Shown here: positions 1-64,000 of the stretch, piece by piece
Layout: each line of letters begins with the position of its first letter
Numbering within the stretch: position 1 is the first letter of the stretch
Position numbers and translations under genes: made by a program
NCBI RefSeq assembly: GCF_964204645.1
Contig: NC_134026.1
Location: forward strand, 9,807,450-9,871,449
Direction of reading: 5' to 3'
From: Tubulanus polymorphus
Taxonomy: Eukaryota; Nemertea; Palaeonemertea; Tubulaniformes; Tubulanidae
DNA length: 64,000 nt
The notes under the pieces: generated by a model
Databases searched by the model: none
What the model was told of the DNA's origin: nothing
What the model saw: only the letters and a program-made list of their open reading frames with translations

Positions 1-587
1 TCTGTGTGCATTTGTGGCCAGCACACAGATCACATTGTTCAATGGGGTTTGGTCCAGGACTCGCGAGATTTTCAACAACACGGAAGTAACGTGTAATAAA
101 TGATGACTTGAATTGCATGACTACCTACCACCCCTCATTATTGTTGGAAAACTAAACGTTCGGCACTGACTAAAAATTAGTAATAACATTTTAGAAATGG
201 CCAGAATTTTAACTTAGGTTCTATCTCATTTTTATTTTACAATTGCGATTGGTATAATTTTCTTTTAAACGGCCGTTAAGGCTTCATGTTTCGTCTGCAA
301 TTCACTGCAAATAGTTACGCAACTACGCACATTTCAGTGTTTTTTGCAGCTGTACACTCAATCGGCACCGTTCGTGACTAGCTTCACTGCGGAATTATCA
401 TTAATTAACATCGCCATATCACATCATCAACTTATATTGTGCCTTAAAACCCTAACAGCCGAAATAATTGAAATGCACACACGATTTCTATCATTGAAAA
501 TTGAGAGAGTGGCCATGTTTGTGTTTGCTGCTTCGCGTAAATCCCGCACGGTAGCGGAACCGCGCCGAGTGGGGCCGATACGTCCAG
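1..587 (+). repeat. Dispersed ~0.58 kb repeat, copy 1
   Basis: Nearly the whole stretch recurs at 17626-18199 in the same orientation, with scattered substitutions and a short gap (GGGGTTTGGTCC against GGTCC). Both copies stop at the same 3' sequence, GGGGCCGATACGTCCAG. Copy 1 may begin left of the window. No protein is encoded. It is probably a non-coding mobile element of unknown class, here downstream of the last receptor exon in view. Confidence 0.8.
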
Positions 588-861
588 CCCCAGCAACCAG
601 TTCCGCAATTCCCAGTTAAGATTCGATTCAGAGTTAAAACATTGGAAATTAACTTATTTTGACCGAACAAGTCAAACTCAACTAAGAATGGACTGTGTAA
701 CTGGATCCTGGTTGCTATATACTATTTCGATTTTTTCAGATGCTAGCGGTCTCTACTCTTCCTGATATATGTATATTCAACATTGTGATTAATTTCAAGA
801 TTGCAATAAACCAAACCAAATCATACCGGACTCACTGAGATCAACATTTAGTTTCACTTAC
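588..861. other. Intronic sequence after the last visible receptor exon
   Basis: Apart from the donor of the exon ending at 862, no coding exon or RNA gene is visible. The next exon, for the cytoplasmic tail, must lie left of base 1. Confidence 0.5.
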
Positions 862-3800
862 CTTGTCATTCATGACGCAATGGAATGTGAAGATGAACAC
901 GCCTTGTAAGCTATTTAGAATTGTGAATATGTACGCGAGAGCAACTGTTTCTTCTCCAAGGAACAATAAACCGAACGCCCATGTCAAACCGAGCAAAACA
1001 ACCAATACAGATGCTCCTTTGATCCACGCTCTGAAAAAACCAAGGAGTCGAGTTAAGAGTCGAAAGATAAAGGTTTGATAGGAATTACCACTGCCAGGAA
1101 ATTGCCATGTGCTTAAATGAAGAACTCAATAACTGAATGGACGATAAATGAATATAAGCCTATAACATTTGTATAAGATAAAAGAATTTCAAAATTCTAC
1201 AGGAAGCCCTTGGCCTGTGGGCTTTGACCTTGTGGGCCTTGTAAAGTCAAAGCATCAGCGTGGAAACTGATTTAAAGATTTGGTTTTTGACTACTGGAAG
1301 AGCATCTTGAAATTCCCTTCAATCCGTCTGAAATCTTAATCATAAGAAATGAATACTTGTCCATTGAAACTAAACAGTATACAACAAATTTACTACAAGG
1401 TCAGGGGACCATATTTCTACTCACTTGAGTAGAGTAAATTAACCATTAATTCCAGAATATGTTTTATATTTTGCGAAATTGTTGTTGTTGTTTTGAATCG
1501 TAAGCTATTAACTCGAAAACTGAAGCCGCAAACACCAGGATATTCAAATTATATGTACAACAATTATATGTACAATGATTAAAATACTAATTGGATACAG
1601 ATATATTTTTCATTGGTTCCCTCCTAAAAGCCATGGAAATACCGGTAGCTATGAAATTTCAATGCTTGCAGCAGTGAAAAATAATATATGTAGCTTGATA
1701 CAAAGATATATAGACAGTTGAGCAAAAGAAGAACAATTACTAAAACTACTATGAAAACAAAATACATTAACATAGTTATATAATACACAGAATTATGAAA
1801 ATAAATAAATACATAGCTACAAAAATTTCTGGAAATGCCAGTGTTTTGTAAGGTTCAGGGGCAGATCCTGACTTCAGACTGTATTTCCCGTATATTGGAA
1901 AATTTCAAAGCCTTCAAGAATGCACCAAACAAAACAAAATCTTTCAAAATATTTTGAGCATGGTGCACCTGAACTCCGAGTGGTTGCTTGCTCCTATTGG
2001 CAGTGAGTGTCAAAGAGTTTTTGACTATCTTCACCTCAAATACTGACAGACTGAATCCAGTTCGGGATCTGCCCCTGATGTTTTTAACTGATTAGTGACA
2101 GCATCTTTATCAGATGTACCATTAAATGATATGTTATTGGAAAATCTATTCAAGCCCCAATTAGTAGTATATGATTCAAATTATCATATGATGATGATGA
2201 TGTATAATTGCTAGAAATGGAAACAGTGTTAAAGGTGATATGGAGAAAACAATGAGATGAAGGGGTGGGGTGAAGAAACACCGCAACAGTAAGATGTCAC
2301 CATGAAGGCTAGTTTCTACCAAGTTCCTACGTCAGCGGGGGCATGAAATTGATTAGAAATGTTCAGTGTTTCCAACATATGCACATTTCTATGAATTGAA
2401 AGCTATTTTCATAGAAAACTACCATATCTTTAATACAAGTGTCCAACAACACCTGCAGTGCAGTTATAAGCAAGTTTGTCGCTGGGGCATCTGATGTCTT
2501 ACAAGACTGATCTTAGATGCTCAAAATTTCAAGTAACCATTTGTTTCAAGGCATTTTTTCAAAAACAACAATTTAGTTGATAAAAATATCTTAAGGGCAG
2601 GCACAATTTTGTTGGACGTTCTGGAAAGAGGTCAAAAATGGGCCAGACTTTTTTCATTTCAATTTGCCCTAGAAATATTTGACAATATCTTGCCCCTGTC
2701 GCCCATATCATCAGTTCGAAATCATGCCCTGGTGATTGAATAGGGGCAATAGCAGGGAGTTACGTCTACCGCAGTAGTATTCCCGTACAAACAGGGTTGA
2801 CACAAGAAAAATGGTGCATTGCTCGGCTAATTCTAATAAGGCATAGGTGACATACACATAAAATGTCAGTGGGATCACATTGTCTCCAGGTATTCAGCTT
2901 CATATGAACATGGGTTATGTTATGATAGAATCTTACAACGTTGCCAAGAAATTTGCAAGGTATTAAGCCAATGCTGAAGTAAAAAGCCTAGTAGAAGCAT
3001 GGACATATAGACTCTAGTTTATATATCCATGGTAGAAGATACAGAGAAAACTGTCAACCTTGAATTATTTAACGAAAACGCAGAAAGGGATACAAAAAGT
3101 CAAAACAGCTTGAATTTGGAACAGTTTAATCCTTATGATATCAAACGAGATATGATCCATTTTAACATTAATTGAATGCAAAATATGTTATCTCATAAAC
3201 TGGATGATTTTGCCAGTCCTGAGATCAGAATTGTTCATACCATAATACTAGTACACCCACTTTCTCCGGAATATTTGGACCCACAAAAATCAGAGATCTG
3301 AATTAGAATCATATTTTGAATCATATTTTATATAAACTGCCTAATGTGTTACTGGAACAAGGAATACAGTTCGGATTGACATATTTGCTGCCAGTGATGA
3401 AACAACTCACATACCTATGCCTTTACGCCTTTTTATAGTGTCTTGTAACAATTATGTGGTGTGCATATGAGTGCAAGAATTTGAGAGTATGTGGTGATGG
3501 ATTTAAGACAAATATAAGCCTATTTCCTCACTTAAACAATTGTTGTAATAAATATGTTCTGTTATAATTTCTACATCAATTATCTTTGCAAAATTAAACT
3601 ACAGCAGATCTACCGCATTTTGCTGGGACGAAACCTCGTCATAGGTGCAATGTTAATTCCTAGATTCCCGAGAGATCTGGCTTGAAACGAACCAGGAATT
3701 CCCGGCAGTACAGAGTTTATGTAGATAAAATATGATTTATGGGGCTACCTCTAGTTTGGAACACACTGAAATAATTTTAAATAGAGTAACAATTCAAGGA

Positions 3801-6800
3801 TTTGCACAGATTTGCGATTTGCAACAAATGGGTTAAACTGATGGAGATCAAGCAGGATTGACTTCTGTTATGGTTATAACATCAATCGATATGACCAAAA
3901 GTCAGTACAGTAGAATAAGGAATCTACATATACTGTATTAGGCTAATTCACCATAGAATTTCACATGGCCGAGTTGACATTTTTCAATCCCAGTTAATAT
4001 CTTCGATATTTTTTAACTAAATTACAAAGGTTGACAGTTCTGAGAGATAGAGAGGATACCCGGTATGTAAATTAATGAAAACCGCTATTCGAGTGATGGA
4101 TGTGATAACGTCTTACACTGTCTGCTGTAGGTGGCGTTTCAGGGGTACGTCTTCAGATTTCGTGCTAGCGAGACTGCGGCGATGGGAACTACATGCAAAA
4201 TTGAAATGATGATTCAACAGTAAAACATGAAGCATGCCATCAACAAACGTATACATATTCAGAAATGACGCCATTGATAATAAGCACATTAACTTGAAGT
4301 AATGACTGTTAAAATGTGACAACAGAAAAAGCACGATATTGAAGAAATAGGCAAATCATTTTTGGAAAAAGTATCGAACAATAAGTCAGAATAAAATCTA
4401 ATTTCAAACATAAATCTGACATCAAGAATCAAAATAAACTTTATGGATTATCAGAATATTTCATTTTGAACCAGAAGTGCTACATAAAGGTCAGTTAAAT
4501 TTGCTTAATGAATTATTGGAAATCACTTCTAACTGGCCAATTCGTTGAGACTACTTGCTAACCAACCTGAGTTGGCTGACCAAGGGCGGATCCAGAGTGG
4601 TCTTATGAAACTTCCATAAGACCCTCAAAATTGCGATTGGCCCTCAAACATGAAGGCAGTTTGTCAAAAAGGGCATAACTCTATCAAAGAAAGGCACAAT
4701 TTTGTCAAAATTCTAAAAAATGGCATTATGCTGTCAAAAGGATACCATTTTGCGGAAAACAATTTGAAAAAGGGCATCATTTTGGAAACCTATAGAATTC
4801 TATATAGCCACTATGAGTATAGCTGACGTAGCCCTAGATTGCACATCTGAACAACCTAATTTCTCCAGCTCTCTAGTTTATATTCAATTTGTCTTACAAA
4901 CAAATTTGTAAGATCCTAAAATCTGACCCTGTGACTTCTGGTTCAAAATTTGTCACTATAAACACGATCCGAGGAGAGAATGACAACGAGACGACATCGA
5001 TGATTTCAAAGCCTACCCTGCATCAGCAGCGCCGTTTGGTTTTTGATCAGTAGATGCTGCCGATTCTGATCGTTTACGACGCGAGTCGATCGCCTCGGCG
5101 CTGGCACTACTCGTTACGGTCGATGAGTTAAAACTGATACGTTTACTCGATCTGTCAATAATAATTCAGAAAAAAACCACATAAAATATGTCCATGCTTT
5201 AATGACGTACGAGTTGCATCAGTTGAGCATTTTGATTGCTTAGATTTAACGGGTTGTTCCAATTTCAGTTTTACAATTGACTTATATGATTTCAGACTCA
5301 GCACTAGTTATCAAAGTAGGATTTTTCTCAAATATTTCAACATTAGAAAATGCTATGGATGTAGCCATTACCAGGGATAGCCATACATTGCTTCTGCTTA
5401 AAAAAAGCGGCCCACAGCCTTAAATTAATGCTGATGACGATGTTCATCAAAAAGCAAAAGTTCTCTTATTTCAATAGTAATTAGTAACAAGCTTATACTT
5501 ATCAATATTGACACAAAGAACAAATTATGAAATGAACAGTAAATCAAAATCACATGCTCATACACATTAGTAGTACGTCTTGGAGTACCGACACATACTA
5601 CTCACATTAAAAACTTTATATACATATATACATTTAACATACATTGATCAAATAAAAAAAAATGTAATCTGAAATTAAACGCATCTATAAGTAAAAATTT
5701 GACAAAAGCATATAAAAACATTATAGGGTGATAGGGTCATTATGAAAACAAAGTAGATAATATATTTATCATTACAATATTCAGGGGAAAGAAATTATGA
5801 AAATATTTCAAAATTGTGACGTTAACTGCAGTAAAAAAAGAGCAGAATTTAGAGGTAAATTTCTGCTTCTGTGGGAATGTGACTAAATAGTCTGTAGAAT
5901 CATCTACTGCATCTATGTCTAGCAAATAAAACACTGCACGATTGCCTAAACAGGAAGATCTACCTAAATGATACACGGGTACACAAAGAGCCATAGCTGA
6001 TAAAATCTGAACGCGAAACGACATTTAAACAAAGGACAACATGCAGGAAGGAATGTACTTATAGCTTACAGTGTATCAGACATGGTTTGTTTCGATTGAG
6101 ATGTTGTTATTAAACTCTCATTCGACTGTAGAATCAGATCTCCTTTGCTGCCACTATCAAACGCAATTAGAAACCGGTTATTCAAAGAAATTCAAATAGA
6201 ATAGAATTCATGAATATCTGGCATCGAGATGCCAGAAAATATTGTTCCTCCGAACAACTAGACATAAAGGTTTCGTGATCGACGCCAAAACCAAGTCCAT
6301 CGCGAGCCGCCTGCAGATAGCACCAGAAGCTGTGATTTGGATCATTGTTGGATACACGTGCGAGAAGAAAACACGACTTCACGCTATCATTTTGAAGACA
6401 ATCCAACCGATGATATCGTAACTTTTTTGTTACTCAACTGATATCACTATTTACAAACTCGGTCTTAACAATATTCTTAGATACTTAGAAGAAAGACGCA
6501 TTTGAAACCTTCAGTTGAGATTGGAATGTAATGATGAATGTTTAAGAAATAGTCATTATAACATTTCCGAGTTATGAGAGAGGAGAAAGTAGATGTTAAA
6601 AGAAGAATAACTTATGTACCTTGCATTCTGTATTCGTGATCTATCTTTCGCCTTTAGTTTAGCGGCCATGTTAGCGTGTCGACACATCATGTAGATCGCA
6701 ATGCTAAGCATTACTACATTAACCTAATAAATGCAATGATACAAATGAACTCAATTCAGGAATGAAGTAAAGACTCAGGGCCAATGGCTCAAAAGTTGGT

Positions 6801-9800
6801 TAATATGGTTGGTGTGACCATGGTATTTATCTGATAGTTAGAACAACTGGCTAAGATGCTACACCAGATGATGATGTTCTCTAAAATGAAAGGTCGAAAC
6901 ATTATTATACAACGTCACAACTCAAGTCTTTTTTCAAATTGCATATAACAGTTTGTATTCATATATATAAACCCACTTCTTCTGTTAAGTTCGTACAAAT
7001 AGTTGAAATTAAGTTAATTTCCAATGTTTTATCTCTTATAAGTGAAACTTGTATCAATTTGAACAGTTCATTTTATATATCTATCATTCCTTCTCAGGGT
7101 TTCAGTTCATACAAGCCTCACTTTTTCTGAAACCCGTTTTATATTACAACATTATGTATAATACGTCATATTGTACATTTTTTTGCAATTTGTTTCTGAA
7201 ATAGATAAATAAATGAATAAATTACTCAGTTAATTCAAAAAAGCAACACTCACTGTTATAACGGCAGCAGCTGGACCCACAAACGCGAGGATGAAATAGT
7301 TTTCAGTACTCAGCCAACAACTGTAATAATGCAAACAGAAACGGACATTCAATGATGAACAATGCTACAACAGTGACCATAAGAGTATGGATCAAAAAGC
7401 AAATCTAGACATCTAATCTCGACCAGTTATTTTAAGATTTCCATTTCCAGTATACTGTCTCATCATATTAAGAAATTACACCCCACTGTACACTCACACC
7501 CCTATATTTAAATAGATATTATTGCCATCGGCTTTTCCTGATAGTGCTATCAAGCGACATCAAGGCACACACTAGATGGCAGGACTAGTTCAGTTTCAAT
7601 GAAATAAACATCAGATCGAATGGTGCATGGTATACTTTTCACTGAAAATCTATGTACTTCAGAGAAAGGTTGAATCGATTCTAATTGAAACGCGGAGGAA
7701 ATTGGAGCGGACACCGAGTAACAACTAGCGAACCTGATGGCACTCTTAAAATCCTCAATTGCCAGAGTAGCAGTGCTGGTACCTCATTGAACCAATGATT
7801 AATTGCTATGAAGATTAGAATTGGAATTGACATTAGAATAATCTGAATAGAATCAATAACTTACTGCCTATCAGTGCCGTAACCAGCAGGATTAACACCA
7901 GCAGATATAGCGACCACGATTAATGGCAATCCTGTAAAATAAGATAAAATATATGTATAAACATCATCTCAAGATTCCACCACGACCAAAGCAATGCTGC
8001 CACCTATGAATCACAAATCTTTCTGTTGCATGAGATAAAGAATCAAGCTAGTTACACGTTAACATACCCGCACACACATAAACACCAGATGAAGCATATA
8101 GTGTATTTCAGTGTACTGTTATAGAGACCACTTATCAGTCACCCGATTGCTGGTTTATTTTCATACAGAAGGCTTCTTGAAACTGCCGTCGTGCAGTTAA
8201 CAAACAGAACGGCATAAATATATTTACCGTAACCGCTTAGGTAGTACCACTTCTTCCTCGATTTCTCTGCTTCGAACACCTCGATCAACATCACGTACAG
8301 TTGAACTCCCTCCAGACACATCCATGCGAACGCGGCCAGAAACAAGAAATGTAACAGTCCGGCGACGATCGCGCACAATATCTATAAAATCACCAATATA
8401 TGGATATACAACCTGTTCTAGAAAAGATTTCTGACCGCAATAAATCCCGCACTCTTGTCACTGTAGATACAATCGCCTTAAGAGTTATCATTATTGCATA
8501 ATCAACTCGGGAAGAAAAAGTTATTTATTCAATTGTGGTAGATTTAACCGTTAGCCAATCAATAAGGCTGGGGTTTTCTTAAAAAAAGTTAAGGGTCTCT
8601 TCTTAAAAATTGAGTTAAATGCACACTGTATATTTTGTCAAATCCCATTCCTTAAATTCCTATTCAACTCATTGCCCTTCATTCAAGAATGAATATGGGT
8701 CTCATTGTATCCTAGTCAAACAATCACTTTAAAAGTTAAAATGAATTCTGATATATGTAATATTCACCTTTTTGTCATATTGGATAATACCAGCCAGGAA
8801 TATAATTTCAGCCATCAGCAGTGTTCCGACTAAATTCTTATGTATTGTGTTTCTGTCACATTGAAGATTTCTTGGATAAACAGAAAAGATTTGATAATGT
8901 CAAATTTCCAAAATAAACCCAAGGTTGCGTTCGAGGGTAGAATCTTAAAACTTTAGAACAGGTTAAGATCAGAATTTGACTCAACAGGGAGATTGAACTG
9001 ATTTCAACTCTATATTCGTCAATGTTAACTGTTAACTGTGGAAGTCGACACTGATCATTAAGTATATGAAAGCTAGGAAGGATTTAATAAAGGGAGTACA
9101 TGTTTACCTGAAAAATTGGAATGTGATCCAGCAAAGTAGTAGACAGACTATAGAAATTATACATCCAGCATACGTGATGACCGTTAGACTTAATTCGTGA
9201 TGCGTTCCAAGCTAAGAAAAAATATATCAAATTCATCCTGAAGACCGGCATCTCTCATTTTTCAATTTTCAGATTCAGAGATCTTTTGCAAGATATCGAC
9301 CAGTGATTTCAAGCCCCCCTAAATAACAATTTGCCAAAAAAACAGGCACAAAGTGGACTCGGTAGGACATTATCAACATGAATGGACCGATATTGGGATA
9401 TGATATAGGCCTAATGGTTACACCATTACCTTGGTTCCAACGATATCCATTAGTACTGCAAAGTTTGTGAGATGGTCACATTCGCATACCGTTTCGCTTG
9501 GAGTATGTCTAACCATTCTGCAACCCTCAGTTGACCAATGACCATTATTAGGACTAAAAACAATATATCATTCATTATCTACGGTCGAATCAACTTAATC
9601 AACAATATTTTATCTAATCAGGAAATTGTTTCTTTGCAGCCCTCTTAAACTTTAAATGCAATATGTAGTACGGTATGAAATTTTCAAACAATATTTCTCA
9701 GTAAATCAAATTTCACTGGCCCCAAATAATCCAGATCAAAATGAGTTCTTTACATGGTTTAAGTATTTGCTCTAATCTTAAGGTAACAACATTAATTAAG

Positions 9801-12800
9801 ACATGAATCGGATAAAATTACTACACTCACATGAAACAAATTAGAACTAAAGGCTATGAATCAAAATCAGGTTTCTGATCAGTAATTAGATGGGAAAAGT
9901 ATAAGTTGTTTGCAAGCAGTAAGGTGTTGTCCACTACTACCAACTACTATCATTAACAGTAGGTGGAATTTTACTAACGATAAAATATTGGTGAATAAAA
10001 ATTATCCAAATTTAAATATGGTGCCAGTCTTGAGAAAAAAATCAAGGGATAGGCCTAAAATGCGTCTATGACTTTTGTCCAGCATCCCCAGAAAAAGGGA
10101 AGGATTCATTAGCTTCGTAACAAATACACTGTGATCAAAGGAAAGATTAAGTGAATGTTGTGAAGCACATCGGTAAGTGCTGCCATCTTCTGGACAAGCA
10201 TTATACTGGTACTGAACGCAGATAAAAATACTTCAGTCAAGTGCTCAGGAAGTCATTGCATAGTTGTCTGTTATTTGATGCAGGAGATAATTCAAGTGTA
10301 TAATTACTTGATGGTTGAACACCTGATGGTCTACATCTGATAAGCGAACAACAGAGATAGTTCAACCAGGCTAGGGAATTAATATTCCGTATTGGTGGTT
10401 TAAATGTGTTAACCGCATTTTCTACTCAAGAATGCGAATTACGAGAGTTATCAAGTGTGTGGTTGTTTTAGAAAAGCATTCTTTCTCAATTACCCGATTG
10501 ATAATTTTTTTCTGGAGTGGAATTAAACATCAAGTGGCAGTGACAGGTGTCTCTGCGCAGTGAAGAAAAAGCATGGCCAAAATTATATGAGAAGTCCAAA
10601 AATACCGTTCTATAGGGGTCACATGATTGTCATGATTATTCAAAATGGATTTACATGAAATCGAAATACAAATGTATATTAGGTCAGATTCTAATTTCGA
10701 CATACAGTAAAAAGACGATAAGACCACAGAAGCAGACCAAAGTTAAGGACAATTTTTGACAGTTTCATATTAAAAGCTAATCATAACTAAATCATATTGT
10801 GTTAAAGTCATTCAAAATGAGAAGGTTGGCATCAGTAACTAGTAGTAACAATGAGTTGGTGGAAACTGGCCCCAGATTTAGAAGTTTTTGAAAATTCCAT
10901 TCATGAAATGAGTCACGCAAGATTTCCAATCCTACAACACCAAGATTTCATGAAAAAAGCTTACATATTCTTCGAAATTTCCATTCTGATATTCCAATAG
11001 TAAGAGATGCACTTATGCCTCACTTGCCACAGTAACAGTGTCTGGCTATCCGACACAAACTTCTACTTACGAATCTTTAAAATTCCAGAAAGCACAGCGA
11101 GGAAACTCGACCCCATCAGTGATGTCATGTTTCAGCCGGAATAAAACCGGTTCTGTCAGATCCGTCTTCTTACCCACTGAGTCCGACAACGTGGCAGAGA
11201 TGATTTTTGAATTGACGATCGTGTTCGTTTTGTTGTCGCCATTTGCGTTGCTGTCAGCCGGATTCATGTATTGACCAAGATTGTCGTAAATGGCGAATAC
11301 AACTTTTGCCAAGCCTATAATTTCGGATAAACATGTTCGGTATTACAAACATGTATTTCGATCGATCGAATTCGAGTGAAGCTGATATCACCATTTTGAA
11401 CACACTGTTATAACCAGTAGTTATTTATCACGTACTACGGTACACTGCCTTTTAAACGCAGCAACTTTAAAGTCGAGTTATCGATGAAGTCAAAGTTATA
11501 TCTTACAAACTAAGGCAATTGATCTAGATATCCATTCGATAACACCAATCAATTAGCTTTAATTTCGATTCCAAATGATTTTTGAAGAATGAGGAATGAA
11601 GTAGTTTTACATTCATACGGTTGAAGAACTAGGTTAAGACGTCAGATTACACGGCTATCTCTGAGTCCCAATTGGTATTTCGAATTCAATTTACTAAGAA
11701 CAGATCGTCATTTGGATAAGTCGTCAACACATAATGATGATCATAACAATGACGACTTGAAACAAGTTGGCGGTATAGAACCACCTGCGAATACACTTGA
11801 ATTTTTTTCATCGAATGTTTACATGAAATACCCACAAAATGTTGTCTGTATGATTACTCTAATGGCATCAATGCAATTATTGAGCAATTACATTAATTAT
11901 GACAGATCAAATCATGTGCCATGTATTAATGGCTTCCTGTCGGTATATCAGGGTAAATTTCATTGAAAACGTTCGGATTAATCAGTTATCAAGGACAAGA
12001 CCTTCGGTAACATCTTTCACATTTTTGTACATATCAAACCAGTCGAATAAGTACTTCTCAGGCCAAATGACAACCACTAACCAAGCCATGATATAGGCAT
12101 TCTTCCACTGGATATCTATCCAGAACAGGATATCTATCCAGCACACTGTGATTTTGATATTCTTGGCAACACCCTTATTTTGTTGAAAAATGGCTTCACA
12201 CTATCAATTTGAAGAACTGACAATAAAGTAATTTAATGATTTAAACCTTCTAAAAACTTGGTTTGAAGAATATGTACAAACTGACCAAGTCATGACTTTG
12301 AATTGAATTTGTCACAAAAAATTACTCATCACTCATTTTCAAACTTCAAAAAAATCATGTTAATAATACCACACTCATATGAGTGAATATGATTAACTAA
12401 ACACATCACTGATACCTTGAACACTGGTCTGTTTAAGGACACTTCCCGGTATAATAATTGTGTCATCATTCAACAGTTTCGGATCAGAAGATGTTGACGG
12501 ATTTGATCTCATTGCCGATGATTCAGGAAATACAACTTGCTTAACAGCTACTGTTGTTGAAACAACCTTCACTTCAACAACTAGAAAAGATGACATCAGT
12601 GTTGTTAGTAGAACGCAAAAATAAATAAAGTTTTGAAGTATTAGGACATTGTTATGTATCATAAGTGTAGCCACCGACATGTACATGATTAAATTCATAT
12701 ACTATCTATATACATCTATATACTGTTACACAATAAGTAAAATTATGTTGCCTCAATTTAACACAATACGTATATCACTCACAGTCAGCAATCTTGCGAC

Positions 12801-15800
12801 TACTAGACTGCTAGCAGACGTAATGAGTAACGTTCAAAAGAATCTTCCTACAAATCATGCCTAATTTACTCACTTATATTCTGTTCCCTTGCCAAAATCA
12901 CTGTGGGTTTGTCAGCTGTATTTGCGACTTCGATTGCAGACGTTTCGATGCCTTGAATGACGTTCGTGGCCACCATCCTTTTTTCTTCCTCCAACTGAAT
13001 GTCTTTCCACGATTGAGCCTGTTTATCAGACAGTAAATTGTCACTCACTTTGACTATGGACTGAAATCATATGACAGAAAAAGCCTTTTAGTGAACATTA
13101 AAAGTCATCATCAGCTATGTTATCTGGTCACTTGATTCTTCCATTTTCTATATTTGAGTTCCAATTTATATCTCCAATTCCCCAATTAACTATTAAGTGC
13201 AAGTCGTCATTCGGATATAAGTCTTCAATCACGATTGGTAGAACACTATATCCGTGTTGACGCGATGAGGAGAGAATCCCACAATGATAATAAAAAGTCC
13301 GAAAATGAAACTTCGAGATAGTAGTTTATTTCAACGTATCGACTATATCCTAATAGTCATCTTCAGGAATAATGAGATACTACAGAAATTATGAGATATA
13401 TATACAATCCAGAGACAAAGAGACTAATTCAAGTAATCAGAGATGATACTAACTAAAGGAAAATGTACATTTTCCTTTAGTTTCATTTTCGGACTTTTTA
13501 TTATCATTGTGGGATTCTCTCCTCATCGCGTCAACACGGATATAGTGTTCTACCAATCGTGATCATGCTACCCACGGATCGAAATATCGTATTAAAATTC
13601 TTCTTCTTCACGTTCCCGTACCTCGTCGCTAGCTTCCGAAATTATGAGAAATGCTATATCAAATCCAGGACTGCCAAAAGTAAAGTCAAGTTCCTTCAGG
13701 AGTTTTATGCCGAAAAAGTGGTTCCGCGATCACTTTCTTGGATTTGGAAATACGACTCCAGCTCTGCATTTCCACCCGAAGCTAACAAGCAACTCAAATT
13801 CGCTATAGATCGTGCTAAGGAAGACTGTAACTATCAGTTCTACAAATTCTGTCAATCTCAAAATTATTTGAAGTCACACGTACCGGACCTATTCCTCTGG
13901 AAATCGCTCTCCACTATTGTTCAAGGCTCTGGAAAATATCATCAGCACAGAAAGTCCGTGGATCTTACCAACCAACTGAATAAACTCATTGATTCCAGCC
14001 CTTGGACTCGATTTAGCAACACCGAAAACATAGTAAATTTGTCTTCAACCACGTTATCTTCTACTCAGTGTCAACTTCTCGGCTACGGTTTGAATTTTTC
14101 TCTTCCTCATCAAGATAAACATGTTTTAGACTTTGTCACCCAATTGGAATATCGCAAATCATCTCGGAACAGTTTGGACTATAACTTTATATTCATGAAT
14201 CTACAGGCTATTTGCGATCAACTCAACAGGAACCTCTTTGAATATCTACCTCGTCGATTTCGGCTCGCCCTCCAAGAACTACGGAAGTTAAAGACTATTA
14301 AAATATCTAAGGCTGATAAAGGTGGCAAGATTGTGATTTTAGATCTGGATAATTATAATGTTAAAATGCAATCTCTCTTGGATAATCCTGGTGTTTATAA
14401 GAAACTTAAATCGAATCCTCTTCCTCGTATGCAAGCTAATTTCAACAGAAGTCTTTCGGATATTATTAAACGTTTCCCCTCCGCTAAAGAAACTCTGAAT
14501 AAGTTCCATTCACGTCTCCCCTCTTTACCATATATCTATGGATTGCCTAAAATTCATAAAGATAATGTTCCACTGCGCCCTATAGTCTCCAATTGTAATT
14601 CTCCTACATACCGGTTATCTAAATTTCTCGCGAAACAGTTATCTCCGGTGCTCGGTTCGTTCTCTCCGTCGCACCTTCGCCATAATCAACACTTACTTGA
14701 ACGTATTAAGAATATTATCCCTGGCAACGACAAATTTATATCATTTGATGTTACTTCCCTTTTTACCAATGTTCCTCTTGGACCTACTCTTGATTTCTTA
14801 AAACGCAGATTACCATCACTTAACATTAACTTCGGCATTCCTACGGATTGTATCATCGACCTTATCTCTATTTGTACGACGGACTCCTTTTTTGAATTCA
14901 ACAATTGTTTTTACGAACAGACATTCGGTATCGCTATGGGAAATCCTCTTAGTCCTATTCTAGCTAATTTATTCCTAGAACATGTTGAATCTGAAATATT
15001 GCCTCTTTACACTGATATTCACCCTAAAATCTGGCTCAGATATGTTGACGATGTTCTTGCTTTGGTTCCCTTTGACTTCAATGTTGATAACTTTCTTATA
15101 TATTTAAACTCCCTTTACCCGTCTCTGGCTTTTACGTATGAATGGGAATCTAATAGTAAAATACCTTTTCTGGATGTTTTGATTTTTAACTGTGGATCCT
15201 TTTTGAAATTCGCGGTTTATAGGAAACCTACCAACGCTGAATCCTACCTCCATTACTTCTCTTTTACTTCTCCGGATATTAAACTCGGTTTAGCTCAAGG
15301 ATTATTTCTTCGCGCTTTGAGAATTTGCGACCCCTCATTTCTACCCGATGAAATTCACCATATTAACCAATCTCTCAAAAAACTTGCCTACCCCGATTTC
15401 CTATTGAAAAAAGCTCTACTTAAAGCTCGTACTACGCATTTTAGAAATAACAACCTTAGAACTCCTACGTTGGCTACCGATAAACAGCCTATCATTGTAC
15501 CGTATGTACCTTTCCTCGAGAATTCTAAAGTTTCTCTTCGGTCACTAAATAAACAACTTATCTCTAAATACAATAATAAACTTAGTAACATATTGATTAA
15601 TAACAAACCGAAAACCGAATCCCTAAACTGTGGAATTTATAAAATACCTTGTAAAGTTTGCGACCAAGTATATATAGGAGAAACAGGTCGGAATCTTAAT
15701 CAACGCATAAAAGAGCATAAATTAGATGTAAAAAACTTTAAACCTGAAAGCGGAGTTGCTAGTCATGTTTTTCAGACTTCACACAATTTTGATTTTGCTA

Positions 15801-18800
15801 ATGCTGAATTAATTTACCCTTGCAGCGATAAAACTAGAAGACATATTTTGGAATCTGCATTAATTATTGAAAATTCGAACAACCTTGTAAACCTTAACAA
15901 TGGTTTTTCACCCCATAATAAACTTATATCAAAATTCCTCTGTAAACTGGTTAAACTCAACACTTGATTTCCCCTTTGATTATTTGTTATTTGTTCTCTC
16001 ATCAATTTCGTCTCTGACTTAACTTGTATTCACCTTTGTTTTAATTTAAGTGCCCCCTAGTTTGTCTTTCTTTTTACTACTGACTTTAAGTTTCATTTAT
16101 ATTCATACTCACTATTGTTGTTTATAATCACCCCTTAGTTTGCTTCCCTTTAATCTATTTTAGCGTGTAACTGTTTCTACGTTTCCTTTAGTTAGTATCA
16201 TCTCTGATTACTTGAATTAGTCTCTTTGTCTCTGGATTGTATATATATATCTCATAATTTCTGTAGTATCTCATTATTCCTGAAGATGACTATTAGGATA
16301 TAGTCGAAACGTTGAAATAAACTACTATCTCGAAGTTTCATTTTCGGACTTTTTATTATCATTGTGGGATTCTCTCCTCATAAGTCTTCAATACATTGAT
16401 GGTCCAGACTATACACATTTTATTCTCTAGTTTAAGCATCGTGTGAAATATGACATTGGAAATGCCAAGAAGAGCTCAAATATAGCAAAAATCACTGAGT
16501 GAATGCCGTAAAAAGCCACATGTACTAAGGGGTACATAAAAATTCAAAATCACGAATCCTTACAATATCATCAATACGATTTAGAAGACACGTGATATTT
16601 CACCTCAATTCATCATTGTTAATTCATCACTTTGAATTGATATTGATCGGGGAACTGTGGAAATGAGTTCTTTAAGTTTTTATTTTTACCTCACATTCAC
16701 CATAATCACTTTAAATTCTTAATTCTAATTTAGCGTTTATCTATCACTATGTATAACGATTATGAGTTAACAATATTAAGAAAGGTTTATCATGAAGGAG
16801 AAAATGACAAGCCTGAAAACGGGTTGTCGACAGTCGCCCGAACAAAGTTTAGACGGCAATGAATGAAATGGGATGAAACGATATTGAAATCGAAGTTAAG
16901 CAAGACTTTCAGAATAAAATGTTCCCTACGGTATTTCTTATCATTCTTTCAAATCTATTTTGGTTAGTCATATCAGAACTGTGTTAACGAGGTCCACCAG
17001 TACGCGGATCAAATCAATTTTATATGTGGATATGAAAACATCTTCGCGAGAAGGCCGTGTTATTTCTGTGAGCAATCGACGTTTTTAACCCAATGTTCGA
17101 TAATTATGTCTTTATTGTACCCTATCTAATCATCACTACCGGGTAGATGAAAAAGACAGCAAGTCTGCCCTTTCACAGTGCACGAGATTCCTATGCCATA
17201 CTGGTTTGAGGAAATGCCACCCGCTTTCCAAACCACATTGTTGTGTTTCGAGGAAAATTTATTAATTATCCCGGGATTAAAGTTGATCCGATCTGCATGG
17301 TGCATAGTTCAGGAAAAGCTAAACAAAGCTATAATACATTATGAGCAATCATTCCTGGCTTCATCACAAAAGCCCCAATTTAACAAATATTTTCGCTTTA
17401 TGAAGCCATTATGTACATACGCAACATTTTGCATGCCGACAGATCACTGACATTCAGTTATTTTGACAAACATGTTATTTGCCAATGTAATATCGAAAAG
17501 CATAACTTTCTGTCTATGCCTTGCCTAGAACACAGGGCAAATCCAGGAAGAAAGACACTCTAAATATTTGGATGGATATATGAAAGCTGTGGGTACTGGA
17601 GTGTGTAATGGGTAGTGAAGCGTGATCTGTGTGCATTTGTGGCCAGCACACGAATCACATTGTTGGTCCAGGACTCGCGAGATTTTCAACAACACGGAAG
17701 TAACGTGTAATAAATGATGACTTGAATTGCATGACTACCTACCACCCCTCATTATTGTTGGAAAACTAAATGTTCGGCACTGACTAAAAATTTGTAATAA
17801 CATTTTAGAAATGGCCAGAATTTTAACTTAGGTTCTATCTCATTTTTATTTTACAATTGCGATTGGTATAATTTTTTTTAAACGGCCGTTAAGGCTTCAT
17901 GTTTTGTCTGCAATTCACTGCAAATAGTTACGCAACTACGCACATTTCAGTGTTTTTTGCAGCTGTACACTCAATCGGCACCGTTCGTGACTAGCTTCAG
18001 TGCGGAATTATCATTAATTAACATCGCCATATCACATCATCAACTTATATTGTGCCTTTAAACCCTAAAAGCCGAAATAATTGAAATGCACACACGATTT
18101 CTATCATTGAAAATTGAGAGAGTGGCCATGTTTGTGTTTGCTGCTTCGCGTAATCCCGCGCGGTGGTGCAACCACGCGGAGTGGGGCCGATACGTCCAGA
18201 ATGTTTTCGAAGGGAAAACATAACTGCAAAGGAAAGAAACCTTAATTCCAGCAAAATAAGTACCAATTTCATGTACTCGGGTGCATTGTCAGAGCATTTT
18301 TCATCTTCCCAAAATAATTCTTAACTGATTCCTGCTAGCATGCACAGGTAGCCAGTGCGACTTTCATGTATTTTTAAGTGGACTTTTTATAACGGTCAAT
18401 TGTGAGCGCAGAGCTCTGAATGAAGGATCTAGTAGACCTCCATCACTAGCCGAGGTTTACACTACCACTATTTAAACTGGCCTAAAGTGACCCATACCTG
18501 GAACGGGCCAGAACGCTACAGATAGTTATCACTGGCCCCAAAATATATCGACTGACCTAGTATTTTACCCTGAATGAAATTTGTATCTTAATGATACGTT
18601 TTTGTGAATACCCAGCTGTTATTTACTATTTGATGTTTTACAACTACCTGGACAGCAAACTTTTCCAAATTCTAGGACATTTTTAAAACAATTAGAACTG
18701 ATACATCGTGTTTAGCAGGTATGTGCCTAAACAGTATTTAAGATAGGCCTATATGAATCTGCAATACATTAATTCTAGGCAATATAGAAATACTTAAAAT

Positions 18801-21800
18801 TGAAAACTAAATTAAATCAGCTTGATGATGATTTAGTGATCAGTTTATTTCAAAAGAATTCATACCGCAGAGATTTAAATTACAAGTTTCTGTCCACATA
18901 CAAAACTACTGGTCCATTCTAAATATTAGTACGGACTAGGTCTTAAATTAGGTCAGTTGGTCCTTTCTAAATTGGAACATTTTAGATGACAGTTTGAATG
19001 CTACGACCTTAGTTCAACTCTATTCCTCAGAGAAAATGCATGCAAAAACCTACCTCAGTTATTTCTTCAGCCACTTTTAATCTATTCGATCTTGATTCTA
19101 ATTTGTATGATGACTGTTCTTTTAAAACGTTCACCATATCTTTCAGGACTCGTGAAGTTGCAGCTAAATCACCGCCGGACATGTCCATTCGGTTTGTTTT
19201 ATTTCCTAATTCCTTGGCGATATTAGCCACAGGTTCGCCATTTTCAATCTACATATTAAAAGAGACCAAGTTAATTTCTACAGGACATTGGGGCATGTAA
19301 AATTTGGATTAGACATTTGCTGCAATTCGAGACTATGCAGTGGTTGACAACCGTGCCACGGTATATACCACATATGCAGGTATTCGCACAGTATCGCCAC
19401 ATAGTGAATCAGGCCTACAGCCAGGATTTTTCAAAGGCAAATTCTACACATGACACTAAACAGAAATTTCCTAGCATGCCCTTTGATCATCACACATTTG
19501 TGGCTTTTTCAACAAGACGTCACAGGCCTTTTCCTAAAATTTAAAAAAAAGGCAAGTGGAATAATTTATGGGTTCCTGTGAATCCCTCAAACCCCTTGGC
19601 AATCCAGGCCTACTGGGCAAGGTTCCTTCGGACTTCGTCATGGCTATAGGACAGGTATAGGATCAAAATGTAAATCGGCTCCTTCATGGCTGAGTGTTAA
19701 TATCAGTAGCATTCTTATGATAATATAATCAAAGATCATGAGAGCTGGTGTGAAGAATTCCATAGGTTGATTACGGAATCCACGTTGAAAGGAATATTTC
19801 ATGCGGAGGAATGTTATGATCTTGAATCTTCCGAGTGCCTCGAATATCTGAGTTTATCCTAGTCATCAGGTACCAGTGCTGGTTAAGAAAAATATTTCTT
19901 CGAGCACAGTAGGAAACATTCTATGGTCTTAATCACTGTAGACAAGTGCATAGGTCTAGTGAAAAGGCCCAGTTTCAATGTCCAGAGTTTGATGACATTT
20001 TAATAGGCTTAGATATTACAACTGGATTTAATAAATCAGATCAGTTATAACACAAGCCAGTCTAATCGAGGCTTGAACACACACAAGTTGATGCTCAGAA
20101 ATGGCTTAAACTTAAAACCGATCTTAGGCAATTTTGCTGCATTTAACATTTGAACAACTTAAGACTATTCTTTAGATTCAAGACAAAATTGTGACTGAAA
20201 TCTTAAATAGTCTTACAGGAACAAATAGATCTTAAAATGGGCTTCGTCTGGATTCTGCACAGTAATCTAACCTCCCCAACACATTAACGGTAGCATTCAT
20301 ATATTATCAAACTACATGTACACTTCTGGTATACATAAAAGCCATTACACCAAATGTAGTTCGGATTTCTTAACATTCAACGAAAAAGTTCTAAACTATA
20401 CAAAACCTGCTGAGAAAGAAACTCGCAAAAATGTTCAGTTAAAAAAAGTATTTTTTACCATTGAATTGATTTCTTTAACCCACTGTGAAGTACATTTACT
20501 CAAATCTGGATTCTCACTCCATTTTACCGGATGTTCTTTGCATGTATGATGTGCTTCCCCTGCAATTGATAAATGAAAATGCATGGAGTGCATAAATATT
20601 TTAAACATCTCCATATTCTTATATTCTCTTAACAATTTGACTACTACTGATATATGGTCAATTGATCACATAGTAGGCGAATTCCTAGATAAAACTACCA
20701 ATCGCTTTCATGTAATAGGATTCAAATTGAAGCTGTGAGCAAGGCCCAATTAAGTTAATGACTATGTTTCTATGAGCCATACATCTACTGGTATATACCT
20801 GTGAATCCAACAGGACAGTCATGTGCAGCAGTGTGTCCCGCTCTGGTCATCGGCCATGTGATACCACGCGCAGTAACTTCACGGCAGTATTGTGCGACGG
20901 GTTTTGGATTTACAGGTGTCGTTTTTGCAGTAGTTGTTCGAGATTCTGTAGTAGTGGTTGTTTGCGTAGATTTTGTAGTTGCAACAGTAGTAGATTCTAA
21001 AACCACAAAGGAAACATTTCAAATAATCAAATAGTGACTTCTGGTTTCAATCGTTAACTTTTCATGAAATGGCCTTCTGGGGGGAACTGCGTTTACAAAT
21101 ATAAAGCCGTTGAAGAGAAAATCAAATTGATCAGTGGAAATGAAATATGAACCATTTACATTAGTAAAATAATCCAAGGAAACTAAATGGAAAAAAAACT
21201 AAAATGGTAGTTCAGAGCTCCATGCTGAGTGCATCTGTCACCTTCAGTGACATGGTTACACTAATTATGACTCATGTAATAACGTGGAATTCCAAGCCTA
21301 CTATTTGTCACCGTGTCAATGAATTAAGCTAGACAGTGGTGCCATCTACGCAAATCTACACTTAAGGCAAAGCACTCTCTATATGAACAACCCACGCAAT
21401 ATTTCTTAATATCAACGAGACAACCATGTGGACTTTGTCAAACAAATTGATTTCGAGATATTTGATATACGATTGCCAGCATAAGAACTGCTTTAATCAC
21501 GTACTAACAATAATGACTGATTGGTATAATAGTGAAGCTGGCTGGTGATCACGTAGATATACATGTACAGGAAATTCTAATCAAGATGATTATAGCTCTC
21601 CCGCGCACATAAATAAACCACACCTACGAGCAACATGACACATTCCATTCTTTATCTAGGATGGTGCGCTGGTTAGAGCAGTTATCCACCGGTGCAACCC
21701 TCCAAATACATTATGTAGAGCCAATTACATAATGTGAAATTTAAACAAAATCTTAAATAACAAATTTACATCTTGAGAGTACATCAATTCATGTCCTTCA

Positions 21801-24800
21801 GCCCATCCCCTGTAATAATAGCTGCTACTTCTTTTTTACTTGTAACATTGCAATGTCGAAATGAAACATCGTCGATGGTAAACATGAATACCTAGCTAAG
21901 ATAGTAAAAGAAGTCGCCGAACACATATGAAACGAAAAAAAAGAATGTTTCAATTCAAGAAGAGAGTTGTACTCGATTGAGATATTAATGCCATATCTTT
22001 TGCATATCTATATGAAAGATAATGAATGAATATAGACAGGCGACTTATGATATACATATTGATGATCTTATGAAATTTTTCCTACAGTGTTACAGTAAAA
22101 CTCAGATGAATCTAGACCACCGCTATCAACTCCATATTGAAAATCTGATTTCAAAATGAAATGAAATTGGACTGTTGGACAAAATTCTTCACATTTTGCA
22201 GTCAAGACTTACATGGTTTACATTTATGTATATGTTTACTATCATACTGTATATACACCAGGAGAACTTTCTCCATAGGCAGCAATTAGTATCATTATAT
22301 TGACTCTGAAATCGGGTTAACACGGCATACTTACTTCATAAACAGCCAGTAAACTACGGGGACCGAGAAAAATGAACATAATTGCCGATGATTGGTCTAC
22401 AGGATGACGAAGACCCAGTGGTAGGCCGGTGTGTGCGCTTCCATTAGATGTTTTGTGATAACCTAAACTATGCGGCAACAACATCAGGGCAGAGTACCAA
22501 AAACAATATACAATATGGAGTTAGAGGGTATTAGTACTGGAATTCTTTTGATATGCACGATAATGATATACATATATAAATATGTATGTGGACTATGTGT
22601 ATATCAACATATAAAACCATTCAGACAAAATAAAAATAATATTCTGATATAATTATTTCATAATGTCTGTTTATGAGATCTGCTAAACAAAAACGTTTTT
22701 CAGTCCGCGTTGATTTAAAAGATATCATAGTCATTAGAAAAATATTTTGAATTGAAATTCGCTAGTAGACTAGTAGTAGACAACAAAATTGTAAGATGTT
22801 GCTTTAAATTTCTTTGCTATGGCTTTAAACCGAAAATAAAGTAGGTCATAAACATGCGAATGTGGCACTTGACACCGGGTGGTTTTGCTATGAAATATTA
22901 TGAGTTGTTTAAAAATCTATTATTTTACCTGTTGTTAAGATGAAGGTGATGACATAAACAAGATAAGCTATTTAGTTCAGTTAGAATAACCAAAACCCTA
23001 GAAGATGCTCAGTTATTAGTAGAGAATTTTTCAAGCATTAGTTCAGAGTCAAATAATCCAACTTTCAAGATTTCAAAGAGTCAGATTTGAATGTCAAGAG
23101 TCAAATTTGAATCTCACAATGACTGAGAGACTGAGGTCTTAAAATCCCTTTCACCAATTCAGATTTAAATCCGTATAAATCGTGTACAAACTCTTGGAGG
23201 TCGAACATTTCTTCGACCCAGTATTTACAGATTTGTCGGCAAGAATTAAAATTCCTTTTTAGCCCTAAATGCCTTCTTAAGAAAACAACTAAAGTACATT
23301 TTTCCATCAGATGTGAAACTATTGTTTAGTAGCGAAACATTCCTGGAAATCCGTCTGCAAGTATCCGGCACGCAAGCATTTATCATTATACAATTACAAT
23401 AATCAGAAGATCAAGACTTTGCATATAAATAGATGCCAATTGAAGAGGAATCAAAGGACTAATCGATTACGACATAAAACATAACAACAATAGAGCAAAA
23501 TTGCAAGCGACAAAAGGAGCGATATTTATATGCAGTTCTTATATATACAAGTTTTCAAAAACATGAGCATTTCAGTTTAGATAATTCAATGTTGAAACTT
23601 TGAAGATCACGGTCCAGTTTCTTGAAAAAGTTAAACCTTATGACGCTTGAGTTAGAATTGCTGCCTTCATTCAAAACTTGGAAGTAACCAATAGCTAACG
23701 ACAACAAAACCTAAAGCTCAACTTCGTCGTAAAACCGGGCCCAGATCACATTTTCATGCCAAAAACGTTAGATAAGATGGGTTGATGGTAGTTTTCGGAA
23801 GAAGCATTTCCACATAATTTTGATGTGGTCGATGAACATGCACAGTAGTAGACTCTGCCTTACTTGGTACCGGTCAACTCGGTAGATCGCTTGAGTTGGT
23901 GAACCTTACTAAAATAGTTTTAAGAAAAACCAACCCGATTCTCAACTCTGTGAAATATTCACAGTCCCATCACTACGATGTAAGGCAGAATTTACCATAT
24001 TAGCAACACAAAAAATGCAAAAGGTTAATAAACAGAAGCCGTGATCACTAAAGCAATTTTGGCCCGGGCCAATCATTCATGCTGGTGCCAAATGTTACTT
24101 GACTAGATATGTCAAACAAGGCCAGAGCCTAATCTAAGCAATTCTAGCAACACATTATTCCAAGAATTTGTTCGAGGAACTCATCACTTGCCACTGCATC
24201 GTTTTGATGGCAGTAACGAGTGAAAGTACTTTCTACAGATGAGCACAGGCCAAATTCGACTCGGTGTTTGATCAGGACCAAATCATCTACGTGGTATTGG
24301 CTAATGGCCGATTCAAGACAAGACACACCATGCAGGGCAAATGCATGATATTTTCTGACTAGAGGGACACACATATATCAGCATATTTCTTTTTAAGGTG
24401 ACAAGTTAAAAAAGAACAACATACTACAATAGACACAGATTTACATATATACCTGTAGTGAGTGCTACAGTGGTCGGAATTTCAGCTGAAATTAGAGCAA
24501 TTTCGAGAGCAAACTATTATAGAAGTATGTCATCAGGCAATAAAAAGAATACATGCAATTTCAAATATTGCATTCGCAGTTGAATAAGCGTGCCCTTTGA
24601 CAGAAGTGACTGAAAGAAACATGAAGGATATATGTATATTGCCTACGAGGAATTAAAAAACAAAGATTTAATCGAGCATCACAGGAACACTTCCTGCATT
24701 TCATTTCTATTATCACTCGCCGGCTTGATAGAGGCCAGCTAAGTGCGGATTTTGATAAAACCCAGGGGCCGGTTCCATAGTCACGACTTAAGACCAAAAG

Positions 24801-27800
24801 TGGTCTTAAAACCTTAAGACTGGTCTTAAGTTGTTAGATTGGCTATAGAACTAAGTTTGCCTTAGACCGGTCTTAAGTCTATGCTCTGTCTATGGAACCG
24901 GCCCCAGGTCATTACTACTCACTGGTCAAACAACGCAAAGGCTTATGTACCATTACACAGAACATGATAATACCCAGAATTCTCAGATTCCCTGATTAAT
25001 TTCATCAGGCCAGTTTATTTACTGTACTACCATATCATCTTGGAGGTTTGAATAATGTGACATATAAAAGCCAGGTTCATATCGCCTCGCAAATCATTCT
25101 CCCTCAAAAAGATCTGGAATGATCTGATGGCATTACGCAATTCAGCCATGACTTGAAACTCTACCTCAGTAGCAGAACAGACTAAATGCAATATCTTAAT
25201 AGACTAGTTTCTAACACAAAATAATTTGAATGAAAAGTAGTCGATCAATTGAAAATTGTACTAGAAATGAATCTGATTGTGAGCATATCTATAGGAATTG
25301 CACACTAAAAGGGTATCAACTAGTACTTTCAAATAGTAGTGGTAGTCAGGTCTGCAACAACAGACAGGGGATAATGCACTAAAATCAGTTTTGCTCAACA
25401 GTAGAATAGTAAATAAAGCGCTATTTCTCATATTCTGATGTAAAAATTGGTATGCAACTGGTCTCGTGCGTTGACAGGGTTTGAGGGCAGGGTCTGAAAC
25501 ACGGCCACACGTCTGAAACACGGTCCCGGCCCCGGTCCCGGCCGCGGCCGCACACGTCTTAAACACGGCCGCGGCCGCTCTTTTATTCGTTTAAATGGTC
25601 AAATGAAAGAAAAAAGAGATTTTCTACTATCTATCTCTCTCTATATAGACTATTTCACTTTTGAACGGTTAAGCTTCAATCGACTCTGTCATTTTGGCCC
25701 AAACCAGATGCCTATCTATCTACCCTTTTGCTTTGCGAGGAGCTATAATCAAATTTTGATAAAATAATACATTTAGTTAGTATGAGTTTTTTATGTAGTG
25801 GCTATAATATCAATGGGAAGGCAGGAATCTGGGCCCCAAGACCACCCCCTAAATCTGCCACTGGAAAAAAGGTTTCATGGAGAATCAGATGACACTATAG
25901 ACAAGAGGCTATATATTGACATAACATGCTAAACCTAAGATCCATAAACTTAAGATCCCCAAATAGGGCCTATACTTATTTTATCATACTTGAATGAATC
26001 CTTAATATTACGTTTGCCAGACTGGCGGAGATGTTTTGCAGTCTTTTGGGTTTGTTTGCGTGAAAGTAAGATTTAAGCAAAATCACCCTAAAAGGTTTGA
26101 ATGCATTTCTATTTATTAAATGTTACATAGTTTACAAATTAGCAAGTCGCCTTAAAATCAAGATTGTTGATTTTCTCTAAAAGTTAGTTTTATCTATCTC
26201 CAGGTGACCACTCTTGATTCGCCAAGACAACAGTCTGTTTTAAGCGATTTTATTCAACCAAGAAACCCCTGAGATAACGCTCCGCGTTATAGCATTATAC
26301 AAGTTCCACACGTAATTTACAGGCTCCTTTCATTAATTTTTCAAATTTTTTATGCATACATGCAGTATTTATGTTAATCTGACCATGGTAGTTGACAGAC
26401 CGCACATAGAAGCGGCTCAATATTTCAGGGGCCTTAGGCTTTTTTTTGGTTCTTAGGTTAAGTAAAGACCTGCATTGAGAGTGCATTACTTTGCGCCAAC
26501 AAATCAACTTTTCTACCTTAAATGTATCACCCACACGATACCCGAAAAGCTCGTATGGATAATTTACTTTGGGGAAACTGAGTTATTTACCTCCTTTGAC
26601 TGGTGATTCTAATTTGGGTGAGAGTATGTTTTGTTGCCTGTTTTTTTTTTGTTGTTGAATATTATGTATTGATCACTAGTTGATAATTGTGGGATAAAAT
26701 GAACACTATTGTTTGTTTGTCCACTTTCTGAAAATCATAGCAGATAGGCATCTGGTTTGGGGCAAAAAGACATTGAAGCTTAAACCGTTCAAAGTTGAAA
26801 TAGTTTATATTTGGACTTTTGATAGATAGTAGAAAATCTCTTTCTTCTTTCATTTGACCATTTAAATGAAAACAAAGAGCGGCCGCGGCCGTGTTTTAGA
26901 CGTGTGTGGCCGCGGCCGGGACTGGGGCTGGGACCGTGTTTCAGACGTGTGGCCGCGGCCGGGGCCGGGGCCGGGGCCGTGTTTCAGACCCTACCAAATA
27001 CTTTACTTCAATTTCATCAAAAACATTATATCCAAAGAGAGAATTCAGAAAATTATTGTCGCTGCAGTCACTGCACTTACAACGCCATTGCAAAGCTTGT
27101 ATATAGGCTCTTAGCTGTGAGAATTTCACGCTTGTCGCCCACGCATGTTGGACAAGGGCACATGCAAATACCCTTCCCATATCGGTACACGTTTAGTGGA
27201 GAAAATGAGATTTTCTTCCTTCTACACGATATTTTGGGTAAAAATATGAATGAAGTCATCATTCTTTTTAATCCATAATTAATCTCTGTTCTGTCACATA
27301 AAGTGGCGCGAACATTTTGATTAAGGTAGAATAGAATCTCAGAAAGATAGAATCGAATAAAATAGAATCTAATGGAAAAACTAACAGATAAATCATACAC
27401 TATTTGCGTTTTTTTTTTCCAACCGAATTGCATAATCGGTTTATATCGATTACGGGTATTCGTGCCAGTCAGTCACTTAGACATTGGTGTAATTCAATGA
27501 TTACTCCAAGCTTAGACTATGAAACGGCGCGGCCATATCTCATCAATTGTAGGCTTTATAATCGATGATTTTAATACACAGCCGATGACTCACCAACGGT
27601 GGAGAGCAAACATGATTTGCGATAAAGGCAAAAAAAACTATAGCGTGTAGTAATCTTGTAAATATACCGACATCAGGCAAGAGATCTATACTTTCGCAAA
27701 CTTTTAAAAACATTTTACAAGCATAGCGATGTGCTCTGAAAATATAATCTATACACCATTTGTCCTGACTGACGTAGACCACAGGAGAGCCGAATACAAA

Positions 27801-30800
27801 TAACAATATTTAAAGTGATCTTTGTTTGGTTACCAAATAAAATACGCTTCATATGTATAATGGTACACACCACCAAATATAACTAAGGAGTTACGCACTA
27901 TGCATTATGAAAATAAGTTCAATTTCGAGGTTACAAAATTTCATGTAACTTTCCATAATTGAGGATTTTTTAAAGCTATCCTATGATGTTTTCACACAAT
28001 TGCTTGAGACGCAGACATTTGAGCTAGAAAAGTTTGCGCTGAACTTCTGCCACTTTATCAGGTGGCGAGGAAGCCGTTCTGAATATCGAGACACAACAAT
28101 CAATACAAAACTCTCCAGTATGTTTCTTTACCAACACAAGGAGCACAAAAGAAAGGGTCTACAGACCCCATTTTGACTGATTATCCCAAGAAAAAGTTTG
28201 TAAACTTAACTGGTCACCTGCACCTTTCTCATACACAGGTATCAATCTAAGGCCTGGGACCAACCCTTCAGATCTCACCATTGCATTAATGGGAATCACT
28301 CAAAAATTGTGGTAATGAATTCATCCCGTCAAGAGGGTGCGAATATAGGTAAGGCATAACCCATTTGCAGACAATTGCAAGGGTTCGGGAGACCTCCAAA
28401 GATGCATTTACCAAAAACATGTTTAAGTGAATCCATCATATAAAAAGTCACTGGAATGTGTGGGACAATTTTCTTTGACGATAAATAGTGTAACTTTGGA
28501 TTTTCTGGGTATGGGCCTGCAATGTCTGGTGTTATAGTCCGTCTGTTAAAAAAATGTTCGAGGTAAGGTAGGATCTCGAACATAGGTGAGAATAGAAGAT
28601 TGTGATAGGCCTAAATATCCAATGTGTCTGAAGCGGTGGGTCCACGCTGAAGATTGATACCAGTCCTGCTTTTATGCCAGGGAGAGGTAGAGATAAGGAA
28701 TATTGTGCCACAGCCTACCACCTCCCAGAACATTGCAGATTACAACAAGACAATGATTAGCTTTATGTTAAGGAAATCAAAAACATACCTGATCGGCACT
28801 GGTAATGCACCTCTAAGTATTTATAAGTATCTGAACATGGATCTCTAAATATGTCATTGTTCACTTTAAAAGTACAAGTCGGTTTTCCAGCACATCTGTA
28901 GCATGGATAAAAAGAACAGATTTCAAAATTAGGAGAGCATGCATTGGAGTGGCGGGCAGGCGTGCGTTGGTTTTCTCCACGCCTTGCGACGCGCCAACGG
29001 AAAATGACCATTGGCGCCTCTCTCTTTGCTTTGTCGAGATATCTTCCACAGAACACGAATAGCTTGAATGTTCGAGAGTGAAAAGTACTGCACAATACCG
29101 CCCTGCCCTCTCAGCATATTTATGTACTACATGTTCTCTCCCCTCAGATAACTGTGTAAATACACAATTTTTAAAAAAGACGAACCTTAGCTCATGTTGG
29201 TAACATATGTTCAGACATATAAACCAAACAGATACCACATAAATTTTGAGTTTATTGACATCCTACAAATAGATTTGGGAGCCAGTTTGAGAACTTAAAA
29301 CATGAGAGCCCCACGATTAATTTCAATGAGGAACATTTCATTCAAAATGAAAGAAACGGTTCAAATTAAACAGTAATCCAACAGTAAACCCTAAGTAACA
29401 TCTTTGACATTTCTGTAAACATTTAACAAATCAAATATTCAACATCGAGTATTAACAAACTAATGATATCCAGCCATATATATATTGTACAAATATTGTT
29501 GAAATAATGATGTTGTAATGATGTGTCCTTGTTGTAAATTTTATATGTGGCAAATAAATATATTATTATGAAATAGAGACCACCCCCCCCCCCCCCAGTT
29601 ACCATCTTTGTGTATTTTAGATTAAGACACAATCTATAGAATTAAACATGTAAAGTAATCAATTCTATTCTCATGACTCCAAAATTGGGCTTTTTTATTT
29701 GTATTGTATTAATTTTATAGAATCACTAATTTGTTAAGCACAGTCATAACAAATTAGATAGGGCCTAAGTCTCAAATCAGACTAAAAAATTGGGCCCCAC
29801 ACAGGTGAAACCAAGTTAAGCGAATGTTGATCCTTCAAAACACTCTTACAACTAAAGACTACCACAGAGCAAGCAAACTCGGCTATAGCCCTCCAGTTTA
29901 ACAGGTTCAGGGGCAGCCAGGGGTTTTTCTAGACAGTGCCTTTAAGGGCCCCTTTTTCGCGCTGACAAGGTAACCGTCGAAAAGATACTAAAAGATGAGG
30001 GCAGCGTAAAAATCTATTTGGCACCTTCTGAGGGCTTCCTAGGATCTGTTGATAATATAGCATTTTCTTTAGGCTATATATGATGTACCATTCAATTCTA
30101 GATGCAATAAAGGGCAGTCTTGATGGACCCCAGTCTGTCAATCTCTTTGACTGTAATTTCACTCAAAAATTCCACTATAATCGTGTTCTGTCAAAAATAT
30201 TTTCTCGCTACAGGTCAAACTAAGAGGCGATGATCATCCTATGCAGATCGATTAGTAGTTAAATAAGGGGAAGGGTTGATCTAATCATCAAACACACGCG
30301 CGACAATTTAGCCTAGATTCAGATTATGTAGTAACAACATGCTGAAATTATAAATCATTAGTTAACAAATGCAATTATAATATATGCATGGAAAACAATT
30401 TGTGGTTAGTTTTTTTTTAAAACCCCATGCAATTCGAATATAACTTCTACGAGTCATATAGTTGGTTGCATGCTTTGGTGCGTGTCAAAACGTAACATGA
30501 GAATAAAAATATTAAGAACGCAGAAATTCATAATATGATAAAACCAGTATCTTATTTAAACAGGTAACAAATCTAAAATCAAGCCTGCCACATTCCAATT
30601 CCAAGTAGAAACATTTCGACATACACATTTCGCTCGATGGCCCGGCACACTTTCTTCAATATTCAGCCCTATTATTTCATTGCAGCATTTTGAGATATAA
30701 ATCAACCCGGCTTTGTAAGTTTTAGAAATCTTTCAGCGAAAATGACTTCCGTCGGCTTATGCAACAGTCGAAAACATGTTTACCACAGAAAACTGTTTTT

Positions 30801-33800
30801 GTGTTTGCATTCGTCATAAGAAACAACTAGCAATGATGTTTCTCTTGTTATAGACGAAAGAAAACATCGTTGATTTCATTCACTTTAGCCAAGATTTTCA
30901 GAATTTCGATTCTTATTACCACTATTCTCAAGTCAGGTCATGTCGCACTACGGAGTAGGGGGGATTTTCAAATAACATCGTTGGGATTTAACGCATGCGG
31001 ACTCTGGAACACCTTACCTCCGGGCCGCAAACACTGATATTCAACCTCGAGATACTTATAAGTATCGTCACACGGTTCACCAAATAAATCGTTGTCAGCG
31101 GGAATTTCGCAAAAAGTCTTATCTGAGCACCTACGGAGAGGTTCAGATAAGTCAGTATCAGGAGGCTGCGAATTTTGATATCGAAACTAGGGACTTCGCG
31201 AGCAATTTTAAACCAGAGGACGGGTAGTAATACATGATTCATTAAGACCTGTCTAATCCAAGAAATAGTTTAAAATGTTCATCTTTTCTTAACAATATTT
31301 TTTCAAACGATTTTGAAATCAAAATAGTCTAAAACTGGGCAGGTAGTGGGTGGATAGCCTATCATACAGGTAAACCAAAGTTTCAAAACTTTTTGAAAGC
31401 GGTTGACTCCCTGTAGATTTAAAATAGCTATTCACAACAGTGAGAAGAAATTATTTCTTTTTCAATTAAAAACATAAAAATTGCTTTTCTCTTTAATTCC
31501 AGTAGATAAATAAGGCCTATGGATACTTTCGAATTAATCGAATAATTCTCATAAAAAATGATTGGTTGAACACAAGTACAAATATGATAAAGTTATACAA
31601 GGGATATTGGGTCCAGATTTTTCACCATTTTCTCATACATCATAGTAGGGCCTACATGTATTTTATATGGTTTTGAAATGAATACCTGCACTGGCACTTT
31701 CTAGCGAGTGCTATTTGGCTGGAATGTTTACATTACATTCCGCAATACAGTGTCTAGAAGCAGTGAGTCTAATAAATTTCATATCAGCAAGGTTTCGTTT
31801 CTATTTCAAATGAAAAATGTTGAAAACACACGGCCCAGATACTAGCGAAGTATATAGGCCCCTAACTGTATAGTTTAGGCTATAGGTAAGGACAAGGGAA
31901 GTGGACCAGACTAAAAATTGGTTAAGCCAACCTAAGAACTTAGGACAAGTATCAAGATTTATGACACTTCAAGTACTTAGTCTTGACACTGTGGGACTAT
32001 ACCACGTTTTTGCCGAACTCCATATTTTTGTACCTTGAAGAAGGCCTTTCTCTGAAAAAAGTTACACCCGGTATGCAATAATACTTCATGGAAAACCTTG
32101 TGAATAAGATGTCATATAAAAAAGCTGACGATGCTGTAGTAGTATTTTTCAAGGGGAGAGGGGAGAGGAAAAGCATCGAAGGATTATATTGAAGACAAGA
32201 CCTCGGTGGAATAGTTGAAATTTACAACGGATACCGGCATAATAAATATCAGGGATATTAGATATTCAACAAAACCCACTACCCCAGGTACTCAGCATTC
32301 GAGTTAGATAATCAATCATAACATTATTAAAAATTAAACGATTATAATTGCATTAAATACGAAGTGAAATATATAATTGTGAAATAACTGTCGTTATCAG
32401 AACGATGATTACAATTAAACAGTCAGTCATAAACGATGAATGCTGGCAGTTTGAAAAGAACTCAATTAAAATGCATGTGATAACTTTGTGATGATGAAAT
32501 TGGCGATTAACGCCGTGAATTTTCTATTCAGCCATAATTCAAAACTTAAATTGAAATTGCTTAACCCTCATGTGATATTAACCATTTAGGATAGAAATCA
32601 AATTTCATCAATGTTAGCAAGAGCCTCGGGACTGCGAATAGGCCCATAGGAAAATTCCCCAATGAAACAGTCCTTTTTTAATGATTTACACGATCAATAT
32701 GAAGGTTGAAAGTTGAATGTTGAAAGGGGATTCCTTGACGTGGGTTCGAACCCCACACCCTACCTCACTCATGGCTGCCGGCGATTACTTTATCTAGGTC
32801 AAATTCCCCCCAAGCTATGGTACTTATAGGCCTAGCTAAGATTTCCCTGATCAACGTACGATATTGAATTAAATTGGGCCTAAACGTTGAAAATTAAGCT
32901 TAAAATGTTCAGGTCAATCAGCCGCTATCCATCACAATAACTCATTACTTTAGGTCTAGGCCTACAATGAAATTATCAGCATTTACAGAACATAGAGGGG
33001 TAGTAGATTTAGTTAACAAGGGCTGATGATTCTCATAGGGGCAGAAATGAATGACAGGAGTGCGGCCGCCACTTTAAAACCCCTTGCCAAGAACACCGAG
33101 AAAACATCTGAATGACTGGCGTTTTAAAGATTATAGGCCTACAAGAAACCAATACATCCCAAATACGGTATGAAGTCCTAGGCCCAATATAAAGCATTAA
33201 GCATTAACGTTTCTTTGCCCCTACCTGGAATGAACAACGTTCAGTGAACTATGAGACATGCACATAGTGCTCCAGCCTTCAGTTATTCCACGCGGGTTGC
33301 ATATTGCTAAAGTAAAGCGTCCGTAGACGGCCCGTTCGATGTGTATAATCCCGCTGTCTTTGCGGCAGTCCAATGTTAATACGTCACGTTCACACACGTA
33401 CACCTCGGTACTTTCACCTGGATAAAAAAAGGTATCGCATTAAGTTGAGTAAAATAATGATAGTAATTGACAATTATATAAATCAGCAGTCTTCAAATGT
33501 GTTTGTTCTAGTGGTATCACGATCCAAGGGAAAGGCGCAGGGTGCATCAAGTTGCCCTGAAATTTCACCGGAAAATGAATATTAAGCTGCTAGGCCTACC
33601 CACAAAAGTGTAAATTTATCTCTAAGCTTGTTCTCTGTATTGAGTGATGTTTTCTGATGAGCTTTCTTTCACGGTGCTTTTAATTTTGCCATATTTTGGG
33701 GGTGCACCGCAACGAGTCAGACCCTAGATCCGGCCCTGTATTCAGTCATCTCCCCTGAGATGTAACACCTAAGCTGCTACTAGGTGCTCAGCAATCCATT

Positions 33801-34155
33801 CAGGCCAGGAACCCACAGGCTCAGAGGTGGAGAGAGGCAATGAGGATAAGCGTGTTGCTCAGGAACATTACAGTGCTGTTCAAGCATCCATGACCTGGTA
33901 GCCCATAGGCCTCCCTAGTCAAATGCTCTAGGCCTATAACCACTGGCTCCACTGAATAAAACACTCCTATCCGACAAGAATTTACGAAGACAGAGGCCTG
34001 AAATCGAAACCTTGGCGGTACAACTGGCCACCTTAAGTCCGAAAACGAAACTGCTTACCTCTTTTAAATCTTCCACGATTGATGAAATTTCTTAGTTTAC
34101 CACCAGTGACTAATGATATTAATAAACAGCTAACCAACAATATTATTCCCTTCAT
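862..34155 (-). CDS. ADGRL (latrophilin-like): Latrophilin/CIRL-type adhesion GPCR (3' end outside window)
   Basis: Exons on the minus strand (high to low): 34155-34059, 33417-33225, then either 31130-31018 or 28895-28789, 20996-20799, 20559-20459, 19248-19054, 13060-12874, 12580-12416, 11314-11071, 9553-9430, 9211-9108, 8870-8768, 8381-8228, 7931-7865, 7320-7254, 6723-6620, 1030-862. Every junction is GT-AG and every phase agrees. The base form reaches 793 aa at the last donor (860-861). Domain order: signal peptide, rhamnose-binding-type lectin (RBL), Ser/Thr-rich linker, HRM, GAIN with GPS, seven TM helices. This is the invertebrate latrophilin plan without olfactomedin. Latrophilins are self-cleaving plasma-membrane receptors that bind adhesion partners and signal through G proteins. 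The first exon starts with ATG and a hydrophobic leader. The tail exons lie left of the window. The identity rests on recognised motifs ([29 protein letters not shown]). Confidence 0.93.
1856..2076. mobile_element. Short TIR element of the GGCGGATC family
   Basis: Terminal inverted repeats CAGGGGCAGATCCTGA at the left and its imperfect complement ending GGGATCTGCCCCTG at the right; 221 bp, no ORF. The CAGGGG ends resemble hAT-type MITEs, but I do not see a clean 8-bp target duplication. Located in the receptor TM5-TM6 intron. Confidence 0.6.
4117..4188 (-). other. Candidate ICL3 cassette exon c (72 nt)
   Basis: Acceptor GCATGTAG, donor GTAAGA, phase 2 at both ends, 24 codons, no stop. It encodes [19 protein letters not shown] and LQQT, again basic and Ser-rich. 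It is the third exon of this type in the same intron. Frame is kept in any combination with cassettes a and b. Confidence 0.58.
5017..5151 (-). other. Candidate ICL3 cassette exon b (135 nt)
   Basis: Acceptor ATTGACAG preceded by a T-rich tract, donor GTAGGC, phase 2 at both ends, 45 codons, no stop. It is clearly more GC-rich than the surrounding intron. It encodes a Ser- and Arg/Lys-rich segment including [10 protein letters not shown] and [11 protein letters not shown], with basophilic-kinase-like sites. It keeps frame whether included or skipped. Confidence 0.65.
6070..6153 (-). other. Candidate ICL3 cassette exon a (84 nt)
   Basis: Acceptor TTTGATAG, donor GTAAGC, phase 2 at both ends, 28 codons, no stop. 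The reading is Ser/Thr/Gln-rich: [14 protein letters not shown] then [14 protein letters not shown]. If included it would extend intracellular loop 3 between TM5 (exon ending 6620) and TM6 (exon starting 1030). The upstream pyrimidine tract is modest, so this is the least certain of the three cassettes. Confidence 0.5.
9430..13060 (-). other. Latrophilin exons 7-10: rest of GAIN domain and GPS cleavage site
   Basis: Exons 13060-12874, 12580-12416, 11314-11071 and 9553-9430. Exon 7 holds [15 protein letters not shown], matching the family's NLL-SW-DM helix. Exon 9 holds [26 protein letters not shown] and CAFWNF. Exon 10 holds HWSTEGC, CEC and HLTNFAVLM. The four GPS cysteines and the autoproteolysis tripeptide HLT are all present, so cleavage is expected between Leu524 and Thr525, leaving TNFAVLM as the tethered agonist. 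Confidence 0.9.
13229..13480. repeat. Inverted 5' terminal structure of the PLE with snap-back palindrome
   Basis: The left part is the reverse complement of the element's own leader (~13527-13562) and of its 3' end (~16187-16379). The turn is a perfect 28-bp palindrome at 13453-13480, centred on AATGTACATT. This head-to-head junction is the usual by-product of PLE reverse transcription. Confidence 0.85.
13565..15967 (+). CDS. Penelope-type reverse transcriptase / GIY-YIG endonuclease
   Basis: An 800-aa uninterrupted ORF; the first ATG is at 13565. An N-terminal region is followed by [14 protein letters not shown] and [18 protein letters not shown], both PLE hallmarks. RT motif A is [13 protein letters not shown] (~residue 390), motif [18 protein letters not shown], and catalytic motif C RYVDD (~residue 493). 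The C-terminal endonuclease starts at [11 protein letters not shown] (~residue 688), with YIGETGR and the later Glu in ILESALI. All catalytic residues I can check are present, so the protein may be functional. It would copy its own RNA at a nick made by the endonuclease. It does not belong to the host receptor. Confidence 0.96.
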   Translation: MLPTDRNIVLKFFFFTFPYLVASFRNYEKCYIKSRTAKSKVKFLQEFYAEKVVPRSLSWIWKYDSSSAFPPEANKQLKFAIDRAKEDCNYQFYKFCQSQNYLKSHVPDLFLWKSLSTIVQGSGKYHQHRKSVDLTNQLNKLIDSSPWTRFSNTENIVNLSSTTLSSTQCQLLGYGLNFSLPHQDKHVLDFVTQLEYRKSSRNSLDYNFIFMNLQAICDQLNRNLFEYLPRRFRLALQELRKLKTIKISKADKGGKIVILDLDNYNVKMQSLLDNPGVYKKLKSNPLPRMQANFNRSLSDIIKRFPSAKETLNKFHSRLPSLPYIYGLPKIHKDNVPLRPIVSNCNSPTYRLSKFLAKQLSPVLGSFSPSHLRHNQHLLERIKNIIPGNDKFISFDVTSLFTNVPLGPTLDFLKRRLPSLNINFGIPTDCIIDLISICTTDSFFEFNNCFYEQTFGIAMGNPLSPILANLFLEHVESEILPLYTDIHPKIWLRYVDDVLALVPFDFNVDNFLIYLNSLYPSLAFTYEWESNSKIPFLDVLIFNCGSFLKFAVYRKPTNAESYLHYFSFTSPDIKLGLAQGLFLRALRICDPSFLPDEIHHINQSLKKLAYPDFLLKKALLKARTTHFRNNNLRTPTLATDKQPIIVPYVPFLENSKVSLRSLNKQLISKYNNKLSNILINNKPKTESLNCGIYKIPCKVCDQVYIGETGRNLNQRIKEHKLDVKNFKPESGVASHVFQTSHNFDFANAELIYPCSDKTRRHILESALIIENSNNLVNLNNGFSPHNKLISKFLCKLVKLNT
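16180..16379 (+). repeat. 3' terminal repeat of the PLE with hammerhead-like hairpin
   Basis: At 16280-16310 there is a CTGAAGA box, then a hairpin with stem GACTAT/ATAGTC, then GAAACG. Penelope elements are known to carry hammerhead ribozyme motifs in their terminal repeats. Here one extra T sits between the first box and stem II, and the inverted 5' copy reads GATAC in place of GAAAC. I call it hammerhead-like only. The end, CTCTCCTC, abuts the target-site duplication. Confidence 0.55.
16392..17625. other. Intronic sequence without recognisable genes
   Basis: Between the Penelope insertion and the second copy of the 0.58 kb repeat. A 90-codon open frame at 17178-17450 shows no domain, and I see no splice sites consistent with receptor phases. 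Confidence 0.4.
17626..18199 (+). repeat. Dispersed ~0.58 kb repeat, copy 2
   Basis: Same sequence and orientation as bases 1-587, beginning TCTGTGTGCATTTGTGG and ending at GATACGTCCAG. Located in the receptor intron between exons 6 and 7, about 1.2 kb from the Penelope insertion. I see no clear target-site duplication. Confidence 0.8.
19054..19248 (-). other. Latrophilin exon 6: GAIN subdomain A, helical part
   Basis: 65 codons, phase 0 to 0, beginning [18 protein letters not shown] and containing [18 protein letters not shown]. This corresponds to the helical region of latrophilin GAIN domains that follows the HRM domain. The acceptor is ATGTAG and the donor GTAGGT. The intron that follows is 6 kb and carries the Penelope element and a copy of the 0.58 kb repeat. 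Confidence 0.8.
20459..20996 (-). other. Latrophilin exons 4-5: Thr-rich stalk and HRM domain
   Basis: Exon 4 (20996-20799) begins with a run of Thr/Ser such as [17 protein letters not shown], a likely O-glycosylated stalk, then [13 protein letters not shown] and DCPVGFTG. Exon 5 (20559-20459) adds [16 protein letters not shown] and TSQWV. Together they give the four cysteines and the W-P / W / P-D-L-S-x-C-x-S-x-W pattern of a hormone-receptor (HRM) domain. The phase-1 junction creates one Gly codon. Confidence 0.88.
21000..24180. other. Receptor intron sequence, no gene recognised
   Basis: AT-rich sequence between receptor exon 4 and the weak candidate exon near 24.3 kb. Short open frames have no domain or phase-compatible splice sites. 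The rest of this intron, to 28788, holds the MITE and the fold-back element. Confidence 0.4.
24188..24358 (-). other. Weak candidate exon in the stalk region of the receptor
   Basis: An open minus-strand frame runs from acceptor CCCTCTAG to an in-frame TAG at about 24146. A GTGATG donor at 24187 would give 171 nt, phase 1 to 1, which could sit between the lectin and stalk exons. The reading has four cysteines (GVSCLES, GLCSS, RYCHQ and near the end) but I recognise no domain. It could be an alternative exon, an alternative terminal exon or chance. Confidence 0.2.
24766..24904. mobile_element. Short palindromic MITE
   Basis: 139 bp with terminal inverted repeats GGGCCGGTTCCATAG, flanked by a CAG trinucleotide on both sides. 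The interior is a string of CTTAAGAC/GTCTTAAG inverted units and encodes nothing. It sits in a receptor intron. Confidence 0.75.
25486..26995. mobile_element. Fold-back type element with GC-rich iterated ends
   Basis: The ends are inverted copies of one another, about 250 bp each. From outside in they hold GGGTCTGAAACACGGCC, iterated CCGGGGCC / CCGCGGCC units with ACACGTCT spacers, then an AT-rich part shared with the other arm (TTTAAATGGTCAAATGAAAG against its complement near 26849-26872, and CCAAACCAGATGCCTATCT near 25699). The ~1 kb middle has no recognisable ORF. The several short open frames across the GC-rich ends are composition artefacts. Confidence 0.7.
28789..28895 (-). other. Latrophilin alternative exon 3b: second half of RBL domain
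   Basis: An open stretch of 107 nt between acceptor CTACAG and donor GTATGT, entering in phase 2 and leaving in phase 1. It encodes RCAGKPTC, then RDPC and [12 protein letters not shown]. All four cysteines match exon 3a, but the region between the first two cysteines and PC differs in most positions (FRDPC in place of FGEPC). It joins to exon 4 through a split Glu codon, as does 3a. Confidence 0.84.
29581..29598. repeat. Poly-C tract
   Basis: A homopolymer run of C interrupted only at its start, in the receptor intron between alternative exons 3a and 3b. It explains the poly-Gly open frame on the minus strand. Confidence 0.8.
31018..31130 (-). other. Latrophilin alternative exon 3a: second half of RBL domain
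   Basis: An open stretch of 113 nt between acceptor CTCTCCGTAG and donor GTAAGG. It enters in phase 2 and leaves in phase 1. It encodes RCSDKTFC, then FGEPC and [12 protein letters not shown], the standard second half of a galactose/rhamnose-binding lectin domain with all four expected cysteines. It is an alternative version of the exon at 28789-28895, which shares DTYKYLEV and the cysteine spacing but little else. It lies closer to exon 2. Confidence 0.82.
33225..33417 (-). other. Latrophilin exon 2: first half of the RBL lectin domain
   Basis: The acceptor CCAG precedes 33417, and the exon enters in phase 1 and leaves in phase 2. The reading contains the RBL signature: a Cys-Glu-Arg start, LTLDC, a G-x-I-H-I stretch, then A-x-YGR and two further cysteines. 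It ends at the point where the second half-domain (Arg-Cys...) must join. Two different downstream exons fit this end. Confidence 0.87.
34059..34155 (-). other. Latrophilin exon 1: start codon and signal peptide
   Basis: ATG at 34155-34153 opens 32 codons ending in phase 1 at a GTAAGC donor. The first ~18 residues ([18 protein letters not shown]) form a basic residue plus hydrophobic core and small residues, as in a secretory signal peptide. The phase-1 end joins exactly to the lectin exon at 33417. Any 5' UTR exon further right is not identifiable. Confidence 0.85.
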
Positions 34156-35403
34156 TGTGTTTTAGCCTATCTATAAACTATCCTCATCAGGTAATATGCA
34201 CATTTTCATGATCTACAAATAAAAATAGTTGTTCAAAATTATAATAGGCTACAAGCCATGACAGATAGGGTCTATTTAATATCTATTTCAATTTTGCTTG
34301 TCCAGTGGCCTAGCTCAGTCAGTTTTTAGTGGTACATACCTGGGGTCTTTATAGGACCAACATGGAGATAGGCAGCAGAACTAAAACATCGAATTTTAAT
34401 TCATTTTACACTGTAGGCTATTGAAGGATTGCCAAAAAGCCTTCTTTGAAGGGGTTGAAAAAGGAAAAGTGAATAGGCTAATTTGAATGTTTAATAAAGT
34501 TTTCATGCCTATGTACATTAATTTTTGATGATTTGAAAAAACTTCCAATTGGTGTAGGCATGGTTTTTTTAAACCAAGACCTACTTTAGCCTGTTAGGGT
34601 CATAGGCCTATCACGTAATGAACCACCAAAACTGGCTACACGTATAGGCCACACGATGTCCTCCCAAGCAAAGTTGAAAGACATTAGGGCTTTAGAGCAA
34701 AATCCTTTTGCCTACAATTCTGCTCCAAGTCAGTGTTGGATTCATCACGAGTAGTTGTTGATTGACATTTTTATCAATGACTATGACAATATAACAACAG
34801 CCTAACTTTTAACAAAGCGGCATAAATAACGTTAACTAAAAATGATGCCGCATCGGCAAGATATAATAACCAATTTCTAAAAGTAAATTTGCTTAAGGAA
34901 AGGCAGCCTGTTAAGAAGTGAAGATTTTTAAACTTGCACGGTGTGTAGCGTACGTAGTAGGGCCTACTACTGTTGGTTGTATGTTGTAGGCCTATTTAAA
35001 AATAAATTCAGGACCATTCAGAGTTACATACCAAATAAACAGCCAACTTAACCTCCATATATTTTCTGTTCAAGTTATTCCTTCGATATTTGGAGAGTGA
35101 GCTGGAATACACGACCTAAAAGCTTTTATTTTTCTAACTACGGAAACCCTTTCACTTCGTGATGAACGGTGTTCAATGCGAGTGTGTCACAATTAGTTGT
35201 GATGTGATACGTAAGGTGGCGGCACCTGCTAGTGACGAGTATTTAGTATGCACACTGCTGGCGGGCTGTCTCCAATCACGTACGGCATTGAAAAATAACT
35301 TCATAAACAATTTTCAGTAGTTTCATTTTCTAGTGTAGCTTTATTCTTCTAGTGACCAAACAATTTAAATAGTTTATTTTTCTTATAAGACTTTCCTCTT
35401 TTA

Positions 35404-35581
35404 TGGTACGATAACCACACTCAAACGTGGTGAACAGATGATAAGATAAAAACCCACTATTCAAAAATTAAAAGAAATCTAAAATCGAGAATTTATTTAT
35501 TGAAACAATCTAAAGTATAAGAAAACGACGTTTCGATCTCACACTAGAGATCATCATTTTAAATAGTGGGTTTTTATCTTA
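35404..35581 (-). mobile_element. Short non-autonomous, PLE-like insertion
   Basis: Flanked by a 12-bp direct repeat TTTCCTCTTTTA (35392-35403 and 35582-35593). Inside, ATAAGATAAAAACCCACTAT (35441) is repeated in inverted orientation at the right edge. On the minus strand a hairpin GATCTC...GAGATC is followed by GAAACG, the arrangement seen at the end of the full Penelope element at 16.3 kb. No ORF. It is probably a 5'-truncated or non-autonomous member of a different Penelope family. Confidence 0.6.
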
Positions 35582-35831
35582 TTTCCTCTTTTAGTTTGCA
35601 ATACCCAAATTGGTATCCATTTTAATGGTACTCATCATCATTCCATAACTCTGCGAGTCAAATCATAACTGAGAACTGTGTAACAGGATCATGACGTAGA
35701 ATCTTTTTATTTTCAATTTTGGTTGTGAAGCCACACAGGTAAAAAATTCCGAAAGAATCCACAGTTCTTACTATTCTACATCCATTGTCTTATACAAAAA
35801 ACAAAAATTCATAACTGTATCTTACATGAAA

Positions 35832-35837
35832 TTTATT
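35832..35837 (-). promoter_or_regulatory. Polyadenylation signal of PPWD1
   Basis: AATAAA on the minus strand, 49 bases past the PPWD1 stop codon. It is the only canonical signal close to the gene end. Confidence 0.6.
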
Positions 35838-35885
35838 TTACAGACTGTAGAGGATAAAAAATACATAAAATGCTGTACAATTCGA

Positions 35886-38800
35886 TCATTTCACTGTAAT
35901 GCTGACAATTCTAACATCGTCATAAGGTTTATCTGTCTTAGGGTTTGTTTTCAAATTTCCGATGTTCTGTACAATTTCCATGCCTTTAACAACGCGGCCA
36001 AAAACTGTATGCTTGTTGTCCAACCAAGGCTAAAACAAAGAGAAATCCATTCAGAATTTGATGAACCAAGAGAATACATTTATTAGTAAGGCTATGGGTA
36101 TGGAATTTTTAAATTCATCAAATGAATTACGCTAAAACATGAAAAGGAAAAAGCTAGCTGAAAACTGCTCTTGAAAACCAGCCTTAAAACATATTTTGAA
36201 AACAGATACTAGTACCGAGTTTCATCAGGTAAGCATGTACAATATCAATGCATCACAATTTCATAATCTTAGAGGCTCTAATTAGGGTACGGATATCAAT
36301 TGTATGTGGTACAGACAGGATTTTTGTACAATGGGAATACAGTCAACTGGGAATTAAATCACTGTGCAAATGGGATTTGTCAAGCAACTGTAATCCTTTG
36401 CAAATCGAGTTGGGTTATGAAATATGTATCAGTACCAATATAAATGAACAAACTGTATATAATTGGATTCAATCTACGCACAGAAGAACGAACAAGCGAA
36501 TAATGATTTGTTTAAGTCTCCCTGGGCTAAAATAAACGATATAAAACTGCGAGAAAGATCAATAAAAAAACTTTAAAATTTTTTGTCTTCATCTAAAAAA
36601 CATTATCGTAAAGACTGAAAATTCTGAATCCTTAATTTCATCTTTCTTTTTTATTGTAGCAATTATTTGCGACATTATAACAAATTCTACCTCTTCACAT
36701 TTGAATAGATTGAGATGCATTATCCCTACGATCATTTTATAGGATAAGCTGTGTTTCTTTTCTAAGTCGTGGAAAATCTCTAGTCCCATATTAACTGAAT
36801 TACACACCGTTAACTGTTTGAAGTATTTTTTTCTTATCCACAGACTTTCAGTTTTGCCAAATCAGGTTGAAAAGAGCATTGACTATTGCTGTTATCATGC
36901 ATTACTTTCATTCATTGAAATATATCTCTGATACAAATTCCTTACCTAATATCCAAGAAAAAAGGGCGGATCTAGGAATTTGTGAAATTTAGAAAAGGGG
37001 GTGCGCATTTCTGAGATACATGTATCCCTAAAGTTTTGTAAGAGCGGTAAATAAAGTATAAAGTGTGTTGTAAAGGAAAAATGTTTCAAAAAGGTCAAAA
37101 TTTTAAAAGAATCTTTTCTCAATTTTGAAAAAAAAATTAAGGACACGTGGGGGAGCGCTCGACCCTAGCGCACCCATCTAAATCCGCCCCTGAGAAATCA
37201 TAGATAACCTATGTTTATATGACTACTTTACTTACTGTAGGTGCTACTGTGATAAAAAACTGAGAACCGTTAGTATTTGGCCCAGCATTGGCCATACTTA
37301 ACGTGTAAGGTCTATCGTGTCGCAAAGATGGATGGAATTCATCTTCAAATTCGCCGCCCCATATGCTCTCACCTCCAGTACCATTTCCTAAAATATCAAG
37401 AAGTACATAAAATGTAAAAATACATAAGATCCACAATTCACGCATCGAAATAAAGAAGTACTGGTATGAATTATATCTAAACATTCTGACGCTTTTAGAT
37501 TGTGCCCTTCTGGAAGACAGAATATTCTTCTCAATATATTGCTGCCATTAATGAGACTTAAGAATAGGCAGAAACGTTCTAAAAAAGAAAGCTTCCACAA
37601 GGGCACAAAAATGGTATGGTAACATCGGGACTGATTGGGCAGCATCCTCGCTTGCCAGTGGTCCGGTATCGCTCCCGCACTCTCTTCCACCAGCCCCCTG
37701 GCCCCACGATGCGTGATTTCATTACTGGCGCTGTTGCGCATGACGTCAATTATCGATTTGCGAAATACTTCCTTGTTCGGTAAAACGTTCGCTGATTGGC
37801 CCATTTAACGGGAAAACCAACAGAAGCCTAACGTTGTTTGTTACAGACTCTGTGATTGGCCCGACCTGATTCTGGTCGGCTAGTAACGACTCCAACAACT
37901 CGTGAGGTCAAGGGGTTCGTGGAACGCCTTTAGCTTAGTGGGTTCGAATCCCTTGACGGGTGAGGATGAGTGGGCAGATCCCATCTTCCCATGCATGGGT
38001 TTGAATCTGATGATTCGGAACCTCAACCGCAATACGAACCATTACCTTTGGAAAGTTGGATTCAAACCTGGTTTACACATATGTCATTGAGTTTGGAGGA
38101 CAGGGCTCAAACCTGCTTCAAATGAAGACATAGCAACATAAAAGTCGATTACAATAATAGATTATTAACAACGTACCAAATGGGTCACCAGTTTGCACCA
38201 TAAATCCTTTAATCACACGATGAAAGATGTGGTTATTGTAGTATCCATTTCTACTGTGCACACAGAAGTTTTCTATGCTCCGAGGACACCTAAATATACA
38301 AATGCCGTGCATGCCGTTGTAACTATGCTGTTGAAACCAGAATACTTCTTGGTTTGTTGTTTAAATTTCAGAGACCACAAAATCTAAGTAATTTAGGAAT
38401 ACAATCCAACTGGTTCATGAGAAGTCTATGGCATACATCCTAAGAACAAGCAGACCCTTAGCTATGTCAGTAACTTGTAAACTTCAAACAATCTAAGCTC
38501 CATATGGATAGTTTTAGGTTTATACAGCACAAACTTGAAAAAGAGACACAAATGTGATTGCAGGATTATTTGCATTGTTTTTGATTCTGCAGTGTAATTG
38601 GTGCTGAAGAGATTCTTAACTCCAAAATAAGAGTCAAATTTAAGTCATTAAGAAACTTGATTCTGATTATGGAAGAAAATACAGATTCGGCAGTATGTTT
38701 GTGTTAGCTATCATCAGATAGATCATACAGTATAAGCCTAGAGATAGAATTAAGGTACTTACTCTTTGGCAAATAATTTACAGTGAATGTCACCCAACGA

Positions 38801-41800
38801 TGTGTGAATAGTACAGGTATTGCCCAAACGAGAAACACTAGATTCCTGAAAATAATAGAGAATACACATGAAAACTTATCTGCTCCTGAGAATTTGTCTA
38901 TAAATCGACTTTCTTGTTGTTCACAATTCTTTTTGTAGTTTGTACCTGAGTTGCAGCTACAAGTTCTTCCTTGGTTGGCTTCTCATTGAATATATCTCGA
39001 TCTGCATCAGCGCTGTAAATCAACAATCAGATTGACAGATGAATGAAAAATATCTACAGCATTGTCTGTCAAAATCGATCACTCAAGTTCAATCGTTGAT
39101 GTGACTTTTGGAGCTAAGTTAATTGATGAGGACACTGCCCCGCAGTTCACGATTACAGCATAAATATTCAACTCTAGGCACGAAACATCGAAAATGAACC
39201 CACTTTGGCTCTATGCCGAACGCAGCCCTGAAGGAAATTTCAGAACGATTTCAGAGATTTGGAATGTTCTGAAGGGTTAACGGTACTTAAGTTAGTAACT
39301 TTTTGTAAAACTGGGCATTTGGCATAATCAACATAACCCAAGATGAGCCTAAATTACAAATAAACTACCATGAAATCCATGAGGACTATGATTTAGTTCC
39401 CATTTGCCATTTCTATATTTTCAAGGACATCATGATAAGATAAATGGTTATCCTCCTAAACCATCTGAAAACTGGTCAAGTGGATGTATCTACTCTCTCA
39501 ATTCATTTAAAATACACAAACATTTGATCGATTCCATAGTTCTCGAATAAGATTTGTCACCAGGGTAAAAACCTTGGAAATTAACTGTAGAGTCAAATTT
39601 CACCGAGAACAGTGGAACTGATTCTAATTGACCACACACCTCTTAGTATCATCCGGTTCTCTACGGGTGAATAAATAAAATCGATTCTTCTTGAACGCCG
39701 TACAAAATAAAGTTGGATCTGGATCGATGTTTTGAAGCGCTGGGTTATCGGACGCTTGCATTTCTACAGTGATCGAAGTATTATAACGTTTCGCGTGTCC
39801 CTGGAACAGTGCGATTTGAACGAATCGGGCATTCTCCGGCTTTCCAAGAAACTTCACACACATGTTCGTATGAAGATTTACAACTGAAAATATGAACAAG
39901 ATGCACTGATTATATTTCCAAGATACGATTAGGGAGAGTGTAAGGGTCAGGTTAGCAAAATTTAAGGTTTCTTTTCTTCACCTTACATCCCTAGGACTTC
40001 CTATCAGTTAAAACCCACGCCCGAGTTCCACACTAGTAACATCTGTTCCGTTCCTGGCAGGAATGTTGGGTTTGTAAGGGACACCAAAGCATCAATTCAA
40101 ATAAATCCATCATAATAAAAACCAGATAGGAGGGATAATCATCCTTAACTCAAGATCAAAATACATGCACTTTAGCTTTTTTAGCTTTTGACATAAGGCT
40201 TATTAAACAGCAATCCATCCACCTAATTCATACAAATTTCATATTGCTATCTACATTCTATTATTCAGTGGTCAGGCATTCAAAAATAATTCTTAAACAT
40301 ATATCCAAATATACTGTTATATAAAATCGAATGACAAATAAATCATATATGATCATATCAATATCATATCAGATATATCATATCTGTAGATTAAGATATT
40401 GGTTTATCATGACATTGGTTCAACGGTGTTTTTGTATGACACTTACCCTTCACACCCAACATCGTTGAGTACATGATAAAGTTACCACTTTGATCAAATA
40501 CTGCAAAAGAAAGTCACAAAACTCTGGTGAACTACTTCGAAATCTTCAAAACTTTGAAACTTAAATCAGAGCCTAGTAAGATCGTTAATCAAACAATTTA
40601 ATCAACGAAGTAACAGAAGTAGATTAAACAGACCTAAGTTACACAATGAAAATGCATCTGATTTTTCGAGTTCTCGCTCAATTGCCACTCTTCTTCCGAA
40701 TTCCATGTTCGCTAACTGTGGTTTTCTCTGTAATTGTATTTTGTATAAATCATTAATGCCAGATGTAAAGTGATATACTAGGTTTCTCTTATCATGCAAT
40801 TTGATGAACAGCCTTTAAGGCTGGCTTATGTCGACAAGCAACGCGACGCCTACCCACGCAACTGGGTTTATCGCCGATAAGCGGCAACTAGCAGCCTACG
40901 AGAGGCCGCCAGTTGCTGCTCTATCGGTTCGACATAAGCCGGCTTGCGACGGCAACCCGACGCCTACCGACTCGTCACAAGCCGTATCCGGCTAGTTGCC
41001 CATGTTCTACTCCGGCCTACGGTAGGCGGACAGTTGCTTTCAATCGCAACCGACATAAGCTCATCTGCGACGCGACGGAACTGAGCGCAAGGGTTCCAGC
41101 CAATAAGAGACCGCATATACAAAGTACAAGTTATGACCGCTAGTTAGCGTCATTCGTAATTAGTAAAATTCAAGTATTTCGAAACGTAAACCAAACCTTC
41201 AGCAGGGCAGATGACTGGACCGAAGATCTAGAAGCGAAATTGGTAGAATTATGGTGTGAGCGGCCATCTTTATATGTCGCTAGCACATTGTATTCAAAAC
41301 AGAATCAGAAAGATAAAGATCTTAAAGAAATAACTTTTCTAATAGAAATATATTTCCCAATAATTCAAAATAAATCAAATTTATTCTCAAAATGCTTATC
41401 ACGTGACCATCTGAGCCGTTGCAGTTGCCAGTAATCGTAACCGACATAAGCAGGGGAGCAACTGGGAGGATCTCGTATCCCGATAGTCGGCCTCAGTTGC
41501 TGCGAATCGGAGCGCAGTCGACATAAGCTGGGCTGCGATCACGGTTGCTCTCAGTTGCATCGGTAGGAGTCAGTAGGCGTCGCGTTGCTCGTCGACATAA
41601 GCCAGCCTTTAGAGATGCAGTACATCATATCGTAATTCTTTGTACTTTATATAAGAGAGTTGCGAGATCAGATAGGGCCTAATATAATTAATTTAATAGT
41701 TTCAACTGCTATCACAAAGACATTTTTTCTGTCACTGAAACACTTTTTCGTTTTGCACACCAATTTTCGTTCTTTCTATTTGATTAATCGTAAATAGGAC

Positions 41801-44800
41801 TCTTTATATTACAGCAGAACCTCGTATAACCCTTAACCAGTTTGATCTAAACAGCATATTTTCCATAAACAAGGAAGCGTGTAACATGCTGGTACTAGTT
41901 TCTAGTGATTCGCATTGAAAATTCTAAACTAAAAATCAAAATTTTGTAAAAGCAAATAGGAAAAATTGCCATTAGTTAATTAATTGTATTGTTAATTCAT
42001 TGTAACAAAAAAACTATTGGTAAACTCTAATAATCATATTTTCCAGCAATCTGGTGGACCAGGTTTACAGACCAGTCTTAACGTCAGATTACCCATAGCT
42101 GAATTAACCCTAGGTTTTAGAAAATCGAAACTGGTGTGGAAGTTACTGCAAAGAGGTTCTACTGTATATAGACAAAGATGCTGGTTACAAAAATAGTTAT
42201 AATTTGCTTTTCTGCTTTACCTGTTGTAATTCAGTAAATGTTTGCAATGATTCATCCAATACTTTCGTTAATTTACCAGTAAGAAACTTGAATATCCGTA
42301 CCTGAATGTAACAGAAATTTTAGTTCAAGTTCAGGTTCAGTTTATCAGTGATCCCAGATTATTACCATGGTATTTACCCTATAGTTAATTTTCCGCTTGA
42401 TCACTTTTAAAGCAACCGAATTGACATTTTCAGTTAAAACACTAACCCCCTATCAGAATAACTTATTAATTTCATTATTTAAAAAGCAATTCAAGTTTAT
42501 TCAAGGTACGCATTTTCTGTCCATGTTTAACATCTAAATATAGAACACTGTATAAGCAGTTCACCGGGACATTCAACATTCAATAGATAGGAGATTCGAC
42601 TTGACTCTTTAGAGAGAAAAATTTAGTGGTAAATGATTTTCAAAAATTTCAAGACTTAAATCATGCATAACAGATAACAAACTCTTCCACAATACACACA
42701 ATTTTACATACCTTTCGATCAGTTGACAAACAGCCCATTAGTTTGCCATCCGGTGAAAATGCAATATCAATTGGAGAGCATTTGTTCTAAAAAAGAAATA
42801 GAAAATCTGAAATTCTGATGTGAAAAAGCAAAATGAAATTATCTTTTCAAGAAACAGTGAAAACGACTGATAGTATCTCAAATCATCAGTCAACTTATTG
42901 GCCTTCAAATAAGACTCAAATATTAAGACCTTAATAACTGTAAGGTTGTTAGCATAAGGGTGGTTTCAGATGAAATTCAACTGAAATTGAGGATCTAGCC
43001 AGGAATTTTTTCTTTGTTCATACCAAGAAATAATACATTGTCATTAATTCCAAGGTCATTAGAGCATAGTTCCACAGTATTTTACCAACATTTATTAAGT
43101 GGACTTTAAAATGCCTGAATTAGATCAACATCCATATTTTAATGATCTGAATTAAGTGGGTTCGACTTGAAACACAATTTGATTTACTTCTCAATGAAAA
43201 CTATACAAACCTTCGCAAACTCGTACAGGTCGGTATCAGTTTTATATTGCCATCGCACAGTTTTCGGAAATATATAGTCGCACTTGGGTCCAGTCCAGTA
43301 CTCAATCATTCCAGTTTTATCAGCAGATACAACAACTTCGAATATCGGATTAAACTGTTGATTAGGAAAAAATTTCACAAGCTCAAAAAACCCCTAAGAA
43401 TTTTTTACATCCTTGTCATTCAATTTCAATTTATTTCATAAGAAAGCATATTACACCCATTACCCCATCCTCCCTCAGCAGGGATTTGAAGATGGCATTG
43501 CTAGAATCAGCCACGACACAAAGCCCTGCCACACTAGTCCAAGTGCTCAGATTTGCTGCGAAAACTTGCGGCGCCAATCAGATTGCCTGTTGTATAATTG
43601 CTGTTAGCAAATTTCATGGATAGACCATAAATGGAAAAACTTGAGCTTCAATTAAACAACATATCTGATTTACTTATACAATGACATCGTCTAAGCTATA
43701 CATGAAGTTGCGCACTTGGGCTTATCGGAGCGCATTTCAGGCCATGGAAGTTTCGATGCCTTCAGCAGTTCGAATCCCTGATGGGGGAGGATGCCATCAT
43801 TTTGGGCGTCACTAGTCCTTGGCTTAGCATTTTGTTTGCCCAACATTAGATGTTGCTACTCCTCATTAAAGAAAAACAAGGTAGCTTGGGAAGGTGGAAT
43901 GAGTCTGCTTTCAAAGCCTGCAATGAACTTTGATAATAAGCTTACTTGTGAAACAGCTTGACTATAAACTGCCGTAATAATATCAAGTTAAACTGCCTAT
44001 AAAGCGAGCTAACAATGACGAAAAAGCAGATTTCATTCACTAACATAGTAAAACATTGTAATAAACATTGAGCTGCCTTACTTTGATTATACTTGGTGAA
44101 CACGAATGCATTCGCTCAATTGTTTTCAATGGTTCTGAGCCTCCCGAACCATCATAGATATGAATCTTCGAATTCTCTTTTTCTGCCCTGAAAAGTCAAC
44201 GTAAATGTGCATCTTAAATGATTATCCATTTAAAAAAACATGAAAAATATCCATAAATTTTAGAAAAGGGGAGGAACTAACACAGCAACTGCTTTTATCG
44301 GATCGCCTCCGGCGTATATCCAGGCAACGGCTTTCGGAATGTAACCCAGTTTCACCATGTTGATCATATCTGTAAATATAGCATTATAACAGCATCAGAT
44401 GATATTTTACAACGGGCCGGTTGAAACAACAAAGTTTAAAAACTGTAACATTCGGTTTGACCTGTAATACAGTAACCTATACCCCCTTACTAGGGGTTGG
44501 TCTTCTTTTCAATTGATTTATTCTATAAAGATGATTCATTTTGGAGTTTTTTCATTTGTCTTCAATTTAATTCATAACTCAAGCTGAGTTTCCACTGCAC
44601 CGGTATTTAGTTTAGCAATGGTTTCCTAGATGTTACCATAATTAAAACTTAAAAACTGTTAAATCTTTTAATGTCTGAGCTTCAATCTTAAGATAATCTA
44701 GTTCAGCCAATACCCAGTTCCTAATAAGGAGGTGAGCTACTAGATTCAGCGCTTATGAAGTACCGTACTTCGCTGGTGCCGAATTCACCAAAATACAGCG

Positions 44801-47800
44801 CTTACACAGCGTTACGTTCACACTATGAGTCGGCAATTCGGCACTTAGTAAGCCCAGTATAGTAGTCATCCAGTGTGCCAATAGAGGGGAGTGTAATTAG
44901 TGTTTAGTGTTTTGTACTATGCGGATGTAAATACACGGCTAGCTAAGCACCGAATCTTCGTTCACACTACAGAAAATACGCGGCCAGCTCAGTTCCATAC
45001 TGAGATCGGGTTTTCGGCGCGGAATCGCATTCCGCACTTAATAAGCCGCGTATTTCAGTACGGAACTGAATAAGCCACTAAATGGCCTCGAATAATTTCC
45101 AAGTGTGAATGCTTAGCACTGTGCTGAAATCCTAATGTGAACGCAGCTATTCTTGGCTTCTATTGTATAAATCGAGTGTGTTTAAATCAAAGTGTGTGTG
45201 TTTAGTAGCAATAGTAACTGTACCGGCAGATCTAAGGGGATTGGAGAGAAATAGGAAAAGTTGTTCTTACCAAAATTAACAACATCAAATACTTTCATCG
45301 CTTTGTCTTCTGATATTGTAGCACATAGTTCACCATTACAGCTCACAGACAGCGCTAATATTGATCCTACAATTTCAAATAAATATATTCTATGTCATTA
45401 GTAATTTCTGTGTACCTTGAGAACATCAAGGCACCCTTCAAGGCACCTTCAATTTTCTTAAGACCAGTGATCATGAGTGGCTAGCCAATTCTAAGCTATT
45501 AACACAGCACACCAACGAAATTTATAATCCATCCAAAAATACTTTGATTATAACAACTAACCTAGGTGACTGCGGAAATGTTTCACAAATTCAATTCCTT
45601 GGTCCAGTTTCTTCCAGAACTTCACATGGCCATCACAGCTGCCAGTAATTATAAAATCAGTCCTAGCAACAAATGCAAAATTACATGTTTTATAACATGG
45701 CAACTCTATTACCCCTAAGACTGAAATTTGAAGAAACTATTGCTTGAAAAATCTTACTTTGTAATGGCAATATGCGTGATAACATCTCTGTGCATATAAC
45801 TTCGTTCATAAGATTCAGATTCCGGAAGATTTTGTAAATAAATGTGTTCAAAATCTAACACTAGAATGTGGAGAAAAAAGGTACACTGTTTTGATATTCA
45901 ATTCATAGTCCAAATAATAGGAATAGATATAAAGCATAGTATCATCAATATCTATCTACTAATTCATGAAGCTTGTTATTTTTGTCTGCATCCTGCTTTT
46001 TCTTTTTATATTTCGTTCAATTTTTTCTATTATTATATCTCAAATTGTTCTGAATATGACCCGTAGAATTTTACAGTCTGAATGAACCATTGTATTTATA
46101 TCTATTTTACACTCTCTGTAGGATTACCAAAGTATGATATGAAAATACAACTTAAAACTCTGACCCGACGATCATTCGAATAAAATCATCCCAGATAAAG
46201 ATTGAATAATAATTGATTGCATGACATGGTGCGCTATTCAAATTTTATTCAAACTAAAACCTGAGGATACTTGACAATTGACAATTCGAATAAGGAGACT
46301 ATTCTTCAATTTGATATATGAAATTGAAGAATAGTTTCGTTATTCGGATGACTATTTATATAGACGTCTTTATATATAGATGTCAGATGTATATATATAG
46401 CAGATGTCGGTGCTTTGATTAAAAATAGGCCTACACATTATTTAAATACACAAATGCATCACGGCGCCATATTCTATTCATATCAATTAACCTCTAAAAC
46501 TAATAACCTGAGTCTGAGCGACCCGGAACTTGTGGAGCTGTCCCCCTCAATGCCTAGATAATTTTGAAAAATCCCTAGGAAAATGGTGGAATTGACATCA
46601 TTTGAGCAATGGTTTAAGTAAAAATTATGACAGCCTGAGTAGTAGTGCTGCGGCCAGGATGAGGTGTTGGTAATTTTAATGAGATACCTGCAAAATAAGG
46701 GAAAACTTAGCACATCATTTATCAAATATTAGTCTTTATGATTTACAATTTGTGAAGCAACAATCTTATGGGGCTACTGCAAAAAGTCCCGAACCATATT
46801 CTTATCTTCTTAATTCAGCAAACAGTGAGAGTTATCCGAACGCTACATAAGTCGATGTGAAAAGATTTGCTGATCTTGCGCTAAAGAAATGCTTGCTCAA
46901 GCAAAACTGGCGCACTTTTACAGCGGCAAACTTAACAAATTTTCGGTAGGCATTAGTCCTTTTTCCATTCCTTTGTGGATATTTTGCCAATGCGGCATTA
47001 TCTTAGTAGACGCTATTTTGCCAATGGCTATATATAATAAGATATAGTAATAAAATATAACAATAGGATCATTATATTGGGTTTTGGGTTTCGACAGGGT
47101 AAGGGTCTAGAGGGTTAGGGTTAGGATTAGGATGAGGTTTAGGGTCCGTTTTAAACCTGTTCTCCACACTTTCCTTGAATTTTCTAAGTCGCGCACCTCA
47201 GTGCACATGTGCGGCGTCAATTAGCCAATCAGAACGCGCCATTGGCAAAATAGTGTAAAAAGGAATAATGCCGCATTGGCAAAATATCACCTGCCTAAAA
47301 TTAAAGTTCAAGTTGTTTACTCCCACCCCCTAGTCTGAATACCAGTCGTTTTTACTGGTTCCCTAAAAAGTCTGACGCTAAAGTATCATATAGCTGTTAA
47401 CTCCTGTTAATTGCAATGCAACAACTGATTTTAGTGTCAAATCAAACCTTTGTACTCAAATAAATTAATTAGTTACCTTGTTAACTTAGAAAACGTGTTT
47501 TATAATAATATTTTTGATGATTTAAATCGCGAACCGCAGAATCTATTGATTTGATTTGAATTGATTGCCACAATCGGGATTTCCAATACGGACTTAATTA
47601 ATAAAATGTGAAAATTCAATAGGCCTATGTCTCTCTAAAATTACTCTAAATGTTATTTTTTGTTCATAAAACGCATAAATTTTGGTAAATTTTAACCTTT
47701 AGAATTTGAAACAAGAATAATATCTGCATTGGCATCAATGTCAGTCCAAGTTCAAGTCCGAATCCGTAATTTACACTCCCATCATGCACCACGAAAAGCC

Positions 47801-49224
47801 GCCATATTTGTTATGTTGCTTCACTATTTTGAGGCGACTAGTCAAAAGTTTTGAGCTACTATGATCGTCAAAAGCTACTTAGGATTACAAATTTATGTAC
47901 AAACAATAATTAACTTCCATTTGATTAGAGAACAGTCAGTTTATGGTAAGTTGATGGTGTTTTAAGGGGTGAAATAGACGCTTAAAGCCTCGTCCCTCAA
48001 AATGAGGGACGAAAATTAACCTTATATGAGCACCTTCGCCCTAGACATTGTTTGTAGAATGACGGCTAGGTACTAGACTAGATACGCCCCTGCTCAATTT
48101 TATGAACCATATGAAATTGGTCCAGATTAATCATGACAGTTTTTCTTTTAGTCAAGTGCAGAAAACCCAGGCTAGATTAATCAACAATCATCAGTAAAAG
48201 TGCAGATCCGCACCTCTCGTGATTGACGCAATATACTGAATTATAAATCACTGTTCTAGCTTCAGAATGTCTCACGGAATCCAATGCAATGATTTGTATT
48301 ATGATATCTTCACTAGAAAGTAGATTTTTGGCGAGGTTTTTACCTCGGAACTGATTTGTCAAAAGGACGCCATATTGGATTGGTAAATCTAAAATGAAGA
48401 TTTGTCTTAAGTATTTGCTGAAACAATGTGAAGGTAATCAGCGCATAAAACTAATCACTTTTTTGTCAACTGTCACTGGGGCACAGGCACTTGAATATGG
48501 GCTTTGATAATGGATAAATATTTAATAATTCACCAGCGATATCTCCGTAATGCTTAAATCTACCAGCAATTATCGGGATAGCCAAACACTGCTGATGATT
48601 GCTGAAGTACCTCCCAAGTGTCAATTTTTATCCTGAAATAAAAGGAGCGCCCATAATTTCAATTGTAGATGATTTTTTGGAAACATTGACACTGTTTTAG
48701 CTCCATTAAAGATTTTAACTGCCTGTGACTGGGGTTATTCATTCTAGCCAAATTGTCTTATATGTTCGTTGAAATTGAAAAGAAATTTCCATTTTTCTTC
48801 CTCAAATTGCGTAGTTCATGAAACATTGTTTCAGCAAATATTCTAAACAAATCTTCACATCAGATTTACCCATCCAATATGGTGTCTGGTTCAAAATCGT
48901 GACGATCTCGAGACAGTCAAAATCCAGGCTAAAAATCTACGTTCTAGTGAAGATATCATCAAATAAACCACTGTACTGAATTGCTGATGACATTTCGACT
49001 CTAAAACAGCGTTATTTAATGTAAATTTATTGAACCATTTATGAGAGGTGCGGATCTGCACTTTTACCCAATGGCAATCATCAATTAATTGTCAATTGCA
49101 ACAACTTACCTTTGCGCTTCTTTGGTTTTTCTGCTTCACTCAGGGAAGGCCCTATCAATTCATCATCGTCTTCTTCAACATTCTCATCATCTAGAGACCG
49201 TTTGTTACTGACTTCGTCGGTCAT
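35886..49224 (-). CDS. PPWD1: Peptidylprolyl isomerase with WD40 repeats, complete
   Basis: Exons on the minus strand: 49224-49110, 45860-45758, 45662-45562, 45366-45271, 44369-44282, 44187-44082, 43354-43211, 42786-42712, 42301-42221, 40727-40634, 40500-40447, 39883-39640, 39012-38946, 38845-38763, 38289-38177, 37387-37236, 36029-35886. Phases agree throughout, giving 619 aa (human ~646). An acidic, Lys-rich N-terminus ([22 protein letters not shown]) precedes WD40 repeats (residues ~45-300: [39 protein letters not shown]). The C-terminal cyclophilin domain is ~468-619 ([43 protein letters not shown]). Arg, Phe, Gln, Trp and His of the isomerase site are present. PPWD1 is a nuclear spliceosome-associated isomerase. 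The start ATG gives MTDEVSNKR; the frame runs further upstream but without an ATG. Confidence 0.97.
36964..37192. mobile_element. Short TIR element of the GGCGGATC family
   Basis: Starts GGGCGGATCTAGGA and ends CTAAATCCGCCCCTG, in inverted orientation, with AGAAA adjoining both ends. Sits in the PPWD1 intron between exons 16 and 17. Related termini occur at 1856-2076 and 55440-55680. Confidence 0.6.
37930..37975 (+). repeat. tRNA-like SINE fragment (tentative)
   Basis: Contains TAGCTTAGTGG next to GGTTCGAATCCC, resembling the pol III A and B boxes but far too close together for a tRNA gene. A related stretch, GTTCGAATCCCTGATGGG...GAGGATG, occurs at about 43768. Likely remnants of one short repeat family in PPWD1 introns. 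Confidence 0.3.
40818..41608. mobile_element. Harbinger-like non-autonomous element (791 bp)
   Basis: Terminal inverted repeats begin AGGCTGGCTTATGTCGAC and end with its complement; the flanks carry the trinucleotide TTA at 40815-40817 and 41609-41611, the target duplication usual for PIF/Harbinger elements. The ends are GC-rich and internally repetitive, with CGACATAAGC recurring at least five times near GTTGC/GCAAC units. No transposase. It is in the PPWD1 intron between exons 9 and 10. Confidence 0.75.
46256..46350. repeat. Hairpin-forming inverted repeat
   Basis: ACTATTCTTCAATTT and its complement AAATTGAAGAATAGT are separated by about eight bases, with CGAATAA / TTATTCG extending the arms. 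In the long PPWD1 intron 1; probably a MITE core. Confidence 0.6.
46937..47305. mobile_element. Short TIR element with internal TTAGGG-like repeats
   Basis: Left arm GATATTTTGCCAATGCGGCA (46978 on) and right arm TGCCGCATTGGCAAAATATC (to ~47287) are perfect complements, with weaker pairing outside (TTTCGGTAGGC / GCCTAAAAT). A second inner pair, CTATTTTGCCAATGGC / GCCATTGGCAAAATAG, follows. The middle carries a few TTAGGG-like units near 47117-47150. PPWD1 intron 1. Confidence 0.65.
48194..49067. mobile_element. 874-bp element with ~240-bp terminal inverted repeats
   Basis: The left arm (GTAAAAGTGCAGATCCGCAC from 48194 to about 48435) and the right arm (about 48820 to 49067) are imperfect inverted copies. 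CAATCATCA stands directly left of the element and seven bases right of it. Long TIRs with a ~9-bp duplication suggest a Mutator-like MITE, but the seven-base offset leaves this open. No transposase. Located in PPWD1 intron 1, close to exon 1. Confidence 0.65.
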
Positions 49225-50744
49225 TCTTGCTAATGAAAAGAAAATGATGGCTTTGAATGGATTGGGATTTTGAAACACTGCACTACGAAACAAAACAAAG
49301 TTGTTTACGGCAGCTGTATTAATTTGAACTAAATTTGTTTACCTCCGCTGTAACAAAAAACCACATCGCGTCCCAGATATGCACTTCTCGTAGACAGGAA
49401 GGCTCCAGGACCGCATCCTAGCCTCCCGGAAAAGCGGGGGGCTCTCGAAATGGCCCCCTGGCCCGAAGAGGCTGGGCCCGTCACTCAGGTGATGGGGCAG
49501 TCAACTGCATGGTCATCCTAGCTTGCCAGGGTTTGATTGCCGCCGGCAGGCACACCCCAACGAAGCAACGTTCAAGTTTCGTTACTGCTTCCCGATGTGC
49601 GTCGCTCCCCTCTCCCAGCGCCACATAGAGACGAAAAGTTTTTCGGCTTTAAAACAATTAACAATTAGCAATTTGGCACGAATACGTCAGAGACATATTT
49701 CCTTTAACAAGAACAGACCGAACTGAAGTGAAGAATCGTACTCTGTTGTATAAGAAATTAATTACGAGCGTTGTGAAGGGTTACCTAGTAAGAAAACAAA
49801 AAAGTTCATTGTTACCATACAGGTAGTTATCGTATGATATCGAGATAACATGAGTGACGAGTCAGAGTACGGAGTATTATGTACTCTAGTCCGCCTATTA
49901 ACCAATCATGTTACACTTGATTTTAAAACAAACCATTCGCATGTTATCACCGCGGGGAGCTCAATAAAAAGGAAGCTCTGAGCCTCTCTAGGCAGGCGAA
50001 GAAAAACTTTCCATCACGTCAATCTATCTATTCTCGAAAGATCGAAGGCAGACAAAACAGATTTTACCTAAAAACATTCTTGCACAAGCAAATAGAACCG
50101 CTCTCGCCGACTCAGTTTGAAAATGCGGTTCGCATTAAAAAAACATCAATTTTAGTAAAATCACAGTAAAAAAGAACAGTTTTTTATTAGTGACTAAAAA
50201 ATAGGTATCAAGTATTCATTTACTTGCGCAGCATGTAATACAATAAGTATCACTTACTATAACCTTTATCCCTCCCAAATTTGGACTTACAATCAACACA
50301 CAAAAATAAAAATAGAAATTAAGTGAGTAATTAATAAGAGGACTGAATTTTCGCACTTATCGAACTACACGCACTTTGCCACGAGTGCTGGACAGAATTA
50401 GCCTGTTACGAGTACGTATATCGATAGATCGACACATTTCAGTTCTGGAGAGCATAGGAAATACGGCTGCGAATATGGCATGATACGTATATATATATTT
50501 GGAAAATCGAGCGAAAATCTGGAAATGATAATTTAAATTCCAGGATTGGCACGAAGGCTGAATAGTATAAGTGCATCGACGCTCCGCGTGATTGGTTATT
50601 TCGAATAATTCGAACGAATTGATCACACGTGTTTGAAGTCAAAAAAGCAAGAGTGAAACGTCTATACATGTAGAAGATACGCGCTTGTGCTCCGATGCGA
50701 CATCACCGTTTAGGACTTTGACTATATAGGACATTTTTTACAAA
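49225..50744. other. Head-to-head intergenic region between PPWD1 and ligand gene 1
   Basis: Must hold the promoters of both divergent genes. A GC-rich patch at about 49370-49640 (GGCCCCCTGGCCC, GCTTGCCAGGGTTTGATTGC) looks like a SINE-type repeat. The stretch 49740-50740 is AT-rich with no recognisable gene. Confidence 0.45.
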
Positions 50745-52398
50745 ATGTCGAAAGTTTCCATGAAATATCTCAAGATGCTGATGTTTCTTTTACAAGTTCT
50801 GAATTCGGGTGTTACAGCAAGACACGTCTTGTTGTCGAAGGAAAATGAATGGCTGCTATCACAAAATGAGACGCCGAGATCTTTCGCGTCTTTCAATTCG
50901 TCAACAGATCCATGGCGGTTGCGACAACCCAACAATGGCCCGAAAATTTCAACTTTCGTTATCGGACTCAATAATATTCTTAATACAGCCGCACAGGAAC
51001 CGCAATTATTCAGTGGGCAACCGTACACGTGGAATACGGCACGCACAAATATTGGTGAGATAGAAATGGTCACTGGCTTTTACCACCGTAAGTTTGATAT
51101 ACCGTCAAATTTAGATTTATGTAGACTTCTTGTTAAATATTAATGTCACGAATGTTGATGTGTATAATGTGTATTTATGTATGGCAATGGGACAGAAATG
51201 TTTGCTTAAATCCGATTCAATATGTTCGTTTGACGTCCTCCATTACGCATTTAAGATCACATGCATTTTGGATTTTTACAAAGCGACGTCACCAATTGGA
51301 CTAGCAATTATTTTATTATTTGATTTGATTTTGAAAAAAATCGCAACGCCGTTCACTTGATATGTATGCGCATAATGCAATTTATAGTTCACATCACAGT
51401 TTTTCCGTATGTTGTAGTCATAGAATCTGTTTATGTAGGCAATTCGCCACATTGAACATTGTTGTCCCTACTAGAATTGACCGCCATTGCTGTTTTTCTT
51501 ATATTCAGAAAGAAGTGCGCATATATCAGAAATAAATGCGTACACGCTTAAAACGTATTTATTTTCTATTTGATCCCTAGGCGAAAGAAAATTAGTCATA
51601 TTCAACGTGAGAAGTGTAGGAAATTCGAATATGGGAAAGTATGTTGTTCTCTCTCGAAAGACGACCGAAAAAATAACACATCGAACAGTGTGTCATGCCA
51701 AAATATACACAGGACAAGGTCGACACATGAAGCTGATTGGGTCAGAAAAATACCAGCTAAACCCGCACATTATTTACGATGTGATTAAAATAAATGGCCG
51801 GCTTAGGCACCATCAACACCATCCACATTTGCTCTTCTTAAAATTGATGTGTGGAAAGAAAAAAACTTTCCCTAAAACTATTTATTTTTTTGGAAACGAT
51901 GGAAACGCACCGTTGCTCGCGTTTGAAAAAGACATCAAATTATCGGGCGATTTGATCAAGCATTTGTCGAAAGAAAACTGGTCACTGCTGATTCCGCCGA
52001 ATGTAAGCGAAAAGAGACGAGGCAAGCGAAGTATATTTGGGCTGTCATCCCGCAACGAACGTTCCGATGACGATATGTATTGCAAGCTGGAAAAATGGAC
52101 GGTCGATACTCGTGAGCAGTGGGGAGATATAATTGCCGCTAGCCCACCAGTCGTTGAAACGAATTATTGCGGTGGCACTTGTGCCGCTATTAAAGAAAAC
52201 TCACGTGCGGCTACAAACCACGCTCTTACTAGACATCATTTCAAGGAGGTCAACGAAACCGAATACAGCTTTTTGCCAGCCCCGCAATGCGCTCCGTACG
52301 AAATGTTAGACGTTTCAATTGCGCTAATGTTCGTCAACGGCACTGTCATTGTACAATCATTTCGGGGTCTTTCTACAAGAAGTTGCAAATGCCAATGA
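50745..52398 (+). CDS. Divergent TGF-beta superfamily ligand, tandem copy 1
   Basis: Two exons, 50745-51087 and 51581-52398, phase-1 junction (GTAAGT donor, CCCTAG acceptor), 386 aa. A signal peptide (MKYLKMLMFLLQVLNSGVTA) is followed by a propeptide and a furin site, KRRGKR|S. The mature part is ~122 aa: CKLEKW, NYCGGTC, TNHAL, PQCAP and CKC end. It follows the cystine-knot pattern of secreted TGF-beta ligands, but the usual CC is QC, leaving six cysteines. The missing one normally forms the inter-chain disulfide; GDF9, BMP15, GDF3 and Lefty also lack it. The helix region is full length, unlike Lefty, so I leave the subfamily open. An in-frame ATG at 50760 is an alternative start. Confidence 0.9.
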
Positions 52399-53046
52399 GC
52401 ATCAATGCAAGAACACATTTGCGGTGGTTGAACTTTATGTATATATGTGAAATCTAGTTCGCGTAGAATGTAAAATATCAAAGATCAGAGATCTGTAATG
52501 TTAATTTATACTTTTTGCATACATTGTTTTTATGAAAATGGCATTTTGATAAACTCCTCTTCTGATATATCTCAGGGGTTCTTCTAAGATGAGGAGATTT
52601 TGTTGTTCTTCGATAGCAAAGCTATTGTATCATATATACATATATAGATCATTCATTATATGTACCCTAAAGGTTATCATTGTTAAAATGTTGCAAAATG
52701 GCAAACTGCGAACAGAATTTCCAGAGTTATCGAATTCAATTGTTAGCAGGATTTATAGACTGCTATTACCTAAGATCTTTAAAGTTCATCTCGCACCATT
52801 GAAATTATGCGTTAATCGACTTGCGCGGCACTTGTTTCATGGATGCAATATTGCTATCGCTTAAAGGCCACAGTCCGACTGAGCAGAAAAACTATCAATT
52901 ATTGCTTAATTGCATTAATTCCAAAGTTTACGAAAACAACAACCGAACCGGTGGTTTCAATAACGTCTATCGCTAAACATATCTAGATAATTCGCCGATT
53001 CGGTTCGAGAAAAGTGTGTTTACTGATTCAGAACAGTTCGACAAAC
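52399..53046. other. Spacer between the two ligand genes
   Basis: 648 bp, AT-rich. A 91-codon open frame at 52589-52864 has no signal peptide or domain and I do not consider it a gene. It probably holds the 3' UTR of copy 1 and the promoter of copy 2. Confidence 0.5.
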
Positions 53047-54259
53047 ATGTGTAAACGCGTATCGAGTTCGATCAATGGAAAATTACTGTTGGTACTTGTT
53101 GCCTATGCCGACGTGATGGCGTGCTCCGTGCCTTGCATAAGAGATATACCCCAAGGCACCGATTTTGCGGCAATAATCAAAACATTGGGTGGAAGCGAAA
53201 ATGTGACGACAAACGGGCAGCAGAATTTGATACCGACTTTCATACACGACTTTTACAACATGCGTAAAGTATTCAGGAATCGTAGAATGCATTGGCTGAG
53301 CAACGGTCCGAAAACCGCCGAGACCATACAAGCTTTAGACATCGCTGGTGAGTTTTCACGCAGAAACAAATTTGAGTATAATTTTGTCAAACAGAAATAA
53401 CAGCTTATAAGTTAGTTCAAAGTTCGATAAGTTACATGCTTAATCCTTTTCGCTTAAACAAATGTTTTCCATTTCAGTCGATGATGAGCGCACCGTACTG
53501 AAATTTTCTCTACGAAACTGCGTCGAGTGCTATTGTCCTAACTCATTAATCAAAATCATCTTTGCGAAGCTAGAAAATGCAGCGCCGCATACGATATTGG
53601 AGTTGAGGTTACACGATAAAATCATTGCGCCGGAAAAACTAGAAAACAAACTATACGTAACTTATGACATAAGGCGGTTCCTCAAGGATGAGTTCGATTC
53701 GAATTTTACGTTGGAGTTGAAAGTCAAGGCTACATCGCGATTTTTACGCGGTGTTACAGACGTGTACTATTTAAGCGAAGATTCGTCAAATCCGAATAAC
53801 CCTATAATAGTAGCTTTCGGAGGTTACGACCGTCGCGCTGATATTCCTATTGTCAATAAACGTTTCGAAACAACCGTCGATGAGGACGACAGCGAAAATC
53901 ATAATCGACAAACGCGTTCTCTCGAAACGCTTGATACCGACTGTCGTCTGTGGAAGTGGAACATTTCGTGGTCAGAGATAGAAGCAGCCGACCACATTGT
54001 GGTACCGCGATTCGTCCAGGCCGCTTACTGTAGCGGTAAATGCGAAGATGGCATATTGAATCGTAGAGTGTCGTTCGCTTCTAGTGCGGTCATTCGAATG
54101 CTTTCTCGCAAGAAACCCGAGTTGGGTTTTTTGCCGCCTCCAAAGTGTGTGCCGGCGATGTTCAAAAGTTTGGACGTTATCATGAAAGCAAAACCGCACG
54201 GTACAATACGTCTAATTACTGTGCCAGACTTGATACCGACAGTGTGTAGGTGCTATTAA
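53047..54259 (+). CDS. Divergent TGF-beta superfamily ligand, tandem copy 2
   Basis: Two exons, 53047-53347 and 53478-54259, joined in phase 1 (GTGAGT donor, TTTCAG acceptor), 360 aa. The frame extends upstream to a GTG, but the first ATG is at 53047 and opens a leader (KLLLVLVAYADVMA). The propeptide has a Cys cluster (NCVECYC). Dibasic-type cleavage site RQTR|S. Mature part: CRLWKWNISWSEI, DHIVVPRF, AYCSGKC, PPKCVPAMF, CRCY end; six cysteines, again with the CC replaced by KC. Intron position and phase match copy 1, so the pair arose by tandem duplication, yet the proteins have diverged strongly. GDF9/BMP15-like spacing is seen after CVPA, but the subfamily is uncertain. Confidence 0.9.
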
Positions 54260-54333
54260 GATAAATTGTTAAGTTGTTCATAGAAATATACCACTGATAA
54301 TGATTTCATTTAAAATGATTGTGAAGAATCAAA

Positions 54334-54936
54334 GGCGAATTTATCCTGTCAAATCAGATTTGATTTTCCTAATCGTAATTTGCTGTCGTATAATCTAATC
54401 AAGATTTTTGCACAACAGGATAAATTTGACGATTTTTTCAAAACGGCTCATAAGAATTATTCTTATTAGCCGTTTTGAAAAAAATCGTCAAATTTATCCT
54501 GTTTAAATTTATATCTAATATACTGTCCTTGGTTTTTTACATCTATTTTTCAACGGATGAGTTTCGGTTTCACTTTGAGTTTTGACTATTTTGATCAGTT
54601 TTCCAAAAGCTAGGTTGAGCTTTGATAGTGAGGTTTGAAAACACTGATCATGGACTCTAAAACGTTCAGTTGATTATCTCGTTTACAATCATAGCGAAGA
54701 GCATATTCACCGCTAACAAAATGGCGGGAACTCTCGTTTGAAGCTACCATCTTTACATTAAATCAAAATGTACCGATTCACCTCCGGAGGTGATTTGATA
54801 GTTTGATAAATCGATTTGAATTTGATGCCGCATTAGATTAAAAAGATAAGACCATTAATTAAATCAAATTTGATTATTGCCCGGAATAATGAAATTTTAG
54901 ATAAAATCAAACCTGATTTGACAGGATAGATTCGCC
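54334..54936. mobile_element. Nested-palindrome TIR element (603 bp)
   Basis: Outer inverted ends GGCGAATTTATCCTGTCAAA and its complement ending GGATAGATTCGCC. Inside, a near-perfect hairpin at 54416-54501 has 33-bp arms (AGGATAAATTTGACGATTT and complement) around AAGAATTATTCTT. Outer and inner arms share the TTATCCTG motif. No ORF. It starts just 74 bp after the stop of ligand copy 2, so it may lie in its 3' UTR. Confidence 0.75.
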
Positions 54937-55439
54937 GTAAGAATCGGGATTGTACAAAACGTCATAAAAAGGCTCATAAGTGAAGATAAATCGTATATAG
55001 AAGAAATGCATTCGCCAAGCCGAAGACGGTTCATGTAAAGATCATCTGTAAATATTTTCTTGGGCAATGAATGCATCTGTCTAGACCAAAGCGATTAACC
55101 TAACACACCATATACATACTAGACATTGAATGCATGGAATGCCTATTTTCATATTTGGTTCTTACCATACATCGGTTTTTATGATATTCGTGTATACACA
55201 CGGCTGGTATTTTTATGATAGATCATTCTGTTGTATACGATTCTGGCGAATACTAAATTTACTTTTGTACTGTAGATATACATTCTATAAACCCGAAAAT
55301 ATGATGCCTTGTTTCTCGTCACAGTAAGACAGTAAGATAAGACGGGCGGGAGGATTTTATTTTCTTTTCTAGATAAAAAAAAGTCCAAATAAAAAAAATG
55401 ATTTTTGATTAATTCTTCCATGGCTATGGCGGGGGTACA

Positions 55440-55680
55440 AGCGCGGATCCAGATTTTTCCAGGAGGGGTTCATAAAAAATTTTAAAGTTAAACTGCTGAC
55501 TAAAATCTCCAATGGTATGGGGCCTATACGGCATATTTTTTGGCCAAACATAAGATGATATGGTACCGATTATATGGTACTGTCGGCCCGCTTTGTCTTG
55601 AGGAAGAAAACAATTTAAAACATGTTTGGTAGCTGAGCAGGGGGTCACGACCCCTGAAAAACGCCCTCTGGATCCGCGCC
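55440..55680. mobile_element. Short TIR element of the GGCGGATC family
   Basis: Left end GCGCGGATCCAGATTTTTCC, right end ACGCCCTCTGGATCCGCGC, inverted, with GGGTA near both outer sides. About 240 bp, no ORF, in the intergenic region upstream of the SoxF gene. Confidence 0.6.
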
Positions 55681-58216
55681 TAGGGTATTTCATAATCATA
55701 TGAGGTCCAAATTCAATAGTCCCATGAAGGAATTCTAGCCAGATTTCCAACACCTAAGAGAAAAAAAAACTTTTAACGAATGTAAGTCAATAAATTTTAA
55801 GCGGGCACAAACCTTTTTAAATGAAATATTAAGAATTGTCATTGAAATAAGACGAATCTTCTTAACAAGATTCCTAACAAAAATATTCTTTTTGGTTATC
55901 GAACACTGGCTGATCAAAAATAGAAGATTTTATGAACTACAGGGATGCTGAAACTGAAACGTTGTTAATAAACTCCTAAAGCAGGGACATCACTTTTCCG
56001 ACTACATCAACAATATGAAATTTATCATCCGAATGATTTGCGACCACATTAGGGTTCGGGGCTTAGCGATATCCAACGGTCGCTTACAACTAGGACAATC
56101 AAGTTTGCGAGCGGAGATCGGGAGGAAATACAAATAGTGAAAATGTAAAAACTTATTGTAGACGTCCATAGCACGACCGGGCGTGCGGATTCTATTTCAA
56201 TATCGATTTCTATCTGTCACTTTACAATCCTGATACGGGCGGGCGATTTCGTTTTTATTAAAGAATTTTGACTATTTGACTATTTTTGACTTTTGGGGAA
56301 TTCTAGACGCGGATGCAGGTGATGAGAAACAAGGTATATTCTTATGTTGACCTTAAAGTCTAAAATCTGGCATTTCGGCCCGCAGTAAGCATGTTTTAAG
56401 TATCCTCGGTAAAAAGTAGATCAAAATAGCAACCTTAAAAAAACAACCGAATTTTGACTGAAATTCTAAATCAAACTTCAGGACTCAGTTCCACAGTTTT
56501 CAACTAAGTTTTACTCTAGAGTAAAATCATTAGTTCATTTCTAATGTTTTAACACCCGTACTTAAAACTTGATCCTGATTCAATCTCAGAATTGTAAACC
56601 CATGGTTCGGCTAGATTTGAAATAATATATTCGAACAATATAAATCAAAGTTTTAACGAGTTGATTGATTGCTTGCGACATGAATAGACTTCATGATGAT
56701 TATAATCCCACTGGCGCTATCAAAGCGTACTTAATTTATTATCAATTCTGGAATCACGCCAACGGTAAATCAGGGTAAGTCGGAATGTCGTAATGTAAGA
56801 CGCAGTTTGATCAACTATAGGTTCCACCAGCTACTTTTTGCGCTGACCGTGACCTTTAAGTAATACTATTGGAAATATATCTCGCATGATATAATAAACT
56901 TGTTGAAGAAAAAGTTTTTCTTTTTTTTCAATGGAATATTTCAATACGCAAGAATTCTCGAATATACTTCCACTTTTTTTCAGCATAGCAGTAATGATTG
57001 ATTATCTTATAGTATGTGGTCTTATCGGGCGATCTTTTCGTTATGAACTCTCCAAAACCGAAAGATGGCGCACCATACCACTCGTTTACGAAGCTTGCGG
57101 GACGATTGCGTTGGTGCGTTTTTGGGAAGCCTGTAGATAAGCCGCTGGCTGATAAATCGGAATCCCCGGTCGAAATTAGCTATAGTGGATCAATAGATTT
57201 GAATATCTGATATAGGACAAGCCATGAAATATATCCCTGCACGACACGTAAAACCCATTTTCCATTTATTTTGAAATGTACACAAAATTCGGCTTTCCTG
57301 GTCCAGGTACTTCAAAATAAGTCAAATCAACCCTTGAGATTTAAGTCCAATGTATTCGATCACTTACATTTTCTACTGCAATAGTATTGTGACCTGTCCC
57401 TTGTTATAGCAAACACATGGGAATGGAGGTACGTAGCTCCTATCATGTTTCAGTGTGATGTCATCAGTGTTCCATGCCGAAGGAAGACGTTCATCGTTTT
57501 GCTAATTGGCACATATCAATCAGATGGATAAGACATAAAGAAATGATTATTTTCTATGGATAGATGTGGGTGAACGTGGCTCATCATGACAAATTTATTT
57601 TATTTCGAACGAAATTTTAAGATTCTAGGGGTCATTTTGCAAACAGGATTCCAGCTCGGTTCTGCACGGGAACAGGAGTTTTAATGCATGCATGATTAGA
57701 TTTCAATCCATACTTTAAAACTATAGTTGTTTATGATAGTTTTGTTAAAAACAGGTAGCCTGTAACGCTGCTTTCTTTGTGAAGCTTCGATTTTTCTGTG
57801 ATTCCCGGCTCGAAGTCTCCAACTACTGGATTATTGTTCCAAAAAAGGCACTTCCCGTCCTCTTTTCCAAAACACAATAATAACCTCATGGCGCTTTAAT
57901 TACTGGTTCTGGACCGAAACGGAGTTCGAGGCGAAAAAAGAAGCATTTGCAGGTAAAATTATTTAGTTTTTAGTAGTAAAAGAGATTTTTCTTTGTTCCC
58001 TGGATTTTGGTCACAGTTCTTTGCGCAATTTCTGACGTACACCGAACATATCCGTGATGTCGTCTATCAATTAATCGAGTACTTTTACGCTGCAGTGCCT
58101 CGCCGTGTATACACGACCCATTTTGATCCGTCAAGCGATCACTCACAAGCTATCAAAATTGACCACACTCGAAGATATCTTGATATCAATCGATTTAAAT
58201 CGATTTGCGGTAATGT

Positions 58217-58517
<301 letters not shown>

Positions 58518-59741
58518 CTGTTGCTTGTACATTAAGTTCTACCCAAAAAAACTAAGCCGCGTGTTTGATAAAATAATCATTTAGATATCGATAAATCGTT
58601 GTAATTAATATGGGGAAAACGCAATACTTGCCACAATTACAGTGATGAGGGAATATTTCGGCGGGGTAGAAATCGCGCATGCCGCGTAATCTATTACGGA
58701 CCTGTGCTCGCGTAGTCCGGACGTATTCATTAAATATAGTAAACCGTTGTTACGAATGATAAAAAATAAAGAATGTCAAAAGTTGCGCATTATAGTTTTC
58801 AAAGTATTCCAGGAGCGGATCCAAGGGGGCCCAAAGTGGCCCAGCCCCTATTTTTTGTCAAGATAAAATGGAAGTTATACGCATACGGTTGCAAAGTACT
58901 GCCGGTCAATTTGTTTTAGAATCACGCTAGATGCTCAGAAAATGACAAGTTTTTTCAAAATCCCCTTTAGGACTGCGCCTACGGCGCCCGCGCTCATGTA
59001 CCAAGTACGGGTATAGAACTAGAGGCCTCACATTTTTTTTATACAAGTATACAAAATTGCCCGTTCTCCGTGGTCAAATGGTGACGTATAATTATGTGCT
59101 TATAACTGCAGTGGTATCGATTTCAAAAAGTGCTTATCTTTTTCGATAACTAATTTCCTGGAATACCTTCGAAGTATTTGCATAACTGTCGGGATAGTGG
59201 GTGATGACGTATTAGCCTACGTTTGGCCAAGTGCACCGCGCACTCATCATCTAATGAACAACTAATTCAATGGTTCGATAAAGATTTTTATATGAACATC
59301 CAAAACTCACAGGATACTTGCACGTGAACTAGAAAATGTAATTAAGTAACATTTAACGTTGCATTCGCATAAATTCGTGCATACAGTTGCATACCGTTGC
59401 AGTTCAATCAGTCAGAATGATACAACTCAAAGGTTGCACATGACGCGTATATAAATCCACATGGCCATGCCAGCCTGCAAAAAGTAATTTGAGCGCCAAT
59501 TGCAGATTGATTTGCATGGAGCTGTTGCGGATATGACGACGTCGACGATTGTGATTCGCTACTGAATTTGCCCGCTGCTGACCTGTTCTAGTTTGACGTC
59601 GATATCTTTGACAGTCAGCTGTTTTCTTTAGAAAGTATTGCGTACAGTAAATCAGTACATGTGCAACCACTGGCGGGAACGTTCCGTCATATGTATGTAA
59701 ATAAAAAGTGACAACCGAGATTTGTTTTCTTGCGTAAAAAG

Positions 59742-60079
59742 ATGGCTAACCAGTTAAACGTTCAGCCAAATTTCAGCTGTTTGAACATGCTACAGGCATC
59801 TTCATCGCCGTCAGCCGCCGCATCAGTACCACTGGTAGCAGGCAACGGTGTTACTGCACCGTTCAGATGGCTCGGTAGATTTAGTCACCAACAGAGGACA
59901 GGCCTCAGAGTGGGCGAGACGAGGCGAGGACGCAGGGGCGAAGGACATATTCGACGGCCCATGAATGCATTCATGGTATGGGCGAAAACCGAGCGGAAAA
60001 GACTGGCCGAAGAAAACCCCGATGTTCACAACGCTGAACTAAGCAAACTGCTAGGTAAGTACTGCATATAAAAATGATT

Positions 60080-60159
<80 letters not shown>

Positions 60160-63041
60160 CACAGCTAATCACCAAAAACACCTTCTTTACATCAATTGCC
60201 CGATGGTATCTGTGTGGTATTCAAATGGGTTTATTTGACTGAAAGGGTTTTAATCCCTGAATAATCAAGTCAGGTCCACATGATCAGTTTTAGTACGCAG
60301 TATATACTTCTCCGATTTGTGAGCAGTAAACTTTTTCTGATAATCAACCCTTCCGGGGGGGGGGGGGAACTAAGAAGAAATATCGGGCCAACAACAGATT
60401 CAATTTCGTGTGGGAAATCGCATTGAAAAATACTAATTGTGCGCAATAGACGAAAAATACTACGGCGGATTTGTTGTTTCAAACGTCTTGAGTTAGCCTA
60501 GCAACACGAGGCCTCCGGCTGCGATTAATCAAGATCCACGCTATCGCTGAATTCCAAAGGCTGCATATGCGTTTATGTTTTTTTCTCTCGGCTGAACATC
60601 GAAAGTGTCAAATGGAAGCCGGCAAAGTTTTTTTTGTCTATTTTCTACGCCGTCTGATAGGAAGAGTATAATAGAAACCACTTGGCTGCGTTACACCACT
60701 GTTGCCGCTATGGTATATAATATGTTTACACTGATATAATATTTCGCCAGGAAGCTCTTGACATTTAACATAATTAAGCGAGAAAAAAGTACGGACGCGC
60801 GAGTCTGTACTTGGTACAGTGAACAGGATATGTTCACACGCCACGCAACTTATCATCAAACACAACATCATGTTTTATCAAGATTATTCTATTATCAGAT
60901 GTGTAATCAACAACATTTCGCGACGGAAATTCGGTTCGCAGACGATACTGCAGAAAGTTCACTAATAAGACGATCGAAAATCATCGTAGGGACTGTCTGG
61001 TACCCCTCTTATGGTCGAGTATAAAATCGCTTGAGTCCTCTCCACCAAGGAAATGCTCACGTGATATTTTGTAACCTCCCCATCAAGAATTCCTACATGA
61101 TTCATATCATATAACATTTCTTGAACAAGTCCGTTATGTCCGTTACTTATGTTAGTTTTAGACCCCATTAGTCTTTTGGGTGTCACTTGTAGTTTGGGCC
61201 GTTTCTTTTCTCAGTAATTTAGTAAGGTTCATGATTTTGTTGGCTGCTTAGTTTGTACACAAGAGGGACCTTTTCAAAAGAGATAGAATATTCTTTGAAG
61301 CGATTGTTATAGCAAATGGTGGTGTTTGAATTTGAACGACAACAACAACAACAACAACAAAAACAGAGACGATCTTGGTAAGCTGAAATCCAATAGTTTT
61401 GAACAAAAAATAGTTCATATATTGATATCACATGCCGTTACTCATTCAACGAACGCCAGGAAATAAACAATCTTTGGTTAATAAAAGTAAATATTCATTA
61501 GTCACACGAATTTTCGCGTGGAAGTGGCGATAGGGAAAATAACACGCACTGAAATTGAATATTGTTTGTATCGTGCGTTAGTAGTATGCTAATTTATGGG
61601 TCGGGGTTCATTAGAATGGAAACATGAAGCTGAACGTTTTACAAAACGAAATTACGAATCACAAATAAGGTAAACGAAATCTTTGATCGGACGAGCTTAA
61701 GCGCATTCATGAATAAGAAATAGCTGAACTGTCGCGTAAGATATTCCAACAAGTTTCTCGATGTTAATGTTCATGGGTCGCTTAATTAGATTCCAATATA
61801 TGTTATTCGCGTATGTAGATCCGACACAGGACCTTGATAGGTAATTTGTTATCCTAATTCTTCGTAATCCTACCTCACACGGCATATTTCTAGCTTATAT
61901 GAATAAACATAACATTATATCACAAACTCAGTCAGGACTGTTTTGAAATCCGGGAAAATGGCTTCCCATCTTACCTTTTAAATGACGATTTATGCTTTTG
62001 GAATCTTGAAAAATTCTTTTATCGGATTGAAATTGAATGACGCAATCAAACGTGATAAAATTAAACTATTTTGATAAAATCTCATCTGATGAATAAAACG
62101 AATTTAAATATCTTACAGGGCAAAAGTGGCGCAACCTCGAGCTGACTCAGAAGTTACCATTTGTAGAAGAAGCAGAGAGGATACGACAACAACACATACA
62201 CGACCATCCGGATTATAAATATCGACCAAGACGTCGCAAAGCTTCCAAACGGTCGACGAGTGCTGATAGCGCCGTTAAAAAAGAACTTGGTCTATCTACG
62301 AATAACGTAACTTCTACAACATTAGGTTTACTGACGCCCGAATCGTCTCCTTGCAACAGCCCTAATCCCGACCTCCAGGACATAGAAGATAAAATGGAAA
62401 ATAGCCTGGCATCGTATCTTACTCCTGAACAGTCACCTGTTGATAAGAATGACAATAATTTCAAATTCCCACCCGTTTCCAGTTTTACGCAGGGTGGGAT
62501 GAACGAGTGTTTGCGGGCATTTAGTTCCTCGCACCATGATCATCACCACGATATGAATAGCTACCGGCCTTCTAATGTAGCAGGATACACAGCCCCGACG
62601 AGCACTAGTTTGAACAGTCATTCTGACCAATTATCTACGCTTAGAGCTTTGGTTTCCAGCCCTTCGCTGTTGGCGTCGGCTCGACTATCAGCTCTGAACC
62701 AAATGAGCAACAAACACGACTTGGAGCCGACGAAAGAAACGTATCAGAACATTCTGTCGCAGCTGGAACACGTTTATCAAGAGGCAGCCGCACAAGTAAA
62801 TACGCCATCAGACTTTTTCATGCCACAGAGGAAAAACTCTTATAATCGACTTGAACCGGATTTCGGCGGTTACACGCATCACGTGGACGCGTTAACGGAA
62901 TTTTCACGGGCCGAGTCGCTGGGGGATGTCGATCGCAACGAATTCGATCAGTATCTCGATACAGCAGCGCGGTTCAGTGACGTACCTCATCTAATCGATG
63001 TGAGAGCCGCCGATTCGCAAATCAAAACTGAACCGTCGTGA
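59742..63041 (+). CDS. SoxF: SoxF-group HMG-box transcription factor (Sox7/17/18 type)
   Basis: Two exons, 59742-60054 and 62119-63041, phase-1 junction (GTAAGT, TTACAG), 411 aa. The HMG box (~69-147) reads [34 protein letters not shown], then [20 protein letters not shown] and [13 protein letters not shown]. It is the minor-groove DNA-binding domain with a C-terminal nuclear localisation stretch. The intron falls inside the box at SKLLG|QKW; I recall SoxF genes sharing an intron here. Near the C-terminus, [11 protein letters not shown] is the conserved SoxF motif linked to beta-catenin binding. Length is near that of vertebrate Sox17. The frame is open 12 bases upstream but without ATG, so the start is 59742. 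Confidence 0.97.
60082..60158. repeat. (TA)n microsatellite in the SoxF intron
   Basis: About 77 bp of TA dinucleotides, beginning 27 bp after the exon 1 donor. Confidence 0.95.
61341..61368 (+). repeat. (CAA)n microsatellite in the SoxF intron
   Basis: Eight or so ACA/CAA units in the long SoxF intron. No coding role. Confidence 0.8.
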
Positions 63042-64000
63042 AGTCTGCCAAAAATTGCACCAATCGCACAAATATAAATATTTCGTTATATATATTCTAT
63101 ATGATGCAGTGAAAACTAGTTTTCAATGAATGAAAATACTTATGTCATGAATCATAGTCAATATCATAGTGCACGAATAATGGCTAAAAACCTTGACAGT
63201 AAGATACCTTAGACAGTAAGAAGAAAAGAAAATCATATATATGTATGACTATACGTATATGGAATATTGAGCGTTTACCGTTCCGAAAATTACAAAAATC
63301 CGAATTAAGAAAAAAAATTAAAAAGCATAATATTTGTCTTATATACTTTTATATATTAAACAATATTTTCTTAAGAGTCTAGAAAAATTAGCGTGTATAG
63401 AATATTAATGTAGATTAGTTGTAGTTTATCGAAGACCTTATATCTCGACTTTGATTTGAGAATTCGTAGTTATGTATGGTCTGTTAACATGTATGTGTAC
63501 AATTTTGATTGTACGGCCGTAACGAAACATAGAACCGTTATATTTGGGAAACGCCTTTCTTTACCTATATAGCAAAAAATAATAATGTATCGCATTGAAA
63601 TTTAACTATGGTACCGACGTGTCAGCCTGTAAGTCTCTGCATTTTGGGTTATAATTGGTGTTGGATGAATGAAATTTGAACATTGCAAGTACGTATCTGC
63701 GTGGGGTTCGGTCAACAAGATGTGTCATGTCGAAATATGATTTCATACATATGATGTAATTTATGCGTCTGACGGTCACACACTGATAAATGGCAATGCT
63801 TGAAATCGAGCCAAATTGATTTCCAAGAATGTAATCTTCAAGTGACGGAGATAAAGACAAGGTCCCAGTCAACCCAGCTTAAGGGACAGCGGGTTGGTGT
63901 CATATCAGGTCATTTAACAAGCATAATATTTTTCTATCGTAGATTTTATACCGGTTCTTTCTTTCTTTCAGTTTTTTTTGTTAATTCTTTTTACAAGCTG
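63042..64000. other. Region downstream of SoxF
   Basis: AT-rich, presumably the SoxF 3' UTR and beyond. An ATTAAA at about 63354 could be a weak polyadenylation signal. No other gene seen. Confidence 0.45.

Follow-up and report, generated by a model that had tools for sequence, protein, structure and literature searches.

Two candidate mutually exclusive exons encode alternative halves of the RBL domain in a nemertean latrophilin gene

Introduction

Can a single latrophilin gene, which encodes a cell-contact receptor, exchange one half of its N-terminal RBL domain by alternative splicing? This question is raised by a stretch of 64,000 nucleotides from Tubulanus polymorphus (the window), in which a sequence-only reading had found two exons, here termed 3A and 3B, that both encode the second half of the latrophilin lectin domain. 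Latrophilin splicing as described in the accessible parts of the literature comprises linker inserts, tails, start sites, 7TM-less forms and N-terminus-only forms (PMC6629964, PMC13197933, PMC6667449, PMC11540312); PMC10830413 also belongs to this literature, and PMC5548486, in the part available, only names a fly latrophilin splice variant. The sequence-only reading knew of no latrophilin with switchable RBL halves, and no alternative RBL halves are found among the matches listed from the open-access literature either, an absence that carries little weight, as the search covered open-access articles only.

Results

A latrophilin gene on the minus strand

The minus strand of the window carries a gene that extends from approximately 34.2 kb down to at least 0.86 kb. 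With a human ADGRL3 sequence as query, tblastn yields collinear matches to both RBL halves, HormR, GAIN, GPS and the TM segments, and Pfam profiles match the lectin (SUEL_Lectin) and 7tm_2 parts. On the basis of these matches the gene is a latrophilin (ADGRL/CIRL), with an RBL domain at the N-terminus followed by HormR, GAIN, GPS and 7TM parts. Its candidate exon 1 (34059-34155), which is predicted to encode a signal peptide and to end in phase 1 (donor score 6.2), stems from a search between 33.4 and 50 kb for start exons that encode a hydrophobic stretch and have a phase-1 donor, the other two of the three candidates being one cyclophilin-like frame. Exon 2 (33225-33417, AG checked at 33417) encodes the N-terminal RBL half common to both forms, and exon 4 (20799-20996), entered in phase 1, encodes a Thr-rich linker and the start of HormR. 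The remaining receptor (859-20559) was assigned by homology with the same ADGRL3 query and comprises the end of HormR (20515), GAIN segments (19248, 13063 and 11315), GPS (9543), TM1 (9199), TM2 (8872), TM3 (8381), TM4 (7959), TM5 (7319) and TM6-7 (1038-859), all on the minus strand. The splice chain from GAIN to 7TM is partly resolved, an acceptor above the score threshold being missing in 6 of 13 segments and a donor in 4 of 13.

Whole-genome searches ran over the assembly that holds the window (267.8 Mb, 77 contigs). An olfactomedin domain is absent from the latrophilin gene; the genome has a single OLF match, on contig C5. As the accessible part of PMC6422961 describes non-chordate latrophilins as lacking this domain, its absence does not exclude membership in the family. 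The TM6-7 query has at least 15 further places in the genome among the matches listed, the best with 50% on contig C3, and among these matches the window is the only locus with both RBL and TM6-7, no listed RBL place lying near a listed TM6-7 place by coordinates. An Rfam scan of the window at the gathering threshold gave no match.

The window holds several other features. A cyclophilin-type isomerase exon (37215-37547, minus strand) is located upstream of the latrophilin gene. An 828-residue open frame with reverse transcriptase and GIY-YIG parts (13481-15967, plus strand), presumably Penelope-like, lies antisense in the latrophilin intron between two GAIN segments. Further plus-strand frames are two adjoining, mutually diverged TGF-beta family ligand frames (51574-52398 and 53444-54259, Pfam TGF_beta) and two Pfam HMG_box halves (59712-60071 and 62097-63041) that look like two exons of one gene, which we take to be a SOX gene. 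A long TA repeat (58139-58584) gives rise to spurious Ile-Tyr open frames on both strands.

Two exons for the C-terminal RBL half

Both exons are on the minus strand, 3A at 31018-31130 (113 nt) and 3B at 28789-28895 (107 nt). Splice-site and frame inspection bore out their coordinates, splice dinucleotides and phases as claimed in the sequence-only reading: both have AG/GT boundaries (GT-AG ends), are entered in phase 2 and left in phase 1, and have lengths that are 2 mod 3. Each carries, as had also been claimed, the RBL cysteines, four in number, and DTYKYLEV. The claim that they start with Arg-Cys holds in part, i.e. Arg-Cys is restored upon splicing, but the Arg codon is formed at the junction, with exon 2 ending in phase 2 within this codon (AG) and 3A or 3B completing it with G or A.

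Five exon joins were tested. The frame is open in 2-A-4 and 2-B-4, in line with the earlier claim that either exon connects exon 2 (33225) to exon 4 (20996) in frame. Splicing of 3A to 3B shifts the frame, again as anticipated, and 2-A-B-4 stops 11 residues past LRPG, after a complete RBL domain. If both exons are skipped (2-4) the frame is shifted and a stop is located inside exon 4; the join 2-B-A-4, which runs against the genomic order, also has a broken frame. Because A+B or neither breaks the frame, only one of the two exons can be read in frame at once.

The pair might still not be strictly exclusive, A-B joining being a regulated third outcome that lowers the amount of receptor via decay or yields a secreted RBL-only protein. 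Exon 2 followed by A and B does encode a complete RBL domain with 11 further residues and a stop, N-terminus-only transcripts account for about 1.5% of the variants of C. elegans lat-1 according to the available part of PMC11540312, and in human clusters, where exons are not divisible by three in 377 of 629 cases, joining reads occur in 83 of these 377 frame-incompatible clusters (PMC5740500, available part). This has to be weighed against the position of the stop: with later exon junctions far downstream of it, decay of an A+B mRNA would be expected, and we regard the regulated third outcome as unlikely. Still less likely, to our mind, is a three-state switch with an acidic-face form A, a basic-face form B and A+B as a single RBL domain that is secreted and competes in free form, with partners reassigned by the swap of charge; if true, such a three-state exon choice would give cells of this animal alternative contact identities, a role that vertebrates spread over several latrophilin genes.

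The similarity of the two exons is not due to chance. A 3A query retrieves 3B in the window (E 4e-13, 58.8% over 34 residues), and a 3B query retrieves 3A in the whole-genome search (E 7.9e-9). The Pfam SUEL_Lectin profile scores the two exons with 39.2 and 38.5 bits at a cut-off of 31.4, and both spliced domains align over almost their full length with 12 distinct solved RBL sequences each (E values up to 0.001), the matches of both spliced forms including mouse and human latrophilins and C. elegans LAT-1. When 15 gene segments, taking in A and B and leaving out candidate exon 1 and the segment at 6723, were queried back against the window, 3A/3B was the sole mutual match, the best other off-target match having an E value of 0.011 and containing a stop. 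The region 28600-33500 holds only one direct repeat longer than 16 nt, inside the two exons. Exon 3A also contains a 16-nt perfect palindrome, GATACTTATAAGTATC (31051-31066, minus strand), that is largely common to 3B and that conserved coding for DTYKYL may explain.

One copy could instead form part of a second RBL domain or of a separately initiated transcript, as a gene with two RBL domains is present elsewhere in the genome (contig C1). Yet a second N-half, i.e. a copy of exon 2, was found neither by tblastn of the window, where the next best match has an E value of 0.31 and contains a stop, nor among the matches listed for this region in the genome search. Moreover, entry in phase 2 requires the AG from an upstream exon. 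We consider this reading highly improbable and retain 3A and 3B as alternatives for the same half.

Age and selection of the two copies

In 19 of the 35 aligned codons A and B encode the identical residue, 12 of these 19 via different codons. Nei-Gojobori comparison over the 35 codons gives a pS of 1.01, which is saturated, and a pN of 0.30, with pS - pN above zero in all of 2000 bootstrap draws. Neutral simulations at d = 3 (n = 5000) resulted in at most 8 of 35 identities and kept the open frame in 18.8%. Saturated silent together with low replacement divergence implies that selection has maintained both copies for a long time; judged from this comparison, both exon copies are old and under purifying selection, and the divergence pattern argues against a recent copy, one in neutral decay or an assembly duplicate.

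Scored with weight tables, the donors of A and B reach 6.7 and 5.7 (exons 1, 2 and 4: 2.1-6.2), and their acceptors 2.6 and 4.3 (others: 3.2 and 8.0), A being the weakest of the four acceptors scored. The modest acceptor of A would fit with one of the copies being an unused relic, a reading that we nevertheless hold to be very unlikely, as it is opposed by the divergence pattern and as neither copy has lost its open frame, any of its four cysteines or a splice site.

Identity to the RBL halves of seven PDB chains is alike for the two exons (A 14-18 of 33, B 16-19 of 33) and thus does not single out either as the older copy. The genome contains further RBL matches at C2:6294184, C1:26201976 and C8:8772642. 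A pair of RBL matches on contig C1 was considered as the same duplication and rejected; it is one gene with two RBL domains, which we presume to be EVA-1-like. On contig C11 an RBL C-half exon (1347162-1347257, plus strand) has a phase 2 Arg-Cys junction after AG and terminates with a stop of its own, which would fit an old Arg-Cys intron position in RBL genes. In a rough, hand-made alignment A and B share 12 and 14 of 31 residues with the C11 half and 7 and 6 of 33 with the EVA-1-like half. A pattern search for relatives returned 17 matches in viral_contigs and 51 in genome_contigs, neither being an animal collection, and none was confirmed.

Changes in the RBL domain

In the numbering of mouse Lphn1, derived by hand from the cysteine numbers in the available part of PMC2430599 and alignment, the variable exon begins with C96 and also encodes C102, C115 and C128. 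A and B differ at positions 97-98, 100-101, 103-107, 110, 112-113, 116, 125 and 129-130, and their net charge is -6 and +1, respectively. Thus, the switch alters strand β4, the start of loop 2 and the net charge, and two differently charged surfaces are probably available to the receptor, one at a time, as deduced from the encoded residues.

The sequence-only reading had placed the variable part where RBL domains contact ligands, a claim that does not agree with the contacts described so far. Loop 2 comprises residues 106-120, and rhamnose is bound by E42, Y63, G117 and K120 (PMC2430599, available part). The equivalents of E42 and Y63 are encoded by the common exon 2, and A and B share T118, Y119 and K120 as well as an Asp at position 117. 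Joint mutation of L39, P51, D54, D67 and D72 in Lphn1 is described to abolish teneurin binding (PMC6978801, available part); all these residues precede R95/C96 and are thus within the part encoded by exon 2, to which the ADGRL3 contacts named in the accessible part of PMC7195488 also map. With the teneurin contacts in exon 2 and the sugar contacts unchanged, the contacts known so far lie outside what varies between A and B, and the proposed switch of partners is weakened. As C83-C115 bridges two loops, an indirect effect on the teneurin side would be possible. The partners of invertebrate latrophilins are different or unsettled, e.g. Toll-8 is listed as a partner of fly Cirl and LAG-2 as one of worm LAT-1 (PMC13197933, available part). 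A single Tox-GHH match in the genome, at 4768926 on contig C5, marks a teneurin candidate.

Candidate signals for the exon choice

Steric hindrance is unlikely to set the choice because the exons are 2.1 kb apart. For docking-site/selector-type RNA pairing between the introns, the energies are no stronger than those of shuffles: the best duplexes are inside the range of 12 shuffles each, the strongest pairing, which flanks exon B, has -39.8 kcal/mol versus a shuffled minimum of -40.2, and local fold z-scores are -1.11 around B and 0.22 around A.

Candidate Rbfox-type sites on the minus strand are a GCAUG 20 nt after 3A (30994-30998) and a UGCAUG 48 nt before 3B (28938-28943), both motifs having been chosen after inspection. 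For these post hoc motifs the A-B intron contains five GCAUG versus 1.9 expected (at least five in 22 of 500 shuffles) and two UGCAUG versus 0.8 expected (at least two in 94 of 500), and GCAUG lies in the first as well as the last 100 nt of this intron, a placement that 2 of 500 shuffles reproduce. As the motif was picked after looking, the sites serve as a lead only. According to the Rbfox position rule, such a placement would favour A over B.

Discussion

Our analysis shows that 3A and 3B are real, and they probably form a functional pair of mutually exclusive exons. We consider it likely that one internal latrophilin exon was duplicated in tandem long ago and that the two copies are used in a mutually exclusive manner, which would result in two receptors from one gene that differ in preference or affinity at the RBL face. 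In the mechanism proposed the spliceosome joins the common exon 2 to either 3A or 3B and then to exon 4, and the choice would rewrite β4, the beginning of loop 2 and the charge of the domain surface, leaving the cysteines and the sugar-contact residues untouched. We infer that both forms are expressed and exclude each other in the cell. At the least, the reading frame would enforce exclusion, since mRNAs with A+B or with neither exon would have an early stop and would be expected to be removed by nonsense-mediated decay, and splicing factors on the 2.1-kb A-B intron may set the choice, Rbfox-type sites being one candidate.

By analogy, the closest design is found in FGFR1-3, where, like here, the exon for the N-half of one ligand-side domain (IgIII) is common and two mutually exclusive exons (IIIb/IIIc) encode the C-half (PMC3238399, available part). 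The systems differ in that FGFR1-3 have an Ig domain in a kinase receptor and a proven ligand change, compared with a possible one here, and there is no homology between them. Human mutually exclusive tandem exons are likewise neighbouring homologues with equal phases that are frame-incompatible when joined and often ancient, as described in the accessible parts of PMC5740500 and PMC9741552, in neither of which the main text names latrophilin/ADGRL. Dscam1 also uses mutually exclusive tandem exons, but in large arrays versus the two copies here. Within the family itself, known latrophilin splicing, e.g. the SSA linker insert, which alters teneurin affinity, tail variants, 7TM-less Cirl and N-terminus-only LAT-1 (PMC6629964, PMC13197933, PMC11540312, available parts), changes linker, tail or protein length, whereas none of the variants found swaps an RBL half. 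The pair would belong to a known kind; for latrophilins, we have not found it described in the open-access literature.

According to the available part of PMC6422961, it is not settled whether the RBL domain of invertebrate latrophilins serves to bind a conserved partner. Natural isoforms with one RBL half as their sole difference would be clean tools, as a partner that discriminates A from B must sense the variable half. Finally, the pair would show an animal that diversifies its latrophilin by splicing, as compared to the several latrophilin genes in vertebrates.
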